Below, in pieces: positions 1-64,000 of a DNA stretch of 64,000 nt (position 1 is its first letter; each line of letters begins with the position of its first letter). This DNA is from Aliidongia dinghuensis (GTDB taxonomy: Bacteria > Pseudomonadota > Alphaproteobacteria > ATCC43930 > CGMCC-115725), in contig NZ_BMJQ01000002.1 in the NCBI RefSeq assembly GCF_014643535.1, positions 372,001 through 436,000 on the forward strand, in the 5' to 3' direction. Made by a program: the position numbers and the translations under genes. Under the pieces are notes generated by a model. The model saw only the letters and a list, made by a program, of their open reading frames with translations, ran no database searches and was not told the origin of the DNA.

Positions 1-1559
1 CCGGCCGCGACATCGTTGGGTTAGGCACGACGGCGGATGCGTTCTTCAATCCGGGGGCGAACGACATCTCGCTGATCCGGGCCGGGCGCGACATCATCTA
101 TCAGTCGGCGACCATCGCCGGTCGCGGCCTGCTTGACGTAGAGGCCGGCCGCAACCTCTATCAGGGCTATTATGGCTCGCTGACCAGCGCGGGTGATGTG
201 GTCAACCCGGCGGACACGGCCGGCGGCGCCGGCATCACGGTGATGGCCGGCGTGGGGGCCAACGGACCCAACTATGCCGATTTCGCCAAGCTCTATTTCG
301 ACCCGGCGAACCAGCTGTCGGGCAACGCGCGGCTCACCGGCAGCGGCAAGGTCGTCCACGCCTATGGCCAGGAGCTGCTGCAGTGGCTCCAGCAGCGCTT
401 CGGCTATACCGGGTCGGCGGCCGATGCGCTCGCCTATTTCCTGGCGCTGCCCAGCGAGCAGCAAGGCGTGTTCGTGCGCCAGGTCTATTACGAGGAGCTC
501 ACGGCCGGCGGCCGCGAGTACAATGATCCATCGAGTTCGCGCTACAAAACCTACCTGCGCGGGCTCGACGCGATCGCGACGCTGTTCCCGTCCTTGAACG
601 CCAATGGACAGCCGGTCACCTATTCCGGCGGCATCACGATGTTCAGCACCATCACGGGAACAAGCTTCGTCAACGGCCACAATGTCCCCGTTACGGCCGA
701 TGCCGGCATCCACACCCTGTTCGGCGGCAACATCCAGATCCTCGATCCGGGCGGGAAGACGCTGATCGGCGAGGAGGGTGTCACGCCGGGTGCTGGCGCC
801 GGCCTGATCACGCAGGGCTCCGGCGATATCGACGTCTATTCGCTCGACAGCGTGCTGCTCGGCCAGAGCCGCATCATGACGACGTTCGGCGGCAACATCC
901 TGGTGTGGTCGGCAACCGGCGACATCAACGCCGGCCGCGGTTCCAAGACGACGACGATCTTCACGCCGCCCAAGCGCGCCTACGACAATTACGGCGACGT
1001 CACGCTGTCGCCGACCGTGCCGTCGGCCGGCGCCGGCATCGCGACGCTCAATCCGATCCCGCAGGTGCCGCCCGGCAACATCGATCTGATCGCGCCGAAC
1101 GGCATGGTCGACGCGGGCGAGGGCGGTATCCGCGCCTCCGGCAACCTCAATATCGCAGCGCTGCAGGTCGTCAACGCCGCCAACATCCAGGTCCAGGGTA
1201 CCGCGACCGGCATCCCCGTGGCGGCGGCGCCGAACATCGGCGCGCTGACGACGGCGTCCAACGCGTCGGGTGCCGCCGGTGCCGCGGCGGCGGACGCGGC
1301 ACGCCGGTCGAGCAGCCGCCCGGCGCAGGACCTGCCCTCGATCATCACCGTCGAGGTCATCGGCTACGGCGGCGGCGAGACGCCGGCGCAGGACCAGCGG
1401 AACACCAGTCCGCGCGACAAGCCGCAGCAGAAAAGCTCCGATGCCAGGCCGGCCTACAATGACAGGAGCGCGGTCCAGGTCGCAGGTTACGGAACGCTCG
1501 ACGAGGCAAAGGCGCAACTCCTGACGCCGGAAGAGCGTGAAAGGCTGGCGCAGCCCTGA
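1..1559 (+). CDS. Filamentous-haemagglutinin-like exoprotein, C-terminal part (DUF3739), 5' truncated
   Basis: The frame is open from base 3 to the TGA at 1557-1559 (about 518 codons), so the start lies outside the window. The visible part opens with haemagglutinin-type repeats (GRDIVGLG, RAGRDIIY, AGRNLYQGYYG). It continues into a region typical of DUF3739 proteins: a helical insert with LLQWLQQRFGY and VYYEEL, then beta-helix-like turns such as SGDINAGRG, GNIDLIAPNG and GNLNIAALQV. These are large secreted adhesins usually exported by a TpsB/FhaC-type outer-membrane partner, which is not visible here. The tail after about residue 420 is low-complexity Ala/Gln/Arg and ends in TPEERERLAQP. 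The long open frame on the opposite strand (21-1517) is Arg-rich with no recognisable domain and is a GC shadow. Confidence 0.85.
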   Translation, partial: GRDIVGLGTTADAFFNPGANDISLIRAGRDIIYQSATIAGRGLLDVEAGRNLYQGYYGSLTSAGDVVNPADTAGGAGITVMAGVGANGPNYADFAKLYFDPANQLSGNARLTGSGKVVHAYGQELLQWLQQRFGYTGSAADALAYFLALPSEQQGVFVRQVYYEELTAGGREYNDPSSSRYKTYLRGLDAIATLFPSLNANGQPVTYSGGITMFSTITGTSFVNGHNVPVTADAGIHTLFGGNIQILDPGGKTLIGEEGVTPGAGAGLITQGSGDIDVYSLDSVLLGQSRIMTTFGGNILVWSATGDINAGRGSKTTTIFTPPKRAYDNYGDVTLSPTVPSAGAGIATLNPIPQVPPGNIDLIAPNGMVDAGEGGIRASGNLNIAALQVVNAANIQVQGTATGIPVAAAPNIGALTTASNASGAAGAAAADAARRSSSRPAQDLPSIITVEVIGYGGGETPAQDQRNTSPRDKPQQKSSDARPAYNDRSAVQVAGYGTLDEAKAQLLTPEERERLAQP

Positions 1560-1690
1560 TAGCGGAACGGCTCAGCCTGACGGAAACGAGAAGCGTTGAA
1601 TTGCCGTGCCGATCCGGTGGGGGCAGACGTTGATGCGCCTCCAGCGGCTGGGGGCGCCATTGCCGATGCCGGCGGAAACTGGGCCCGCCC

Positions 1691-2929
1691 TCAGGGGGCG
1701 GATTCCCGCGCGAGCCGTGCCACGACGTCGAGCAGCACGTTCGCGCCGGCGACGAGCTGGTCGGGTTCGGTATGTTCGCGCGGATTGTGGCTGATGCCGT
1801 CGCGGCTGGGGACGAAGATCATTGCCGCGGGACAGATGCGCGCGATCATCTGCGCGTCATGCCCGGCGCCCGAGGTCATGCGGCGGACCGAGAGCTGGTG
1901 CTCGCGGGCGGCCTGCTCGATCAGGCCGCAGACGCGCGCGTCGAACACCACCGGCTCGAACCGCGCCAGCCGCTCGGTCGCGACACGCACGCCCATCTCC
2001 GCGGCCAGCCGGCCGAGGTAGTCCGCCAGCGCCGCCTCCGCCGCCTTGAGCTTCGCCTCGTCCGGGTCGCGCAGGTCGACGGTGAAGGTCGCGCGCGAGG
2101 GGATGACGTTGATGACGTTCGGATGGAAAGCGATCGTGCCGACCGTCGCGACGCCGCTGGTGCCGGCCCGCTCGACATGATCCTTGACGAAGGTGATGAC
2201 GCGCGCCGCCGCCTGGCCGGCGTCGCAGCGCATCGCCATCGGCGTGGTGCCGGCGTGGTTGGCGGTGCCGTCGATTGTGATCCGCTGCCACGAAATGCCC
2301 TGGAGGTTCTCGACAGCGCCGATCTGGATGCCGTCCCGCTCCAGCACCGGCCCCTGTTCGATATGCAGCTCGACATAGACATGGGGTGTTACGAACCCCG
2401 GTTCAGTTTCGCCGGCATAGCCGATCCGCGCCAGTTCCCGGCCCAGCACCGTCCCGTCATGGCCGACGGCCGCCAGCGCCGCGTCGACCGAAAGGCCCCC
2501 GGCAAAGACCAGCGAGCCCATCATGTCCGGGACGTAGCGCACGCCCTCCTCATTGGTGAAGGCGCCGACGATGATCGGCCGGCTGCTTTCGAACGCGTGG
2601 CACTTCAGGGCGTCGATCACCTCCAGCCCGGCAAGCACGCCGTAGCAGCCGTCATAGATGCCGGCATTCACCACCGTGTCGATATGCGAGCCGAGCATGA
2701 TCGGCGCAGCATCGGGATCGCCCGTCCGCCAGATGCCGAAGATGTTGCCGATGCGGTCGATCACCACGTCGAGCCCGGCTTGCTTGAGCCAGGACACGAA
2801 CAGGCCGCGCCCCTGCTTCTCAGCGTCGTTGAGTGCCACGCGAATGAGACGCCCATCGGCGTCGCGGCCGATCTCGCCCAGTTCGCGCAGGCGGGCGATG
2901 AGGCGGTTGCCGTCTATCCCGATCGTCAT
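1691..2929 (-). CDS. M20-family Zn-dependent amidohydrolase (allantoate / N-carbamoyl-L-amino-acid hydrolase type)
   Basis: A 412-residue cytoplasmic hydrolase. Di-zinc ligands of the AllC/HyuC/beta-ureidopropionase group are visible: LGSHIDTV (H82), GIYDGCYGV (D93), TNEEGVRY (E127/E128), VELHIEQG (H189) and a C-terminal SHNPREHTEP histidine. The central GTANHAGTTPM segment is the dimerisation/substrate-binding domain. Length matches the family. The enzyme should hydrolyse an N-carbamoyl or ureido amide; the exact substrate cannot be read from sequence. It starts 4 bp after the ammonia-lyase stop, so the two are almost certainly cotranscribed. E. coli has a similar pairing (ygeX with the peptidase-like ygeY), which suggests joint amino-acid or ureido-compound catabolism. 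Confidence 0.88.
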   Translation of the reverse strand: MTIGIDGNRLIARLRELGEIGRDADGRLIRVALNDAEKQGRGLFVSWLKQAGLDVVIDRIGNIFGIWRTGDPDAAPIMLGSHIDTVVNAGIYDGCYGVLAGLEVIDALKCHAFESSRPIIVGAFTNEEGVRYVPDMMGSLVFAGGLSVDAALAAVGHDGTVLGRELARIGYAGETEPGFVTPHVYVELHIEQGPVLERDGIQIGAVENLQGISWQRITIDGTANHAGTTPMAMRCDAGQAAARVITFVKDHVERAGTSGVATVGTIAFHPNVINVIPSRATFTVDLRDPDEAKLKAAEAALADYLGRLAAEMGVRVATERLARFEPVVFDARVCGLIEQAAREHQLSVRRMTSGAGHDAQMIARICPAAMIFVPSRDGISHNPREHTEPDQLVAGANVLLDVVARLARESAP

Positions 2930-2933
2930 GGCC

Positions 2934-4157
2934 TCAGCTCTCCTTCACGACCGACGCCGGATCAAGCCCGGTCAGCGTTCGATACAAGACGGGGTCGGTC
3001 GCCCCTTCGGTGTTGATGGCGAAGACGCGGGCATCTGCGCCGAGGCCGATGGCGGTGCGGGCCGCCGCATCGCCGGCGATCCTGGCAAGGCCGGCGAGGC
3101 CCGCGCCGCCGCTTTCGCCCGCCACGATCGCCGGGTCCGCGATCGCCGGGTCCACGATCGCCGGGTCCTGGCGCCTCGGGCGGGCGAGCCGGTTCATCAT
3201 CGCGACGGCGTCGTCCTCGCCGACCGTCATGAAGGCGTCCGCCGTGCGCGACAGCACGCGCCATGCGATCAGCGAGGGCTCATAGCATTCGAGCATCGCC
3301 ATCACCGTCGGCGCGCCGTGCGGCACCTTCACGAGATGGCCCGCGCGCGCCGTCTCATAGAGGCAGGCGGCGCGATCCGGCTCGACCACCACGAAGGTCG
3401 GGCGGTCCGCGCCATAGTGCTGCGCCAGATACCCGGCGGCGGCCGCCGCCAAGCCCCCGACGCCGGCCTGCATGAACACATGGCTGGGCGGCTCGCCGAG
3501 CGCCTGCACCGCCTCCCGCATCATGGCCGTATAGCCCTGCATGACGAGGCCCGGGATCCGCTCATAGCCGGGCCAGGACGTGTCCGACACGATCAGCCAG
3601 CCGCGCGCCGCCGCGACGCGCGTCGCCTCGGTCACGGCATCGTCGTAGGTGCCGTCGACCCGGATCATCTCCGCACCGAAGCGGGCGATGGCGGCAACGC
3701 GCACATCGCTGACGCCGGCATGAACGAAGATCGCACAACGCGCGCCGATCAGCTGCGCCCCCTGCGCCACGGACCGGCCGTGGTTGCCATCAGTGGCACA
3801 GGCGACCGTCATGGTCCGGGCGACGGCGCGCACGTCGGGCGCGGTCATCGCCTCATAGCCAACCGGGCGGCCGAACCGGCGCGCGGCTTCCTCGAGGACG
3901 AGGCGAACGACCGCATAGGCGCCGCCCAGCGCCTTGAAGCTGCCCAGGCCGAAGCGACTGGACTCGTCCTTCACGTGGATCGCAGCCACGCCACAGGCGG
4001 CCGCGAGTGCCGGCAGCGCGCGCAACGGCGTCGGGGCATGATCGGGCCGATAGGCCAGATAGCGCGCCACATCGTCCGCCGCGGCAGGATCGAGGATCGC
4101 GGCATCCGCCGGGTCAAGCGGCTGGCGGTGGGCAGGGTCGGGATTGGCAAAGAGCAT
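2934..4157 (-). CDS. dpaL: Diaminopropionate ammonia-lyase
   Basis: A 407-residue fold-type II PLP enzyme that splits 2,3-diaminopropionate to pyruvate and two ammonia. The Schiff-base lysine lies in FGLGSFKALGGAYA (K75). TDGNHGRSVAQGA is the phosphate/substrate loop, and QAGVGGLAAA and GESGGAGLAG follow. The start at 4157 is preferred over the longer frame (4226) because GGAG precedes it at good spacing (ggagacgacgATG) and the family begins near this point. An oddity is a tandem insertion DPAIV-DPAIA-DPAIV just before AGESGG, encoded by three 15-bp repeats. It is divergent from an Lrp regulator and is followed by the M20 hydrolase. Confidence 0.9.
   Translation of the reverse strand: MLFANPDPAHRQPLDPADAAILDPAAADDVARYLAYRPDHAPTPLRALPALAAACGVAAIHVKDESSRFGLGSFKALGGAYAVVRLVLEEAARRFGRPVGYEAMTAPDVRAVARTMTVACATDGNHGRSVAQGAQLIGARCAIFVHAGVSDVRVAAIARFGAEMIRVDGTYDDAVTEATRVAAARGWLIVSDTSWPGYERIPGLVMQGYTAMMREAVQALGEPPSHVFMQAGVGGLAAAAAGYLAQHYGADRPTFVVVEPDRAACLYETARAGHLVKVPHGAPTVMAMLECYEPSLIAWRVLSRTADAFMTVGEDDAVAMMNRLARPRRQDPAIVDPAIADPAIVAGESGGAGLAGLARIAGDAAARTAIGLGADARVFAINTEGATDPVLYRTLTGLDPASVVKES
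3123..3167. repeat. Three tandem 15-bp repeats inside dpaL
   Basis: Units at 3123-3137, 3138-3152 and 3153-3167 differ only in the second base (cacgatcgccgggtc, cgcgatcgccgggtc, cacgatcgccgggtc). They encode DPAIV/DPAIA/DPAIV in frame on the minus strand. This looks like replication slippage producing an in-frame loop expansion. Confidence 0.9.
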
Positions 4158-4253
4158 CGTCGTCTCCGTTGCCCGAAACATTAGTGCAGCCGAAGCGATC
4201 CAGGCGCTACAGTTTGCCCAGCTCAACGCATGTTTTTTTCATGAAAGGGCGTC

Positions 4254-4739
4254 ATGGCGCAGCATTCGTTCGCTCCGCTCGACCAGTTCGACCGCGCGAT
4301 CCTCGACATTCTCCAGCGCGACAACCGCACGCCGCAGCGCGAGATCGGCGAGGCGGTAGCGCTCTCGGCACCGGCCGTGCAGCGCCGCATCCGGCGCATG
4401 GAGGAGGCCGGCGTGATCGCCGCCAATGTGGCACTGGTCGATCCGGCGAGCGTCGGACGCCCGATCACCATCCTCGTCGAGTTGGAGGTCGAGAGCGAGC
4501 GCCCGGAGCGGATCGCGGCACTCAAGCAGCGGCTCAGCGTGGCACCCGAGGTGCAGCAATGCTACTACGTGACGGGGGAGGCCGATTTCGTCGTGGTGCT
4601 GACGGTCGCCACCATGTCGGAGTACGAGGCGCTGACGAGCAGCCTGCTGCTGGCCGACGACAATGTGAAACGCTTCCGGACGCTCGTCGTGATGGACCGG
4701 GTCAAGACGCGGATGGCCGTGCCGACACTCGCCGAGTGA
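4254..4739 (+). CDS. Lrp/AsnC-family transcriptional regulator
   Basis: A 161-residue protein with an N-terminal AsnC winged helix (FDRAILDILQRDNRTPQREI, then LSAPAVQRRIRRMEEAGVI) and a C-terminal RAM/ACT-like effector domain (TILVELEV, YYVTGEADFVVVLTV). An AAGGG lies 5' of the ATG. It is divergent from dpaL across about 96 bp, the usual arrangement for an Lrp-type regulator of the adjacent amino-acid catabolic genes. A diaminopropionate-type amino acid is a plausible effector (inference). No clear operator could be defined by eye between 4158 and 4253. Confidence 0.88.
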   Translation: MAQHSFAPLDQFDRAILDILQRDNRTPQREIGEAVALSAPAVQRRIRRMEEAGVIAANVALVDPASVGRPITILVELEVESERPERIAALKQRLSVAPEVQQCYYVTGEADFVVVLTVATMSEYEALTSSLLLADDNVKRFRTLVVMDRVKTRMAVPTLAE

Positions 4740-4750
4740 CGTGCTCTCCG

Positions 4751-5386
4751 CTAAAGCACCCGGCGCGCGACGGCGTGATCGATGCCAAGGATCACTACCG
4801 CGGTGCCGAAGTTCCAGAGCAGAATCATCAGCGACGTGTCCAATTGGTGAAACAGCGTCAAGGCCGAAGCGGTGAAGGCGGCGACCGACAGGCTGGCGAC
4901 GAACGTGACGCCACGCGGCCGCAGCGCCGCGGCGTGCCGCAGCATCCAGAAGAGGATGCCCGTGAGAGGCAGGCCGGTGGCAAGCAACGTGCAGAAGCAG
5001 CGCACGGCTTCTCCCGCTTGGATACTGCCCGGACCGATGGCGACCCAATTGCTGATGCAGCCATAGCCGATCGTGCAGAGCCAGAGGGCGGCGGCCGGTG
5101 CGGGCAGCGCCAGCCACAGGCGCGACCGATCGGGCAAGCTCGCCATGAAGGCGGCGAGTGCCGCCAGCGTGCCGGTCAGGATCGAGGCGGCGGTGCCTGT
5201 CAGAAACATGGGCTCGCGCAGTCGCCGGGCGCAATCGGGCCTGATGCCGAAGATGAGCGACAGGATGCCGATGACGGCCGCCGCAACAAGCAGCCACAGG
5301 CCGGCCCGCAGCAGAGGGGGGCGCAGGCGATGCACGGGGGCCGCGTCCGCGACCAGCGCCTCGATGAGGTCGGGAGTCCGCCTCAT
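4751..5386 (-). CDS. nrsF: NrsF-family (DUF1109) membrane anti-sigma factor
   Basis: A 211-residue protein, mostly hydrophobic with about six membrane segments (GLWLLVAAAVIGILSLIFG, ILTGTLAALAAFMASL, LWLALPAPAAALWLC and others). It has a short basic N-terminus starting MRRTPDLIEALVADA. The longer open frame to 5722 is the sigma gene read out of frame. The start is fixed by the 4-bp TCAT overlap with the sigma-factor stop (5383-5386), implying translational coupling. In Caulobacter, NrsF sequesters SigF at the inner membrane and responds to heavy metals through conserved cysteines. Cysteines are present here in loops (PDCARR, GYGCISN, RCFCTL). Confidence 0.85.
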   Translation of the reverse strand: MRRTPDLIEALVADAAPVHRLRPPLLRAGLWLLVAAAVIGILSLIFGIRPDCARRLREPMFLTGTAASILTGTLAALAAFMASLPDRSRLWLALPAPAAALWLCTIGYGCISNWVAIGPGSIQAGEAVRCFCTLLATGLPLTGILFWMLRHAAALRPRGVTFVASLSVAAFTASALTLFHQLDTSLMILLWNFGTAVVILGIDHAVARRVL

Positions 5387-5946
5387 GGGCGGGAATCCGA
5401 AAGGCCGAGCAGCTGCCGCAAGCGCTGCATGGCGCGATGGCTGGCGACCTTCAGTGCCGCGGCCGACATGCCGCTCACGGCCGATGCCTCCTTCAATGAC
5501 AGTTCGCGCAGCTTCAGGAGCTCGATCGCCTGGCGCTGGCCGGCGGGCAACGCCTGAATCGCCGCGTGCAGAGGCCGGCTGTCGCCGGCGCCCTCTTCCA
5601 GGTTCGATGCGGGTGCCACAAAGGTTTCGTCGTCGGCGTCGAGCGTGACCTCGCGCCCTGACGATCGGGCTCGACGTCTGCGGAAGTCGACCAGCCGGTG
5701 CCGCGCCACGCCGGCGAGCCAAGGCTTGAAGGGCCGCCTCGGATCATAGGTCTGTCGGATGGCATGGACGGTCAGCAGGACGTCCTGCACGCCATCCTCG
5801 ACCTCGTCCGCATCGCTGAGGCGGCCCATAGCGATCGCGCGCACGTAAGGCGTGATCGCCAGCAGCAGGCGGCGGTAGCTGGCGCCATCGCCATCCTGGG
5901 CGCGCGCCATCAGTGTCGACCAATCTTCGCTGTCATCGTCGGGCAT
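5383..5946 (-). CDS. sigF: ECF RNA polymerase sigma factor, SigF type
   Basis: A 187-residue two-domain sigma factor. Region 2 is seen as RLLLAITPYVRAIAMGRL, VEDGVQDVLLTVH and PFKPWLAGVARHRLVDFRRR. Region 4 is seen as ALPAGQRQAIELLKLRELSL and MSAAALKVASHRAMQRLRQL. The pairing with a NrsF-type membrane anti-sigma factor places it with the alphaproteobacterial ECF group exemplified by Caulobacter SigF. It is transcribed away from the thioredoxin/CcdA/GDCCVxC genes, whose upstream region carries a matching promoter, so those genes are the likely regulon. Confidence 0.9.
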   Translation of the reverse strand: MPDDDSEDWSTLMARAQDGDGASYRRLLLAITPYVRAIAMGRLSDADEVEDGVQDVLLTVHAIRQTYDPRRPFKPWLAGVARHRLVDFRRRRARSSGREVTLDADDETFVAPASNLEEGAGDSRPLHAAIQALPAGQRQAIELLKLRELSLKEASAVSGMSAAALKVASHRAMQRLRQLLGLSDSRP

Positions 5947-6040
5947 CGCGGCTGACTATACCGGGCGGGCAGCGGCTGACGAGTCCGGCCGGGTCCCAAG
6001 CGCATCACGATATCTTGTAGCTGGTTTCGCAATTGGGAAT

Positions 6041-6066
6041 GTAACCCCGACGTCCCTCGCGGCGAA
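6041..6066 (+). promoter_or_regulatory. Candidate SigF-type ECF promoter (GTAACC-N16-CGAA)
   Basis: GTAACC at 6041-6046 and CGAA at 6063-6066 are separated by exactly 16 bases and lie 64 bp upstream of the thioredoxin-like gene. The AAC core of the -35 is the hallmark of ECF promoters, and the pair agrees with my recollection of the SigF consensus in Caulobacter. The site sits between the divergent sigma gene and its presumed targets. No equally good match was seen reading toward sigF. Confidence 0.65.
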
Positions 6067-6129
6067 TGGTGGGACGAGCCGGTCTTGAGGCCGGCGTCGC
6101 TCCGTTGTGAGACCACCGAAGGAAAAACC

Positions 6130-6531
6130 ATGATGCGTCGCAGAACGCTCCTCCTTGCCGCCCTTGTCGCTGCCCCTCTGACCCTGGGTTTCGGCGCTGC
6201 GCGGGCGGCGACGGAGCAGAATTACGACAAGGCCGCCTTCGCGGCAGCCCAGGCGGCCGGCAAGCCCATCCTGGTCGATATTGCGGCCTCATGGTGCCCG
6301 GTCTGCGCCGCGCAGCGGCCGATCCTCGAGAAACTGACAGCCGATCCGGCCTTCAAGGATCTCGTGGTCTTCAAGGTCGATTTCGATGCGCAGAAAGACG
6401 TGGTCCGGGCGATGGGCGCCCAGATGCAGAGCACGCTGATCGTATTCCACGGCTCCACCGAGCAGGGGCGTTCGACCGGCGACACGAACGCGGGCTCCAT
6501 CCAGGCGTTGCTCGCCAAAGCGAAGGTCTGA
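6130..6531 (+). CDS. Exported thioredoxin-fold protein (DsbD C-terminal-domain-like)
   Basis: A 133-residue protein with a signal peptide (RRR then a hydrophobic core, cleavage probably after ARA). It has a thioredoxin domain with the active site SWCPVC (C56, C59), followed by VFKVDFDAQKD and STLIVF. The ATG at 6130 is preferred over 6085 because AAGGA precedes it and because it begins the signal peptide directly. It is probably a periplasmic reductase that receives electrons from the CcdA protein encoded 6 bp downstream, together mimicking DsbD. The SigF promoter upstream suggests induction by metal or thiol stress. Confidence 0.88.
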   Translation: MMRRRTLLLAALVAAPLTLGFGAARAATEQNYDKAAFAAAQAAGKPILVDIAASWCPVCAAQRPILEKLTADPAFKDLVVFKVDFDAQKDVVRAMGAQMQSTLIVFHGSTEQGRSTGDTNAGSIQALLAKAKV

Positions 6532-6537
6532 CCCGTC

Positions 6538-7260
6538 ATGGCAATGGGGAGCGTCGGCTTCAGTTTCCTCGCGGGCGTGCTGTCGACGCTCTCGCCCTGT
6601 GTCCTGCCGCTGCTGCCGATCGTGCTCGGCGGCGCGGTGGCGGCTCATCGGTTCGGGATGGTCGCGCTCACCGCGGGGCTCGTCTTGTCCTTTACCGGCA
6701 TCGGGCTGTTCGTGGCGACGGTCGGCTTTTCGATCGGGCTTGACGGCGCCGTCTTCCGCGATGCATCGGCGGTCCTGCTGGCCGGCCTTGGCATCGTTCT
6801 CCTGAGCGGCAGCCTGCAGCAGCGCTTCGCTTTAGCGACCGCGGGCCTCGGCAATGAAGCCAACGGCCTGATGGCGCGCGTGGCGCCGTCCGGCCTCGGC
6901 GGCCAGCTCGCGATCGGCGTGATCCTGGGCGCCGTGTGGAGCCCCTGCGTCGGCCCGACGCTCGGCGCTGCGTCCGTGCTCGCCGCCCAAGGCCGGGACC
7001 TGGGCTCGGTCGCGCTCGTGATGATGGCGTTCGGCCTGGGTACCGCCGTCCCGCTCGTTATCGTGGGCATGCTGTCGCGCGAGGCGCTCACCCGCTGGCG
7101 CGGCCGGATGATGAGCGGTGGCGCTGTCGGTAAATATCTGCTGGGCGGCGGTGCCCTGGCCGTCGCGGTCCTGATCCTGACCGGGGCCGACCGGGCCGTC
7201 GAAGCCTTCCTCGTCACGGCCTCGCCCGCCTGGCTGACCGATCTCACGACCCGGTTCTAG
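6538..7260 (+). CDS. ccdA: CcdA/DsbD-type transmembrane electron transporter
   Basis: A 240-residue, six-helix inner-membrane protein. The family cysteines are visible as STLSPCVLPLLPIVLGG near the N-terminus and VWSPCVGPTLGAAS in the middle. Together they shuttle electrons from cytoplasmic thioredoxin to periplasmic partners. The gene begins 6 bp after the thioredoxin-fold gene and is followed 9 bp later by the GDCCVxC protein, forming one operon. Function in cytochrome c maturation is possible, but the stress-sigma context argues for thiol or metal homeostasis. Confidence 0.88.
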   Translation: MAMGSVGFSFLAGVLSTLSPCVLPLLPIVLGGAVAAHRFGMVALTAGLVLSFTGIGLFVATVGFSIGLDGAVFRDASAVLLAGLGIVLLSGSLQQRFALATAGLGNEANGLMARVAPSGLGGQLAIGVILGAVWSPCVGPTLGAASVLAAQGRDLGSVALVMMAFGLGTAVPLVIVGMLSREALTRWRGRMMSGGAVGKYLLGGGALAVAVLILTGADRAVEAFLVTASPAWLTDLTTRF

Positions 7261-7269
7261 GTCTTCGCC

Positions 7270-7479
7270 ATGATCACCGATTCCACGATCACCTGCCCGC
7301 TCTGCGCGACCCGGAAGAGCGAGACCATGCCGACCGACGCCTGCCTATTCTTCTACGAATGCACGGGATGCGGCGCGCTGCTCCGCCCGAAGCCGGGCGA
7401 TTGCTGCGTCTTCTGCTCCTATGGATCCGTGCCCTGTCCGCCCGTGCAGGCGGCGGGCGGCAAGAAGGGGTGTTGCTGA
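7270..7479 (+). CDS. Small GDCCVxC-domain cysteine-rich protein
   Basis: A 69-residue protein with ten cysteines in paired motifs: CPLC, CTGCGALL, the diagnostic GDCCVFC, PCPP and a terminal GCC. GDCCVxC proteins are small putative metal-binding proteins often found next to thioredoxin, CcdA or mer genes. As last gene of the SigF-linked operon it is probably a soft-metal or thiol buffer (inference). The N-terminal two CxxC pairs look like a zinc ribbon. Confidence 0.85.
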   Translation: MITDSTITCPLCATRKSETMPTDACLFFYECTGCGALLRPKPGDCCVFCSYGSVPCPPVQAAGGKKGCC

Positions 7480-7492
7480 TCCATCCCGGCGC

Positions 7493-8416
7493 TCACTCGG
7501 CCGCGGCGGTGATCTCGGCCAGGGCGGTCCCGTCGCCCCTGAGCCGCTCGGCGTCGCGGGCTGGCGGCGCACCGAACATCCGCGCATACTCCCGGCTGAA
7601 CTGCGAGGCGCTCTCGTAGCCGACGGCATAGCCCGCGCGCGCCGCGTCGTAGTTGGCGACGACCAGCTTGCGCGCCTGCTGCAGGCGCAGGCTCTTCTGG
7701 TATTGCAGCGGGCTCATCGCCGTCGCTGCCTTGAAATGGCGATGCAGCGAGGCGGCACTCATGCCGGCGAGGGCCGCCAGCGCATCGATGCGCAACGGCT
7801 GGTCGTAATGTGCCCGGATCCAGGCAATGGCGTTGCGAACTCGGGACAGGCGGCTGTCGGTGCGGGCGAGCTGGCGCAGCACACCGCCCTGCGGCCCCTG
7901 CAGCAGGCGGTAAAGGATCTCGCGCTCGACGAGCGGCGCCAGCACAGCAATGTCTTCGGGCGCGTCGAGCAGGCGCAGAAGGCGCAGCCAGGCATCGAGC
8001 AGCGCCGGCGTCACCGGGCTGACGCCGAAGCCGGCGGCTGTGGGCTCGATGCGTGCGGGGGCCTTGGTGCCGGCCGGAATCTCGGGCAGCAATGCCGCGA
8101 GCGCTTCCCGGTCCAGCGCCAGGGTGACGGCGATATAGGGGTGCTCGGCGCTCGCCTCGAGCACCCGACCTGATACCGGCACCTCCACCGAGGCGATGAA
8201 GCAGCTGGCGGGATCGTAGCGAAAGACGCTGTCGCCGATCGTCACTTCCTTGGCGCCCTGCAGGACCAGGCACAGCATCGGTTCGTAGAGGCCGGGCAGC
8301 GTCGGTGTGGTCTGCCATCCCGTATGGATCGTCACGCGGGCGATCGCCGTCTCGGTACGGCGGCCGCGGGCATGACGCGCCGTCAGGGCGCGCAGTTGGT
8401 CCAGTTGCTCGTGCAT
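7493..8416 (-). CDS. AraC-family transcriptional regulator
   Basis: A 307-residue protein with an N-terminal cupin-like AraC_N domain (LPGLYEPMLCLVLQGAKEVT, then ASCFIASVEVPVSG). Its C-terminal double helix-turn-helix is LAALAGMSAASLHRHFKAAT followed by GYESASQFSREYARMFGAPP. The start at 8416 (MHEQLDQLRAL) is preferred; the upstream extension to 8533 lacks a domain and would run into the promoter region. It is divergent from an SDR gene across about 200 bp, the standard arrangement in which such regulators activate the neighbouring oxidoreductase. Confidence 0.87.
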   Translation of the reverse strand: MHEQLDQLRALTARHARGRRTETAIARVTIHTGWQTTPTLPGLYEPMLCLVLQGAKEVTIGDSVFRYDPASCFIASVEVPVSGRVLEASAEHPYIAVTLALDREALAALLPEIPAGTKAPARIEPTAAGFGVSPVTPALLDAWLRLLRLLDAPEDIAVLAPLVEREILYRLLQGPQGGVLRQLARTDSRLSRVRNAIAWIRAHYDQPLRIDALAALAGMSAASLHRHFKAATAMSPLQYQKSLRLQQARKLVVANYDAARAGYAVGYESASQFSREYARMFGAPPARDAERLRGDGTALAEITAAAE

Positions 8417-8617
8417 GACCGCATCATCGGCGCCCGCCTGGCGCCAGGCAAGGCGGCAGCAGGCTCCGGCGATCGCACTTGAGAGGATCAGGCAAGAGAT
8501 CGAGGCGATCGGGCGCGCCGTCGGCGGTGCCAACCGCCAGTTTCTTCGACGACCAGGGCCTGCTGCCGTGGCGACATGGCCAGGCCCTGCAACGTCGTTT
8601 CAAGGAGGAAGACAACC

Positions 8618-9577
8618 ATGACCAGGATTTTCGGCGCCGAGTCCACGACCGACGAGGTGCTCGCGGGCATCGATCTGTCGGGCAAGCGCGTGTTCGTCAC
8701 CGGCGTGTCGGCCGGTCTCGGCGTCGAGACGGCGCGTGCGCTCGCGGCGCGCGGCGCGCATGTGGTTGGCGCTGCGCGCGATCTTGCGAAGGCGCGGGCC
8801 GCGACCGCGGCAATTCATGGGCAGGCCACCGGCAGCGGCGGTTTGGATCTGGTGGCGCTCGACCTCGCGTCGCTTGCGAGCGTGCGCGCCTGTGCCGACG
8901 CGCTCGTCGCGGCCGGCGAGCCGTTCGATTTGGTGATCGCCAACGCCGGCGTGATGGCCTGCCCGCAGGGTGTCACGGCCGACGGCTTCGAGACCCAGTT
9001 CGGCACCAACCATCTCGGCCATTTCGCGCTGATCAACCGGATTGCATCCCTGCTGAAGCCGGGCGGCCGGCTGGTCAACCTGTCGTCGGCGGGCCATCGC
9101 TTCTCCGACGTCGATCTGGACGATCTCGGCTTCGCGCGCACGCCCTATACGCCGTTCGGCGCCTATGGCCGGTCAAAGACGGCCAATATCCTGTTCGCCG
9201 TGGAATTCGACCGGCGCCACCGGGGCCGGGGTATCCGCGCCACTGCCGTGCATCCGGGCGCGATCCAGACGGAACTCGGCCGATACATGACGGACGAGGT
9301 GAGAGAGCAGCTGATCGCGTCGATCAACGCGAACCGGCCGGCCGGGACGCCGGAGTTCAGCTACAAGACCGTGCCGCAGGGCGCTGCGACCTCGGTCTGG
9401 GCCGGCGTCGTGGCGTCGCCGGACGAGGTCGGCGGCCGCTATTGCGAGGACTGTCACGTGGCGGAATTGGTCGAGGGCGAGGGCATCCGCGCCGGGGTCC
9501 GGCCCTACGCCCTCGATCCCGAGCGCGCGAAGACGCTCTGGGCGAAGAGCGAGGCGCTGGTCGGCGAGCGCTTCTGA
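8618..9577 (+). CDS. Short-chain dehydrogenase/reductase
   Basis: A 319-residue Rossmann protein. The nucleotide motif is TGVSAGLG (residues 28-35), followed by DLASLASVRACADAL, the NAGVMA motif, LVNLSSAGHR with catalytic Ser, and YGRSK with the Tyr/Lys pair. Length and the long C-terminal lobe resemble the retinol-dehydrogenase/WWOX-like subgroup rather than FabG. AAGGAGG precedes the ATG at 8618, which fixes the start. The substrate is unknown. It is the likely target of the divergent AraC regulator. Confidence 0.87.
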   Translation: MTRIFGAESTTDEVLAGIDLSGKRVFVTGVSAGLGVETARALAARGAHVVGAARDLAKARAATAAIHGQATGSGGLDLVALDLASLASVRACADALVAAGEPFDLVIANAGVMACPQGVTADGFETQFGTNHLGHFALINRIASLLKPGGRLVNLSSAGHRFSDVDLDDLGFARTPYTPFGAYGRSKTANILFAVEFDRRHRGRGIRATAVHPGAIQTELGRYMTDEVREQLIASINANRPAGTPEFSYKTVPQGAATSVWAGVVASPDEVGGRYCEDCHVAELVEGEGIRAGVRPYALDPERAKTLWAKSEALVGERF

Positions 9578-9583
9578 GGGGGC

Positions 9584-10594
9584 CTAGAAGGACAGCTGCA
9601 CCTTGCAGCACTCGGTCGGCCGGTGCTCGAACACGTCGAACGCCGTCGCGAAATCCTGGAAGCCGTAGCGGTGCGTGATCAGCCGCTCCGGCTTCAGCCG
9701 GCCGGTAGCGAACCAGCTCAGCACCTTCTCGAACTTCCGGCTGTTGAGCCGGGAGGCGTGGATCGACAGTTCCTTGCTGGTGATCCGCTGCTGCACGACC
9801 GTCGAGGGATTGGCGGAAAAGCCCATGATGCCGATGCGGGCGGCGGGCGAGGCGATCTCGATCGCTTCGCTGAGGATCGCCGGATGGCAGGCGGCATCGA
9901 TGATCAGCGTCGGCCTGAGGCCGGCTGCCGCGAGCGCCGCCGGCAGCGGGGCGCGCGCCGTGTTGACGACGCGGTCGGCGCCGTTCGCCCGGGCGGCGTC
10001 GAGCCGCTCGTCGATCCGGTCGCACACAGTCAGATCCTTGACGCCATAGACGCCCTTCAGCACCTGGACGACGGTGAGCCCGATCGGGCCGGCGCCATAG
10101 ACGAGCGCCACGTCTTGGGCCAAGACGCGCGTTAGGTCGGTGATGTTGGCCGCGACCGAGAAGGGCTCGACCAGCGGCGCCTGCTCGTCCGACACGCCGT
10201 CCGGCACCGGCAGCGCATTGGCGGCCGGCACGCAGCAATATTCCGCGAAGCCGCCGTCGCGATGAACGCCCAGCACCTGCAGTTCCGTGCAGACGTTGGG
10301 GCGCCCGACCGAGCAGGGATAGCAGTGGCCACAGGCGATGACCGGGTCGACCACGACGCGGGTGCCGAGCGTCGCCGTGACGCCTGTCCCGACGGCGTCG
10401 ATCCGCCCGAAGAACTCGTGGCCGATGATGCGCGGATATTGGGCGAACGGGTTGCTGCCGTGGAGGATATGGACGTCCGAACCGCAGATGCCCGCGCGCT
10501 CGACGCGAACGCGCACCTCGCCAGGCCCGGGCTCCGGCGTCGCCCGCTCCAGTACCGTCAACTGTCCCGGCCGCTCCACGACGAGGCTCTTCAT
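9584..10594 (-). CDS. rspB: Zn-dependent alcohol dehydrogenase, RspB / L-galactonate dehydrogenase type
   Basis: A 336-residue MDR enzyme. Catalytic zinc ligands are AGICGSD (C37) and GHEFFG (H59, E60). Structural zinc cysteines are C88, C91, C94 and C102 in ACGHCYPCSVGRPNVC. The coenzyme motif is VYGAGPIGL. Extended similarity by memory to E. coli RspB (NPFA.YPR.IGHEFFG, VQVLKGVY, THRYGFQDFA, ending CCKVQLSF) is strong. The start at 10594 has GGGAGAG upstream. RspB-like enzymes oxidise hexonates, and the adjacent TRAP transporter and GntR regulator support a role in sugar-acid catabolism. Confidence 0.82.
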   Translation of the reverse strand: MKSLVVERPGQLTVLERATPEPGPGEVRVRVERAGICGSDVHILHGSNPFAQYPRIIGHEFFGRIDAVGTGVTATLGTRVVVDPVIACGHCYPCSVGRPNVCTELQVLGVHRDGGFAEYCCVPAANALPVPDGVSDEQAPLVEPFSVAANITDLTRVLAQDVALVYGAGPIGLTVVQVLKGVYGVKDLTVCDRIDERLDAARANGADRVVNTARAPLPAALAAAGLRPTLIIDAACHPAILSEAIEIASPAARIGIMGFSANPSTVVQQRITSKELSIHASRLNSRKFEKVLSWFATGRLKPERLITHRYGFQDFATAFDVFEHRPTECCKVQLSF

Positions 10595-11021
10595 CCCACT
10601 CTCCCGATCGCCAATCCCGGCAGCTGTCCGCAAGGCTGGCAGCCGCCGGCCCGATATAAAGGCTATCGATAAACGAACTGGGATACAAGCGGCGATGCAA
10701 AGTACGGCGCCGTCGCTGCCATAAACTGAAGATGGCGACGAAATTTCGGCGTATTTCCTTATAGATTGGTCGCTGCGACGCTCGATTGCGGCTTCATGCC
10801 GAATCGTAGCGCTTGCGCGCTGGTATCCTAGAGCGTAGGGTCGTCCTGCCAATGAAATCCCAAGCCGCCTTCGAGAGCGGCTGTTCGATGTGGAGGAACG
10901 CCGACTTGCTCCTGCCCCGATCCTGCCTTGCCGCACGGATCGCCCGGCATATCGGGCGGCCCCCCTCCCGTCGATCTCATCCCGACGGTTTCATGCGGCG
11001 CTCAAGGGAGGGAGAGAAGCA
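10595..11021. other. 427-bp divergent intergenic region, no gene seen
   Basis: The stretch separates rspB (minus) from dctP (plus). Open frames here are short and arginine-rich with no ribosome-binding site. It must hold the promoters of both transcription units. GGATAC near 10680 and its inverse GTATCC near 10824 could be half sites for the GntR regulator, but this is weak. Confidence 0.5.
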
Positions 11022-12032
11022 ATGAGCATTTCGCGGCGTGAATTCGGCATGTCGGTCCTCGCGGCCGGCGTGGTCGCAGCCGGTTTCGGGATCCAGCGTG
11101 CGTCCGCGGCGGCGAAGTACCGACTGCGCTACGGCACGGCCTTCCCGAACAGCCATCCCGGCGCCAAGCGCATCATGGAAGCCGCCGAGGCGATCAAGAA
11201 GACGACCGACGGCCTGGTCGAGCTTCAGGTCTATCCGAGCAGCCAGCTGGGCGGCGAAGCCGACATGTTCTCGCAGACCCGGTCAGGCGCGCTCGACTTC
11301 ATGTCCACTTCGGGCGTCAACCAGACCGTGGTGCCGGTCGGCGGGATCAACGCCGTGGCGTTCGCGTTCGAGAGCTACGACAAGGTCTGGGCCGCCATGG
11401 ACGGCGATCTCGGCAATCATGTGCGCGCCGCCTTCGGCAAGGCCGGCCTGCATGTCATGCCGAAGAGCCTCGACAACGGCTATCGCAACATCACGTCCTC
11501 GGCGAAGCCGATCGTGACGCCGGACGATCTCAAGGGCTTCAAGATCCGCGTGCCGGGCAACCCGCTCTGGGTGACCCTGTTCAAGACGCTGGGCGCCTCG
11601 CCGACGCCGATCGATTTCGGCGAACTTTATGCCGCGCTGCAGACCAAGATCGTCGACGGCGAGGAGAATCCGCTGGCGCTGATCCAGAGCGCCAAGCTCT
11701 ACGAGGTGCAGAAATACATCTCGCTGACCGGGCACATCTGGGACGGGCACTATATCTTCGCGAACGGCGACAAATGGGCGAGCCTGCCCCCGGACGCGCA
11801 GAAGGCGATCACCGAGGCGCTCAGCCAGGCGGCCGATCTCGAGCGCCAGGACATCCAGCACTTCAACGAGCAGGTGTCGGCGGAAATGACGAACTCGGGC
11901 GTCACCATCAACAAGGTCGACACCAAGCCGTTCCGCGACGCGCTGCGCAACGGCGGCTACTACAGCGACTGGAAGGCCAAGTTCGGACCGGAGGCCTGGG
12001 CGCTCTTGGAGAAATATTCGGGCCCGCTCTGA
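11022..12032 (+). CDS. dctP: TRAP transporter substrate-binding protein DctP
   Basis: A 336-residue periplasmic protein with a twin-arginine-like signal (SRREFGMSVLAAGVVAAG, cleavage near ASA). DctP features are visible: YGTAFPNSHPGAKR, VYPSSQLGGEADM, the conserved arginine in LKGFKIRVPGNPLW, and ELYAALQTKIVDGEENPL. The start at 11022 has AAGGGAGGGAGAG upstream; the upstream extension is not coding. It delivers an organic or sugar acid to the DctQM permease encoded 59 bp downstream. Confidence 0.93.
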   Translation: MSISRREFGMSVLAAGVVAAGFGIQRASAAAKYRLRYGTAFPNSHPGAKRIMEAAEAIKKTTDGLVELQVYPSSQLGGEADMFSQTRSGALDFMSTSGVNQTVVPVGGINAVAFAFESYDKVWAAMDGDLGNHVRAAFGKAGLHVMPKSLDNGYRNITSSAKPIVTPDDLKGFKIRVPGNPLWVTLFKTLGASPTPIDFGELYAALQTKIVDGEENPLALIQSAKLYEVQKYISLTGHIWDGHYIFANGDKWASLPPDAQKAITEALSQAADLERQDIQHFNEQVSAEMTNSGVTINKVDTKPFRDALRNGGYYSDWKAKFGPEAWALLEKYSGPL

Positions 12033-12091
12033 GCGGCGCCTGACCCCGCTCACGACGTCTCGCTCCAGGGCCGTAGCCGAGGAGAACACCC

Positions 12092-13945
12092 ATGGAAATC
12101 GCGACCGCGTCGCTCGCCCCGCCCGGCCTGTTCGCCCGGTTCGACCGGCTGCTCGGGATGACCGTCGAAGCCGCGGCCGCCCTCCTCGTCGTGGCCGAGG
12201 CCGTTCTCCTCGGCTGGGCGACCACGGCGCGCTATCTGTTCAACAGCCCGCTCACCTGGTCCGACGAGCTCGCGACCGTGCTGTTCGTGTGGCTGTCGAT
12301 GCTGGGATCCGTGGTGGCGCTCCGGCGCGGCGAGCACATGCGGCTCACGACCTTCGTGCGCAACATGCCGCCCGCTTGGCGGGCGCGCGCCGACGCGCTG
12401 GGCCTGGTCCTGGTCTCTGCGGTCCTGGTGGCGCTCATCCCGCCCAGCCTGAAGCATGTGCAGAACCACCTGGAGGGTGCGACGCCGGTCCTCGAAATCA
12501 GCGAGGCCTGGCGCGAGGCGGCGCTGCTGGTCGGCACCGCCCTCATGCTGGTGACGGCGATCGACAAGCTCGTGCAGCATGCGACACCGCTGCAGGTCGC
12601 GGGCTCGCTTGCGGTCATGATGGTCATGGGCGGCGGGCTCTACCTCGCCATGCCGCTCTTCGACGATCTCGGCAACTACAACCTGCTGATCTTCTTCCTG
12701 GGGCTCTTGAGCTTCTGCATGATGCTCGGCATGCCGATCGCCTTGTCCTTCGTGCTGGCGACGGTCGCCTACCTGCATTTCACGTCGACCATCCCGCTGT
12801 CGATCGTGCCGGCCCGGCTCAGCGCCGGCATGTCGAACCTCGTGCTGCTGGCCGTGCCGATGTTCGTGCTGCTGGGCGCGCTCATCGAGGTGGCCGGGCT
12901 CGCCCGGGCGATGATCGCCTTCCTGGTCTCGCTGGTCGGGCACCTGCGCGGCGGCCTGCAATATGTCCTCCTGGGCGCCATGTATCTCGTCTCCGGCATC
13001 TCCGGCGCCAAGGCGGCCGACATGGCGGCGATCGCGCCGGCGCTGTTCCCGGAGATGCGCAAGCGCGGCAACCGCCACGGCGACCTGGTCTCGCTCTTGT
13101 CGGCCTCGGCCGTCATGTCCGAAACGATCCCGCCGTCGATCGTGCTCATCACCGTCGGATCGGTGACCGGCGTCTCGATCGCGGCGCTGTTCACCGGCGG
13201 CCTGCTGCCGGCGGTGGTCGGCATGATCGCGCTCTGCTTCGTCGTGTTCATGCAGACCCGGCGGGAGGACATGAGCAGCGCGCGGCGGGTCGATGGCCGG
13301 ACCCGCCTCAAGCTCTTCGTGTGGGCGGTGCCCGGCCTGGGATTGCCGATCGTGATCCGGACCGCCGTCGTCGACGGCATTGCGACCGCGACCGAGGTCG
13401 CGACCATCGGCGTCATCTACACGATCCTCGTCGGCATCTTCGTCTATCGTGAGTTCGACTGGCGCAAGGTCTATCCGATCCTGGTCGATACCGCCTCGCT
13501 GTCGGGCGCCATCCTGCTCGTGGTCGGGGCCGCGACCGGGTTGGCCTGGGCGCTGACGCAGTCGGGCTTCTCGCAGGACCTGGTGGCGGCGATGGCGGGC
13601 ATGCCGGGCGGACGCTGGGGCTTCGTCGCGATCTCGGCCGTCATGTTCGTCATCCTGGGCAGCGTGCTCGAGGGCGTGCCGGCCATCGTGCTGTTCGGGC
13701 CGCTCTTGTTCCCGATCGCCCGGCTGATGCATGTGAACGAGGTCTATTACGCGATCGTCGCCGTCTTCTCGATGGGGCTCGGGCTGTTCACGCCGCCGTT
13801 CGGCGTCGGCTTCTATCTCGCCTGCGCGATCGGCCGGGCCTCGCCCGACGATGTCATCCGCCATGTCTGGCCGCATCTGGCCGCGCTCGTCGTGGCACTC
13901 ATCCTGATCATCGCCATCCCGTGGATCTCGATCGGCTTCCTTTGA
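12092..13945 (+). CDS. Fused TRAP transporter permease DctQM
   Basis: A 617-residue membrane protein. Residues 1-170 are a DctQ-type small subunit with four helices (ARYLFNSPLTWSDELATVLF is typical). From about 190 on it is the 12-helix DctM large subunit (LGMPIALSFVLATVAYL, YLVSGISGAKAADMAAIAP, PPSIVLITVGSVTG, LGLFTPPFGVGFYLA). Fusion of Q and M is known in TRAP systems. Together with DctP it imports a solute using the sodium or proton gradient. The 656-residue open frame on the other strand is a composition artefact. Confidence 0.93.
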   Translation: MEIATASLAPPGLFARFDRLLGMTVEAAAALLVVAEAVLLGWATTARYLFNSPLTWSDELATVLFVWLSMLGSVVALRRGEHMRLTTFVRNMPPAWRARADALGLVLVSAVLVALIPPSLKHVQNHLEGATPVLEISEAWREAALLVGTALMLVTAIDKLVQHATPLQVAGSLAVMMVMGGGLYLAMPLFDDLGNYNLLIFFLGLLSFCMMLGMPIALSFVLATVAYLHFTSTIPLSIVPARLSAGMSNLVLLAVPMFVLLGALIEVAGLARAMIAFLVSLVGHLRGGLQYVLLGAMYLVSGISGAKAADMAAIAPALFPEMRKRGNRHGDLVSLLSASAVMSETIPPSIVLITVGSVTGVSIAALFTGGLLPAVVGMIALCFVVFMQTRREDMSSARRVDGRTRLKLFVWAVPGLGLPIVIRTAVVDGIATATEVATIGVIYTILVGIFVYREFDWRKVYPILVDTASLSGAILLVVGAATGLAWALTQSGFSQDLVAAMAGMPGGRWGFVAISAVMFVILGSVLEGVPAIVLFGPLLFPIARLMHVNEVYYAIVAVFSMGLGLFTPPFGVGFYLACAIGRASPDDVIRHVWPHLAALVVALILIIAIPWISIGFL

Positions 13946-14040
13946 CGGCACAATCGGATGGATGATTGACAGCAAAGGGCGGCGACCGATCCGCCTCGCA
14001 CTCGCCGACCCGTACTCCATGGAGCCGACCCGCCTTGGCC

Positions 14041-14742
14041 ATGAACGATACCGATCGACAGAGCGGCCGACTGGCAGACCAGGTCTACGAGCGCCTGCTG
14101 GGCGATATCGTGCGCGGCACGCTGCCGCCGGGCACGCCGATGGCGGAGCTCGACCTGTGCCAGCGGCTGGGCGTCAGCCGCACGCCGGTGCGCGAGGCGC
14201 TCATCAAGCTTGCCGACGCCGACCTCGTCCGCATCCTGCCGCAGCGCGGCAGCTTCGTGGCGCCGATCTCGTTCGAGGCGTTCCGCAACGCTCAGTTCAT
14301 CCGCGAGCATCTCGAATGCGCGCTCGTCGGCGAGGCGGTTCGCTATATCGACGCGACGTCACTGCGCGAGCTGACCGAGATCATCGAGCGCCAGGACGAG
14401 GCCGCCGCGGCCGGCCAGAGCGAGGCGTTCTACGAGCATGACGAGGCGTTCCACGACGCGATTGCGCGGCTGAGCCGCTATGTCGGCGTATGGACGGTGA
14501 TCCGCCAGACCAAGATCCATTTCGATCGCGTGCGCCATCTGACGCTGGTCCTGGACGCCGACCACATCCCGCTCCTGATCGAGCAGCATCGCGAGATCCT
14601 GGACGGGCTCGCCAACTGCAACGAGGCGCAGGCCGTCGCCGCCATGCGCCGCCATCTGCGCGAGGTGTTCCGCCGTGCGAACGCGGTGATCGCCCAGCAG
14701 GAAAGTCTGACCAAGCTCAGGGCGCAGCGCGCGGCCGGCTGA
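14041..14742 (+). CDS. GntR-family (FCD) transcriptional regulator
   Basis: A 233-residue protein with an N-terminal GntR winged helix (LADQVYERLLGDIVRGTLPP, LGVSRTPVREALIKL, then ILPQRGSFVAP). Its C-terminal helical FCD ligand domain has metal-site residues (FYEHDEAFHDAIA, HREILDGLANCN, AAMRRHLREVF). The start at 14041 (MNDTDRQSG) is taken because the upstream extension is unlike the family. It follows dctQM in the same direction and probably controls the rspB-TRAP sugar-acid module. Its 3' end overlaps the convergent lasso B2 gene by 26 bp. Confidence 0.88.
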   Translation: MNDTDRQSGRLADQVYERLLGDIVRGTLPPGTPMAELDLCQRLGVSRTPVREALIKLADADLVRILPQRGSFVAPISFEAFRNAQFIREHLECALVGEAVRYIDATSLRELTEIIERQDEAAAAGQSEAFYEHDEAFHDAIARLSRYVGVWTVIRQTKIHFDRVRHLTLVLDADHIPLLIEQHREILDGLANCNEAQAVAAMRRHLREVFRRANAVIAQQESLTKLRAQRAAG

Positions 14743-15190
14743 GCGGAAAGCGTGCCAGCACCGCAAACCGGCCGGCCACCTCGCCGCCGATCACGTCGAG
14801 GGCGCCGGCCCTGACCCAGACATGGGCGGCCAGCCCCTTCGCCGCCCCTGCTTGGGTCAAGGTCGGCGCCGTGCCGTAATAGAGCACGGATGGGACGCCC
14901 CTGCGCCGCAGCATCCAGTGCGCGGCGACGCCCTGCTGGAAGCAGACCGCCCGCCATGGCACGCGCCTGGCGCCGGCGACCACGGCCCAGCGGACGCGGG
15001 TGATCAGCGCCTCCGGCATGTCGGCCAACGGCGCCGCCGCGCTGTCGCCGCGGCCGAGCAGCCGGACCAGCCAGCGAAACGGCAGCGCCGCGATCGCGAC
15101 CCGGGCGATCGCCAGCAGGAGGACCGCCTCGCACAGGAGCGCGCGATCGGGCCAGGCGAGCCGCCGCCACTTGCGCAGTGCCGCCGTCAT
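14717..15190 (-). CDS. Lasso-peptide biosynthesis B2 protein (leader peptidase)
   Basis: A 157-residue protein of the transglutaminase-like family that removes the leader peptide in lasso-peptide maturation. The papain-like triad is visible as C83 (PWRAVCFQQG), H123 (LAAHVWVRAG) and D132 (GALDVIGGE). WMLRRRGVPSVLYYG is typical of the family. The start at 15190 is chosen over 15202 because AGGA lies about 10 bp upstream of it. It is 19 bp after the DUF6916 gene on the same strand. It is the first recognisable gene of the RiPP locus that extends to 23823. Confidence 0.9.
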   Translation of the reverse strand: MTAALRKWRRLAWPDRALLCEAVLLLAIARVAIAALPFRWLVRLLGRGDSAAAPLADMPEALITRVRWAVVAGARRVPWRAVCFQQGVAAHWMLRRRGVPSVLYYGTAPTLTQAGAAKGLAAHVWVRAGALDVIGGEVAGRFAVLARFPLSRPRAAP

Positions 15191-15209
15191 GGCGCTGCCC
15201 ATCCTGTGG

Positions 15210-15497
15210 TCAACTGAAGACCGCCTGATAGAGGAAGCCGTCGCCATGCCGGCCGATCGGCACGAGGAAGATCGCCATCTCGCCCAGGCTGTCATGCATG
15301 AGCCGGTGCGTTCTCTGGGCAAGGCAGGCGGGACCGGGACCCGCGAACTGCAGCTGGAACGGGCTTGCGCCGTCTCGGCCGGTCGGTCCGGGCAGAGCCC
15401 CCGCCTCGATGAGGGCGATCGCCATGCTGGCGTTCTCGCCGATGTCGACCGAGAAGGTCTCGCCCAGGTGGGGGACGAATGTCTCCAGCGCCCACAT
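15210..15497 (-). CDS. DUF6916-like small protein
   Basis: A 95-residue protein with an excellent ribosome site (GGAGGACGC-ATG). The fold looks all-beta: FVPHLGETFSVDIG, SPFQLQFAGPG and EMAIFLVPIGRHGDGFLYQA. It ends in the AVF tail I associate with DUF6916. Proteins of this family recur near tail-collar (MdpB-like) and lasso-type genes, as here, but their function is unknown. It is cotranscribed with the B2 protease and divergent from the PqqD-kinase-sulfotransferase operon. Confidence 0.7.
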   Translation of the reverse strand: MWALETFVPHLGETFSVDIGENASMAIALIEAGALPGPTGRDGASPFQLQFAGPGPACLAQRTHRLMHDSLGEMAIFLVPIGRHGDGFLYQAVFS

Positions 15498-15604
15498 GCG
15501 TCCTCCAGCGACGGTCGCCTACCGCATTTCGCTCAAATTGAACTTAAACTCGAGTGCAACCCCTGGCAATATCGGGGCGCTTCGCTCCGTTCGAGGGGGG
15601 ATCC

Positions 15605-15895
15605 ATGACCGTCGAATTGTCTGACACGTCAAGGGTTGCGCGCGGCCAAGGACATTTGAGCGCCGACATGGGCACGCAGACCGTTCTGATGAGTATCGAT
15701 CACGGGAAATATATCGGCCTCGACGCGGTCGGTACCGCGATCTGGCAGCGGCTGGCCGAGCCGGTCAGCGTGCGGGATCTCTGCGCGCAGCTGATGAGCG
15801 CCTTCACCGCCGACGCGGCGGAACTGCGGCGCGACGTGCTGGCCTTCCTCACGCGTCTTCACGCCTACGGGCTCGTCGATATCGATCCGGCCTGA
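15605..15895 (+). CDS. PqqD-like RiPP recognition element (lasso B1)
   Basis: A 96-residue PqqD-family protein (ADMGTQTVLMSIDHGKYIGL, GTAIWQRLAEPVSVRDLCAQ, RDVLAFLTRLHAYGLVDI). As the RRE (B1) it binds the precursor leader and presents it to the B2 protease and cyclase. The start at 15605 has GAGGGGGGATCC upstream. It lies 1 bp before the kinase gene, forming an operon with the kinase and sulfotransferase. The matching leader motif in the precursors here is WQAPVIE. Confidence 0.9.
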   Translation: MTVELSDTSRVARGQGHLSADMGTQTVLMSIDHGKYIGLDAVGTAIWQRLAEPVSVRDLCAQLMSAFTADAAELRRDVLAFLTRLHAYGLVDIDPA

Positions 15896-15896
15896 C

Positions 15897-16820
15897 ATGG
15901 CCATGCCGGCCGGGCCGGACGGCTATCTTTGCGGCTGGCGCGTCCGCTCGGAGCTGCCGCTGCCGGAACTCTCGCCCTGGCAGGGGATCGACCGGCCACC
16001 GGACATCACCGTTCGTTTCGGGCCGGTTCCGGAGCAGCTGCCGGACGTCGTCGGCGAGACTCCGTTCATGCAGATCGGGCGCGACGGCAGCGGTCTCCTG
16101 CGGATCGACGCGGTCGGCGGCTATCTCGTGCGTCGGGACGAGGTGGTGATCGAGCCCCGGGCGGGCGCCACGGACGCCGAACTCCGGCTGTTTCTGCTCG
16201 GGTCGGCGCTGGGCATTCTCTGCCACCGGCGCGGGCTCTTGCCGCTGCACGCCGCGAGCATCGGCTGCGATGGCGCGGCGGTCGCCTTCGCCGGCCCGTC
16301 GGGCGCCGGCAAATCGACGCTGGCGGCCGCCCTGGCCCAACGGGGCTACCCGCTGCTGTCGGACGACGTCTGTGTGATCGATGCCCATGCCGCCGACGGT
16401 CCCGTGGTGCTGCCGGCATTTCCCCGGCTGAAGCTCTGGCACGATTCGCTGACGGCGCTCGATCTCGCGGCCGAAGGGCTCGAGCGCAACCGTCGGTTCC
16501 AGGAGAAATACCATTATCTGGCGCGGCAGGGGGATGTCGCAGGGCCTGTGCCGCTGGCGGCGATCTATCTGCTGGAGACGGTATCCGCGGGCGAGGACTG
16601 GTCCGTCCAGCGGATCGAGAAGCCGTTCGAGGCCGTGCGCGCGTTGCACGACCAGGTCTTCCGGCGATCCGTCGCGGTGGCGCTCGGCTATACGAACGCC
16701 CTGTTCCATGCCGAAACGCAGATCGCCGCGCGCGTCCCGGTCCTGCGTTGGCGCCGGCGCAAGGACTTCGCGCGGCTCAACGAGGACGTGGCGCGACTGG
16801 CCCAATCCTGGATCGCATGA
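15897..16820 (+). CDS. HPr-kinase-like RiPP-tailoring kinase
   Basis: A 307-residue protein with an HprK/serine-kinase C-terminal domain. LLPLHAASI precedes a Walker A GPSGAGKST (133-141). YPLLSDDVCVID carries the paired aspartates, and FPRLKLW follows. Proteins of this layout in lasso clusters (the paeninodin PadK type) phosphorylate the C-terminal serine of the precursor peptide. Both precursors here end in Ser-Ser, which fits. The stop overlaps the sulfotransferase ATG (ATGA, 16817-16820). Confidence 0.85.
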   Translation: MAMPAGPDGYLCGWRVRSELPLPELSPWQGIDRPPDITVRFGPVPEQLPDVVGETPFMQIGRDGSGLLRIDAVGGYLVRRDEVVIEPRAGATDAELRLFLLGSALGILCHRRGLLPLHAASIGCDGAAVAFAGPSGAGKSTLAAALAQRGYPLLSDDVCVIDAHAADGPVVLPAFPRLKLWHDSLTALDLAAEGLERNRRFQEKYHYLARQGDVAGPVPLAAIYLLETVSAGEDWSVQRIEKPFEAVRALHDQVFRRSVAVALGYTNALFHAETQIAARVPVLRWRRRKDFARLNEDVARLAQSWIA

Positions 16821-17653
16821 GCGGCCTGATACTCCTCGCGTCATATCCCAAGTCGGGCAATACCTGGATGCGGCTCGTGCTCGAGACGCTGCGCCGGGAG
16901 GGGCAGCGGCCGGCGCTCGACGCGCTCGGCATCGAGAGTGCCGCGGCCAGGCTCAGGTACGACCAGGCGCTCGACATCGAGACTTCGGACCTGAGCCCGC
17001 TCGAAATCGCCCGCGCGCGGCCGTGGGTTTCGGCGCAGTGCCGGGCCGCAGCCGATGGCCGGATCCTGAAGATGCACGATGCCAATCTGACGCCCCCCGG
17101 CGCAGCGGGCCCGCCGTTCGACCCAGGCGCCGTCGATCGCGTGCTCTACATCGTACGTGACCCGCGCGATGTGGCGCTGTCGTTCGCGCGCCATTTCGGG
17201 TTTTCGCTCGACCAGGCGGTCGCAAGCCTTGCGGATACAGCTTTCTGGATGGGGCGGTCGGAAACCGGCCTCAACCCGAACCTAGAGCAATTCCTGTCGA
17301 GCTGGAGCCGGCATGTCGAAAGCTGGCTCGACGCGCCTGGCCTGACGATCCTGTGCCTGCGTTATGAGGACCTGCTGCAGGCGCCGCTCGAAAGCTTCGC
17401 CGCGGCTGCGCGCTTCTTCGGTCTGCCGGCCGATGCCGATTTGCTCGGCCGGGCCGTCGATGCTTGCGCGTTCGCGGCACTCGCCGCGGAGGAGCGCGCG
17501 CTGGGGTTCCGTGAAAGGCATTGGGATGCGGCCGCACCATTCTTCTATCGCGGCAGGGCGGGTGCCTGGCGCGAGGGCCTGCCGGCGGCGCTCGTCGAGG
17601 CGATCGGGCGCGACCACGGGCCGGTCATGCGCCGGCTCGGCTACGAGGCGTGA
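16817..17653 (+). CDS. PAPS-dependent sulfotransferase in the RiPP locus
   Basis: A 278-residue protein. YPKSGNTWMRL (residues 10-20) is the 5'-phosphosulfate loop and YIVRDPRDVALSFARHF the 3'-phosphate motif. LCLRYEDLLQAP and a C-terminal FFYRGRAGAWREGL (RxGxxGxW-like) complete the fold. The gene is translationally coupled to the kinase, so the likely substrate is the same peptide (a Ser, Thr or its phosphate), though this is inference. It converges with the cyclase gene, leaving only 7 bp between stops. Confidence 0.85.
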   Translation: MSGLILLASYPKSGNTWMRLVLETLRREGQRPALDALGIESAAARLRYDQALDIETSDLSPLEIARARPWVSAQCRAAADGRILKMHDANLTPPGAAGPPFDPGAVDRVLYIVRDPRDVALSFARHFGFSLDQAVASLADTAFWMGRSETGLNPNLEQFLSSWSRHVESWLDAPGLTILCLRYEDLLQAPLESFAAAARFFGLPADADLLGRAVDACAFAALAAEERALGFRERHWDAAAPFFYRGRAGAWREGLPAALVEAIGRDHGPVMRRLGYEA

Positions 17654-17660
17654 CGCGCGC

Positions 17661-19553
17661 TCACATGTTCCCGCCCTCGAGGCGACGGATGAAGCGCCCG
17701 GCCGACAGCGTGAAGGGCAGGGCGAACTGATAGAGCACATAATTGTCGGCGCGAATGTCGTGGGCAGCCGGCCAATCGTCGATCAGGCGGCGCAGGCGCG
17801 GCAGATCAAGGCATTGCTGCGCGAGCGGGCTCTGCTCCAGCCGGGCGACCTCTGCGGCGAGTTCCTTGCGCGCCGCGGTGGCGACGCCGTGCCAGTCGGC
17901 CATCTGCAACCCTCGGCGCCGCTCCTGCAGGATTTCCGGCGGCAGCAGCGGCGCCATGGCCCGGCGGATGAGCGCGCGCGGCTCGCCCTGGTGCAGGAAC
18001 TGCTCCTCCGGTATGGCGAGGCAGAATTCGACAACGCGCCGGTCGCTGGTCGGGTCCAGCATGTCCACGCCGAATTGCCGCCGGAGCGCCGCCGCCATGT
18101 GCCCCCGATGATCGCTGCGATCGAACACCGCGAGGCGGAGCCGGCGGCCGTCCCAGTCGACCAGATTGCCGAGCGATCCGCCATGCCGTACGGCCCGCGC
18201 CTCGAGGCCGGATCGTTTGAGAAACGCCGGATTGATCAGCGAATAGTCGGGCAGCGCCAGTTCCGGCCGGCCGAACCGCTGCCGTACCGCGCGGGCCGCG
18301 GGAAGCGGCAGCAGCGGCAGCAGGGTCATGGCCAAGATCGACGACCATCTGTGACCGCTGCGCGCCCGCATCTGCGCCATGCTCTGCGCCAGGCGCCGCC
18401 AGTGCATCCTGCGTGCCAGTGCCGGCAGCAGGGTGAGCCCGTCGTAGCTCGCGGTCATGTTGCCCAGGTTGCCGGTTAGCATCACCTTGCAGCCCCGGTG
18501 CGCCGCGGTGCGCGCCATGTGATCGACGCCCGGCACGCCGAACACGCTCAGCACCGGCCAGTCCTGCACGGCCTCGCGCCGGTCGAGCGCGTCGAGGAAC
18601 GGTTCGGGGAAATTGGGGATCAGCACATGCTCGATGTTGGCGTGTCCGCGCGCCACGGCGGCGGCATGGGACGACTCGTCCGCGAAGCGGCCGGGGCCGG
18701 GGTCGCTGACCTCGCCTGTGGGCGCCATCGTGAGCGCGATCAGCGGGCGGTCCTGCTCGGCGAGCGCACGCGCGGCCAAGGCTGTGACGCTGCTGCTGTC
18801 GAGCCCGCCGCTCAGCTGCGTGGCGACGGGGCCCTGTGTTCCGATGCGACAGCGGACCGCCTGGTCGAGCAGGTCATGCAGCGCCTCCGCATAATCCTCG
18901 TCGCGCTTCAGCCGGAGCGTCGGCAGGTCCTCCGGCCGCCAGTAGCGGTCGATCGTGACACGGTTGTCCCGCCAGACGACCCTGTGGCCCGGCGGCACGC
19001 GGCAGATGTCCCGGTAGAAGCTGCGCGAAGGTTCCCGCGGCAGGCGCGCGAGCCACGCCGCCATCTGGTCCTCGTCGAGCTGCTTCGGCACGCGCGGATG
19101 GCACCAGAGGCCGCGCTGCTCGCTCGCGAACAGGATCTCGTCCGGCCCCAGCCAATAGAACATCGGCCGCAACGCGCCCGGATCTGAGGCGAGCAGCAAG
19201 GTCCGTTCGCGCGCGTTCCAGACGGCGCAGGAAAAATCGCCGAGGACGCGGTCTGAGAACGCGGCCCCCGATTTCCGGTAGAGGTGGAGGAGGAGTTCGG
19301 CGTCCGACAGACCGGTGCTTGGGCCGAGTCCTAATTCGCCGAGCAGTTCGGCTCGATTGTCGATCCGCCCGTCGACGACGGCGGTGCCGTCCGTGTCGGC
19401 GAACAGGCCGCCGTCGTCGCATGCCGCCAGGCCCGCGCTCGCGCCGGTCCAGCGCCGCGTGGCGGAGCGCGGCCCCCGGCACAGCGCCGACAGCGAGCGC
19501 TCAAGCTCGGCCCGCACATCCGCCGCGGCTGGGATGCCTCCGCAGATCGACAT
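17661..19553 (-). CDS. Asparagine-synthetase-like lasso cyclase (C protein)
   Basis: A 630-residue protein. An N-terminal glutaminase-like domain (to about 200) is followed by an ATP-pyrophosphatase domain with the PP-loop SGGLDSSS (248-255). In lasso clusters this enzyme adenylates a Glu/Asp side chain and closes the macrolactam. The N-terminus reads MSICGG, so no cysteine directly follows the initiator. The glutaminase site is therefore presumably dead, as in other lasso cyclases. It lies 73 bp downstream of precursor gene B. Its first 40 codons have a degenerate duplicate at 19792-19920. An unusual feature is the missing canonical glutaminase Cys2. Confidence 0.88.
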   Translation of the reverse strand: MSICGGIPAAADVRAELERSLSALCRGPRSATRRWTGASAGLAACDDGGLFADTDGTAVVDGRIDNRAELLGELGLGPSTGLSDAELLLHLYRKSGAAFSDRVLGDFSCAVWNARERTLLLASDPGALRPMFYWLGPDEILFASEQRGLWCHPRVPKQLDEDQMAAWLARLPREPSRSFYRDICRVPPGHRVVWRDNRVTIDRYWRPEDLPTLRLKRDEDYAEALHDLLDQAVRCRIGTQGPVATQLSGGLDSSSVTALAARALAEQDRPLIALTMAPTGEVSDPGPGRFADESSHAAAVARGHANIEHVLIPNFPEPFLDALDRREAVQDWPVLSVFGVPGVDHMARTAAHRGCKVMLTGNLGNMTASYDGLTLLPALARRMHWRRLAQSMAQMRARSGHRWSSILAMTLLPLLPLPAARAVRQRFGRPELALPDYSLINPAFLKRSGLEARAVRHGGSLGNLVDWDGRRLRLAVFDRSDHRGHMAAALRRQFGVDMLDPTSDRRVVEFCLAIPEEQFLHQGEPRALIRRAMAPLLPPEILQERRRGLQMADWHGVATAARKELAAEVARLEQSPLAQQCLDLPRLRRLIDDWPAAHDIRADNYVLYQFALPFTLSAGRFIRRLEGGNM

Positions 19554-19626
19554 GGGCTACCGGGCGCGTCTTTGCGGCGCGTGGCGGTCCCGGGCCTCGC
19601 GGGCGCTACCCACGAATTGCCGTCGC

Positions 19627-19764
19627 TTACGAGCTTGAGGTGGGTTCTGTGATCGGCGTAGGACCCGCCTCGGCCTCCGTCACGTCGAACACCTCGATGA
19701 CCGGTGCCTGCCAGATCGGCTTCGCCTCGGCATTTTCGGTCGCCGCCGCCGCCTCCATACCCAT
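19627..19764 (-). CDS. RiPP precursor peptide B (lasso-type)
   Basis: A 45-residue peptide beginning MGMEAAAATE. The leader core KPIWQAPVIE matches the [YW]xxPx[LI] motif bound by lasso B1 proteins. The C-terminal part is FDV-TEAEA then GPTPITEPTSSS. AGGGGG lies 5' of the ATG. It is 73 bp upstream of the cyclase and paralogous to precursor A. If the core starts at the Gly, a Glu sits at position 7 as possible ring acceptor, and the terminal serines would be the kinase targets. The core boundary is not established. Confidence 0.8.
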   Translation of the reverse strand: MGMEAAAATENAEAKPIWQAPVIEVFDVTEAEAGPTPITEPTSSS

Positions 19765-19791
19765 CGTTGATCCCCCTCTGGATATGCCATC

Positions 19792-19920
19792 CTATGATTG
19801 ATGCCTGGGCCGATCCAGCGTCGCCGAGCAGTACGGGAGCCCACGGCACAGGGCCTCGAAGGAGCACTCAAGCTCGGCCCGGACGTCCTCTGAGGCTACG
19901 ACGCCTCTGCAGACCGATAT
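19792..19920 (-). pseudogene. Relic of the cyclase N-terminus
   Basis: Read on the minus strand from 19920, the frame gives ISVCRGVVASEDVRAELE then CSFEALCRG. This aligns with MSICGGIPAAADVRAELE then RSLSALCRG of the intact cyclase. The initiator ATG has become ATA (19918-19920) and the frame stops at 19792 after about 42 codons. It is the remnant left by the precursor duplication and is probably not translated. Confidence 0.85.
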
Positions 19921-19990
19921 GGCTTGCCAGGCCTGTCCGGGCGCCGCATCGAGATTTCGGGCTTTGCGGCTACTCACGACTTCCTGCCGC

Positions 19991-20128
19991 TTACGAGCTG
20001 ACGCCGCCTTCTGTGATCGGCGTAGCCCCGGACTCGGCCTCCGACACGTCGAACAGCTCGATGACCGGTGCCTGCCAAATGGGCTTCACGTCGCCATTTT
20101 CGATCGCTGGTGCCGTCTCCATACCCAT
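19991..20128 (-). CDS. RiPP precursor peptide A (lasso-type)
   Basis: A 45-residue peptide beginning MGMETAPAIE. It shares KPIWQAPVIE, FDV and EAE with precursor B and ends GATPITEGGVSS. AAAGGGAG lies about 9 bp before the ATG at 20128; a longer in-frame start at 20188 lacks a ribosome site. The two peptides are identical through TPITE apart from a few leader changes and differ in the last five residues (GGVSS against PTSSS). The same Gly-to-Glu spacing of seven is kept. Confidence 0.8.
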   Translation of the reverse strand: MGMETAPAIENGDVKPIWQAPVIELFDVSEAESGATPITEGGVSS

Positions 20129-20321
20129 CGCTCGGTCTCCCTTTGGATAGGTCGCTGCACGATTGTAGTTTATGATGTGCACTTCCATAGCGTGCGGGAA
20201 GGGTTGCGAGATTGCAAGAAGGCGCGTGAGCGAGAAATTTCAAATTCTCCACTTATAGTTGCTGATGAAATCTGATATAACCCAGTGACGGCGTACCTCT
20301 GGCTACATGAGCGAGGGAGCG
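20129..20321. promoter_or_regulatory. AT-richer divergent promoter region of the RiPP and tail-collar genes
   Basis: This 193-bp stretch separates precursor A (minus) from the first tail-collar gene (plus) and is visibly poorer in GC than its flanks. TATAAC at 20276-20281 is a candidate -10 toward the collar genes. TACAAT, read on the minus strand near 20161-20166, is a candidate -10 toward the precursors. Neither has a convincing -35, so the positions are tentative. Confidence 0.45.
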
Positions 20322-20864
20322 ATGTCGGACTATTTCATCGGTGAAATCAGGGCGTTCAGCTTCGCCTTCGCGCCATCCGGCTGGGCGCTGGCCAATGGCG
20401 CATCCTTGTCGGTCAATCAGAATCAGGCGCTTTATTCGCTAATCGGAAACGCCTACGGCGGCAACAACGTCGCCTTCAATCTGCCCGACTTGCGCGGCCG
20501 AACGCCGATCCATTCCGGGGTGAGCCGCACGGGCAGCGGGACGACTTATCAGGTGGGCAATCAGGGCGGATCGGAGACGGTCGCGCTGGCGGCAGACCAG
20601 ATCCCGCTGCATAACCATGCGCTGGAGGCGTCGACGACCCCAGGCATCGGCGGCAACCCGTCCGGTCACTATTTCGGCGCGGTCGCGGCGGACCCGGACG
20701 GCAACACGCCAAACCTCTATGGCGCGTTGGGCGCGTCGCCGGTGCCGCTGTCCTCGACGATGCTGGCAACGGTGGGCGGCAGTGCGGGCCATAACAATAT
20801 GCAGCCCTTCGCCGTGGTGAATTACTGCATCGCGCTGACGGGCCTCTATCCGATGCGCCCGTAG
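20322..20864 (+). CDS. Phage tail-collar-domain protein 1 (MdpB-like)
   Basis: A 180-residue protein with the microcystin-dependent-protein/tail-collar signature. It begins MSDYFIGEIRAFSFAFAPSG and contains LYSLIGNAYGG, FNLPDLRGRTPIHSG, IPLHNHALE and a C-terminal NNMQPFAVVNYCIALTGLYP. The start at 20322 (after GAGGGAG) is preferred to 20307. It is the first of three paralogues in a row. No other phage genes are present. In bacteria such trios are standalone genes of unknown role, and proximity to the RiPP enzymes is the notable context. Confidence 0.87.
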   Translation: MSDYFIGEIRAFSFAFAPSGWALANGASLSVNQNQALYSLIGNAYGGNNVAFNLPDLRGRTPIHSGVSRTGSGTTYQVGNQGGSETVALAADQIPLHNHALEASTTPGIGGNPSGHYFGAVAADPDGNTPNLYGALGASPVPLSSTMLATVGGSAGHNNMQPFAVVNYCIALTGLYPMRP

Positions 20865-20895
20865 GCACCCGCGTCAAGGCAGATCGGAGGATCCG

Positions 20896-21447
20896 ATGGA
20901 AGCCTATCTCGGCGAAATTCGCATGTTCGCCGGTCCCTACGCCCCGCAAGGCTGGGCGCTGTGCGACGGCTCGTCCCTATCCGTCTCAGGCAACGAGGCG
21001 CTCTACGCGCTCATTGGAACGACCTGGGGCGGCGATACGACCAACTTCAAGCTGCCCGACCTGCGCGGCCGCCTGCCGATCGGCCAGGGCCAGGGGACGA
21101 GTCTGACCGCGCGCACGATCGGCCAAACCGGCGGCGGGACGCAGGCTGCGCTCGATGCGTCGACGCTGCCGGCTCATACTCACGCCGTCATGGCCAGCAC
21201 CGCCGCCGCCACGTCGACCGAGCCCGGGGCGGCACTGGGCCTCGCCACCACAGCTTATCCGGGCAGCAGTTCGAGCCTGCAGCCGCTCGCCTATCTGCCG
21301 GCGAACACGACCGGCGCGACGAAATTTGTCCTGGGGGAGCAGACGATATCCACCATGGGCGGGGGCGGCGCCCATGACAATGTGATGCCGTCGCTCTCGA
21401 TCAACTACATCATCTGCACGCAGGGCATTTATCCCACGCAGCACTAG
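20896..21447 (+). CDS. Phage tail-collar-domain protein 2 (MdpB-like)
   Basis: A 183-residue paralogue of its neighbours. Visible parts are YLGEIRMFAGPYAPQGWALC, LYALIGTTWGGD, FKLPDLRGRLPIGQGQG, LPAHTHAVMAS and VMPSLSINYIICTQGIYP. A GGAGG lies just upstream of the ATG. The spacing of 31 bp after gene 1 indicates an operon. The central region (about residues 95-150) diverges from the other two copies while both ends are conserved, as expected for a trimeric fibre-tip fold with a variable knob. Confidence 0.87.
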   Translation: MEAYLGEIRMFAGPYAPQGWALCDGSSLSVSGNEALYALIGTTWGGDTTNFKLPDLRGRLPIGQGQGTSLTARTIGQTGGGTQAALDASTLPAHTHAVMASTAAATSTEPGAALGLATTAYPGSSSSLQPLAYLPANTTGATKFVLGEQTISTMGGGGAHDNVMPSLSINYIICTQGIYPTQH

Positions 21448-21461
21448 GAGGAGGCGTCGTC

Positions 21462-22010
21462 ATGGACGGCTTCATCGGCGAGATCCGCGTGTTCCCCTGG
21501 AGCTGGGCGCCGCAGGGCTGGCTACCGTGCAACGGGCAGGCCCTGCCCATCGCGAATTACCAGGCGCTCTATGCGGTGATAGGCCCAACCTTCGGCGGCG
21601 ACACCCAGCAGTTTCATCTGCCGGATCTCCGAGGTGCTGCCGCCACGGGCAGCGCCGCCGCGAACGGCAACGGCGTCTTCGCCGGCAGCGAGACAGAGAC
21701 CTTGCTTCTTTCGCAGATGCCGGCGCATAACCACGAGGCGACCATCATCTACGAAGCCGGCAACGTGGGCGCGACCTCGGGGCCCGTATCGGGCGGCAGT
21801 CTGCCGACCCGGGTCTATTCCGGCACCAAGAACGCGGCTGGCACACCGCTCATCTCGCCGTCTTTCACACCGACCAACCCGACCACCACCCTGAATTCCG
21901 CCTCCATCGCCCCGGTCGGCAAGGGACTGCCGCACGAGAACCGTCAGCCCTATCTCGCGATGCAGTTCTGCATCTGTGCCCAAGACGGCGTGTTCCCGAT
22001 CCGGCCGTGA
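21462..22010 (+). CDS. Phage tail-collar-domain protein 3 (MdpB-like)
   Basis: A 182-residue third paralogue: FIGEIRVFPWSWAPQGWLPC, LYAVIGPTFGGD, FHLPDLRGAAATGS, MPAHNHEATII and RQPYLAMQFCICAQDGVFPI. AGGAGG precedes the ATG. Its TGA overlaps the GTG start of the GNAT gene (GTGA, 22007-22010), so the acetyltransferase is translated with the collar proteins. This physically ties the collar operon to the tailoring genes. Confidence 0.87.
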   Translation: MDGFIGEIRVFPWSWAPQGWLPCNGQALPIANYQALYAVIGPTFGGDTQQFHLPDLRGAAATGSAAANGNGVFAGSETETLLLSQMPAHNHEATIIYEAGNVGATSGPVSGGSLPTRVYSGTKNAAGTPLISPSFTPTNPTTTLNSASIAPVGKGLPHENRQPYLAMQFCICAQDGVFPIRP

Positions 22011-22558
22011 CGGCAGCGGCTGACGCGGCGCTGCCCCCCGCGCTGCCGCTCTCGGCGGCGCCGCGGCAGCTGGGCCTCAACCTCAGGCCGCGGACCGACC
22101 ACGACCATCCCTTCCTGGCCGAGCTCTACCTCGCGGTCCGGTGGCCGGAGTTCGCCCAGGCTGGCTGGCCCGACGCGGTGCTGCGTCGTTTTCTGCTCGA
22201 TCAGTTCGCGCTTCAGACCCGGCACTACGACGATGTCTATCGCGATGCCGAATTCACCATCGTCGAGCGCGGCGGTGCCGCGATCGGCCGCCTCTATCTG
22301 TTCCGCGGCGCCACGGATCACCGCATTGTCGACATCTCGCTCAAGCCCGATGCATGCGGGCAGGGGATCGGCACGGCGCTGCTGACCACCGTGCTTGACG
22401 AGGCGTTCGGTCAGGGCAAGACCGTCAGCATCCATGTCGAGCAGTTCAATCCGGCCCTGCGGCTCTATCGCCGCCTGGGCTTTCGCGAAATCGGCGAGCG
22501 CGGGCCCTATCTGCTGATGGAGGTCCGGTCAGACCAGCGGCTGTCGCCGCAATCCTAA
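22007..22558 (+). CDS. GNAT-family N-acetyltransferase
   Basis: A 183-residue GCN5-type acetyltransferase with a GTG start overlapping the preceding stop. The acetyl-CoA loop is DACGQGIGTALLTTVLDEAF, followed by VEQFNPALRLYRRLGFREIG, the classic motif B. The substrate is not predictable. It is coupled to the tail-collar genes and ends tail-to-tail with the nucleotidyltransferase (4-bp overlap), so acetylation of either the RiPP product or the collar proteins is conceivable (inference). Confidence 0.87.
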   Translation: MTAAADAALPPALPLSAAPRQLGLNLRPRTDHDHPFLAELYLAVRWPEFAQAGWPDAVLRRFLLDQFALQTRHYDDVYRDAEFTIVERGGAAIGRLYLFRGATDHRIVDISLKPDACGQGIGTALLTTVLDEAFGQGKTVSIHVEQFNPALRLYRRLGFREIGERGPYLLMEVRSDQRLSPQS

Positions 22559-23823
22559 CCGCGGCCGCTCCCGGAAGGGGCAAGCCGCCACCGGCGGACG
22601 GCCGATCGTCCCCCGTGCGCGATGCGGCGCCGTAGCCAAAGCGGCAGGCGAAGCAGCGGGTAGAGTCCGGTGGCCCATGGCGGCAGCGGCAGTCCTTCCA
22701 TGTCGTCAAGGCTGAAGAGGATTTGGCGCAGCTGGCCGAGCCAGTAGCGCCAACCGTCGCCGAGCAGGAAGCCGGAGAGAAAGACGAGCGAGGTCGCGAA
22801 CCGGCGGTCGAAGAGCTCGGCCGCACCCGCGCCTGCCAGGCAGTGCAGGGCAATAGCCTCGAGCCAGCGGGCGCGCCGATCCACGCCGATCTTGGTTGCG
22901 AGCGCCGCGGGCAGCGGCAGGTCGAACAAGCGCCGGCACAGCAACAGCGCCTGATCGACGCTCCGGCCCGCTCCCATGGACCGCGCCGCGCGGTACAGCC
23001 GCTCGATGCCGGCTGCATCCTCGCGCGCCAGCAATGTCCCGATGTCGGCCAGCCATTTGAGGCGCGACCAGCCGTGGGAGGCGCCATGGAGACAGAGATA
23101 GGCGAACAGCGCCGGCCCGCCGAGCGTTTCCAGGCTCTGCTGGTTCGACAGGTCGATGCGGCGAGTCCCGTCGAAGCTGCAGTCCGGCGCCGCCGGATTG
23201 TCGACGAGGCGCCAATGCACGTCCACCTGCTGCCTGGTTTGCCGATGAACGAAGGCGCATTCCTTGGCGTGGCGCAGATAGCGTCGGACCAGGTCCGGCC
23301 GCATGCCGGCCGGCGGCACCACTCGGACGTATCCGGCCTCGGCCAGGATCTCGAACGACGCATCGAGCTCATCGGGAGCGACCAGCAGATCGATGTCCTT
23401 GGCGTGGCGGAGGCTCTGCGTTCCGTACACAAGCTGAGCCAGGCTCGTACCCTTGACGAAGCGGACGGGGATGCCGGCGGCCTGGAAACGGGCCTGCAGC
23501 CGCAATGCCTCCGCCCCGAGGGCGAGGCTGGCGCGGGCCAGCGCGCTTGCCAGCGCGCCCAGCGCCTCGCGGACCGTGGGCGGCACGGCGGCCTGCGCCC
23601 GGAAGAGGCCGGCATGCAGCAGGCCCTCGACGCGATGGCGCTTGGCAAGCGCCAGGGCCTGATCCCAGTCGACGCGGGCTGCCGCTTCTCGGATGGCACG
23701 GCAGTGCCGCTCGGACGGCGGCCAGACCGAACAGTCGGCGAGCAGCCGGAATTCGGGCGGGGCAGCGAAGAGGCGGGATGATTTTCGGGCCGGCAAAGAC
23801 TCGCTCCCGATGATGGTCGGCAC
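22555..23823 (-). CDS. Lasso-associated nucleotidyltransferase (NTP_transf_5)
   Basis: A 422-residue protein of the family common in lasso and related RiPP clusters. The nucleotidyltransferase core is VRFVKGTSLAQLVYGTQSLR then AKDIDLLVAP, with D143 and D145 as metal ligands. A third acidic strand lies in QQVDVHWRL. Helical segments fill the C-terminal half, which ends in basic residues. The start is GTG at 23823; no in-frame ATG with a ribosome site was found near it. It may nucleotidylate the peptide or extend a phosphate placed by the kinase. It closes the RiPP locus. Confidence 0.83.
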   Translation of the reverse strand: MPTIIGSESLPARKSSRLFAAPPEFRLLADCSVWPPSERHCRAIREAAARVDWDQALALAKRHRVEGLLHAGLFRAQAAVPPTVREALGALASALARASLALGAEALRLQARFQAAGIPVRFVKGTSLAQLVYGTQSLRHAKDIDLLVAPDELDASFEILAEAGYVRVVPPAGMRPDLVRRYLRHAKECAFVHRQTRQQVDVHWRLVDNPAAPDCSFDGTRRIDLSNQQSLETLGGPALFAYLCLHGASHGWSRLKWLADIGTLLAREDAAGIERLYRAARSMGAGRSVDQALLLCRRLFDLPLPAALATKIGVDRRARWLEAIALHCLAGAGAAELFDRRFATSLVFLSGFLLGDGWRYWLGQLRQILFSLDDMEGLPLPPWATGLYPLLRLPLWLRRRIAHGGRSAVRRWRLAPSGSGRG

Positions 23824-24074
23824 CGGACAGCGTCCCGGTCACACAAGCTTGAGGCAAATTGTCCCAGGCTCGCAAGCGGAGGTACGCTTGCCCCATGCTT
23901 TCATGCGCGCTCGCCTTCTCCCGCTGTCGTTGCGCCCCAATTTTGACACGCGTGTACGATTGTCGCGTCCCGTCGAACCCCCGATGATCGAAACGTCGTG
24001 CGTCTTCGGCTTGGATCCTGACCGCATTTTTCTCGTGAAGACGCGTCTTCTGAAAGAAAAATCGGGAGGGTGCC

Positions 24075-25166
24075 ATGTCTCTATTACGATGGACACTTTG
24101 CAGCGCGATCGCCTTTTCCGCCTGCCTGGGCGTAGCGCACGCTCAATCCTATCAGCGTATTGGAACAATACCGATTCCCGGGCAACCGCTCGAGCAGTTC
24201 GACATCAGCTGGGTTGATCCGACGACCGAGACCTATTTCCTCGCCGACCGGTCCAACGCGGCGCTCGATATCTTCAATGCGGCGACTGGCACGCTCGTTG
24301 CGCGCGTGCCGGGCTTCGCCGGCTTCAACAAAGCCAAGGGCACGGACGTTGCGGGCCCGGATGGCGTCGTCGTCGTGGGCGACGAGGCCTGGGTCGGCGA
24401 CGGCAACAGCACGGTCAAGGTCGTCGACCTCAACCTGAACCAGGTCGTCGACGTGGTGTCGACCGGCGGCAAGAAGCGGGCGGACGAGCTCGCCTATGAC
24501 CCGCGGCACCACGTGATCGCGATCGCCAACGACGCGGACTCGCCCCCGTTCATCAGCCTGATCTCGACCGTCCATACCAATCGCCATGTCGTGAAGAAGA
24601 TCCCGTTCCCCGCCGCGACCAACGGCATCGAGCAGACGGTCTGGAACCCCAATACCGGCTTCTTCTATACGTCCATTCCCCAGGTCGGCGGCTATCCGGA
24701 CAACGGGGCCATTGCCGTGACCGATCCCGTCTCCGGCACGGTGCTGACGAACTTCCCGGTCGAGAAATGCCAGCCGGCCGGCCTGGCGCTCGGGCCCAAC
24801 AATACGCTGTTCGTCGGCTGCGGCTCGGCCTCCGTCGTCAACAAGGATCCGCCCCAGGTGCTGGTGCTCAATGCTGCCAACGGCGACCTGGTCGATCGCT
24901 TCACCTCGTTCGGCGGTGCCGACGAGGTATGGTTCAACCCCGGCGACCGCAATTTCTACGTGGCCGCCAACGGCAATCCGACCGGCGGCGTGCTGGGCAT
25001 CGTCAGCACCACCTCCAACAGCGTCGTGGGCACCGTGCCGACCTCGAAGGGCTCGCATTCGGTCGCGGCCGATCCGGTCAACAACCACGTGTTCGTGCCG
25101 CTGCCGGCGAACCCGTCGGATCCGCAGTGCCTCGCCGGCTGCGTCGGCATCTATGGCTTGAAGTAA
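24075..25166 (+). CDS. Secreted YncE-like beta-propeller protein
   Basis: A 363-residue protein with a clean signal peptide (LCSAIAFSACLGVAHA|QS). About seven YncE-type blades follow (YFLADRSNAALDIFNAATGT, STVKVVDLNLNQVVD, HSVAADPVNNHVFVPL). The C-terminus holds a cysteine pair (CLAGCVG). Such propellers are usually periplasmic, with no enzymatic activity readable from sequence. A strong terminator follows at 25192. Upstream (23947-23956) is a perfect ACACGCGTGT palindrome that could be an operator. Confidence 0.82.
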   Translation: MSLLRWTLCSAIAFSACLGVAHAQSYQRIGTIPIPGQPLEQFDISWVDPTTETYFLADRSNAALDIFNAATGTLVARVPGFAGFNKAKGTDVAGPDGVVVVGDEAWVGDGNSTVKVVDLNLNQVVDVVSTGGKKRADELAYDPRHHVIAIANDADSPPFISLISTVHTNRHVVKKIPFPAATNGIEQTVWNPNTGFFYTSIPQVGGYPDNGAIAVTDPVSGTVLTNFPVEKCQPAGLALGPNNTLFVGCGSASVVNKDPPQVLVLNAANGDLVDRFTSFGGADEVWFNPGDRNFYVAANGNPTGGVLGIVSTTSNSVVGTVPTSKGSHSVAADPVNNHVFVPLPANPSDPQCLAGCVGIYGLK

Positions 25167-25191
25167 CTTCGCGAAATAGCGGCCTTGCTGC

Positions 25192-25219
25192 CCCGGACCC
25201 TTCGTGGGTCCGGGATTTT
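25192..25219 (+). terminator. Rho-independent terminator after the beta-propeller gene
   Basis: A perfect 9-bp stem, CCCGGACCC (25192-25200) with GGGTCCGGG (25206-25214), encloses the loop TTCGT and is followed by ATTTTC. The T-rich tail is on the plus strand, so it terminates the propeller gene. It also separates it from the convergent kinase gene. Confidence 0.88.
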
Positions 25220-26148
25220 CATTTGGCCTCTGCCAGCCGTGCCAGCACCGCCGCCAAGGTCGGCGCGCCGCGCCGGCCGCCGAACACCTCGCATTTCATC
25301 GCCGCGGCGACGTTGGCGACGCGTACCCGGCGCACGAGATCCCAGCCGCGGACGAGCCCCAGCGCATAGGCGCCGTGCCAGACGTCGCCGGCGTTGAGCG
25401 TATCCTGCGCCGCGATCGGGATCGCCGCGACACGGCTGAGCGCGCCGTCCGTCAGCATGAGCGCGCCTTCAGCGCCGAGCGTGACGCCGACGACGACGGC
25501 CGGCAGGTCGGCTGCGATCGTCGTGAGCGCTTCGCCGACGTCCGCCCCCGGGACGAGCGACAGGAGCGCCGGCTCCGAGAACAGCACATGGTCGGCGAGC
25601 GGGATCATCCGGCGCAGCAGTTCGGGCGGTGCCACGTCGGCATCGAGGATCGTCGGCACCCGGCAGCGCCGCGCCTCGGCCAGCACCGGCTCGGCCGCTT
25701 CCGGCCAGCGCATGTCGACCAGCACTGCCGCCGCGTCGGCGATTTCGTGGAGCGGCAGCCAGCCGGGGTCCCGATCGAGCGCCGGGTCGGCGAAGGGCAC
25801 GACCAGGCGCTCGCCCTCCGCATCGACGATGATGGTCGAGATCCAGGTGCGCCCATCCGGCACACGCCGGACGCGGCCATGGCCGACGCCCTCGCGTGCG
25901 AGATCGTCGAGGAACGCGTCGCCGGTCGCATCGTCGCCGATCCGGCTCCACAGGTCGACCCGCCCACCCAGGCGCGCGATCGTCACCGCCGCCGCCGTCG
26001 CCATGCCCGAGGCCGCCTGCACCGCGTCCTCCGCCAGCACCTTGGTGCCGTGGCGCGGGATCGCCGGCACGCGCAGGATCGTGTCCCAAAAGGCGCAGCC
26101 GAGCGAGATGATCGGGCGCTCGGTCGCGGATGAAGAGGGGAAGGACAA
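25219..26148 (-). CDS. PfkB-family sugar kinase
   Basis: A 309-residue ribokinase-fold kinase. The N-terminal part has GCAFWDTILRVPAIPRHGTK and GMATAAAVTIARLGG. The C-terminal signature is DTLNAGDVWHGAYALGL, where the usual DTxGAGD glycine is replaced by Asn but the catalytic Asp remains. FGGRRGAPTL near the C-terminus recalls the sulfofructose-kinase subgroup. It stands alone between two terminator-bounded units, so its sugar is unknown. Confidence 0.82.
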   Translation of the reverse strand: MSFPSSSATERPIISLGCAFWDTILRVPAIPRHGTKVLAEDAVQAASGMATAAAVTIARLGGRVDLWSRIGDDATGDAFLDDLAREGVGHGRVRRVPDGRTWISTIIVDAEGERLVVPFADPALDRDPGWLPLHEIADAAAVLVDMRWPEAAEPVLAEARRCRVPTILDADVAPPELLRRMIPLADHVLFSEPALLSLVPGADVGEALTTIAADLPAVVVGVTLGAEGALMLTDGALSRVAAIPIAAQDTLNAGDVWHGAYALGLVRGWDLVRRVRVANVAAAMKCEVFGGRRGAPTLAAVLARLAEAK

Positions 26149-26387
26149 GGTTTGCTCGCAAGCCCGGAGGGAAGGGAGACTGCGGTGCGCCGGCGCCTGC
26201 TCGCAGTCGGCGCTTACGATAGGGCGATTTCACCGAATTTCATCCGGCAAATCCATGCCCGGCGTGGCTGTCTGCCGCGCGTCCCGGCGATGGACGTGTG
26301 GCGGCCGCTTGCGCTAAACCCTTGCCCCTGCCCGGGCGTCCCTCCGCGGGCGCGCGGTGCCGGGCGCGTGTTTTCCCGATACGGACT

Positions 26388-26771
26388 ATGCATCTGATGA
26401 CGCGATCGATCTCGACCGGCCGCAAGGTCCTGGGGGCGGCTCTTTTCCTGGCGCTTGGCGCGCCGCTGCCGGCCTTCGCCCATGCGATCCTCATGGCCTC
26501 GACGCCGGCGGTCAACGGCACGGCTGAGGGGCCGGACGTCTCGTTTGATCTGCGCTTCAACAGCCGCATCGATCACAAGCGCTCGCGCCTGACGCTGACA
26601 TTGCCGGACCGGAGCCAGCAGGTGCTGCCGATCGCGGAGGACGGGCCGGAAGACCAACTCACGACCAAGGCGGCGCTCAAGCCCGGCGCCTATACGCTGC
26701 GCTGGCAGGTGCTGGCGATCGACGGCCATATCACGCGCGGCGACGTGCCGTTCACCGTCGGCGGGAACTGA
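26388..26771 (+). CDS. copC: CopC-domain copper-binding protein
   Basis: A 127-residue periplasmic protein. A signal peptide (VLGAALFLALGAPLPAFA) precedes HAILMASTPA, so the mature protein begins with the copper-ligand histidine. FDLRFNSRIDHKRSRLTL and the C-terminal DGHITRGDVPFTV supply the remaining CopC hallmarks, including the Asp/His pair. Two nearby starts (26388 and 26397) are equally plausible. It lies 6 bp before copD and is thought to hand Cu(II) to it. Confidence 0.88.
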   Translation: MHLMTRSISTGRKVLGAALFLALGAPLPAFAHAILMASTPAVNGTAEGPDVSFDLRFNSRIDHKRSRLTLTLPDRSQQVLPIAEDGPEDQLTTKAALKPGAYTLRWQVLAIDGHITRGDVPFTVGGN

Positions 26772-26777
26772 CCCGCC

Positions 26778-28433
26778 ATGGCGCTGCTCATCGACCTGTT
26801 CGGCTACCTGTCGGTCATTCTGCACGGACTGACCATCGTCGCCCAATCCATGGCGCTGGGCGGCATCCTGTTCCTGATCTTCCTGGCCCGGCCGTTCGCG
26901 GACGCGCTCGGCACGGTCGGCGACGACATTCTGCGGCGCACCCGCCGCATCGCTGGCTGGGCGGCCGTGGCACTCATCGTCTGCGAGGCGGCGACGATCG
27001 CGCTGCAGGGGGCGGTGCTCATCGGCACGGTCGACTTGAGCTTCGCCGATGTGATGTCGGCCGATTTCGCCATCGCCGGCCAGATCAAGATCCTGGCGGC
27101 GGCCCTCCTGGTCGTGCTCGCTTTCGGCTTCCCCAACACGCCCCGGCCGGTGCTGGCCGGCGTCGTGCTGCTGGAGCTGGCGGCGGCGACGCTCACGACC
27201 CATGCCAATGCCCGGCTCGAGGACCGCGTGCCGCTCTTGATCGTCGAGGGCCTGCACCAGCTGGGCGCGGCCATCTGGATCGGCGGCATCCCGAGCTTCA
27301 TCATGGCGCTCGGCCGCTGCCACGACGGCATGGCTTGGCGCAAGGTCGGCAAGCGCTTCTCCCAGATGTCGACGGTCGGCGTCGCCTGCATCCTCGTGTC
27401 GGGCGCCACGATGACCTACCTCTATGTCGGCGACCTGCCAGGCTTCTACGGCACGGCCTACGGCGTCATGGTCGGCGCCAAGATGGCGATGTTCGCCGGT
27501 CTCCTGTGCCTCGGCGCCATGAACTACCTGCTGGTCGAGCGGCTCAGGACCAATCCCGCGACGCCGATCACACGGCTGAAGCGCTTCGCCGAGGTCGAGA
27601 TCGGTATCGGCTTCACGCTGTTCTTCGCGGCGGCGTCGCTCACCTCGGTGGCGCCGGCGATCGACCTTTCGACCGACCGCGTCACCTGGAACGAGATCGT
27701 CGAGCGCAACACACCGCAGATGCCGGTGCTGACCTCGCCCGACCATGCTGCGCTGGCATTGCCGGCGCTGCAGCAGAAGCTCGACCAGGAGGCTGAGGCA
27801 CAGAAGAAGAACCCGCCGCCGGCGTTCGTGCCCGGCTCCGGCGACCTGCCGCCGCGCAATCTCGATGACATCCGCTGGTCGGAATACAACCATCATTGGG
27901 CCGGCCTGTTCGTGCTGCTGATGGGTGTGCTGGCGCTCGCCAATCAGGCGAAGCTCGCCCGGCCAGTCACCAAACATTGGCCGCTCGTGCTGCTGGGGCT
28001 GGCGGTCTTCCTGTTCCTGCGTTCGGACCCGGAGGTCTGGCCCCTGGGCGAAGAGGGCTTCTGGGAAAGCTTCCGCGACGTCGAGGTGGTGCAGCACCGC
28101 ATGTTCGTGGCGCTCACCGTCATCTTCGGCCTGTTCGAGTGGCGCGTGCGCGTCGGCGGGCTCGCCAAGACCAAGGCGGCGCTGGTCTTCCCGATCATGA
28201 CCGCGCTTGGCGGTGCGCTGTTGCTGACCCATCAGCACGCGATCGCCAACGTCAAGGATCAGCTGCTGATCGAGCTCACCCACACGCCGCTGGCGCTCGC
28301 CAGCGTCGCGTTGGGCTGGTCGCGCTGGCTCGAGATCCGGCTCGATCCGCCGGGCAACAAGATCGCGGGCTGGATCTGGCCCGCCTGCTTCATCTTCATC
28401 GGCTTCCTGTTGCTGTCTTATCGTGAGATCTGA
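26778..28433 (+). CDS. copD: CopD-family copper transport membrane protein
   Basis: A 551-residue polytopic protein. The N-terminal CopD core spans about eight helices (YLSVILHGLTIVAQSMALGG, ILAAALLVVLAFGFP, LHQLGAAIWIGGIPSFIMAL with the His/Trp motif, SGATMTYLYV). After a proline-rich periplasmic loop (about 345-370) come four more helices (HHWAGLFVLLMGVLALANQ onward). The extra C-terminal helices make it longer than classic CopD. Cotranscribed with copC, it probably imports or handles copper for cuproenzymes. Confidence 0.87.
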   Translation: MALLIDLFGYLSVILHGLTIVAQSMALGGILFLIFLARPFADALGTVGDDILRRTRRIAGWAAVALIVCEAATIALQGAVLIGTVDLSFADVMSADFAIAGQIKILAAALLVVLAFGFPNTPRPVLAGVVLLELAAATLTTHANARLEDRVPLLIVEGLHQLGAAIWIGGIPSFIMALGRCHDGMAWRKVGKRFSQMSTVGVACILVSGATMTYLYVGDLPGFYGTAYGVMVGAKMAMFAGLLCLGAMNYLLVERLRTNPATPITRLKRFAEVEIGIGFTLFFAAASLTSVAPAIDLSTDRVTWNEIVERNTPQMPVLTSPDHAALALPALQQKLDQEAEAQKKNPPPAFVPGSGDLPPRNLDDIRWSEYNHHWAGLFVLLMGVLALANQAKLARPVTKHWPLVLLGLAVFLFLRSDPEVWPLGEEGFWESFRDVEVVQHRMFVALTVIFGLFEWRVRVGGLAKTKAALVFPIMTALGGALLLTHQHAIANVKDQLLIELTHTPLALASVALGWSRWLEIRLDPPGNKIAGWIWPACFIFIGFLLLSYREI

Positions 28434-28514
28434 CCGCAAGTTCCTGTAGAGTTGCTCCGCCGGGCGGCGGCGACGTCGCCCGGTTGCTTTGCGTGCAGAG
28501 AGGGAGAAGGCAGC

Positions 28515-30026
28515 ATGGCGTCGATCTTCAAGACCGGACGGCAGGCCGATCCCTGCACCATGGTCATCTTCGGCGCCTCGGGGGACCTGACCAAGCGGCT
28601 GCTCGTACCGGCGCTCTACAACCTCAAGCATGCGGGCCTGCTGCCCGAGGGCTTCCGCCTGATCGGCATCGCGCGCAGCCCGCTCGACGATGAGACGTTC
28701 CGCCAGGAATTCACCAAGGCGATCACCGAGTTCGCGACGACCGACGTCGACATGGCGGAGTGGGAGGATCTGGTCGCGCGCGTCACCTACCATTCAGGCG
28801 CATTCGACGATCCCGCGACCTATCAGACGCTCGCCGATGACCTGGCCGAGGCGGCGGGCGGACCGGACGCGATCGGCAACTGCCTGTTCTATCTCGCGAC
28901 GGCGCCGGAATTCTTCGCGCCCATCGTCGAGCGGCTGGCCGCCGCCGGCCTCACGCGCGAGCAGGGCGAGACCTGGCGCCGCGTGATCGTCGAGAAGCCG
29001 TTCGGCCACGATCTCGTCTCGGCCCGGGCCCTGAATGCCGACCTGCTGGCTGTGCTCAACGAGCGGCAGATCTATCGGATCGACCATTACCTGGGCAAGG
29101 AGACGGTCCAGAACATCATGGTGTTCCGGTTCGCCAACGGCATCTTCGAGCCGCTGTGGAACCGCGACCATATCGACCATGTCCAGATCACGGTGGCCGA
29201 GACGGTCGGCGTCGAGGGGCGCGGCAGCTTCTACGAGCAGACCGGTGCGCTCCGCGACATGGTGCCGAACCACCTGTTCCAGCTCTTGTCCTTCATCGCC
29301 ATGGAGGCGCCGACTTCGTTCGCCGCCGACGCGCTGCGCTCGGAAAAGGTCAAGGTGCTGGACTCGGTCCGGCCGATCGACCCGGCTTCGGTGCCGATGG
29401 ACGCCGTGCGCGGGCAGTACGGCGCCGGTGTGCTCGCTGAGAAGCCGGTCTGGGCCTATCGCGCCGAGCCCCGGATCGCGGCCGATTCGGTGACCGAGAC
29501 CTATGCGGCCTTGAAGCTCAACATCGACAATTGGCGCTGGGCCGGCGTGCCGTTCTACATGCGGACCGGCAAGCGGCTCCGCCGCCGCATGAGCGAGATC
29601 GCGATCCAGTTCAAGCGGGCGCCGATCGCGGTGTTCCGCGACACGCCAGTTGAGGATGTGGGGTCCAACCTCTTGGTGCTGCGCATCCAGCCGGACGAGG
29701 GCGTGTCGCTGCAGTTCGGCGCCAAGATCCCGGGCACGGCGCTCGACATCGGCAATGTGAAGATGAACTTCCAGTACCAGGATTATTTCCAGTCGGCGCC
29801 CTCGACCGGTTACGAGACGCTCATCTACGACGCCATGATCGGCGATGCGACCCTGTTCCAGCGGGCCGACAATGTCGAGGCCGGCTGGCGGGTGGTGCAG
29901 CCGGTGCTCGACGTCTGGGCAAGCCGTCGGCCGCGCGACTTCCCGAACTACGAGGCCGGCACGCAGGGGCCGCGCCAGGCCGACGAGCTGCTCGCGCGCG
30001 ACGGCCGGGTCTGGCGCAAGATCTAG
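28515..30026 (+). CDS. zwf: Glucose-6-phosphate dehydrogenase
   Basis: A 503-residue NADP-dependent enzyme for the first oxidative step of the pentose-phosphate and Entner-Doudoroff routes. The nucleotide motif is FGASGDLTKR (19-28) and the substrate motif is YRIDHYLGKE around residue 190. VEKPFGHDL and the C-terminal PFYMRTGKRL also match the family. The start at 28515 has AGAGGGAGAAGG upstream; the longer frame from 28452 lacks one. No pgl or edd neighbours are present. Confidence 0.95.
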   Translation: MASIFKTGRQADPCTMVIFGASGDLTKRLLVPALYNLKHAGLLPEGFRLIGIARSPLDDETFRQEFTKAITEFATTDVDMAEWEDLVARVTYHSGAFDDPATYQTLADDLAEAAGGPDAIGNCLFYLATAPEFFAPIVERLAAAGLTREQGETWRRVIVEKPFGHDLVSARALNADLLAVLNERQIYRIDHYLGKETVQNIMVFRFANGIFEPLWNRDHIDHVQITVAETVGVEGRGSFYEQTGALRDMVPNHLFQLLSFIAMEAPTSFAADALRSEKVKVLDSVRPIDPASVPMDAVRGQYGAGVLAEKPVWAYRAEPRIAADSVTETYAALKLNIDNWRWAGVPFYMRTGKRLRRRMSEIAIQFKRAPIAVFRDTPVEDVGSNLLVLRIQPDEGVSLQFGAKIPGTALDIGNVKMNFQYQDYFQSAPSTGYETLIYDAMIGDATLFQRADNVEAGWRVVQPVLDVWASRRPRDFPNYEAGTQGPRQADELLARDGRVWRKI

Positions 30027-30041
30027 GCGCGGGTTGCTGGC

Positions 30042-30545
30042 TTAGGGTTTCGAGGTGAAGTCCGGCTTGCCGGTCTCGATGTCGACCGGGACCGAGACAT
30101 GCTCGTGGACGATCAGCCACTGGCCCTTGATCTTGCGATAGACGTCGGTGACCCGGACCGTGAAGTCGATCGGCTTGCCGTCGGTGCCCTTGCCGACGAC
30201 GTGCTGGATGCTGTGGCCATAGCCCATCGAGCCGTTCGCGGCGACCGTCAGGTCGCTCAGGGTGAATTGCGGTGCCCCGTCGAAAGTCGCCAGAAAAGCC
30301 TGCCAGTCCTTGCGGTAGGCAGCCCCGCCGACATACTGGCGGGGCGGGACGACGTCGAACACGACCAGGCTCTCGTCCGGCACATAGACCTTCATGATGC
30401 CGTCCAGGTCCTTGGCGCTGAACGCGGCGGCGAAGCGGGCTTCGAGGGTCTTGATCTTGGTGACGTCGGCATCGCTGGCCGAGGCGGCCGTGGCGGCAAA
30501 GAGCATGGCGCCAGCGGCCAAGACGTTCGCGAGGCGAATCTGCAT
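30042..30545 (-). CDS. Exported SnoaL/NTF2-like (DUF4440-type) protein
   Basis: A 167-residue protein with a signal peptide (VLAAGAMLFAATAASA|SD) and an NTF2-like cone fold. Visible parts are ARFAAAFSAKDLDGIMKVYV, VVFDVVPPRQYVGGAAYRKD and VTDVYRKIKGQWLIVHEHVS. This domain binds or isomerises small molecules but no catalytic residue can be assigned. It is convergent with zwf, 15 bp apart, and preceded by TCGAACGAACGGGAGGGAC as ribosome region. Confidence 0.78.
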   Translation of the reverse strand: MQIRLANVLAAGAMLFAATAASASDADVTKIKTLEARFAAAFSAKDLDGIMKVYVPDESLVVFDVVPPRQYVGGAAYRKDWQAFLATFDGAPQFTLSDLTVAANGSMGYGHSIQHVVGKGTDGKPIDFTVRVTDVYRKIKGQWLIVHEHVSVPVDIETGKPDFTSKP

Positions 30546-30596
30546 CTGTCCCTCCCGTTCGTTCGACGGCGCGTCTCCGGCCGTCGCGCCGATCGG

Positions 30597-31133
30597 CTAG
30601 GTATTATTGTACCTTAGTCGGTAAAGATTCCACGCCGCCATCGAGTTGCTGTCGCGGATCTCGCCCGAGCGCATCATGTCCTCGAACTGGGATACCGTGA
30701 CCTTGCGCACGGTCATGTCCTGTTCCTCGAGCTCGGGCGCCCGCTCGGTCGGCGAGAGCCCGGTCGCGAGGAAGACATGGCAGCCGTGGCTCGCCATGCC
30801 ATAGGCGCAATAGAAGAAGCCGAGGGGTTCCAGCTCCGCTGCCAGCAGCCCCGCCTCCTCGCGCAACTCGCCGCGCGCGACCTCGGCCGGATCGGCGTCC
30901 GGCCGTTCGTGCCAGGCGCCCTGCGGGAACTCGGCGAAGCGGCCCTGGACCGGGTAGCGATATTGCTCGACCAGCCACAGGTCGTCGCCCTGGCGCGGGA
31001 TGACGAGGGTGAAGTCGAGCTTGTCGATGACGCCATAGAGCCCGCGCGAGCCGTCGGCGCGCTCGATCACGTCCTCGCGCACGCGGGTCCAGGGGTTCTC
31101 GTAGACGAGCCTGGTGGAGACGGTCTTGATCAT
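30597..31133 (-). CDS. NUDIX hydrolase (ADP-ribose-pyrophosphatase-like)
   Basis: A 178-residue protein. The NUDIX box is FPQGAWHERPDADPAEVARG then ELREEAGLL. The usual RE of REUxEExGU is GE here, a conservative loss of the arginine while the metal-binding EE is kept. WLVEQYRYPVQGRFAEFP is characteristic of nucleoside-diphosphate-sugar NUDIX enzymes. The start at 31133 (MIKTVSTRLVYENPWTRV) is chosen by family N-terminus. Confidence 0.85.
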   Translation of the reverse strand: MIKTVSTRLVYENPWTRVREDVIERADGSRGLYGVIDKLDFTLVIPRQGDDLWLVEQYRYPVQGRFAEFPQGAWHERPDADPAEVARGELREEAGLLAAELEPLGFFYCAYGMASHGCHVFLATGLSPTERAPELEEQDMTVRKVTVSQFEDMMRSGEIRDSNSMAAWNLYRLRYNNT

Positions 31134-31267
31134 GGGGCATCCGGCTTGCGTTGCGTCGCGGCAGAGCCTAACCCAGTCTCGCGCTTGAACCAAATCTCGG
31201 CGCCCGCTGTTTTTTATCGATGCGAGCTTGGGCCCGCGGCGTTTGGAACAGCGGAGCGGTCAAGAAC

Positions 31268-31957
31268 GTGAAGAAACAGATGGCCCTCTGCGGCCTGGCG
31301 GCGCTGCTGCTGGCGCTGCCGGCCGCAGCACAGGAAACGGCCTACACGACGACCAGCGTGACGCTCGATGCCGGCCCCGACACCGACTATCCGGCCCTGG
31401 TCGAGCTTGCTCCCGGCACGCCGCTCGATCTCTGGGGCTGCCTCGACGGCTGGACCTGGTGCGACGTGTCCTACGGTGACGCGCGCGGCTGGGTCAGTGC
31501 CGAGGCCCTGGCTTTTCCCTATGAGGATCAGTCCCTGCCGATCGACACATATGGTCCGGAGCTCGGCCTGCCGATCGTCGTCTTTTCGTTCAACGACTAT
31601 TGGGACCGCCATTATCGGGACCGGCCGTTCTTTCGCGAGCGCGACCGCTGGGAACACCATGCGCCGCCACCACCGCCGCTTCGCCATGAGGGCGAGGGCA
31701 ATCAGGGCGCCCGGCCGCCCGTTGTGGCCCCCCGTCCCCAACCGATGGAACAGCGCCCGCAGCCGGTGATGCGGCCACCCGAGCAGCGAGTCCCCGAGCA
31801 GCGCCCGCTCGAGCAGCGCCCGCTCGAGCAACGGGCCCCCGAGCAACGGCCACAGGCGCCGCCGCGTCCGCAGCCGGCGCCGCGCCCGCAGCAGCCGGCG
31901 CCCCATCCACAGGAAGAGCGTCGCGGTCAGCCGGGGCCGGGCGATCAGCCGCGCTGA
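31268..31957 (+). CDS. Exported SH3-domain protein with proline/glutamine-rich repeat tail
   Basis: About 229 residues from a GTG start at 31268 (VKKQMALCGLAALLLALPAAAQ, a signal peptide); an ATG at 31220 would merely extend it. A bacterial SH3 domain follows (VTLDAGPDTDYPALVELAPG, LWGCLDGWTWCDVSYGDARG). Then come a HYRDRPFFRER basic-aromatic patch, a PPPPP hinge and a tail of PEQRP/LEQRP pentapeptides encoded by 15-bp repeats. It is probably an envelope protein that contacts peptidoglycan. The start is uncertain. Confidence 0.75.
   Translation: MKKQMALCGLAALLLALPAAAQETAYTTTSVTLDAGPDTDYPALVELAPGTPLDLWGCLDGWTWCDVSYGDARGWVSAEALAFPYEDQSLPIDTYGPELGLPIVVFSFNDYWDRHYRDRPFFRERDRWEHHAPPPPPLRHEGEGNQGARPPVVAPRPQPMEQRPQPVMRPPEQRVPEQRPLEQRPLEQRAPEQRPQAPPRPQPAPRPQQPAPHPQEERRGQPGPGDQPR
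31778..31852. repeat. Five tandem 15-bp repeats encoding (P/L)EQR(x)
   Basis: Consecutive 15-bp units at 31778, 31793, 31808, 31823 and 31838 share the core cGAGCArCG. They encode PEQRV, PEQRP, LEQRP, LEQRA and PEQRP in the SH3 protein tail. Units 2 and 3 differ by a single base in the third-to-first codon junction, which indicates recent expansion. Confidence 0.88.
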
Positions 31958-31958
31958 C

Positions 31959-32711
31959 TTAGCGGCGAAGCGCGAAGGCGATCGTCATGGCGACGCCGAT
32001 CGCGATGATGGCGACCCGCAGATGAGCCTGCCGCATGCGCTTGGCGGCGGCAGGGCCGGCGAGACCGCCCAAGACGGCGCCCACGAGCATGACCAGGGTC
32101 TGGGGCCACCACACCTTGCCGGCGATGATGAAGCAGACGACGGCGGCCGCGTTGAGCGTGCCGGCCAGGAGCGTCTTCATGGCGTTCATGCGGTGGATGT
32201 CGTCGAGCCCGAACAGGCCGAACAGCGCCAGCATCAGGATGCCGATGGCGCCGCCGAAATAGCCGCCGTAGATCGCGATCAGGAATTGCACCGCGAGCAC
32301 GGTCGAAGGGCCGATGCGCACGAGGCGCGCGAGCCGCGGCGTCAGCTGCCGGCCGACCGCGAACAGCAGCGTCGCAAGCCCGAGCAGCCATGGGATGACG
32401 GCATCGAACGTCCGCTGCGGCGTCAGGAGCAGCAGGAGCGCGCCCAAGACGCTGCCCGCCAGGCTGACGGCCAGGATGGCGCCCATGCCGATGCCGTCGA
32501 ACGGCCGGAAATCCCGGCGATAGGCCCAGGCGCTGACGAAGCTGCCTGGAAATGTGGCAACCGTGCTCGACGCGTTGGCGATGACCGACGGCACGCCGGT
32601 GAAGACCAGCGCCGGAAATGTCAGGAACGAGCCGCCGCCGGCGACGGCATTCATGACGCCGGCGGCGAACGCGGCGGCAAAGAGCAGCAGGTTCGCGAGC
32701 ATATTGTCCAA
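31959..32711 (-). CDS. TauE/SafE-family (TSUP) membrane exporter
   Basis: A 250-residue polytopic protein of the sulfite-exporter TauE/SafE family (AGVMNAVAGGGSFLTFPALV at the N-terminus is diagnostic). About eight helices follow, including IAIYGGYFGGAIGILMLALF, the second family repeat. Substrates in the family are sulfonates, sulfite or sulfolactate, and none is implied by neighbours. It is convergent with the SH3 gene (1 bp between stops). Confidence 0.88.
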   Translation of the reverse strand: MDNMLANLLLFAAAFAAGVMNAVAGGGSFLTFPALVFTGVPSVIANASSTVATFPGSFVSAWAYRRDFRPFDGIGMGAILAVSLAGSVLGALLLLLTPQRTFDAVIPWLLGLATLLFAVGRQLTPRLARLVRIGPSTVLAVQFLIAIYGGYFGGAIGILMLALFGLFGLDDIHRMNAMKTLLAGTLNAAAVVCFIIAGKVWWPQTLVMLVGAVLGGLAGPAAAKRMRQAHLRVAIIAIGVAMTIAFALRR

Positions 32712-32753
32712 TCAGATGTGGCCTGCTGGGACGGAGTTGGCGCTCGAGCTAGT

Positions 32754-33575
32754 TCACTTCCAGTCGGGGGGAGGTTGGAAGGATACTGCGCGCGGTGTCG
32801 CCTCGATATTCCGACGATCGAGCCGTCGGCGCAGGACAACGAAGATGATCGCACCAAGTGGCACGGAGAAATGCAGCATTATGGGGCCATAAAGGCCGCT
32901 TTGCGACCAGCCGGCACCGAGCAATTGGACGAAGGTAGGCGTCACATAGAGGGAACCGTTCGTCCAATTCAGCGAAAGCTGACCGATGCCGAACAGAATG
33001 AACAGCAGCCATAGCCACTTGCGCCGTCGCATTGTCGTCAAGGTGCAGATGATCGCCGTTATCACGATGAACAGCGGCACCAGAGCTGTTAGCCCCAAGA
33101 ACACGTAGAACGCAGGTTCCTTCCCAGCGAGAGTGAAACGATTGATGTTCTCGAGTGAGTCTGGTAGTGGCGATATATGAAATTGATCGACGAGAATCGA
33201 TGCATTTTGTTTCGAGAAGCCAATGTCGATCAAAAGCCAAGTAGTGCTAAAATGATACTGAAATTCCAAGGAGACGTGTTCTTTACTAACGCCGGAGACC
33301 GATTTTACGAAGAATTTGTTCAAGTTTATCAACTGGATATTTAGTGGCGGTTCCGATGGGAACAATCCCGCCGCCTGGTCCATTGCGTCCCGTAGGGTTG
33401 CGGTTTTTACTCGAGGATCTAACAGCGGATCGATCTGGTCGTATTCCTTTGCCTTCAGCAGCGTGACGAAACGCTCGGCAAAATCTCGATCCTCTTTGCT
33501 GACATTGATCGATGCTGCGCTGCATGCCGCCAGCACAAAGAGGAGTCCTACAACCCACGCGACTGTTTTGGGCAA
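32754..33575 (-). CDS. Putative membrane-anchored lipoprotein of unknown function
   Basis: A 273-residue protein I cannot assign. A lipobox-like LLFVLAACSA (C18) ends the signal sequence. Residues 25-150 form a soluble, DUF3887/NTF2-like region (DRDFAERFVTLLKAKEYDQI, LEFQYHFSTTWLLIDIGF). The C-terminal half carries about four helices (FYVFLGLTALVPLFIVITAI, WLWLLFILFGIGQLSLNW, GPIMLHFSVPLGAIIFVVL). Base composition is distinctly poorer in GC than flanking genes, which suggests recent acquisition. The start has no strong ribosome site. Confidence 0.7.
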   Translation of the reverse strand: MPKTVAWVVGLLFVLAACSAASINVSKEDRDFAERFVTLLKAKEYDQIDPLLDPRVKTATLRDAMDQAAGLFPSEPPLNIQLINLNKFFVKSVSGVSKEHVSLEFQYHFSTTWLLIDIGFSKQNASILVDQFHISPLPDSLENINRFTLAGKEPAFYVFLGLTALVPLFIVITAIICTLTTMRRRKWLWLLFILFGIGQLSLNWTNGSLYVTPTFVQLLGAGWSQSGLYGPIMLHFSVPLGAIIFVVLRRRLDRRNIEATPRAVSFQPPPDWK

Positions 33576-33638
33576 AGTGCTGCTCCATCGCTAAACCGAG
33601 AGTGTAGTTAGCGGCTTCGCAGCGGGCTTAGCAACCTG

Positions 33639-35630
33639 CTACGACACCTGCCGCCGGATCCGGCGGTCGACCGTGCGGATGAGGCGCTTCGGCTCGAAGG
33701 GCTTGGCGATATAGTCGACCATGCCGGCGGCGAGGCATTGCCGCCGGTCGCCCTCCATGGCGTTCGCGGTCAAGGCCACGATCGGCAGCGCCAGGGTCGC
33801 CGTGGACAGGGCCCTGATCCGGCGCGTCGTCTCGAGCCCGTCCATGCCGGGCATCTGCACATCCATCAGCACGAGGTCGGGCAGCCTGAGGTCGGGGTTC
33901 TGGGCCGACTCCGGCAGGCGTGCCGCAATCAGGTCGATCGCCGCCTGGCCGCTCGCTGCGGTCTCGACCGTGAAGCCCGCCTGGGACAGGATCTCCTCGA
34001 CGACCATGCGGTTGATGATGTTGTCCTCGACCACCAGGACCCGCCCATCGCGCTGCGCGGGCGCGACCACCCCGCTCTCCTCCAGCGTCGCGCCAGCGTC
34101 CGCCTCCTCGAGGACCGCCTCGTCGGGGATCGCGGGCAGCGGCAGGCTGAACCAGAACCGGCTGCCGCCGCCGGGACGCGGCTCGGCGCCGATCCGGCCG
34201 CCCATCATCTCGACCAGCTGGCGGGAGATGTGCAGGCCGAGCCCGGTGCCGCCGAACCGGCGTGCAATCGTGCCGTCGGCCTGCTCGAAGCGGGCGAACA
34301 GGCGCTCGATCGCGGTCGGGTCGAGCCCGATGCCGGTATCGGCGACCTCGATCCGGATCCGCCCGGGCGCCTCGACGGCGACCGTGACCGTCACCTCGCC
34401 GGTCTCGGTGAATTTCACCGCATTCGACACCAGGTTCAGCAGCACCTGGCGAACGCGCGTCGGATCGCCCAATACGCGTCCGAACGTAGACGCGCCGGGT
34501 GCCGCGGCGCGGGCCAGGCTCAGGCCGCGCTCGTGGGCCTTGGGCGCCATCAGCCTGATCGCCTGGTCGACCAGCTCGTCGAGATCGAACGGGATCGTCT
34601 CGAGCGAAAGCTTGCCGGCCTCGAGCTTCGAGACGTCTAGCACGTCGTCGATGATGCCAAGCAGGGTCTCGGCCGATTTGCCGATCGTCTCGGCATAGAA
34701 GCGCTGCCGGTCGTCGAGCGGGCTGTCGAGCAGCAGGTGATTCATGCCGATGATGCCGTTCATGGGTGTGCGGATCTCGTGGCTCATCATGGCGAGGAAG
34801 GCCGACTTCGCCGCGTTCGACCGGTCGGCCGCCTCCTTGGCCAGCGTCACCGTGCGCTGCTGGCGCTTCAGCTCGGAAATATCGATATGCGTGCTGTAGG
34901 CGGTGCCATCCTGGTTGCGCTGCTCGATGACGCGCAGCCAGCGATCGCGCGGCAGCTGCACCTCGAACGGCGCGCCCGCGAAGCGCCGATGCTCGGCCAG
35001 CATCCGTGACCAGTGCTCGTCCGAACGCTGTGGCGATTGATACGGCGACTGGCTGAGCCAGACCGCCGCCAGGACCTCTTCGTAGCGCCGCCCGACCACG
35101 TCGTCACGGCTCGGGAGGCCATAGAGCCGGAGCGCCTGCTCGTTCACCTGGACGATGCGGTCGGCGGCGTCGAGCACCATCACGCCGTCCGCGACATTCT
35201 CCAGGATCGCGCTGTCGCTGCTGCCGCTCAGCGCGTGCGCCGCCACCGTATTGACGCCCGGGGCGTCGATCTGCGTCCAGACCCGGATGCGGCCGCCGCC
35301 CGGCACCGGCTGCGAGGCGACGCGCACCCATTGGCCGCGGTGCTCGAACACGAAAGGACGCGTCTGCGCGCGGTGGCGCGCGATGCCGTCCTGGACGTAC
35401 TGCTCGATATGCGGCAGCTCCTCGGCGCTGAGCCGCTGCCGGTAGAAGCGATGCAGGTTGGCGCCGTAGGGCTCGCCCTCGTGCACTGCGCCGTCGTGCT
35501 CGGGGAACAGCCGGAGGAACTTGCGATTCCACAGCACGGTACGATCGTCGTCGTCGAACAGGCAGACGGCGATGTTCAGGCTGTCCAGCAGCTCGGCCAT
35601 GAAGCCGTATGGTGCCCATTTCGGGTCCAT
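33639..35630 (-). CDS. Hybrid sensor histidine kinase with PAS domains and receiver
   Basis: About 663 residues, soluble. It has two N-terminal PAS-type sensors (LLDSLNIAVCLFDDDDRTVL and AILENVADGVMVLDAADRIV, with a following PAS-associated IDISELKRQ). The dimerisation domain has the phosphoacceptor MMSHEIRTPMNGIIG. The HATPase domain has LLNLVSNAVKFT, VADTGIGLD and FGGTGLGLHISRQL. The C-terminal receiver (VLVVEDNIINRMVVEEIL) has Asp in LVLMDVQMPGMDG. The start at 35630 is preferred because a GGA sits 7 bp upstream; 35669 has AGGAG only one base from its ATG. Signal unknown. Confidence 0.88.
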   Translation of the reverse strand: MDPKWAPYGFMAELLDSLNIAVCLFDDDDRTVLWNRKFLRLFPEHDGAVHEGEPYGANLHRFYRQRLSAEELPHIEQYVQDGIARHRAQTRPFVFEHRGQWVRVASQPVPGGGRIRVWTQIDAPGVNTVAAHALSGSSDSAILENVADGVMVLDAADRIVQVNEQALRLYGLPSRDDVVGRRYEEVLAAVWLSQSPYQSPQRSDEHWSRMLAEHRRFAGAPFEVQLPRDRWLRVIEQRNQDGTAYSTHIDISELKRQQRTVTLAKEAADRSNAAKSAFLAMMSHEIRTPMNGIIGMNHLLLDSPLDDRQRFYAETIGKSAETLLGIIDDVLDVSKLEAGKLSLETIPFDLDELVDQAIRLMAPKAHERGLSLARAAAPGASTFGRVLGDPTRVRQVLLNLVSNAVKFTETGEVTVTVAVEAPGRIRIEVADTGIGLDPTAIERLFARFEQADGTIARRFGGTGLGLHISRQLVEMMGGRIGAEPRPGGGSRFWFSLPLPAIPDEAVLEEADAGATLEESGVVAPAQRDGRVLVVEDNIINRMVVEEILSQAGFTVETAASGQAAIDLIAARLPESAQNPDLRLPDLVLMDVQMPGMDGLETTRRIRALSTATLALPIVALTANAMEGDRRQCLAAGMVDYIAKPFEPKRLIRTVDRRIRRQVS

Positions 35631-35710
35631 CGATCGGTCCCGCGTGTTCCCTCTCGTGCAGTAAACCATTCTCCTAGAGGCCAGGAGGTTAACGTTTCGC
35701 GCAATTTGAA

Positions 35711-35784
35711 CCGTTCCAGAATTGGGACGGTCTCATCGCCAAGAAGCGTTTGACAGGTCTCGACCGAATGCCCAATTTCGGGCA
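35711..35784 (+). promoter_or_regulatory. Candidate promoter with two inverted repeats upstream of the short alaS
   Basis: A perfect TTGACA lies at 35750-35755, 68 bp before the synthetase start. Two inverted repeats flank it: CCGTTCC-agaatt-GGGACGG (35711-35730, one mismatch) and TGCCC-aatttc-GGGCA (35769-35784), the latter covering the expected -10. The -10 itself is weak (CAATTT). The overlap suggests an operator rather than an RNA leader. Confidence 0.4.
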
Positions 35785-35822
35785 CACGAGCCCTTTCACG
35801 CTTTAGACGAAGGTTCTGAGCC

Positions 35823-37643
35823 TTGGATACCGGACATACCCCTGGCAGCTTGAAGATCGACGGCGACCGTCTGCGCTCCCTCTATCTGAAGTTCTTCGCC
35901 GAGCGTGGCCATGCCGTGATCCCGAGCGCCTCCGTCATTCCGGAGAATGATCCGAGCGTGCTGTTCACGACCGCCGGCATGCATCCGCTGGTGCCCTACC
36001 TGATGGGCCAGCCCCATCCGGCCGGCACGCGCCTGGTCGATACCCAGAAATGCATCCGCACCAACGACATCGAGGAAGTGGGCGACGCCACGCACCTGAC
36101 CTTCTTCGAGATGCTCGGCAACTGGTCCTTGGGCGACTATTTCAAGGAAGAGTCGATCGCCTGGAGCTGGGAATTCCTGACCAGCCCGGAATGGCTCGGC
36201 ATCCCGAAGGACCGGATTGCGGTCAGCTGCTTCGGCGGCGGGCTCGGCGTCGAGCGCGACGAGGAATCCTATCGCGTCTGGCGCAAGATCGGCATGCCGG
36301 AGGAGCGTATCGCGTTCCTCGGCGTCGAGGACAATTGGTGGGCGGCCGGCGACGAGGGACCGTGCGGCCCGGATACGGAGATCTTCTACAATCCGATCGG
36401 CGGCACCTGCGAGCGCGGCACCGAGTGCCGCCCGGGTTGCCCGTGCGGCCGCTGGGTCGAGATCTGGAACAACGTGTTCATGTCCTATAACCGCACGGCC
36501 GGCCAGATCACCGATCTGCCGAAGCGGAACGTGGACACGGGCATGGGGCTCGAGCGCACGCTCGCCGTGCTGAACCGGGTCGAGACGGTCTATGAAACCT
36601 CGTCCTTCCGGCCGATCGTCGAGGCGCTCATCGCCAAGTCGAAATACACCGAGGAGGAGATCCGGGCGAAGCCCGAGCTCCTGAAGGCGCTGCGCGTCAT
36701 CAGCGACCATCTTCGCACCTCGGTCTTCGTGATCGGCGACGAGCGCGGCACGTCGCCGTCGAACCAGGGGGCGGGCTACGTGCTGCGCCGCCTGATCCGC
36801 CGCGCCATCCGCTTCTGCGACACGCTCGGCATCGATCCGACCGAGTGGGTTGCGACCCACAAGACGGTTGTCGGCATGTTCGGCGACGCCTACCCCGAAC
36901 TGCGCCAGAACGAGGAGCGCATCGGCCACGAGCTGATGCTCGAGTACAAGCGCTTCGACACGACGCTCAAGACCGGCATCCGCCTGCTCGCCAAGGACAT
37001 CGAGGACCTGAAGGCCGGGGGCACGACCGTCCTCTCCGGCGAGGCGGCGTTCAAGCTCTACGACACCTACGGCTTCCCGATCGAGTTCACCCGCGAACTC
37101 GCCGGCGAGCAGGGCTTCACGGTCGACATGGACGGCTACGAGCGGCGCTTCGCCGAGCATCGCGAGGCGTCGAAGACCGAGGCGGCGAAGAGCGGCCTCG
37201 CCGACCTCTCTGAGGAATCGGTGCGCTACCACACGGCGACCCACCTGCTGCACGCGGCGCTCCGGGATATCCTCGGCGACCATGTGATGCAGAAGGGCTC
37301 GAACATCACGCAGGAGCGCATGCGCTTCGACTTCTCGCATCCGGCGCCGATGACGAAGGACGAAATCGCCCGGGCCGAGGCCTGGGTGCAGGCGGCGATC
37401 GATGCGGCGATCCCGGTGACCAACGAGGTCCTGCCGCTCGAGGATGCGCGCAAGAAGGGCGCCATCGGCCTCTTCTCCGACAAGTACGGCAACCAGGTCT
37501 CGGTCTATACGATCGGCGACAAGTCGATGGAGTTCTGCGGCGGCCCGCACGTCCAGAACACGGGCGAGATCGGCAAGTTCAAGATCCAGAAGGAGCAGTC
37601 CTCCTCGGCCGGCGTCCGCCGCATCCGCGCCGTCATCAGCTGA
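35823..37643 (+). CDS. alaS: Short alanyl-tRNA synthetase lacking the C-Ala domain
   Basis: A 606-residue protein, against about 880 for ordinary bacterial AlaRS. The class II catalytic core is present (FTTAGMHPLVPYLMG, KCIRTNDIEEVGDATHLTFF, NVDTGMGLERTLAVLN). The editing domain has HTATHLLHAAL (HxxxH) and EFCGGPHV (CxxxH). The sequence ends RRIRAVIS, where the normal enzyme continues into the coiled coil and C-Ala domain. The start is TTG at 35823 with GAAGG upstream. Such short forms are known from some minimal genomes and as second copies. A full-length alaS probably exists elsewhere in this genome (inference). Confidence 0.85.
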   Translation: MDTGHTPGSLKIDGDRLRSLYLKFFAERGHAVIPSASVIPENDPSVLFTTAGMHPLVPYLMGQPHPAGTRLVDTQKCIRTNDIEEVGDATHLTFFEMLGNWSLGDYFKEESIAWSWEFLTSPEWLGIPKDRIAVSCFGGGLGVERDEESYRVWRKIGMPEERIAFLGVEDNWWAAGDEGPCGPDTEIFYNPIGGTCERGTECRPGCPCGRWVEIWNNVFMSYNRTAGQITDLPKRNVDTGMGLERTLAVLNRVETVYETSSFRPIVEALIAKSKYTEEEIRAKPELLKALRVISDHLRTSVFVIGDERGTSPSNQGAGYVLRRLIRRAIRFCDTLGIDPTEWVATHKTVVGMFGDAYPELRQNEERIGHELMLEYKRFDTTLKTGIRLLAKDIEDLKAGGTTVLSGEAAFKLYDTYGFPIEFTRELAGEQGFTVDMDGYERRFAEHREASKTEAAKSGLADLSEESVRYHTATHLLHAALRDILGDHVMQKGSNITQERMRFDFSHPAPMTKDEIARAEAWVQAAIDAAIPVTNEVLPLEDARKKGAIGLFSDKYGNQVSVYTIGDKSMEFCGGPHVQNTGEIGKFKIQKEQSSSAGVRRIRAVIS

Positions 37644-37690
37644 TTGCTAGAGTGATCTGAAACCAGGCTCGATCGGGTCGCAGGACAAGT

Positions 37691-37811
37691 CCTTCTCCGC
37701 CCTTCAGGGGGGAGAAGGATTTAGGATGAGGTGGGCAGCGCCGCTAGACAACAGGCGCTGGTGAGGCCCCACCTCACCCCGACCCTCTCCGCCCCAATGG
37801 GGCAGAGCGGG
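37691..37811. repeat. Palindromic intergenic element
   Basis: Nested inverted repeats fill the gap between alaS and the convergent NUDIX gene. CCTTCTCC (37691-37698) pairs with GGAGAAGG (37711-37718). GAGGTGGG-CAGCGCC (37728-37742) pairs with GGCGCTG (37754-37760) and CCCACCTC (37768-37775). GCCCC-aat-GGGGC lies near 37791-37803. This resembles dispersed REP-like elements of alphaproteobacteria and may also act as a bidirectional terminator. Confidence 0.7.
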
Positions 37812-37826
37812 AGATAAAGGACAGCC

Positions 37827-38351
37827 TCAGCCGAAGCGCCGGGCGAGGAAATCGCGCACGGCCTCGCCGGTGCCGAACGGCCAGGGCCTGAGCTTTTCGA
37901 CCGGAACCGCCTTCCAGGCTTCGAGCTCGCTCTCGTCGAGCCGGACTTCGCCCGGCCCGACCTCGACGTGATAGGCCATGATCAGCTGGTTCATCGGCTT
38001 GAACAGGTAATGGCCGACGAAGCGGCAGGCGAGCGCATCCAGCCCCAGCTCTTCCTTGATCTCGCGTACGACGCCGGCCTCCGGCAGCTCGTGCGGCTCC
38101 AGAAATCCCGTGACGAGGCCGAACCATTCGGCGGGCCAGCCGATGCTGCGCACGAGCAGGATGGCGCCGTCGCGCTCGACGATGCCGGCCACGACCGGGA
38201 TCGGATTGTCGTAGGTGACCTTGCCGCAATCCGGGCTCGTGCAGCGGCGCTGGTTCGGCGCGTCCGCGACCGGCGCCAGGGCGGAGCCGCAATGCCTGCA
38301 GAACGCCGCCAGCGCGCGCTCCGGGATCTGGGTCACCGGCTTTTCCGTCAC
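37827..38351 (-). CDS. Zinc-ribbon NUDIX hydrolase (NudC-like)
   Basis: A 174-residue protein. The N-terminal zinc ribbon has FCRHCGSAL and CTSPDCGKVTY. The NUDIX box is a full consensus match, GFLEPHELPEAGVVREIKEE then LGL. KMNQ-like KPMNQLIMAYHVEV resembles NADH pyrophosphatases, but the protein is shorter than NudC. The GTG start overlaps the SDR stop (GTGA, 38348-38351), so it is the last gene of a ClC-SDR-NUDIX operon. Confidence 0.87.
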   Translation of the reverse strand: MTEKPVTQIPERALAAFCRHCGSALAPVADAPNQRRCTSPDCGKVTYDNPIPVVAGIVERDGAILLVRSIGWPAEWFGLVTGFLEPHELPEAGVVREIKEELGLDALACRFVGHYLFKPMNQLIMAYHVEVGPGEVRLDESELEAWKAVPVEKLRPWPFGTGEAVRDFLARRFG

Positions 38352-39100
38352 CGGGCCGCCCTCACCAGTCCGCCGTCGACCAGGATGTTCTGACCGGTGA
38401 TGGCGCCGGCGCCGTCCGACAGCAGGAAGGCGACCGTGTCGGCGATCTCCGTCAGCTTCACCGTCCGGCCGATCGGTGTGCCCCGCTGCACCGCGTCCAC
38501 GACCGGCCAGTTCTCGACGAAGCCGGGCAGCACGTTGTTCATGCGGATGCCGTCGCGGCCGTAGCGGTCGGTATAGAGCTTGGTGAAACCGTGCAGCGCC
38601 AGGCGCAGCACCGACAGCGGATATTCCGGCCGCGGTTCGACGGTGCCGAGCGACGAGATGTTGACGATGGCGCCGCCGCCCCGGCGCTGCATGATGGGCG
38701 TCACCAGCCGCGCCATGCGCACGACATTCAGCACATAGAGGTCGAGCCCGTGGTGCCAGTCCGTATCGCCGATGTCGAGCAGGTGATGGTCGCCGTCCGG
38801 GTTGTAGGTCGAGGCCTGGGTCGCGGCACTGGAGCCGGCGCCGTGGCCGGTGTTGTTGACGACGGCGTCGATGCGGCCAGTCGTCGCGAGCGCCAGGTCG
38901 ATGAGCGCCTGGAGATCGGCGGTCTCGGTGACCGAGCCGCGCCGGGCGAAGCCGCCGAGCTCCGCCGCGAGCGTCTCGCAGGCATCAGACGTGGACATCA
39001 GCCCGACGCGCCAGCCCTGGGCCGCGAGCGCCCGGGCCGAGGCGGCGCCGATGCCGTGGCCGGCGGCGATGACCAGTGCCGTCTTGCCCGTTGCCATCAT
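38348..39100 (-). CDS. SDR-family oxidoreductase
   Basis: A 250-residue Rossmann enzyme starting after GGAGGAAGC at 39100. LVIAAGHGIGAASARALAAQ is a variant of the TGxxxGIG loop. NNTGHGAG replaces the NNAG motif, IVNISS carries the catalytic Ser, and ITGQNILVDGGLV is the C-terminal signature. The usual YxxxK is not clear: EYPLSVLRLALHGFTKLY has Tyr but no Lys at +4, so catalysis may be altered or absent. It overlaps both neighbours by 4 bp. Confidence 0.83.
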   Translation of the reverse strand: MMATGKTALVIAAGHGIGAASARALAAQGWRVGLMSTSDACETLAAELGGFARRGSVTETADLQALIDLALATTGRIDAVVNNTGHGAGSSAATQASTYNPDGDHHLLDIGDTDWHHGLDLYVLNVVRMARLVTPIMQRRGGGAIVNISSLGTVEPRPEYPLSVLRLALHGFTKLYTDRYGRDGIRMNNVLPGFVENWPVVDAVQRGTPIGRTVKLTEIADTVAFLLSDGAGAITGQNILVDGGLVRAAR

Positions 39101-40467
39101 GCTTCCTCCGTTGTTTTGCTGGCCACCGCTTCTGCGGCCGAGGCGGCGCGCGCGGTCGAGATGAAATGCTCCGCGAGCGAATGATAGAGCGGCTCCGGCG
39201 AAATCAGCCGTGACGTGCCGAAGCCCAGGACCGCAGCCGCCATCAGCGGGATGATCATGCCGTGGTCGGCGGTCATCTCGACGATGATGACGAAGGCGGT
39301 GATCGGCGCCTGAACGACGCCGGCGAAATAGCCCGCCATGCCGAGCACGACGATCGCCCCGCACGAGGTCGCCGGGAACCAGGGCGCGACGGCACTGCCG
39401 AGCCCGGCGCCGACCGAGAGCGACGGGGCGAAGATGCCGCCCGGGATGCCGGACAGCGTGGACGCGAGTGTCGCCGCGAGCTTCATCGGCGCATAGGTCC
39501 AGGGCAGCGGCGTGCCTTCGAGCGCGCTGCGCGCCTGCTCATAACCGGTGCCGTAGACGGCGCCGTGGCTTGCGATGCCGAGGAGCGCCATGACAAGCCC
39601 GGCGACCGCGGCGACAATTACCGAGTTGCGATCGGGCCGGCGCGCGACGAATGCCCTGAGAGCGTGCGAGCCCAAGAGCACGAGCCGGCTGAACACGGCA
39701 CCGCCGACGCCGCCGCCGATGCCGCAGAGGGCTACGACCGGCCAGTCCCCAAGCGCGCCGATGCCGGCGTTCGTGACGCCGAAATAGCTGTAGTTGCCGA
39801 GCAGCGCGATCGAGGCGATGCCGGCCAGAATGACGGTTGACAGGATGAGGCCGTTCGTCCGGTGCTCGTAGCTGCGGCCCATTTCCTCGATCGCGAACAC
39901 GATGCCGGCCAGGGGCGTGTTGAAGGCGGCCGCGACGCCGGCTGCCGACCCGGCCAGGATCAGGCCACGCTCGCGCCCCATGCCGCCGAGCCGTGCGGCC
40001 TGCAGCATGATCGAGGCGCCGACCTGCACGGTCGGGCCCTCGCGGCCGATCGAGGCGCCGCAGAGGAGGCCGAACAGCGTGAGCGCGATCTTGCCGATGG
40101 TGAGGCGGATCGACAGCAGGCGATCGCGGCCGGCCGGGTTGCGCACATGGCGCGCGGCGATCGCCTGCGGGATGCCGCTGCCCTGCGCGCCGGGGAAGAG
40201 CTTGCGGCAGGCGAGAGCCGACAGCACGAAGCCCAGCGGCGTCACGACGAGTGGCAGCCAGGGCGACCAGGCGAGCAGCAGCCCGAACAGCGCACTCGCC
40301 CGGTTGGCGGCAATGGCGAATCCGGCGCCGATCAGCCCGGTCGCGATGGCGCCGCCCCAGAACACCAGCCGGCGGCGCCACAGGCGGCGCGACAGGAGCA
40401 GGGTCTGCGGCCGGCGCAGGCGGCTGGATACACGTCCGCTGGCGAAGGTGATTTCGGGATCCTCCAT
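39097..40467 (-). CDS. ClC-type chloride channel / H+-Cl- exchanger
   Basis: A 456-residue membrane protein. The three chloride-selectivity motifs are present: GAQGSGIPQA, GREGPTVQVG with the gating Glu, and GIPGGIFAPSLSVGAGLG. IVFAIEEM carries the proton glutamate region expected in exchangers. No CBS domains follow. The start at 40467 (MEDPEITF) is favoured; the upstream part to 40521 would need TTG. Its TGA overlaps the SDR ATG. Confidence 0.92.
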   Translation of the reverse strand: MEDPEITFASGRVSSRLRRPQTLLLSRRLWRRRLVFWGGAIATGLIGAGFAIAANRASALFGLLLAWSPWLPLVVTPLGFVLSALACRKLFPGAQGSGIPQAIAARHVRNPAGRDRLLSIRLTIGKIALTLFGLLCGASIGREGPTVQVGASIMLQAARLGGMGRERGLILAGSAAGVAAAFNTPLAGIVFAIEEMGRSYEHRTNGLILSTVILAGIASIALLGNYSYFGVTNAGIGALGDWPVVALCGIGGGVGGAVFSRLVLLGSHALRAFVARRPDRNSVIVAAVAGLVMALLGIASHGAVYGTGYEQARSALEGTPLPWTYAPMKLAATLASTLSGIPGGIFAPSLSVGAGLGSAVAPWFPATSCGAIVVLGMAGYFAGVVQAPITAFVIIVEMTADHGMIIPLMAAAVLGFGTSRLISPEPLYHSLAEHFISTARAASAAEAVASKTTEEA

Positions 40468-40624
40468 GCTGCTGCCGGTTGGCTGATGAGCCAGTGTCGG
40501 TTCGCCTGCACGGCCGGTCAACCGCTGCGGGTTGGCCGGCCGCGGTCAAGCGTCGGTCGCCGTATGGAGGCCTGCGACGGAATGTCCTGACGCGGCCGGG
40601 CGTGATCGGCTAGGATCACCGCCG

Positions 40625-41020
40625 ATGCGACGGAATGTCTCCAGTCCCGGGCGGGTGCACGCCCGGCGCCAGATCGGCGCCGTGCTGATGCTTGTTGCCC
40701 TGCTGGCCCAGCTGATGCTGCCGCCGGCCGCGGCGTTCGCCATGATGGCCGACCCGCTCGCGGCGGCACCGATCTGCACGACCTCGACTGCAACCGGCCA
40801 CGACGCGGGCGGGTCGCCCGGCGCACACGGCAAGCTGCTGCATGTCGCCTGCCCGCAATGCCAGGCGCCCGCCGTCGTCTGGGGCTTTCCGCCGCCGGCC
40901 GGGTTCGAGATCGCGGTACCGCGTCCGGCAGGCGAGGTCGTTTGGCGGCCGCAAACCGTCGCGGTCGAGACCAAGGCCGTCGCCGGCCGTCACGCACGAG
41001 GGCCGCCGGGCGCGGCCTGA
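40625..41020 (+). CDS. DUF2946-type small membrane/exported protein
   Basis: A 131-residue protein with an N-terminal hydrophobic segment (IGAVLMLVALLAQLMLPPAA). It has a histidine/cysteine motif region (CTTSTATGHD, LLHVACPQCQAPAV) typical of DUF2946 proteins found with copper genes. AGGA precedes the ATG. It heads a PCuAC-SCO1-cytochrome c operon, which supports a role in copper handling. Function is otherwise unknown. Confidence 0.72.
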   Translation: MRRNVSSPGRVHARRQIGAVLMLVALLAQLMLPPAAAFAMMADPLAAAPICTTSTATGHDAGGSPGAHGKLLHVACPQCQAPAVVWGFPPPAGFEIAVPRPAGEVVWRPQTVAVETKAVAGRHARGPPGAA

Positions 41021-41101
41021 CCGCTTCGCCTTGAATTGCCGTCCGCCGACGCCATCGCGCGTCCCGTGCGGACCTTCCCCGTGCAGAAGGATTTTCCCGC
41101 G

Positions 41102-41662
41102 ATGCAGTTCCGTCGTTTTCCGTTCAGTGCGCTGGCCGCGATCATTGCCGTGGCCGGCGCCGTCTTCGCCCAGCAATCGCAATCCGTTGCCCAATCCGCG
41201 GCGGCCGCCCCATCGTCTGCGGCGGTCCGGGTGACCCAGGCCTGGGCGCGTGCGACCCCTGGCAAATCCACGATCGGTGCCGCCTATCTCACGGTGACGG
41301 CCGCAGCCGACGACCGGCTGGTCGGGGCCGCGAGCCCGGTCGCCGCCACGGTCCAGATCCATCAGCACACGATGGAGGGTGGCGTCATGAAGATGCGTCA
41401 GGTCGATGCGGTGCCGCTGCCGGCCGGCCAGGCCGTGACGCTGTCGCCTGGCGGCTACCACATCATGCTGATCGACCTGAAGGCGCCGCTGGTCGCGGGC
41501 CAGAGCTTCCCGTTGACGCTCACGTTCGAGAAGGCCGGCACGGTCGAGACCAGCGTCGCAATCGGCGGCGTCGGCGCCTCGGGCCCGGCTGGTACAGCCC
41601 CAGCAGTCGGTCACGACATGGACCATATGGACATGGGCGGCATGGCGGGGCACAAGGGATGA
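41102..41662 (+). CDS. Periplasmic copper chaperone PCu(A)C
   Basis: A 186-residue protein with a signal peptide (LAAIIAVAGAVFAQ). The copper motif H-x10-M-x21-H-x-M is exact: H87, M98, H120, M122 (IHQHTMEGGVMKM and GGYHIMLIDL). The tail is Met/His-rich (GHDMDHMDMGGMAGHKG), a second copper site seen in some members. It delivers Cu(I) to SCO1 or the CuA site of cytochrome oxidase. It overlaps the SCO1 gene by ATGA. Confidence 0.93.
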   Translation: MQFRRFPFSALAAIIAVAGAVFAQQSQSVAQSAAAAPSSAAVRVTQAWARATPGKSTIGAAYLTVTAAADDRLVGAASPVAATVQIHQHTMEGGVMKMRQVDAVPLPAGQAVTLSPGGYHIMLIDLKAPLVAGQSFPLTLTFEKAGTVETSVAIGGVGASGPAGTAPAVGHDMDHMDMGGMAGHKG

Positions 41663-42261
41663 GCAGCATGAAGACCTACCAGATCAGCGGCCTGGTCGCG
41701 ATCGCGGCCCTGCTGCTGGTCGGCGTGGCGCTCGTCGGCGGCCTCGCCTGGGACAAGTGGCATGAGGGGGCGCCAACCGCCAAGATCGGCGGGCCGTTCC
41801 AGCTGGTCGACGCGCGCAATGGCAAGACCGTCACCGACCAGGACTTCAAGGGCAAATGGCTGCTGATCTATTTCGGCTATACCCATTGCCCGGACGCCTG
41901 CCCGACGGCGCTCAACGACCTGTCGCTGGCGCTCGACAAGCTGGGCGAGAAGCGCGCGGCCATGGCGCCGGTGTTCATCACCATCGACCCGGAGCGCGAT
42001 ACGGCTGACGTGATGAAGGACTATGTCGCGAGCTTCGCGCCGGACATCGTGGGCCTGACCGGCTCGACCGAGCAGATCGCTCAGGCGGAGAAGGAATACC
42101 GGGTCTACGCCGCGAAGCATCCGACCAAGGACGGTGGCTACGACATGGACCATAGCTCGATCATCTATGTCATGGATCCCTCGGGCCGGTTCGTCACGAA
42201 CTTCACCCACGAGACCGACCCAGACCAGATGGCGGCGAAACTGATGTCGCTCGCCTCGTGA
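41659..42261 (+). CDS. SCO1/SenC copper chaperone for cytochrome oxidase
   Basis: A 200-residue membrane-anchored thioredoxin-fold protein with one N-terminal helix (LVAIAALLLVGVALVGGLAW). The copper-binding cysteines are THCPDACPTALND (C77, C81), and the third ligand is the His in YDMDHSSIIYVMDPSGRF. It assembles the CuA centre of haem-copper oxidases. It is translationally coupled to PCuAC upstream and to the cytochrome c gene downstream (GTGA overlap). Confidence 0.93.
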   Translation: MSSMKTYQISGLVAIAALLLVGVALVGGLAWDKWHEGAPTAKIGGPFQLVDARNGKTVTDQDFKGKWLLIYFGYTHCPDACPTALNDLSLALDKLGEKRAAMAPVFITIDPERDTADVMKDYVASFAPDIVGLTGSTEQIAQAEKEYRVYAAKHPTKDGGYDMDHSSIIYVMDPSGRFVTNFTHETDPDQMAAKLMSLAS

Positions 42262-42824
42262 GTGGCCGGCCCGTCATAGCGTTTGGCGTTCTGGTTGCGG
42301 TACTGGCGGCCGGCGGGCTCGGGCTCGCCGGCTACACCTTCGCGCCCGCGCGGGCCAAATGGACCGTGCCGGGCGACGATCCCAAGGAGATCGCGGCGGG
42401 CGCCGTGCTCTATCAGGCGAATTGCGCCGCCTGCCACGGCGTCCATCTGGAAGGGCAGCCGAACTGGCACGAGCCGGGGCCGGACGGCCTGCTGCCGGCG
42501 CCGCCCCATGACGAGACCGGCCACACCTGGCAGCATTCCGACGCGGAGCTTGTCGAGCTCGTCACCCACAGCGTCGCGTCCTTTGCGCCGGCCGGCTACA
42601 AGACCGCCATGCCGGCGTTCGAGGGCAAGCTCACACCGGCCGAGATCCATGCGACCATCGCCTATGTCAAGAGCACCTGGTCCCCCGGCATCCGCGCCTA
42701 TCAGGCGGCGCAGAACCCCGGCGGCCCGTCCTTGGCCGAACTGCCCGGCGACTGGCGCTTCCCGCCGACCTGCGACTATCACTTCCCGGCCAAGGTCCGG
42801 GCAGCGGACGAGAGAGCGCCCTAA
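42258..42824 (+). CDS. Membrane-anchored class I cytochrome c
   Basis: A 188-residue protein with a GTG start. An N-terminal helix (VIAFGVLVAVLAAGGLGLAG) anchors it. The haem motif is CAACH (C56, C59, H60) and the sixth ligand is M118 in GYKTAMPAFEGKL. The C-terminal extension (PPTCDYHFPAK) has an extra Cys/His pair of unknown use. Last gene of the copper-oxidase assembly operon, it probably donates electrons to the oxidase. Confidence 0.9.
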   Translation: MSGRPVIAFGVLVAVLAAGGLGLAGYTFAPARAKWTVPGDDPKEIAAGAVLYQANCAACHGVHLEGQPNWHEPGPDGLLPAPPHDETGHTWQHSDAELVELVTHSVASFAPAGYKTAMPAFEGKLTPAEIHATIAYVKSTWSPGIRAYQAAQNPGGPSLAELPGDWRFPPTCDYHFPAKVRAADERAP

Positions 42825-42974
42825 GAGACCGGTTGAACACGGGGCGGCGGTTTGAGGCGGTCCATGATTCGAGCTTCTGATGTGGACAGCAGCGAATCGG
42901 GCCCGGATGGCCGCCGGTGTTGGGGCACCTCAAGCTCCGTTGTTCGATTAGGCGACCCCTTGGAGATTGGAAAC

Positions 42975-43412
42975 ATGGCGCTCAAGCGGATGGACAACGT
43001 AGGAATCGTCGTCGAAGACCTCGGAAGGACGATTGATTTCTTTCGCGAACTCGGCCTCGAGCTCGAAGGGCGAGCCACGATCGAAGGAGAATGGGCCGGA
43101 CGTGTCACTGGACTGGGCGATCAGCGTGTCGAGATTGCCATGATGCGCACGCCGGACGGCCACAGCCGGATCGAGCTCTCCCGCTTCCTCACGCCGTCTG
43201 TCGTCGCAGATCACCGGAACGCCCCGGTCAACGCCCTAGGCTACCTCCGCGTCATGTTCGCCGTGGACGACGTCGACGAGACGCTGGAAAGGCTCCGCAC
43301 GCGCGGCGCGCAGCTCGTAGGCGAAGTCGTCCAGTATAATGACGCGTATCGGCTCTGCTACATCCGTGGGCCTGAGGGGCTGCTCATCGGGCTCGCCCAA
43401 GAACTCAGCTGA
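42975..43412 (+). CDS. VOC-family (glyoxalase/dioxygenase-like) protein
   Basis: A 145-residue protein with two beta-alpha-beta-beta-beta modules: MDNVGIVVEDLGRTIDFFRE and LGYLRVMFAVDDVDETLERL, ending YIRGPEGLLIGLAQEL. Metal-ligand positions (N/H and E) can be placed but the reaction cannot. GGAG precedes the ATG at 42975; the longer frame from 42852 is not supported. It is monocistronic. Confidence 0.85.
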   Translation: MALKRMDNVGIVVEDLGRTIDFFRELGLELEGRATIEGEWAGRVTGLGDQRVEIAMMRTPDGHSRIELSRFLTPSVVADHRNAPVNALGYLRVMFAVDDVDETLERLRTRGAQLVGEVVQYNDAYRLCYIRGPEGLLIGLAQELS

Positions 43413-43555
43413 GCGCAATACGAAGACAAATGGCGAAGAGTGACCAATGTCAGCGAGCGCGTCCGAGGCCGACCCGCCTGTTCGAGGTCCATCCCTCCAC
43501 GCCATGGGCCGTCTTCTGCTCCGACGTATCAGCCACTGACGTTCTCAAACGGACT

Positions 43556-44311
43556 CTATGCCCCCGGACCCTTCTTCAGGATGAGCGAGATCCGGCCGTC
43601 CATCGTCTCTTGGCCGACGATGTCGAAGCCATGGCGCAGCAGCGCGATCACCAGCTCCTTATTGTCGACCGGCGCATGGGCGAAGATGCGCTTGCCGGCG
43701 AAATGCCGCTCGATCTGCATCAGAAACCGCCGGCCGTGGCCCAGCGCCCGCATCCTGCGCTCGACCACCAGGCGGGCGATGGTCGGCCCGCTGTCGATCG
43801 CCGGGTTGTAGTCGATGAGCGCCGCGGCGACGGGTTTGCCCTCGCTCCGCAGGTAGAGCACCATGCCGAACTTGAGGCTGAGCCGGAGCGCCGCCTCGTC
43901 GAAGCCCGGGTCGTTCGCCTCGAGGAAGCCGCGCACCACTTCGATTTCCGTGGTCTGGCCGATGTCGAGCTGCAGGAGATGATCGTCGACCGCGGCCTTC
44001 GCCGGCGCGGGCTCGATCCGGCGGAACGTGTGCGAGCGGCCGATCCGGGTGCCGCGCTCGATGATCGACCGGTCGACCAGGGTCTTGAGCGCGCGGCTCA
44101 CCGCCTGGGAGCGGATGCCGAGGAAACGGGCGATCTCACCGGTATCGACGATCTCGTAGCGGTCGCTCGCCAGGATCGTGTCGAGGCAGCGCAGCACGCG
44201 GTGCGATTCGCCGCCGAGCGACCGGTACTTCTCGAGGGCGATCAACTCGGCGGGGCCATGGGCGACTGGGTTCTCTGCGACGGGGGAAAGCGCTCGGCGG
44301 GATGCAGACAT
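43556..44311 (-). CDS. Winged-helix regulator fused to a GNAT-like domain
   Basis: A 251-residue protein. Residues about 25-95 form a MarR-like winged helix (LRCLDTILASDRYEIVDTGE, LGIRSQAVSRALKTLVDRSI). Residues 110-250 form a GNAT-like fold (FGMVLYLRSEGKPVAAALID, RLVVERRMRALGHGRRFLMQ). The long open frame running to 45619 joins it to shadow sequence. The ATG at 44311 starts the real domain. HTH-GNAT fusions often respond to small metabolites. The closest neighbour is the aminotransferase gene upstream on the same strand. Confidence 0.78.
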   Translation of the reverse strand: MSASRRALSPVAENPVAHGPAELIALEKYRSLGGESHRVLRCLDTILASDRYEIVDTGEIARFLGIRSQAVSRALKTLVDRSIIERGTRIGRSHTFRRIEPAPAKAAVDDHLLQLDIGQTTEIEVVRGFLEANDPGFDEAALRLSLKFGMVLYLRSEGKPVAAALIDYNPAIDSGPTIARLVVERRMRALGHGRRFLMQIERHFAGKRIFAHAPVDNKELVIALLRHGFDIVGQETMDGRISLILKKGPGA

Positions 44312-44397
44312 GTCAGCAACTCGAACTCGGCTCGGGGTTAAGCGGTCGACCTCGTCGCGGGAGATCCTCGGGTGAGATAGGCGATATGGGGTGTCGA

Positions 44398-45597
44398 TCA
44401 GCCGCCGAACAGGGGCTTCAGATTGCGCACGGCCTGGCGGATGCGGTCGGTGTTCTCGACCAGCGCCAGACGGACATGCGTGTCGCCGTATTCGCCGAAG
44501 CCGATGCCGGGGGCGACGGCGACGTTCGACTTCTCCAGCAACAGCTTGGAGAAGTCGAGGCTGCCCAGATGGCGGAACCGTTCGGGGATCGGTGCCCAGG
44601 CGAACATGGACGCCTCTGGTGACGGCACCTGCCAGCCGGCCGATGCCAGCCCCTCGATCAGCACGTCGCGCCGGCGCTTGTAGGTCGCCCGGAACTCGGC
44701 GACGCAGTCCTGCGGGCCGTTCAAGGCGGCAATCGCGGCGACCTGGATCGGCGTGAAGGCGCCATAGTCGAGGTAGGATTTGACCCGTCCGAGGGCGGTG
44801 ATGAGCTTGCGGCAGCCGACCGCATATCCCACGCGCCACCCCGGCATCGAGTAGGTCTTGCTGAGGCTGCCGAACTCGACCGCGATGTCGCGGGCGCCCG
44901 GGATCTGCAGGATCGACGGCGGCGGCTTGTCGTTGAAATAGATCTCGGCGTAGGCGACGTCGGACAAGACGTACATGCCGCGCGACCGGGCGAACTCGAC
45001 GATCTCGCCGTAGAAGTCGAGGTCTCTGACCTCCGCCGTCGGGTTCGACGGGTAGTTGACGATGAGCGCGATGGGCGCCGGCACCGAATGCTTGTAGGCG
45101 CGCTCGAGCGTCGCCAGGAACTGCTCCGGCTCGCACGGCGGGATGTGCCGGATCGCGGCCCCCGCGATCATGAAGCCGAAGGCGTGGATCGGATAGGAGG
45201 GGTTTGGCACCAGGATGACGTCGCCGGGGCTCGAGATCGCCTGGGCGAGGTTCGCCAAGCCTTCCTTGGAGCCCAAGGTCACGATGACCTCGGATTCCGG
45301 GTCGAGGTCGACCGTGAAGCGGCGCTGGTAATAGCCGGCGATCGCTTTCCGGAGGCCCGGGATGCCCTTGGAATTGGAATAGCGATGGGTACGCGGGTCC
45401 TGCACCGTCTCGACCAGCTTCGCGACCACGTGCGGCGGGCTCGCCATGTCCGGGTTGCCCATGCCGAAGTCGATCACATCGCGCCCGGCGGCGCGTGCCG
45501 CGGCCTTCAGCCGATTGACCTCGGCGAAGACATAGGGCGGCAGGCGGCGGATGCGATGAAATTCGGACTCGACCATGGTGGCGCGCAACTCGGGCAT
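44398..45597 (-). CDS. alaC: AlaC-type class I/II aminotransferase
   Basis: A 399-residue PLP enzyme with close overall resemblance, from memory, to E. coli AlaC: RIRRLPPYVFAEVN, DFGMGNPDMASPPH, TLGSKEGLANL, VPNPSYPIHAFG, SLSKTYSMPGWRVG with the PLP Lys, and PGIGFGEYGDTHVRLALVEN. It probably makes alanine from pyruvate and glutamate; database names such as LL-diaminopimelate aminotransferase are common but less likely. The start could also be the ATG at 45576. Confidence 0.85.
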   Translation of the reverse strand: MPELRATMVESEFHRIRRLPPYVFAEVNRLKAAARAAGRDVIDFGMGNPDMASPPHVVAKLVETVQDPRTHRYSNSKGIPGLRKAIAGYYQRRFTVDLDPESEVIVTLGSKEGLANLAQAISSPGDVILVPNPSYPIHAFGFMIAGAAIRHIPPCEPEQFLATLERAYKHSVPAPIALIVNYPSNPTAEVRDLDFYGEIVEFARSRGMYVLSDVAYAEIYFNDKPPPSILQIPGARDIAVEFGSLSKTYSMPGWRVGYAVGCRKLITALGRVKSYLDYGAFTPIQVAAIAALNGPQDCVAEFRATYKRRRDVLIEGLASAGWQVPSPEASMFAWAPIPERFRHLGSLDFSKLLLEKSNVAVAPGIGFGEYGDTHVRLALVENTDRIRQAVRNLKPLFGG

Positions 45598-45663
45598 TGG
45601 AGCAAAAAGGGCCGACCACTCAGCACCAAATTCTCCCGCAGCGCAATAAGCGGATTGTTCGGG

Positions 45664-46920
45664 TCAGCGTTTCATTCCGATCATGTCGGAAAGAGTCGCG
45701 TTCGTGAAATCTGCTTCCTCGGTGTGGGCGCCGGTCAGGTTGGCGGAGGTCAGGTCGGCGCCGGTGAAGTTGGCGCGGCGCAGGTCGGCGCCGCGCAGGT
45801 CGGCATGGCGCAGCCGGGCATTGTCGAGCCGGGCCGGCAGGTAGCGGTTGGCGCCGAGGATGAGCGCGCCCAGGTTGCAGTCGCGCAGGTCGGCGTAATT
45901 GAGCTTCGCCTCCTTGAGATTGACGCCGCGCAGGTCGGCCCGGACCAGCTTGACCGAGCGCAGATCGGCGCCCTCGAACTGGGCGCCTTGCAGGCCCAGA
46001 CCCTCGAGATTGAGCGCCACCAGCACCGCGTCGGTCGCGCGGAGCGCCGGCAGGGACGCCCCGGCCGGGAAACGGGCGTGCCTGAGGTCGTAGCCGCTCA
46101 AGTCGAGCGGCGCCCCTTTGGCACCACTCGATGCCGCCCATTCCTCATGCCGGCGGATGAGGGTCTCGAGCGGCTCCGTCAGCTGGTGCAGCTGCTTGCC
46201 TGCCGGCCGATCGGTCAGGATGCCGGAGAGATCGGCGCCCGCGGTCTCGGTGGCACTCATGTCGGCGCCGACCAGGATGGCGTCCTTCAAGACGGCGCCG
46301 CGCAGGTCGGCGCCGTTCAGGTCGGCCCCCTCCAGGTTGACGCCAGTCATGACCGCATTGCGCAGGTCTGCGCGCACCAGCTTGCAGTTGCGCATGATGG
46401 CGTCGCTGAAGTCGGTGTGGTTCGCGACGGCGCCCGAGAGCCGCGCCTGGCTCAGGTTGGCGTTGACCATGCGCGTGCCGACCAGGTCGCTCGCCCCCTC
46501 GTCGATGCGGATGCTGCGGTATTCGCCCGGGCTGATGCGCGCGGCGAGCGCGCCGTCGCGCAGATCGGCGTCGAACAGATCGGCCCCGGTCAGGTTGGCG
46601 CCGCGCAGGCTGGCGCCGCGCAGGTCGGCGCGGATGAGCTTGGCACGGCGCAGGTCGGCATGGGCCAGGTTGGCGCCGAACAGGATCGCGTTGTTGAACA
46701 GCGTGCCGATGCAGATGGTGTTCTCGAGGAACGCGGCGGTGAGGTCGCAGTCGGAGAGATTCTGGCCGCTCAGATTGAGGCCGGTCAGGTCGCGATAGGA
46801 CAGGAGCGCCCGCTGCCCGCCGTGCCGCCCGGACTGGAACAGCTCGTGGCGCCGTATGATCTCGTCGAGTTCCGCCTGGGAAATCGGCGTGCGGGGACGG
46901 TTGAGGGGATCCAACTGCAT
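45664..46920 (-). CDS. Two-lobed pentapeptide-repeat protein
   Basis: A 418-residue protein dominated by A(D/N)LxxA repeats that fold as a right-handed quadrilateral beta-helix (GANLAHADLRRAKLIRADLR, GADLRRANFTGADLTSANLT). It is built of two lobes, each introduced by an IRRHE helix (EIIRRHELFQSGRHGG near residue 21 and TLIRRHEEWAASSG near 255), which shows an internal duplication. Pentapeptide proteins can mimic DNA (gyrase protection) or act as scaffolds; neither can be decided here. No signal peptide. Confidence 0.9.
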   Translation of the reverse strand: MQLDPLNRPRTPISQAELDEIIRRHELFQSGRHGGQRALLSYRDLTGLNLSGQNLSDCDLTAAFLENTICIGTLFNNAILFGANLAHADLRRAKLIRADLRGASLRGANLTGADLFDADLRDGALAARISPGEYRSIRIDEGASDLVGTRMVNANLSQARLSGAVANHTDFSDAIMRNCKLVRADLRNAVMTGVNLEGADLNGADLRGAVLKDAILVGADMSATETAGADLSGILTDRPAGKQLHQLTEPLETLIRRHEEWAASSGAKGAPLDLSGYDLRHARFPAGASLPALRATDAVLVALNLEGLGLQGAQFEGADLRSVKLVRADLRGVNLKEAKLNYADLRDCNLGALILGANRYLPARLDNARLRHADLRGADLRRANFTGADLTSANLTGAHTEEADFTNATLSDMIGMKR

Positions 46921-46943
46921 CGGCGCCGCGGGCTTCCAATTAA

Positions 46944-47747
46944 CTATACTTGCGCAGTGAAGCGCGTTCCGGGTGGAAAGACCAGCCCAAACTCCTGCGC
47001 GAGCAGCGGCAGGAGCTCCTCCTCCGCGTTAATCTCCCGGGTCTCCGAATGGCAATTGACACGGACCTCCAGCGTGCTGCCGCGCAAGACCGCCCGCCGC
47101 GTGCGGCGGACGCGCTGGGCGGTGACGATCTGCCTGAACACCGACGAGGGGTGGGTCGAGACGAAATGGTTGGCCATTTCGATGTCGATCGGCAGCTGCG
47201 CTTCGAGCGTGAAGGCGTAGAGGTCGGACCAGCCGGCGCCGACATCGCCTTCCAGCACCCAGAGGCCGCCTTCGTGGCGGAGGCGATGGGCCGAGCCCGG
47301 CTGGTGGCTGACCAGGCCCGGCAGCAATGGCAAGGGGTGCAGCGGCCCGGCGCCGCCGAACCCGACGTCGGCCAGATATTGGCCCTGCGGCGTGTCGACC
47401 TCGAGGAGCGCGTGCGTGCGCGCCCGTGGGGTTGTGGGGGCGCCGACGAGCACGCGTGCGGCGAGGAGCCGGCAATGGAAGCCAACCTGCTCCAGCGCGG
47501 CCTTGAACAATGTTGCGTGTTCGAAACAATACCCGCCGCGCCTGGCATGAATCAGCTTTTCTTGGACCGAGGCAAGATCGAGCCGGATGGGCCGGCCGAG
47601 CAGCACGTCGAGATTTTCGAACGGGATGGCGGCCTGATGCGCCTCATGCAGGTCGGCGAGGCACGCGGCGTCGACCCGAAGCGGCCGGTCATGGGCGATG
47701 CGGGCCAGATAGGCGTCGAGATCGCAAGGATCAGCAGTTGAAGCCAT
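46944..47747 (-). CDS. nat: Arylamine N-acetyltransferase
   Basis: A 267-residue enzyme that transfers acetyl from acetyl-CoA to arylamines or hydrazines. The Cys-His-Asp triad is complete: ARRGGYCFEHA (C74), THALLEVD (H112), YLADVGFGG (D127). IPFENLDVLLGRPI is the family N-terminal motif. The start at 47747 (MASTADPCDL) has GGGGGA upstream. It lies 23 bp downstream of no gene but directly before the pentapeptide gene (23 bp), so the two may be cotranscribed. Confidence 0.92.
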   Translation of the reverse strand: MASTADPCDLDAYLARIAHDRPLRVDAACLADLHEAHQAAIPFENLDVLLGRPIRLDLASVQEKLIHARRGGYCFEHATLFKAALEQVGFHCRLLAARVLVGAPTTPRARTHALLEVDTPQGQYLADVGFGGAGPLHPLPLLPGLVSHQPGSAHRLRHEGGLWVLEGDVGAGWSDLYAFTLEAQLPIDIEMANHFVSTHPSSVFRQIVTAQRVRRTRRAVLRGSTLEVRVNCHSETREINAEEELLPLLAQEFGLVFPPGTRFTAQV

Positions 47748-47924
47748 CCATGTCCCCCAATGCCATGGTCCATGAAGCACAAGCCCGATGGGCGTGCCCT
47801 TTCCGAATGTTGCGCGCGTAACTTGTTCCGCGCAAGAGGATGAAAATAACCGCTTGCCCTTATCGCGCGTCTCGGGATAGGGTGCATCGCAATATGGACC
47901 GGCACCTGCCCATTCTGGCCATTC

Positions 47925-47939
47925 GGCGAATTATTCGCC
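47925..47939. promoter_or_regulatory. Perfect 15-bp palindrome upstream of the ACT-cimA unit
   Basis: GGCGAAT-T-ATTCGCC is a perfect palindrome 63 bp before the ACT-protein start, in the 255-bp gap between nat and that gene. A second imperfect inverted repeat, GATCCTC-tt-GGAGGGTC (about 47940-47957), follows immediately. It is a candidate operator for the divergent units. Confidence 0.45.
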
Positions 47940-48002
47940 CGATCCTCTTGGAGGGTCGGGTCGAATTGTTGCGCCGTCATGCCCAGTGGGAGCTGCCCCA
48001 TC

Positions 48003-48341
48003 ATGTCCACGGATACTGTCCGTCTCGACGCTGATCGCGTCGCTCTACTCGAACAAGCCCAACTCGAACAAACTCAGACCGTCACTGCATGCTTTGCCGT
48101 CCGCGCCGCCGCGGATCCGGGCAGCCTGCCGCGTATCCTCGAACTGTTCGCCAAGCGCGGGCTGGTGCCGTCGAGCGTCCAGGCCCGCCTCACGGGCGGC
48201 GCCGAGTCGGCGCTCTCGGTCGATCTGCAGGTCGGCGGCATGGAGCCTGCGCTGGTCGAGGTCGTGGCCGAAAGCCTGCGGCAAATCTGGGTGGTCGAGC
48301 GTGTGCTCACCGCCGAGGTCCTGCCGGCGCGCGTCGCCTGA
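48003..48341 (+). CDS. Small ACT-domain-like protein
   Basis: A 112-residue protein whose central part (FAVRAAADPGSLPRILELFA, KRGLVPSSVQARL, ALSVDLQVGGM, LRQIWVVERVL) matches the ACT fold seen in IlvN/IlvM regulatory subunits. There is no catalytic domain. It ends 18 bp before cimA. A role as a detached amino-acid sensor for branched-chain metabolism is plausible but inferred. GGGAG lies about 10 bp upstream of the ATG. Confidence 0.72.
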   Translation: MSTDTVRLDADRVALLEQAQLEQTQTVTACFAVRAAADPGSLPRILELFAKRGLVPSSVQARLTGGAESALSVDLQVGGMEPALVEVVAESLRQIWVVERVLTAEVLPARVA

Positions 48342-48359
48342 GCGCCGGAGGACCGTCCG

Positions 48360-49967
48360 ATGAAGCGCATCCATCTTTACGACACCACGCTGCGCGACGG
48401 GGCGCAGACCCGCGGCGTCGATTTCTCCGGCGCCGACAAGCGCGCACTGGCGCTCCTGCTCGATCGGCTGGGCGTCGACACGATCGAGGCCGGCTGGCCC
48501 GGCGCCAATCCAGCCGACACGGCGCTCTATGCCGATCTGCCGCGGCTCCGGCACGCCCGCTTCGCCGCCTTCGGCATGACGCGCAAGGCCGGGCTCAAGG
48601 CAGCGGAGGATCCGGGGCTCGCCGCCGTGCTGGCGGCCGGCACGCCCGCGGTCTGCCTCGTCGGCAAGACCTGGGACTTCCACGTGACCTCGGCCCTGGG
48701 TGCGAGCCTCACCGAGGCGATCGACATGATCTCGGAATCCGTCGGCCATGCGGTCGAGCAGGGCCGCGAGGTCGTGTTCGACGCGGAGCATCTGTTCGAC
48801 GGCTGGAAGGCGAACGCACCGTTCGCGCGCGACTGCCTGCGTGCCGCGGCGGATGCCGGCGCCCGTTGGCTCGTGCTGTGCGACACCAACGGCGGGACCC
48901 TGCCGCACGAGGTCGACCGCATCGTCGGCACCATGGCCGACCTCCTGGGCGGCGACCGCATCGGCATCCATGCCCATGACGACACCGGCAACGCCGTCGC
49001 CAACTCGCTCGCCGCCGTCCACGCCGGCGCGCGCATGGTCCAGGGCACGCTCAACGGCCTGGGCGAGCGCTGCGGCAACGCCAACCTGATCAGCCTGATC
49101 CCGACACTGACGCTGAAGCTCGGCTACGAGACCGGGGTCACGGCCGAGGCGATGGCTGAGCTCACCCAGCTGTCGCGCCAGGTCGACGATCGGCTGAACC
49201 GCCTGCCCGATCCGCGGGCGCCCTATGTCGGCGCCGCGGCCTTCGCCCACAAGGGCGGCTTGCATGTCTCGGCCGTCGCCAAGGACGCGCGCAGCTACGA
49301 GCATGTGGCGCCCGAGCTTGTCGGCAACGAGCGCCACATTGTCGTGTCCGACCAGGCCGGCCGTGCGACGTTGATGCTGCGGCTCGCCGAGCTGCATCTG
49401 CCGCTCGCGGCCGACGATCCGAAGCTTGCCGACCTGCTGGCGCTGGTGAAGGGGCGCGAGGCGGCCGGCTTTGCCTATGACGGCGCCGGCGCCAGCTTCG
49501 AGCTGCTGGTCCGGCGCGCGCTCGATGCCGGTGCCCCGGCGACCTATTTCCGCCTGGCGGGCTTCCGCGTGGTCGACGAGCGCCGCCGCGCCGCCGACGG
49601 CAGCATCGAGACCCTGTCGGAGGCACAGGTCGAGCTCGAGGTCGGCGGCCGGCCGGTCATGGTCGTGGCCCAGGGCAACGGCCCGGTCGACGCGCTCGAC
49701 GCGGCGCTGCGCCGGGCTTTGGAGCCGGTCTACCCGTCGCTCGCCGGCCTCAAGCTCACGGACTACAAGGTCCGCATCCTGACGCCGGAGGCCGGCACCA
49801 AGGCGATCACGCGCGTGCTGATCGAAAGCCGCTGCCCCTCGGGCGAGCGCTGGTCGACGGTCGGCGTCGGCTCGAACGTGATCGATGCTTCGTACCAGGC
49901 GCTTGAAGATGCGCTCGTCTATCGCCTGATGACGCGCGGTGCCACGGTCGAGCGGGCGGTCGCTTGA
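48360..49967 (+). CDS. cimA: Citramalate synthase
   Basis: A 535-residue enzyme of the isopropylmalate-synthase superfamily that condenses pyruvate and acetyl-CoA for isoleucine synthesis. The TIM-barrel motif is LYDTTLRDGAQTRGVDFSG, with GWPGANPADTAL and KTWDFHV specific to CimA-type enzymes. The metal site HAHDDTGNAVANSLAAVHAG and GNANLISL follow. The C-terminal LeuA dimer/regulatory domain (about 400-535) is present. It is preceded at 18 bp by an ACT-like protein. Confidence 0.92.
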   Translation: MKRIHLYDTTLRDGAQTRGVDFSGADKRALALLLDRLGVDTIEAGWPGANPADTALYADLPRLRHARFAAFGMTRKAGLKAAEDPGLAAVLAAGTPAVCLVGKTWDFHVTSALGASLTEAIDMISESVGHAVEQGREVVFDAEHLFDGWKANAPFARDCLRAAADAGARWLVLCDTNGGTLPHEVDRIVGTMADLLGGDRIGIHAHDDTGNAVANSLAAVHAGARMVQGTLNGLGERCGNANLISLIPTLTLKLGYETGVTAEAMAELTQLSRQVDDRLNRLPDPRAPYVGAAAFAHKGGLHVSAVAKDARSYEHVAPELVGNERHIVVSDQAGRATLMLRLAELHLPLAADDPKLADLLALVKGREAAGFAYDGAGASFELLVRRALDAGAPATYFRLAGFRVVDERRRAADGSIETLSEAQVELEVGGRPVMVVAQGNGPVDALDAALRRALEPVYPSLAGLKLTDYKVRILTPEAGTKAITRVLIESRCPSGERWSTVGVGSNVIDASYQALEDALVYRLMTRGATVERAVA

Positions 49968-50005
49968 GGTGGGGAACGCCCCGTTCGCTCAATCGGCGAT
50001 AACCA

Positions 50006-50977
50006 TCACGCCCGTTTGTCGAGCGACGCCGGGTTCATGACGCGGATCGGGCTGCCGGCGAGCCAGGCGGCGATGTCCTCGACCGTGTCGCGGTAGAACA
50101 CGCGGTAGGCGTCCTCGGTGACGAAGCCCAGGTGTGGCGTCAGGATCGTGCGCGGGGCTCGGCGCAGCGGATGGTCGGCCGGCAGCGGCTCCTCGTCATA
50201 GACATCGAGACCGGCGCCGCCGATGGCGCCCGCTTCGAGCGCCGCGAGCAGGGCCGCCTGGTCGATGATCGGCCCGCGCGAGGTGTTGATGAGCCAGGCG
50301 TCGGGCTTCATCAGCTCGAGATCCGCCGCACCGACCAGGCCGCGGCTGCGCTCGGACAGCACCAGATGGATGCTGATCCAGTCGCTGGTGCGGAACAGCG
50401 TTGCCTTGTCGACGAGGCGTGCGCCCGCCGCCTCGGCCTTCTCGGCCGTCAGGTTCTGGCTCCAGGCCTGCACTTCCATGCCGAAGGCCCGGCCGATCGC
50501 GGCCATACGGCTGCCGAGCCGGCCGAGGCCCAGAAGCCCCAGCACCTTGCCGTCGACGACCCGGCCGACCGTGCTCTGCCAGCGCCCTTCGCGCATGGCC
50601 TGGGTCTCTGCCGGCAGATGGCGGGCCGACGCCAGGATCAGCCCCCAGGCAAGCTCCGCCGTTGCCTGCTGGCTCGCGTAGCCGGTGTGGCTGACGACGA
50701 TGCCGCGCTCGCTCGCCGATTCCAGATCGAGCGACGGGCTGCGGGCACCGGTCAGCGTCATGAACTTGAGCCTGGGCAGCTGCTGGATGAGGCTGCGCGG
50801 GAACGGCGTGCGCTCGCGCATCAGGCACAGGATGTCGAACGGCGCCAGCAGCGTCGCGGCATCGGCGCCCAAGGGCCGGTCGAACACGGTGATGCGGACC
50901 CGGTCCTTAAGGCTGCCCCAATCGGCCAGCGAGAGGGCGACGCGCTGGTAATCGTCGAGGATAGCAAGCTCAAGCAT
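50006..50977 (-). CDS. D-2-hydroxyacid dehydrogenase family protein
   Basis: A 323-residue NAD-dependent enzyme of the D-3-phosphoglycerate dehydrogenase group. The NAD loop is GLLGLGRLGSRMAAIG, the catalytic Arg lies in INTSRGPIIDQAAL, Glu in YDEEPLP and His in LTPHLGFVTED. There is no ACT domain. The start overlaps the thioesterase stop by 8 bp (50970-50977), indicating one operon. Substrate unknown. Confidence 0.87.
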   Translation of the reverse strand: MLELAILDDYQRVALSLADWGSLKDRVRITVFDRPLGADAATLLAPFDILCLMRERTPFPRSLIQQLPRLKFMTLTGARSPSLDLESASERGIVVSHTGYASQQATAELAWGLILASARHLPAETQAMREGRWQSTVGRVVDGKVLGLLGLGRLGSRMAAIGRAFGMEVQAWSQNLTAEKAEAAGARLVDKATLFRTSDWISIHLVLSERSRGLVGAADLELMKPDAWLINTSRGPIIDQAALLAALEAGAIGGAGLDVYDEEPLPADHPLRRAPRTILTPHLGFVTEDAYRVFYRDTVEDIAAWLAGSPIRVMNPASLDKRA

Positions 50978-51422
50978 TTTCGCAGTCCTGGTTCTCGGGC
51001 GGCGGCTGATCCTCAGGCACCGGGCGCGGCCGGCCGTTCTCGTCGATCGCGACGAAGGTGAAGGTCGCCTTGGTGACCTGGATGCTCTCGAACGCGTGGC
51101 GCGGCCGGCGCCAGGCCTCGACCAGGATCTTCATCGAGGTGCGACCGACGGAAAGGATGCGCGCATAGAGGCTGACCTCGTCGCCGACATGAACCGGCGA
51201 CAGGAACGCCATGCCGTCGACCGCGATCGTGACGCAGCGGCCGCGGGCGCGCCGGGCCGCGGCATTGCCGGCGGCAAGGTCCATCTGCGCCATGAGCCAG
51301 CCGCCGAAGATGTCGCCGGCCGGGTTGGTGTCGGACGGCATGGCGATGGTGCGGATCATCGGCACGCCGGAGGGCAGGACCGGCGGCGACAGGGGCGGGG
51401 CATCCGACGAGGGGGGCGACAT
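50970..51422 (-). CDS. Hotdog-fold acyl-CoA thioesterase (YciA-like)
   Basis: A 150-residue thioesterase. IAMPSDTNPAGDIFGGWLMA is the diagnostic motif with the catalytic Asp, followed by CVTIAVDGMAFLSPVHVGDE. The start at 51422 (MSPPSSDAP) is supported by AGGA 8 bp upstream and by family length. An ATG at 51509 would overlap the LysR stop and add a low-complexity extension. It is cotranscribed with the downstream dehydrogenase. Confidence 0.85.
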   Translation of the reverse strand: MSPPSSDAPPLSPPVLPSGVPMIRTIAMPSDTNPAGDIFGGWLMAQMDLAAGNAAARRARGRCVTIAVDGMAFLSPVHVGDEVSLYARILSVGRTSMKILVEAWRRPRHAFESIQVTKATFTFVAIDENGRPRPVPEDQPPPENQDCENA

Positions 51423-51505
51423 AACGACGGTTCCTTGAGGGCGAGAGGCGGGGCGTGCTGGCTGAAGGTCGCCCGAGGCGGGGGCGTCGGACAAGGACTT
51501 TGACT

Positions 51506-52426
51506 TCATGCCGGCAGGGCGATGCCGCGAGCTGCGCGGAAGGCCGCCATCTCGTCCAGCAGCCATCGGGCGAAGGCGGCAGCACCGTCGCTCTGCGGGC
51601 CGTCCTCCGGCGTTACCAGCCAGTAGGCGCCGAAGCAGGAGCTTTGTGGCAGCGGCTGGACGAGGCGTCCGGCCGCGACGTCGTCGCCGGTCAGGATCGG
51701 GTCGCCCAGCACGACGCCCTGGCCGAGCACGGCCGCCTCGATCGCGAGCGTTGCGTCCTTGAACACCGGGCCACGCCTGACCGCCTGGTCCGGCAGACCG
51801 GCGTCGCGGAACCAGCGCGCCCAATATTCCCGGTCTTCCTCGTGCAGCAGCGTGTAATGCACGAGGTCGGCCGGCCCTTCGAGCGGCGGGCCCTGGGCAA
51901 GCAGGCGCGGCGCCAGCACAGGGGCGCCCCAGATCTCGGCCAGCGGATGGCTCGTGCTGCCGAGCCAGCTCGACTGGTCGTCGGAATAGCGGATGGCGAG
52001 TTCGGTGCCGCTGCCGGCGAGATCGACGATCGCGAAATCCGGATCGAGCACGACGTCGATCTCCGGGTGCAGCGCATTGAAGCGGCCGAGCCGAGGCAGC
52101 AGCCACTGCATGGCGAACGGCGGCTCGACACTGATCGGCAGCAGGCTTTCCGGTGCCGCGCGGCCGATCTGCGCCAGGGCGGCCTCGATGCCCTCGAACG
52201 CGCGCGTCGTGGCGGCGGCGAGCGTAGCGCCGGCCTCCGTCAGCTCGACCCGGCGATGCAGGCGATGGAACAGCGGCCGGTCGAGCGCCTCCTCGAGCTC
52301 GCGGATCTGCCGGCTGACCGCCGCCTGGGTCACGAACAGTTCGTCGGCGGCGCGCGTGAAGCTCTGGTGCCGGGCCGCGGCCTCGAACGCCTTGAGCGCC
52401 GTCAGGGACGGGAGCCGTCGCGCCAT
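51506..52426 (-). CDS. LysR-family transcriptional regulator (GcvA-like)
   Basis: A 306-residue protein. The N-terminal helix-turn-helix is LKAFEAAARHQSFTRAADEL then FVTQAAVSRQIRELEE. The effector domain (about 95-300) is of the GcvA/AmpR type (PRLGRFNALHPEIDVVLDPD, EIWGAPVLAP). GAGAGG lies upstream of the ATG at 52426. The frame extends far upstream but only as shadow. It lies directly before the thioesterase-dehydrogenase pair on the same strand. Confidence 0.88.
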   Translation of the reverse strand: MARRLPSLTALKAFEAAARHQSFTRAADELFVTQAAVSRQIRELEEALDRPLFHRLHRRVELTEAGATLAAATTRAFEGIEAALAQIGRAAPESLLPISVEPPFAMQWLLPRLGRFNALHPEIDVVLDPDFAIVDLAGSGTELAIRYSDDQSSWLGSTSHPLAEIWGAPVLAPRLLAQGPPLEGPADLVHYTLLHEEDREYWARWFRDAGLPDQAVRRGPVFKDATLAIEAAVLGQGVVLGDPILTGDDVAAGRLVQPLPQSSCFGAYWLVTPEDGPQSDGAAAFARWLLDEMAAFRAARGIALPA

Positions 52427-52540
52427 CGCATCCTCTCGGTCGCATAACCTGTCGTTATGCAGAGCCCAAGATATCGCCGTTTGCGGAAATTGGCGAGAGC
52501 GGCTGAAATCACCCGGTACCAGAGCAAGGAGAATGGTCAA

Positions 52541-52633
52541 ATGTCGTCCTGGATTCTCAGGGTCTACGGGGAGCTCGCCGGCTTCCTGACCCTGCGGCCG
52601 GCGGCTCAAGACAAGCTTCCGGCCGAGATCTGA
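52541..52633 (+). CDS. 30-residue small protein of unknown function
   Basis: An ATG at 52541 follows a strong AAGGAG at 9-bp spacing and opens a 30-codon frame ending TGA at 52631-52633. The peptide reads MSSWILRVYGELAGFLTLRP then AAQDKLPAEI: a short amphipathic helix with a charged tail. It is divergent from the LysR gene and is closed by a strong terminator 46 bp downstream. The signal pair makes a real gene or small regulatory RNA likely. Confidence 0.6.
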   Translation: MSSWILRVYGELAGFLTLRPAAQDKLPAEI

Positions 52634-52678
52634 TCTCGTCCCCTCGAAAGTCGACGAAGCGCGTCGACATCCGATCGA

Positions 52679-52712
52679 ACGGCCGGTCCCGTAGTGGGGC
52701 CGGCCGTTTTGT
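52679..52712 (+). terminator. Strong rho-independent terminator after the small ORF
   Basis: A 12-bp stem, ACGGCCGGTCCC (52679-52690) with GGGGCCGGCCGT (52696-52707, one G-T pair), has the loop GTAGT and is followed by TTTGT. The T-run is on the plus strand. It isolates the 30-codon ORF from mlaC. Confidence 0.88.
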
Positions 52713-52834
52713 CTGGGACCACTTTGTCGTGGAACGGCAAGGGTTTCGCGGATGTCTTTCACGGAAATGGACTGTCGACCATACCGCGCACTTCCTCTAG
52801 TGTGAGGCGAACGCCCCTGAAGAGCGAGGTTGCA

Positions 52835-53449
52835 ATGAAGTCGATCGTCCGGACCGGATTCACCCTGGGCTTCATCCTCCTCTTCGGCCTCGGGCTCGTG
52901 GCCGGCCGGGCTGAAGCGGCCGCCGGCCCCTCGGACCAGATCCGCAGCTTCTATGACGTGCTGTTGAGCAACATGAAGAATGCTGCGGCGCTGGGCGTCA
53001 AAGGCCGCTACGCGAAGCTGGAGCCGGTCGTGACGTCGACCTTCGATATCCCCTTCATGTCGCGCCTGTCGGTCGGCCCGACCTGGAACCAGCTGACGCC
53101 CGACAAGAAGAAAGAGCTCGCGCAGGCCTTCGGCCGTTACATCACCGCGACCTACGCCCTGCAGTTCGATGGCTATTCCGGAGAGCAGCTCAACGTGCTG
53201 AGCGAGCAGCCGGTCAAGCATGCGACACTCGTGCGCACCCAGATCGTGAAATCGGACGGCGAGCCCATCTCGATCAATTATGTGATGCACGACAATGACA
53301 TCGCCTGGCAGATCCGCGACATCTATCTCACCGGCACGATCAGCCAGCTTGCGACCCGCCGCTCGGAATTCTCCTCGATCTTGAAGACCGGCGGCATCGA
53401 CAAGCTGATCTCCGTGCTGACCGAGAAGGCCGACGCGCTGCAGAAATAG
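52835..53449 (+). CDS. mlaC: MlaC/Ttg2D-family phospholipid-binding protein
   Basis: A 204-residue periplasmic protein with a signal peptide (GFILLFGLGLVAGRAEA|AA) and the MlaC fold. Visible parts are IRSFYDVLLSNMKNAAALGV, FDIPFMSRLSVGPTWNQL, FGRYITATYALQFDGYSGEQ and WQIRDIYLTGTISQLATRRS. It would ferry phospholipids between membranes. The mlaFED and mlaA genes are not in the window, so it is a stand-alone copy. GCGAGG precedes the ATG at 52835. Confidence 0.87.
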   Translation: MKSIVRTGFTLGFILLFGLGLVAGRAEAAAGPSDQIRSFYDVLLSNMKNAAALGVKGRYAKLEPVVTSTFDIPFMSRLSVGPTWNQLTPDKKKELAQAFGRYITATYALQFDGYSGEQLNVLSEQPVKHATLVRTQIVKSDGEPISINYVMHDNDIAWQIRDIYLTGTISQLATRRSEFSSILKTGGIDKLISVLTEKADALQK

Positions 53450-53458
53450 CGCTGTCCA

Positions 53459-54829
53459 TTACGCCAGCATGGCAAGCTGAGCTGCCAGCAGCTCGCATTG
53501 CCGCCGGATGTCCGGCACGGCGGTCATTTCCCAGAAGGCACCGCGCGTTACCGGACCGACCGCGAACAGCTGGCGCGAGATGGCGCCGGAGCGGTCCTTG
53601 AGCGCGCCCGATGGTGTCACATCGAGGCCGAGCCGGTGCGGGTCGGGCCGGACGAACCCGTCTTTGAGCAGGCGGCGGACCAGCGGATGCGGGATCCGGT
53701 CGAAATCGCAGGCCGGCCCGGCGCAATTCACCACACGGGCGATGTCGAGCGTGCGCCGTTCGTCGGCGCCGCGCGGCCGATAGACGAGCGTCGCCCGCTC
53801 GCTGCCGGCGGTGATGCTTTCGATCCGGCCGGCATGGATCATGAGCTGGCCGCGGGCGCGCGCGGCCTCGATTCGCTGCGAGACGGCCGGTGCCAGGCGA
53901 TGGCGATGCACGTCCCACCAGGGCCGGAGATGGCGCAGGAAGCGCGACCGGTCTTGCGGCGGCAGCGCCTGCCACAGATCGCGCCCGAACGGCCGGAGCT
54001 CGTCGAGAACAGCCTGCCAGCTGCTGCCCTCGCGCTGGGCGCGCCGGGCCTCGGCACGCAGCATGCGCAGGCTGTCGGTGAGACGGTCGGGGATCGCCGC
54101 CCCCGGCCGGCGCGGCGCGATGGCGCCCGCGGCATGGCAGCGCGGCGTCAGGCCCCGGCGCGACAGGGCGTGGATCGGCCCACGATGGCCGGCGTCCTCG
54201 AGCGAGATCACGGTGTCGACCATGGTGAGGCCGGTGCCGATCAGCAGCACGGGGGCATCCGGGTCGAGGCTGTTCAGCGTGTCGCCAGCCCAGGGGTCGG
54301 GCTGGTAGAACGGCGTGTCGAAGAAGGCCGGATCGGCGATCACCGGCGGCTCCGGCGGGAAATTGCCGATGGCGAGCACGGCCAGGTCGGCGGCGATGCG
54401 CCGCTCGGCGCCGATGCAGAGCGAGAGCGGCCCGTGCGGTTCCGCCTCGACCGCTGCCACGTCGCCGCGCACCAGCTCCAGCCGGTCGGCCGCCCCTGGG
54501 CGCTTCAGCTCCTCGTGCAGCAGCTGGCGGATATAGACGCCGAATTGCCGGCGTGGCACGAAGCTCGCCGGACCGACGTCGGATGCTGCGTCCGGCTGGC
54601 GCGCCAGCCATTCGAGGAAATCCGACGGCCGGTCGTGGAAGGCGCTCATGCGCCCGGCCGGCACGTTCAGGAGATGGCTCGGATTGCCGGTCGCATAGGC
54701 CGGCCCCTGGGCGAAGCGGTTGTGCCGCTCGATCAGCACGACCCGCACGCTGGCGGGCGTCCGGCGCAACAGATGAAGCGCCAGCAAGGTGCCACTGAAT
54801 CCGGCGCCAATGATCGCGATGGCGGTCAT
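53459..54829 (-). CDS. FAD/NAD(P)-binding oxidoreductase
   Basis: A 456-residue protein with two Rossmann loops: IAIIGAGFSGTLLALHLL at the N-terminus and VLLIGTGLTMVDTVISL in the middle. Visible parts include NVPAGRMSAFHDRP and FVPRRQFGVYIRQLLHEEL. RVVNCAGPACDFDRI and FAVGPVTRGAFWEMTAVPDI complete the pattern of the NAD_binding_9 / HpyO-like group. The reaction is unknown. The start at 54829 is chosen by the dinucleotide loop; it has a GAGG 11 bp upstream. Confidence 0.83.
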   Translation of the reverse strand: MTAIAIIGAGFSGTLLALHLLRRTPASVRVVLIERHNRFAQGPAYATGNPSHLLNVPAGRMSAFHDRPSDFLEWLARQPDAASDVGPASFVPRRQFGVYIRQLLHEELKRPGAADRLELVRGDVAAVEAEPHGPLSLCIGAERRIAADLAVLAIGNFPPEPPVIADPAFFDTPFYQPDPWAGDTLNSLDPDAPVLLIGTGLTMVDTVISLEDAGHRGPIHALSRRGLTPRCHAAGAIAPRRPGAAIPDRLTDSLRMLRAEARRAQREGSSWQAVLDELRPFGRDLWQALPPQDRSRFLRHLRPWWDVHRHRLAPAVSQRIEAARARGQLMIHAGRIESITAGSERATLVYRPRGADERRTLDIARVVNCAGPACDFDRIPHPLVRRLLKDGFVRPDPHRLGLDVTPSGALKDRSGAISRQLFAVGPVTRGAFWEMTAVPDIRRQCELLAAQLAMLA

Positions 54830-54843
54830 GCGGTGAGCACCCT

Positions 54844-54873
54844 CGGCTGTAACCTCCCGGTTGGAGGCAGCCG
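54844..54873. promoter_or_regulatory. Inverted repeat just upstream of the flavoprotein gene
   Basis: CGGCT-gtaa-CCTCC-cggtt-GGAGG-c-AGCCG forms a bulged 10-bp stem 15 bp before the start at 54829. It may be an operator or a translation-affecting leader hairpin. GTAACC within it resembles the SigF -35, but no matching -10 was found. Confidence 0.4.
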
Positions 54874-55099
54874 ATGATTGTTTCCACATGAAACGATCGT
54901 CAATGAAATTTTAACTACAGAATCGTTACGCCATAGGCGGCAGGTATCATGCTACGCGCTTGAGGCCGGCCGCGTGCTGCGCGTCGACTGTCGGTTCGGG
55001 CCCTGACGGCGAGGCCCAGGGGACGGCGTTTTGCCCTGCACAGAGAGGGGCTTGCGGCATATAACCCTAGGGTCTCTTCGATCCGGAGCCCGCCATCCC

Positions 55100-55744
55100 G
55101 TGACCGCCGCCTTCCCCTCGCTTCAGCTCGTGGACCATCCGCTCATCCAGCACAAGCTGAGCCTGATGCGCGACAAGACCACGCCGACCATCCAGTTCCG
55201 TCAGCTCCTCAAAGAGATCGCGCTCTTGATGGGCTACGAGCTGACGCGCGACCTGCCGCTGACGACGGAGCGGATCGAGACACCGCTCGTCGCCATGGAC
55301 GCGCCGCGCATCCACGGCAAGAAAGTGGCGATCGTCTCGATCCTGCGCGCCGGGCTCACCATGGCCGAGGGCCTGCACGAGCTGATGCCGTCGGCGCGCA
55401 CCGGGCATATCGGGCTCTATCGCGATCACGATACCAAAATGCCGGTCGAATATCTGGTGAAGCTGCCGGAGCCGGAAGGGCGCCTCTTCATCATCGTCGA
55501 CCCGATGCTGGCGACCGGCAATTCGGCGATCCATGCGGTCGACGTGCTCAACAAACGTGGCGTCGATGACGCGCGCATCCGTTTCCTGGCCTTGGTGATA
55601 GCACCCGAGGGCATGACGAAATTCGCCGACGCTCACCCGGGCGTGCGGGTGTTCGGTGCGGCCCTCGATCAGTGCTTGAACGAGAACGCCTATATCGTGC
55701 CTGGCCTGGGTGATGCCGGGGATCGGCTGTTCGGCACGAAGTGA
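55100..55744 (+). CDS. upp: Uracil phosphoribosyltransferase
   Basis: A 214-residue salvage enzyme making UMP from uracil and PRPP. The PRPP motif is [20 protein letters not shown], with [10 protein letters not shown] and the C-terminal uracil site [17 protein letters not shown]. The start is GTG at 55100 with GGAG upstream; family N-termini begin at about this point. Its TGA overlaps a possible GTG start of tamA. Confidence 0.95.
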
Positions 55745-57600
55745 CGCCAAGGTTGCGGAACCCGCTTCAGCAGGCGCCGTTTGCCGTGATGATCCGCCCC
55801 TCCGCCCGCCCGCGCCGGCGCCTGTCCTGGTGCCTCAGTCGGGCCGGCTTCCTCGTCTTGCTCATGTCTTCGACAGTCGCCCGGGCGGAGCCGGTCGCCT
55901 ATGAGACCAAGATCACGGGCATCGAGGACAGCGCGCTGCAGTCCGACCTGGAGGCGAGCTCCCAGCTCGTCAAGCTGCAGGAGTCGAAGCCGCCGGAGAC
56001 GATCGGCGCGCTTACCCGGCGCGCGCGCGACGACACCGACCGGCTGACCGCGGTGATCGAGGCCGCCGGCTATTACGAGCCCCATATCGACCCGGTGATC
56101 GACGACAAGGCGACGCCGGTCCAGGTTGAGCTCAAGGTCACGCCCGGCCCGCGCTATACGCTTGCCAAGGTCGCGCTCACGACCGCGGGCGGCGCTGCCC
56201 CGCCGGACATCGGCCCGTTCGATCCGGCCACGGTCGGGCTCACGGTCGGCGGGCCGGCCGTCTCGAGCCCGATCGTCGACGCCGATGCGAAGATCGCCCG
56301 GCTCTACCAGGTGAAGGGCTATCCCTTCGCCAGGGTCACCGACAAGCATGTCGTGGTCGACATCGCCACCAAGACCATGGAGGTGACGATCGTGCTCGAC
56401 CCGGGGGCGCCGGCACGGTTCGGGGCCGTCAAGGTCGACGGGCTCACGCGCCTGCGCGAGCGCTGGATCCGGCGCCGCATTACCTGGACCGCGGGCGAGC
56501 CCTATGATCAGGCCAAGGTCGACGCGACGCGCCAGGCGCTGGTCGGCAGCGGGCTCTTCGGCATGGTGAACGTCATGCCGGACGGTCCGGTGGCACCCGA
56601 CGGCTCCGTCCCCATGCAGGTGCGCATCATCGAGCGCGCGCCCCGCTCGGTCGGCGTCGGTGCCAGCTACAATACGACCCAGGGCATTTCGGCCAATGTT
56701 TCCTGGGAGCATCGCGACCTGTTCGGCGGCGCCGAGAGCCTGAAGGTCACCGCGACCGGCGGCACGACCGACAATGGCTTGAACACCACGTTCCGCCGGC
56801 CCGACCTGTGGCGCACCGACCAGGACCTGGTCGCCTCGATCGCGTTCGAGAATCAGAATGTCGACGCCTTCCGCTCGATCGACCAGAAGGCGCAGCTGGG
56901 GCTCGAGCGGCGTTTCGATCCGACGCTCACCGGTGGTGCCTCGATCCTGGCCGAGCATGCGCGCGTCGACGAGAAGGTCGACACGCGCGTCTACACGCTG
57001 GTGGGATTGCCGCTGTTCGTGAAGAAGAACGCGAGCGACGATCTCCTGAACCCGACCTCGGGCTATCGCGCGGCACTGGAGACGACCCCCTATCTGCGCG
57101 CGATCGGCTCGAACCTGAGTTTCCTGCAGTCGAAGCTGACCGGCAGCTGGTACGACGGGCTCGACCCCAAGGGCACCTACGTTCTGGCACTGCAGGCGAC
57201 GCTCGGCGCCACCGTCGGCACCTCGCTCGCCGAGATTCCCAAGGACCATCGCTTCTATGCGGGTGGCGGCGGCTCGGTGCGCGGTTTCGGCTATCAGAAG
57301 GGCGGCCCGCTCGACAAATTCGACAACCCGATCGGCGGCCGCTCGCTCGCTGTCGTGAGCGCCGAGCTCCGCACCAAGGTCACCGACACGATCGGCGTGG
57401 TGCCGTTCCTCGATGCCGGTTCCGACTACGCGAGCCAATTCCCCGACTTCAAGGGCCGCGTGGCCTTGGGCGCCGGCATCGGGCTCCGCTATTTCACGGC
57501 GGTCGGCCCCGTCCGCCTCGATCTTGCCACCCCCTTGAACCCGCGCGGCAATGTCGACTCGCCGATCCAGATCTATGTCAGCCTCGGACAGGCGTTCTAG
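55741..57600 (+). CDS. tamA: TamA outer-membrane assembly protein (Omp85 family)
   Basis: A 619-residue protein from the GTG at 55741; an ATG at 55789 is an equally good start and begins the signal peptide ([14 protein letters not shown]). Three POTRA-like repeats span about 50-320 ([53 protein letters not shown]). The C-terminal Omp85 barrel follows, with [18 protein letters not shown], the conserved VRGF motif, and a terminal Phe. With TamB it inserts outer-membrane proteins and autotransporters. Confidence 0.92.
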
Positions 57601-57626
57601 GATGGTGACGCCAGGCAGTTCTTCCC

Positions 57627-57722
57627 CCGTCATCCCCGCGCAGGCGGGGATTCAGGGCGGCCGCAAAGGCTGGATGCATAGCCGTCGCTCGCTCTGGATT
57701 CCCGCCTGCGCGGGAATGACGG
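57627..57722. repeat. REP-like inverted repeat between tamA and tamB
   Basis: A 29-base arm starting CCGTCATCCCCGCGCAGGCG (57627-57655) is matched in inverse by 57694-57722, differing at only a few bases. Each arm is itself palindromic (CCCCGCGCAGGCGGGG). This is the common 'CGTCATTCCCGCG' dispersed repeat. The right arm ends about 14 bp before the tamB start and just upstream of its AAGGAAG ribosome site. Confidence 0.85.
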
Positions 57723-57735
57723 AAAGGAAGAAGCC

Positions 57736-60700
57736 ATGAGGCGCGTGCTCCGCTGGATCGGCCTCGGCCTTGCCGCGATCGTCGTGCTGATCGTCGTCGC
57801 CTTCGCCGGCGGGCTCTGGTGGCTCGGCAGCGCCGGCGGCCATGCCTGGCTCACGGCGCAGGTGACGGGCGCGCTCACCAGTGCCGACACGAAGGCGACC
57901 ATCGCGGGCCTCGAGGGTGCCGTGCCGTTCCATCTGCGGCTCGCCCGGCTCGAGCTCGCCGACCGTGACGGCACGTGGCTGACCGTCGAGAATGCTGCGG
58001 TCGATCTCGATGCGGCGGCACTGCTCCGCGGCACGGCGAGGATCGACCGCATCGCCGCCGGCCATATCCTGGTCGCGCGGGCGCCGCTGCCGTCGACCAC
58101 GCCGTCCCAGCCGTCGAACGAACCGTTTTCGCTGCCGCGCCTGCCAGTCGGAATCGAGCTTGGCAGCCTCGACGTGCCGGCGATCGACTTGGGCGCCCCG
58201 TTGCTGGGCGAGCCGGCGCGCCTGACGCTCGATGGCAAGGCCAGCCTGCATCGCGGGCGCGCCGATGCGGCGATCTCGCTCGTGCGCGTCGGCGCGGCGC
58301 CGGGCAAGGCGACCCTGGCGCTGACGCTCGACGATCGGACGCTCACCCTCGATCTCGAAGCGGCCGACCAGTCGGGCGAGCTCATGGCGAAGCTCGATCC
58401 GGATGCGGGCGCGCAGCCGCTCGACCTCACGCTCAAGGGCAGCGGCCCGCTCACCGGCTGGCACGGCCGGCTCGACGGCTCGACCGGCGGCGGCGCCAAG
58501 CTCGGGGCCGATCTCTCCCTGGCGCTTGACAAGGCCAAGCTCGATCAGGGTTGGGCCGCGTCGATCAAGGGCACGGCCGATGTCGCAGCACTGCTCGCCG
58601 ACCAGATGAAGCCCGCTGCCGGCACGGACATCGCCTTCGACATCGCAGCGGCCGGTCCCAAGGACAAGCCGATCACGCTCGACCACGCCGACTTACGGCT
58701 CGCCGCCGGCTCGGTCGCCGCCAAGGGCTGGTTCGACCCGGCGAAGCAGACGCTCGACGCCACGGCGACGATCAAGGGCGACGTCCACACGCTCGAAAGC
58801 GTCGCGGGCCAGCCGGTCCAGGGCAATTTCGAGCTCGACCTCGGCATGAAGGGCGCCGTCGCCCGGCCGACCGCATCGATCCGTCTCGACGCGCACGGGC
58901 TCTCGGCCGGCGAGAACGGCGTCGGCACGGTGACCGCCAAGCTCGACCTGGTCACCGGCACCGACGACCTCTTGCACATTACCGGCGGCGGCCGGTTCGA
59001 CGGCATCAAGGCCGCCGGCGCGCCGCCGCCCGACGCGCTCGGCGACCGGCTCGACTGGACGGTCGACCTCACCGCCGACAAGCAGGCGAGCCGGATCCAG
59101 CTCGGCAAGGCGACCGCGTCCGGCGCCGGCGTCGCGTTCGAGGCGTCGGGCCGGTTCGACGGCACTGCAGCCGACGGCACGCTGCATCTGGCCGCGGCCG
59201 ATCTCGCCCGCTTCGGTGGTTTGGCAGGCTTGGCGCTCGGCGGCAGCGTGACGCTCGACGGCACGGTCGCGAGTCCCGACGGCAAGGCGATCGACGCCAA
59301 GCTGACGGGACGCCTCGCCGATCTCAAGACCGGCATCCCTGAGGCGGATGGGCTGCTGGGTGGCACCGTCACGCTCAAGGCGGCGGGCGGGCGCTCGGCC
59401 GCGGGCACTCTCTCGCTCGCCGATCTCGCCGTCTCCGGGACGGACGTGAACCTGACCGGGCACGGCACGTTCGACCCGAAGGCAGAGGCGCTCGACGGCA
59501 AGGCGGTGCTCAGCTTGCCGCGCCTTGCGGCGCTCGGTGCCGGCTATGCCGGCCAGGCGACCGTGACGGTCGATGCGACCGGCAAGCCGAACGATCCGGC
59601 CGTCACCGCACAGGTTGACGGCACCGGCATCGAGGCCGGCGGCCGGAAGATCGACCGGCTGGCCGTGACCGCGAAGCTCGCGAGCCTGATCCAGCGCAGC
59701 GTGGCCCTGCAGGCAAAGCTCGATGCGGGCCAGCTCTCGGCGACGCTCGCCGGCACGGTGGCCCAGACCGGCGATGCCGCCTATACGGTCAAGGACCTGA
59801 AGCTCGCGGGACCGGGCACGCGGCTCGCCGTGGACGGCACGGTCGACCTTGCGGCCAAGCGCGGCAGCGGCAGCATCGATGGTGCCGTCAATGACCTTGT
59901 CGCCTGGGCGCCGCTCGCGGGCATGCCGCTCGGCGGCGGCGTCAAGATCACGGGCAAGCTTGCAGGCACTGCCGCCAAGCTCGATCTCGATGCGACCCAT
60001 CTCGCGGTCGGCGCCAGCGCTGACAATGGCCGGACTACACTCGAGCATCTGGGCCTCGCGGCCGATCTCTCCGACATCTGGGCGCGACCGCGCGGCAAGC
60101 TCACGCTCGACGTGACCAAGCTCGTGGCCGCCGGCGCCTCGGTCGATCATGCCAAGCTTGCCGCAGCGAGCGACAAGGCGGGTGCCTTCGGCTTCACGCT
60201 CGACGGCGCCGGCACGGCGCAGAAGCCGTTCCAGGTCGCCGCCCAGGGCAGCTTGGCTCTCGGGCCCGGCAGCGACGCGACGCTCAGGCTCGCGAAGTTC
60301 GACGGCAAGTTTGCCGACCTGCCGTTCGATCTGCGCCGGCAATTGACACTGGCGCGCAAGGGAACGGGCATGAGCTTCGCCGACCTGGCGCTCGCCGTGG
60401 GCCAGGGCAGCATTACCGGCGCCGGCAATGCGGACGGCAGGAGCCTCAAGCTCGATCTTGACGGCAAGAACCTGTCGATCGGCGCCCTGGGCGCGCTCGC
60501 GGGCCAGGCGGGAACCGAGGGCACGCTCGGCTTTTCGGCGAAGCTCTCGGGCTCGCCCGCTCGGCCGGCCGGCGCCGTCACGGTCGCTGTGCCCGATCTG
60601 AAGCTCGCGGCCGCGACCCATCCGGATCTGCCGCCGGTCGGCGTCGCCGTCACTGCCGAGCTTGCACCGGGGCGGGTCGACGTCAAGGGCAAGGTCGACG

Positions 60701-62118
60701 GGCTCAAGAACCAGGCAATCGGCTTCTATGGCCACGGTCCGCTGCAGATCAAGCCGGACCTCTCGGGTGTCGTGATCCCGCCCGACGGTGCCATTCTGTT
60801 CAAGCTCGAGGGTGAGGGCCGGCTCGAGACGCTGAGCGAGATGCTGCCCTTGGGCGAGGACCGGGTCGGCGGCGCCTTCACCATCGATCTCTCGGTCGGC
60901 GGCACCGTCGCCCATCCCGACGCCGGCGGCCAGCTCGCGATCCGCGATGGGCGTTACGACAATGACGCCTCTGGCATGACGCTGCGCGCGCTTACAGTCG
61001 ATCTCGCCGGCAACCAGCAATCCTTCGTGCTGCGTAGCCTCGCCGGCAACGATGGCGGCCAGGGCACGGTCGGCGCCTCGGGCCGGGTCGATCTCGCGGC
61101 GGCCGGCGGGCCGGCGCTCGACCTCAAGGCCGAGCTCAAGAGCTTCACCGCCGCGCGCGGCGATACCGCGACGGCGATCGTCAGCGGCACGGCCGCCGTC
61201 TCCGGGCCGCTTTCCGGTCCGGCGGTCAAGGCGGCGATCACGCTCGACCGCGCCGACATCAACGTCCCGGACCAGCTGCCGCCCAATGTCGCGAAGCTCG
61301 ACGTGGTGCGCATCGATTCACGCTATCCGAACCGCCGCGCGCCGGAGAGCCAGGCGGCGGCCCCGCCGTTCGCCGCCACGCTCGACATCGATTTCAGCTC
61401 CCCCGGGCAATGTTTCGTGCGCGGGCGCGGGCTCGACAGCGAATGGCGCGGCAAGCTCCATGTCGGCGGCACCAGTGCCGCACCGGTCGTGACCGGCCAG
61501 TTCGAGGTGGCGAACGGCACCTTCGCCGTCTTGAGCCACACCTTCACGATCCAGCGCGGCATCGTGGGCTTCGCCGGCAGCACCAACCCGGAGCTCGACC
61601 TGCTGGCGACCGCCAAGACGGCCGACATCACCGCAAACGTCCTGCTGCAGGGTTCGCCCACCAGCCCGACGCTGAAGCTCACCTCGACGCCCGAACTGCC
61701 GCAGGACGAGGTGCTGTCGCGCGTGTTGTTCGGCACCTCGGTCGGCCAGGTCTCGGCGGTGCAGGGCCTGCAGCTCGCGGCGGCCGCGGCCTCCCTCGCG
61801 AGCGGCGGCGGCCCGGGCGTGCTCGACCGAGTGCGCAACGCGACCGGGCTCGACCGGCTGACGCTCAATTCCGACAATACCTCCACCTCGAGCGGCTCCA
61901 GCAGCAGCAGCCAGAAGGGCGCGCTCGGTGGTGCTTCGGTCAGTGGCGGGAAATATGTCGCCCCCGGGGTGTTCGTCGGCGTCGACCAGGGCGCCGGGGC
62001 CGGCTCGACCAAGGCGCGGGTCGAGGTCGAGATTGTGCCGCGCGTGACGGTCGACGCCACGGTCGGCACCGGTTCCGAGTCGACCAGCATGGGTGTCAAT
62101 TATAAATTCGACTACTGA
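57736..62118 (+). CDS. tamB: TamB translocation/assembly module protein (DUF490)
   Basis: A 1460-residue protein with one N-terminal membrane helix (LGLAAIVVLIVVAFAGGLWW). A very long beta-taco-like region of repeated DG/GK motifs follows (LTLDGKASL, GTVDLAAKRGSGSIDGAVND, VTLDGTVASPDGKAIDAKLT). The C-terminal DUF490 domain is typical (ANVLLQGSPTSPTLKLTSTP, LPQDEVLSRVLFGTSVGQVS, VGVNYKFDY-like end). It bridges the periplasm to TamA and transports lipids or barrel proteins. AAGGAAG precedes the ATG. Confidence 0.93.
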   Translation: MRRVLRWIGLGLAAIVVLIVVAFAGGLWWLGSAGGHAWLTAQVTGALTSADTKATIAGLEGAVPFHLRLARLELADRDGTWLTVENAAVDLDAAALLRGTARIDRIAAGHILVARAPLPSTTPSQPSNEPFSLPRLPVGIELGSLDVPAIDLGAPLLGEPARLTLDGKASLHRGRADAAISLVRVGAAPGKATLALTLDDRTLTLDLEAADQSGELMAKLDPDAGAQPLDLTLKGSGPLTGWHGRLDGSTGGGAKLGADLSLALDKAKLDQGWAASIKGTADVAALLADQMKPAAGTDIAFDIAAAGPKDKPITLDHADLRLAAGSVAAKGWFDPAKQTLDATATIKGDVHTLESVAGQPVQGNFELDLGMKGAVARPTASIRLDAHGLSAGENGVGTVTAKLDLVTGTDDLLHITGGGRFDGIKAAGAPPPDALGDRLDWTVDLTADKQASRIQLGKATASGAGVAFEASGRFDGTAADGTLHLAAADLARFGGLAGLALGGSVTLDGTVASPDGKAIDAKLTGRLADLKTGIPEADGLLGGTVTLKAAGGRSAAGTLSLADLAVSGTDVNLTGHGTFDPKAEALDGKAVLSLPRLAALGAGYAGQATVTVDATGKPNDPAVTAQVDGTGIEAGGRKIDRLAVTAKLASLIQRSVALQAKLDAGQLSATLAGTVAQTGDAAYTVKDLKLAGPGTRLAVDGTVDLAAKRGSGSIDGAVNDLVAWAPLAGMPLGGGVKITGKLAGTAAKLDLDATHLAVGASADNGRTTLEHLGLAADLSDIWARPRGKLTLDVTKLVAAGASVDHAKLAAASDKAGAFGFTLDGAGTAQKPFQVAAQGSLALGPGSDATLRLAKFDGKFADLPFDLRRQLTLARKGTGMSFADLALAVGQGSITGAGNADGRSLKLDLDGKNLSIGALGALAGQAGTEGTLGFSAKLSGSPARPAGAVTVAVPDLKLAAATHPDLPPVGVAVTAELAPGRVDVKGKVDGLKNQAIGFYGHGPLQIKPDLSGVVIPPDGAILFKLEGEGRLETLSEMLPLGEDRVGGAFTIDLSVGGTVAHPDAGGQLAIRDGRYDNDASGMTLRALTVDLAGNQQSFVLRSLAGNDGGQGTVGASGRVDLAAAGGPALDLKAELKSFTAARGDTATAIVSGTAAVSGPLSGPAVKAAITLDRADINVPDQLPPNVAKLDVVRIDSRYPNRRAPESQAAAPPFAATLDIDFSSPGQCFVRGRGLDSEWRGKLHVGGTSAAPVVTGQFEVANGTFAVLSHTFTIQRGIVGFAGSTNPELDLLATAKTADITANVLLQGSPTSPTLKLTSTPELPQDEVLSRVLFGTSVGQVSAVQGLQLAAAAASLASGGGPGVLDRVRNATGLDRLTLNSDNTSTSSGSSSSSQKGALGGASVSGGKYVAPGVFVGVDQGAGAGSTKARVEVEIVPRVTVDATVGTGSESTSMGVNYKFDY

Positions 62119-62229
62119 TTGCCGCGCGGCATTTCGCCGCTCGCGCAGGTTTGATCGGCGAACGAGTTCCGCTCGGGCTTAGGGTCGGTCTCGCCCAATC
62201 TCCCCATCTCCGAGGAGGGAACGTTCACC

Positions 62230-63111
62230 ATGCGTCATGTCGCATCCGATATTGCTGGCCTGTTTCCGACCATGGACCTGAGCCGCCGCGGCTTCGTCGT
62301 CACCACGCTCGCGGCCGGCTTCGCGCTCACGGTGCAGCCGGTCCAGGCGAGCACGATCACGACCGATACCGAGGGACTCGTCGCCGGCGAGGTTCAGATC
62401 CCGGTCGCCGACGGTACGATCCCGGCCTATCGCGCGCAGCCTGCCAAGCCCGGCCCGCACCCGGTCCTGCTCGTGGTCGAGGAGATCTTCGGCGTGCACG
62501 AGCATATCAAGGACATGTGCCGCCGCTTCGCGAAGCAGGGCTATCTCGCTATCGCGCCGGAGCTCTATAGCCGGCTCGGCGACGTCGTCGCCATGACCGA
62601 CATCAAGGAGGTGGTGGCGACGGTCAACAAGGCGCCCGACAAGACCGAGATGAGCGATCTCGATGCGACCGTCGCCTGGGCCGGCAAGAACCACGGCGAT
62701 ACGAGGCGCCTCGGCATCACCGGCTTCTGCCGCGGCGGCCGGACGGTCTGGATGTATGCCGCGCATAATCACAACCTCAAGGCCGGTGTCGCCTGGTACG
62801 GCCCGCTCGTCGGCACGCCGACCGACGCCATGCCGACCAACCCGGTCGATGTCGCGGGCGAGATCAAGGCGCCGATCCTCGGCCTCTATGCCGGGCTCGA
62901 CCAGGGCATCCTCAAGGAGCATGTCGAGACCATGCGCGCGAAGCTGCTCGAAACCGGCAACACCCGGTCGCAGATCGTCGTCTATCCCGACGCCCAGCAT
63001 GGCTTCAACGCCGACTACCGGCCGAGCTACAACGAGGCCGACGCCAAGGACGGCATGTCCCGCTGCCTCGCCTGGCTGCGCGCGAACGGCGTGGGCCAGG
63101 AAGAGGCGTAA
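62230..63111 (+). CDS. Tat-exported dienelactone hydrolase family protein
   Basis: A 293-residue alpha/beta hydrolase. The signal carries a twin-arginine motif (LSRRGFVVTTLAAGFALTV). The nucleophile is Cys in GITGFCRGGRTVW, as in dienelactone hydrolase, with His in YPDAQHGFNADYRPSY and an Asp in LYAGLDQGI. VVEEIFGVHEHIKDMCRR is a family hallmark. AGGAGGG precedes the ATG. Substrate unknown; a lactone or ester in the periplasm. Confidence 0.88.
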   Translation: MRHVASDIAGLFPTMDLSRRGFVVTTLAAGFALTVQPVQASTITTDTEGLVAGEVQIPVADGTIPAYRAQPAKPGPHPVLLVVEEIFGVHEHIKDMCRRFAKQGYLAIAPELYSRLGDVVAMTDIKEVVATVNKAPDKTEMSDLDATVAWAGKNHGDTRRLGITGFCRGGRTVWMYAAHNHNLKAGVAWYGPLVGTPTDAMPTNPVDVAGEIKAPILGLYAGLDQGILKEHVETMRAKLLETGNTRSQIVVYPDAQHGFNADYRPSYNEADAKDGMSRCLAWLRANGVGQEEA

Positions 63112-63121
63112 TGAGAAAACG

Positions 63122-63145
63122 CCCTCTCCCGCTTGCGGGAGAGGG
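63122..63145 (-). terminator. Terminator between the hydrolase and the convergent ABC binding-protein gene
   Basis: CCCTCTCCCGC (63122-63132) pairs perfectly with GCGGGAGAGGG (63135-63145). Read on the minus strand it is followed by GCGTTTTC, so it serves mainly the minus-strand gene ending at 63158. On the plus strand no T-run follows. Confidence 0.8.
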
Positions 63146-63157
63146 TCTGTCCGCCTC

Positions 63158-64000
63158 CTACTTCGACATCGGACAGCCGGTCTTCTCCGGCGCCAGGAAC
63201 GCCTCGGCCGCCGGTACGGTCGCGACCTTTTCCAGATAGTCCCAGGGATACTTCGATTCCTCGGGCTTCTTGACGCGCATCAAGAGCCGGTCGAACACCA
63301 GCTTGTTGTTCGACTGGATCTCGCCGTGCGCGGTGAAGACATCCTCGACCGGCGTCGCCTTCATGGCGGCCACGACCGGATCCGTGTCGGCGGTGCCGGC
63401 CTTCTGGATCGCCTTCAGGTAATGGGTGATGGCCGAATAGACGCCGGCGTGGCTGTCGTTCGGCATGCGGTTCATCTTGGCGAAATAGCGCTTGGCCCAG
63501 GCGCGGGTCTTGTCGTCGGTGTCCCAGTACCAGGACTGCATCAGCAGCAGGCCCTGCGCTTCCTTCAGCCCCATGCTATTGACGTCGGAGAGATAGACGA
63601 CCGGCGCTGTCACCAGTTGCTTCGGCGAGATGCCGAATTCGCCGGCCTGCTTCAAGGAGCCGATCAGGTCGGCGCCGGCATTGGCCAGCATGACGACCTT
63701 GGCGCCCGAGCCCTGGGCCTGCAGCAGGAACGACGAGAAATCCGCCGTGTTGAGCGGATGGCGGACGGAGCCCTTGACCGCGCCGCCGAGCCGCGTGATC
63801 TCGGCCGTGGCGTCGGCTTCGAGGCTCTTGCCGAAGGCATAGTCGGCGGTCAGGAAGAAGTAGCTGTCGTAGCCCTGCTTCATGAGCGCCCGGATCGGCG
63901 CCACCGCGTTCGACCAGTTGTTGTGGGTCCAGGCGATGCCGGTCGGCGTGCAGGCGGGGCCGGTCAGATCCGACGACGAGGCCGAGGTGAAGATCGCGAG
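63158..64000 (-). CDS. ABC-transporter substrate-binding protein (branched-chain amino-acid/urea type), 5' truncated
   Basis: The frame is open from the window edge to the stop at 63158 (280 codons visible), beyond the internal GTG at 63904. The first visible residues are LAIFTSASSSDLTGPACTPT, so the N-terminus lies outside. Periplasmic_BP_6 features follow (YFFLTADYAFGKSLEADATA, FSSFLLQAQGSGAKVVMLAN, YGSDVN-like YLSDVNSMGLKEAQGLLLMQ). It closes with the C-terminal cysteine in EKTGCPMSK. It imports amino acids or related solutes with a Liv-type ABC system. Confidence 0.9.
   Translation of the reverse strand, partial: LAIFTSASSSDLTGPACTPTGIAWTHNNWSNAVAPIRALMKQGYDSYFFLTADYAFGKSLEADATAEITRLGGAVKGSVRHPLNTADFSSFLLQAQGSGAKVVMLANAGADLIGSLKQAGEFGISPKQLVTAPVVYLSDVNSMGLKEAQGLLLMQSWYWDTDDKTRAWAKRYFAKMNRMPNDSHAGVYSAITHYLKAIQKAGTADTDPVVAAMKATPVEDVFTAHGEIQSNNKLVFDRLLMRVKKPEESKYPWDYLEKVATVPAAEAFLAPEKTGCPMSK

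Follow-up and report, generated by a model that had tools for sequence, protein, structure and literature searches.

What do two neighbouring ORFs of 45 codons encode on the minus strand of a 64,000-nucleotide stretch of Aliidongia dinghuensis DNA (the window)? An earlier note had placed them at 19627-19764 and 19991-20128 and read them as precursor peptide genes. We found both ORFs intact and on the minus strand, as placed:

19627..19764, minus strand: precursor A1, MGMEAAAATENAEAKPIWQAPVIEVFDVTEAEAGPTPITEPTSSS, 45 aa, of which residues 33-45 (AGPTPITEPTSSS) are the predicted core and the leader runs to Glu32
19991..20128, minus strand: precursor A2, MGMETAPAIENGDVKPIWQAPVIELFDVSEAESGATPITEGGVSS, 45 aa, of which residues 33-45 (SGATPITEGGVSS) are the predicted core and the leader runs to Glu32

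The ribosome sites claimed for them were recovered as Shine-Dalgarno-like sequences 5' of the two ORFs (AGAGGGGG-7nt-ATG and AAGGGAG-8nt-ATG); an upstream ATG at 20188 would give A2 an alternative start and 65 aa. No consensus promoter (sigma-70 consensus only) or terminator was found at 19500-20400. As described before, the two peptides have KPIWQAPVIE, FDV and TPITE in common. To call their leaders nearly identical was too strong, identity being ~73% over residues 1-30 and 71% overall (32 of 45 residues). The last five residues, given as PTSSS and GGVSS, do form different tails, but the final Ser-Ser is common to both. A C-terminal serine is the documented site of paeninodin-type kinases (PMC9266682), which agrees with the importance attached to the Ser-Ser end.

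The lasso leader motif YxxPxL is represented in A1 and A2 by W18-Q-A-P21-V-I23, in which Trp replaces Tyr and Ile replaces Leu; related precursors as a rule have the Trp as well. The NCBIfam model NF033524 (paeninodin family lasso peptide, cut-off 27 bits) scored 15.9 bits with A1 and did not match A2. It had been expected that such ORFs would be missed by gene calling. Homologues of 48, 54 and 58 aa were nevertheless called in all three annotated plasmid clusters (Azospirillum and Tistrella plasmids), as unnamed hypothetical proteins, so that precursors of this kind are called but not recognised.

The surrounding biosynthetic genes

From 14717 to 23823, the gene row reads B2, DUF6916, B1, kinase, sulfotransferase, C, A1, a cyclase relic, A2, three tail-collar genes, GNAT and NTP_transf_5. 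The putative biosynthetic genes are the following:

14717..15190, minus strand: B2, lasso leader peptidase (Transglut_core3); ORF readable up to 15322
15605..15895, plus strand: B1, PqqD-like leader-binding protein (RRE); PF05402, 2.8e-19
15897..16820, plus strand: K, HPr-kinase-like lasso kinase; His118, Lys139, Asp156, Asp157 (HKDD)
16817..17653, plus strand: sulfotransferase; PAPS-type motif SYPKSGNTW; PF00685, 2.3e-19
17661..19553, minus strand: C, asparagine-synthetase-like lasso macrolactam cyclase (GATase_7 and Asn_synthase); SGGLDSSS motif
22555..23823, minus strand: N, NTP_transf_5 nucleotidyltransferase; PF14907, 4.3e-49

C is AsnB-like (PF00733, 4e-31) and scored 258 bits with NF033535, below the curated 525 bits of that exception model. 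The transglutaminase-like B2 reached 75.6 bits with NF033537, above the cut-off of 33. B1 is of the PqqD/RRE type by PF05402 (2.8e-19), with 69 bits for NF033536 (below the cut-off of 80) and 60 bits against the lasso PqqD chaperone PDB 9x90_B. Its Tyr53 (position 1 being the GTG at 15554) lines up with the tyrosine of TfuB1/FusE, which we take to be Tyr33. This tyrosine has been reported at the pocket for the leader residue at -2 (PMC10368454).

The kinase is an HPr-kinase homologue whose His-Lys-Asp-Asp residues are conserved in 14 of 16 distinct homologues, the remaining two having HKED. In ThcoK, a kinase of the paeninodin type, these four residues are essential (PMC9266682). The sulfotransferase gene adjoins the kinase gene in many related loci. 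Going by its annotation, N belongs to the gene type of bsfN/psmN, which are found in phosphorylated lasso clusters. Among the cluster genes we saw none for an ABC exporter.

With a lasso cyclase, a peptidase, a PqqD-like B1 and an HPr-kinase-like kinase nearby, the reading of A1 and A2 as precursor peptides was largely right; it was incomplete in not mentioning the absence of Thr(-2), the ~13-residue cores, the cyclase relic and the adjacent tail-collar genes. We conclude from the sequence that A1 and A2 are very probably lasso-type RiPP precursors. We also consider it highly likely that A2-A1-C, all on the minus strand, contains paralogous precursor genes of a lasso-type RiPP modified at its C-terminal serine.

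Phosphorylation of a terminal serine is known chemistry (paeninodin, pseudomycoidin). HPr-kinase homologues phosphorylate the C-terminal Ser on the linear precursor; polyphosphorylation, phospho-glycosylation through a nucleotidyltransferase and the presence of sulfotransferase genes in clusters of this type have also been described (PMC9266682, PMC8498205). The systems of paeninodin, ThcoA and SyanA (kinases PadeK, ThcoK and SyanK) resemble the present one in their split B1/B2, AsnB-like C, HKDD kinase and C-terminal Ser. SyanK comes from a proteobacterium, Sphingobium yanoikuyae, and genes for sulfotransferases and nucleotidyltransferases likewise occur in Firmicutes clusters of the paeninodin group (PMC8498205, PMC9266682). 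Unlike the paeninodin group, A1 and A2 have Ala for Thr at -2, Trp for Tyr in YxxPxL, a predicted core of 13 residues and scores below the NF033524 cut-off; no ABC transporter was seen here, and tail-collar genes are neighbours. In pseudomycoidin biosynthesis, the kinase PsmK and the nucleotidyltransferase PsmN, which places hexoses on phospho-Ser, are likewise encoded in one cluster (PMC9266682), whereas the putative nucleotidyltransferase gene of the window is separated from A2 by 2.4 kb that hold the tail-collar genes. BsfA of Bradymonas sediminis, from a cluster with kinase and nucleotidyltransferase genes, departs from Thr(-2) as A1 and A2 do, by a natural Ile(-2); the kinase of its cluster acts on Ser3, and the precursor ends in Asp, whereas A1 and A2 have Ala(-2) and a conserved terminal Ser (PMC10368454).

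A precursor family beside related cyclases

To find more family members, an HMM search with the two leaders had been suggested. An HMM from the two precursors did not deliver: there was no close copy in 39 family genomes, and in 385 class genomes only weak matches appeared apart from the window's own copies. Since the sequence of such short precursors does not suffice to find them, we searched via the cyclase and a motif rule. Among 43 order and 385 class genomes, the cyclase search yielded some 20 related loci (L numbers below) with 26-39% identity; a scan of genome contigs with the cyclase alone gave a distant Erythrobacter locus only. The rule asked for a start codon, W..P.hydrophobic and, 22-24 residues past the Trp, an Asp/Glu; it took no account of the C-terminus.

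Within 2.5 kb of C or B1 genes (232 kb), 28 ORFs matched the rule, a count that takes in the window's two ORFs and at least one spurious-looking match (L056 9861-9962). Elsewhere (493 kb) there were five, two of which look like true precursors. The expectation near C/B1 was 2.4 (p ~1e-20). A1 and A2 end in SS, and 24 of the 28 matches end in Ser. The earlier note had held that an absence of homologous short ORFs beside related cyclases would speak against its reading; the 28 candidates, 24 of them ending in Ser, contradict such an absence. Related precursors that do not end in Ser occur in L031, L034, L056 and L003, and L028, L032, L033 and L035 yielded no clear precursor. In all, some three dozen unnamed precursors are added to the understudied phosphorylated-lasso branch in Alphaproteobacteria.

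The closest cluster (L084) was found in a phylum search; its C, kinase and sulfotransferase are 47%, 51% and 49% identical to those of the window. Its genes lie in the mirrored arrangement also seen in the window, with tail-collar genes divergent from precursor-C and, convergent to these, sulfotransferase-kinase-B1 followed by DUF6916. The single precursor of L084 (...WERPTMSVMPASSAQ followed by DGDGERND-GDFSS) matches A1 and A2 in spacing, in Ala(-2), in a tail of five residues and in the SS end.

Three different precursors surround one related cyclase in L044 (6893-7600), and likewise in L038 (5373-12602); the core of L044b, AKGTTITEGATTRTSS, has the ITE ring end in common with TPITE of the window. 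L054 and L056, on Azospirillum plasmids, are related clusters with 2OG-Fe(II) oxygenase and cupin/JmjC genes; a sulfotransferase was not found in either cluster, and L054 has two kinase-like genes. L040 (1-18001) holds at least three cyclase-like genes together with kinase, sulfotransferase and B1 genes within 18 kb and may be a lasso island.

Predicted core boundary, ring and tail

The Thr that typically occupies leader position -2 is absent from A1 and A2; Ala31 stands at the aligned position. Thr(-2) is typical of lasso leaders, not universal, a natural Ile(-2) having been validated (PMC10368454). Where relatives have a clear Thr(-2) at W+13 (13 residues past the Trp), their acceptor lies at W+22 or W+23, and where Thr is at W+14, it nearly always lies at W+23 or W+24; relatives with a clear Thr(-2) have rings of 8 or 9. 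In A1 and A2, the acceptor Glu40 is at W+22 and Ala31 at W+13. Moreover, the near-identical pair L040/L042 shows a Thr/Ala difference exactly at W+13. From this spacing and from the L040/L042 pair, we infer that the leader ends at Glu32 and that the core is A/S33-G-x-T-P-I-T-E40-xxxSS, with 13 residues and a ring of 8. The cores at this best boundary would be AGPTPITE-PTSSS and SGATPITE-GGVSS, 8-rings with five-residue tails that contain no bulky plugs. Lasso cores carry the acceptor Asp/Glu at position 7-9, and Glu40 is at position 8 (or 7) in both precursors.

Position 7 would apply if Gly34 were core residue 1; this alternative implies a 7-ring and Glu32 as the -2 residue. A known small-ring system offers a precedent for small rings and for this alternative 7-ring reading (Gly34 to Glu40), and it is not known to have a kinase or sulfotransferase. 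The numbering of Duan (Tyr at -17) would start the core at residue 35 and put Glu at position 6. We rejected it because the core begins 15 or 16 residues past the Trp in relatives with a clear Thr(-2).

Ala at W+13 also occurs in L029, L030, L031, L034, L042, L054 and L084, and most of the closest relatives have Ala for Thr(-2), as A1 and A2 do. Six of the seven Ala(-2) rows fall on the window's side of the cyclase tree; a single Ala(-2) clade is unsupported, at least four label changes being required. Loss of the B1 tyrosine as a partner of Ala(-2) was rejected as well, the Tyr being kept in the window, L030 and L054. According to PMC10368454, which cites Kretsch et al. 2023, Ala(-2) had already been predicted by others. 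The natural Ala(-2) set provides material for probing B1/B2 recognition.

The genes, their duplication, the selection pattern, the family, the conserved terminal Ser and the kinase residues can be read from the sequence. On top of these we propose a pathway in which the cleavage site, the order of steps, the phosphorylation, any threading and the substrates of the sulfotransferase and the nucleotidyltransferase are predictions. B1 would bind the leader via W18-x-x-P21-x-I23, and the last residue of the still linear precursor, Ser45, would be phosphorylated by the kinase. B2 would next remove the leader by a cut behind Glu32, with Ala31 at -2. Glu40, at core position 8, would be activated at its side chain by C and linked to the freed N-terminus (Ala33 or Ser33), so that eight residues form the ring and five the tail. 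Further decoration by the sulfotransferase and the nucleotidyltransferase is possible.

Whether this product would be threaded is less certain. According to reviews, lasso peptides have rings of 7-9 residues, and bulky plugs or disulfides hold them in place (PMC8498205). Since neither PTSSS nor GGVSS offers a bulky residue as a plug, a stable threaded lasso is doubtful. The enzymes may thus make an unthreaded macrolactam (a 'tadpole' or branched-cyclic peptide) with a terminal phosphate or larger group as its functional end. Besides the requirement of lasso folds for bulky plugs or disulfides (PMC8498205) and the composition of the tails (Pro, Thr, Ser, Gly and Val, none a plug), the five-residue tails of L038a-c, L043, L065 and L084 point in this direction. 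However, the full lasso enzyme set is present, the tails of some relatives that share the architecture are longer and contain aromatic residues, and a phosphate or glycan could itself be the plug. We therefore regard an unthreaded product as possible, though the less likely outcome. For the preferred lasso-type product, threading is uncertain unless the modified Ser, a candidate plug, takes that part, and the very short cores pose the question of whether a modified terminal serine can be a lasso plug.

A comparison of the DNA around the two genes revealed a tandem repeat (20149-19809 versus 19784-19443; 344 aligned bp, 76% identity, E 5e-67), with these parts:

19809..20149, minus strand: upstream repeat copy; Shine-Dalgarno-like site, A2, spacer and cyclase 5' relic
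19443..19784, minus strand: downstream repeat copy; Shine-Dalgarno-like site, A1, spacer and ~37 codons from the start of the intact cyclase
19809-19920, minus strand: cyclase 5' relic between A1 and A2; ~37 codons, start codon ATA instead of ATG

A 51-bp match of 100% in this comparison was discarded as a mere overlap of the two compared stretches. The second precursor gene stems from a tandem duplication that also copied the start of the cyclase gene. With the relic and spacer of the same repeat as an internal yardstick, and with small counts, codons 1-40 of A1 and A2 differ at 16 of 120 bases (13%) versus 47 of 182 (26%) in the non-coding/relic half (Fisher p=0.009). In the tail of five codons, 7 of 15 bases (47%) differ. 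Again with small counts, pN was 0.05 and pS 0.19 over codons 15-30 of the shared leader, and pN was 0.58 in the tail. As divergence is lowest in codons 1-40, higher in the relic and spacer and highest in the tail, leader and ring are constrained and the tail is free, the pattern expected of a product-diversifying precursor family. Leader and ring kept and tail diverged would mean one enzyme set and two products.

The start-less, dead cyclase fragment that follows A2 could also be taken as a sign that A1 is the sole working precursor and that A2, together with the relic, is a decaying duplicate. We think this unlikely: A2 is intact, has kept an SD-like site and all motif residues, and its GGVSS tail still ends in SS. 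The lower divergence of codons 1-40 relative to the relic (p=0.009) also argues against decay, and several precursors per cyclase are found in relatives (three each in L044 and L038).

The tail-collar neighbours

Divergent from A2 lies a set of genes of another kind, three of them phage-tail-like, which has a further member next to B2:

20307..20864, plus strand: tail-collar protein 1 (PF07484), divergent from A2
20896..21447, plus strand: tail-collar protein 2 (PF07484)
21462..22010, plus strand: tail-collar protein 3 (PF07484)
22007..22558, plus strand: GNAT acetyltransferase of the tail-collar module
15210..15497, minus strand: tail-collar-associated DUF6916 protein (PF21880, 7.9e-25)

A tail-collar triplet with GNAT, and in most cases DUF6916, lies beside lasso-type genes in at least 17 loci from many genera. 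In at least 14 of them it accompanies related clusters (window, L009, L030, L041, L045, L054, L056, L057, L061, L065, L072, L078, L080, L084), and in three Tistrella-genus genomes a B1 gene and a precursor (L064, L066, L067). Six of ~21 DUF6916 places in the class sample are within ~6 kb of a related cyclase (p ~7e-9, for random placement under a rough model). In a full-text literature search outside subscription journals, we found no paper linking lasso peptides with tail collars or tail fibers, or RiPPs with tail collars; the recurrence of lasso-type clusters beside three tandem tail-collar genes, GNAT and DUF6916 is, in searchable papers, unreported.

Many lasso clusters have no tail-collar module within the fetched stretch (L036-L040 and L042-L044 among them). 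Conversely, the module stands alone in many genomes (L058-L063, L073, L074, L079, L081, L083, L085 and others). It is thus an independent unit that lasso-type clusters often join. The genome of the window holds a second tail-collar triplet with two DUF6916 genes (G000 contig C9, L062 ~6100-10700), and no lasso genes were found beside that triplet.

On a bolder view, which we hold to be quite improbable, an alphaproteobacterial clade with Ala(-2) and cores of ~13 residues would produce some of the smallest lasso or lasso-like peptides, their plug-less tails locked by a phosphate, sulfate or sugar on the terminal Ser, and these peptides would work with the tail-collar trio, GNAT and DUF6916. More improbable still is a role of the peptides as tags or partners for the tail-collar proteins next door, in which a modified peptide would for instance be loaded onto a fibre instead of being a free natural product; the module does lie beside such clusters in at least 14 loci and beside B1 and a precursor in three more, but it is often alone, many lasso clusters lack it, and nothing points to a physical link. 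That A1 and A2 are chance ORFs has a negligible probability: G+C-rich DNA such as this contains many spurious ORFs on both strands, but the same pattern is strongly enriched beside related cyclases, the terminal Ser is conserved and the leader is constrained. For modified peptides of the lasso type, our preferred reading, the recurrence of tail-collar neighbours offers a testable clue to their cellular role.
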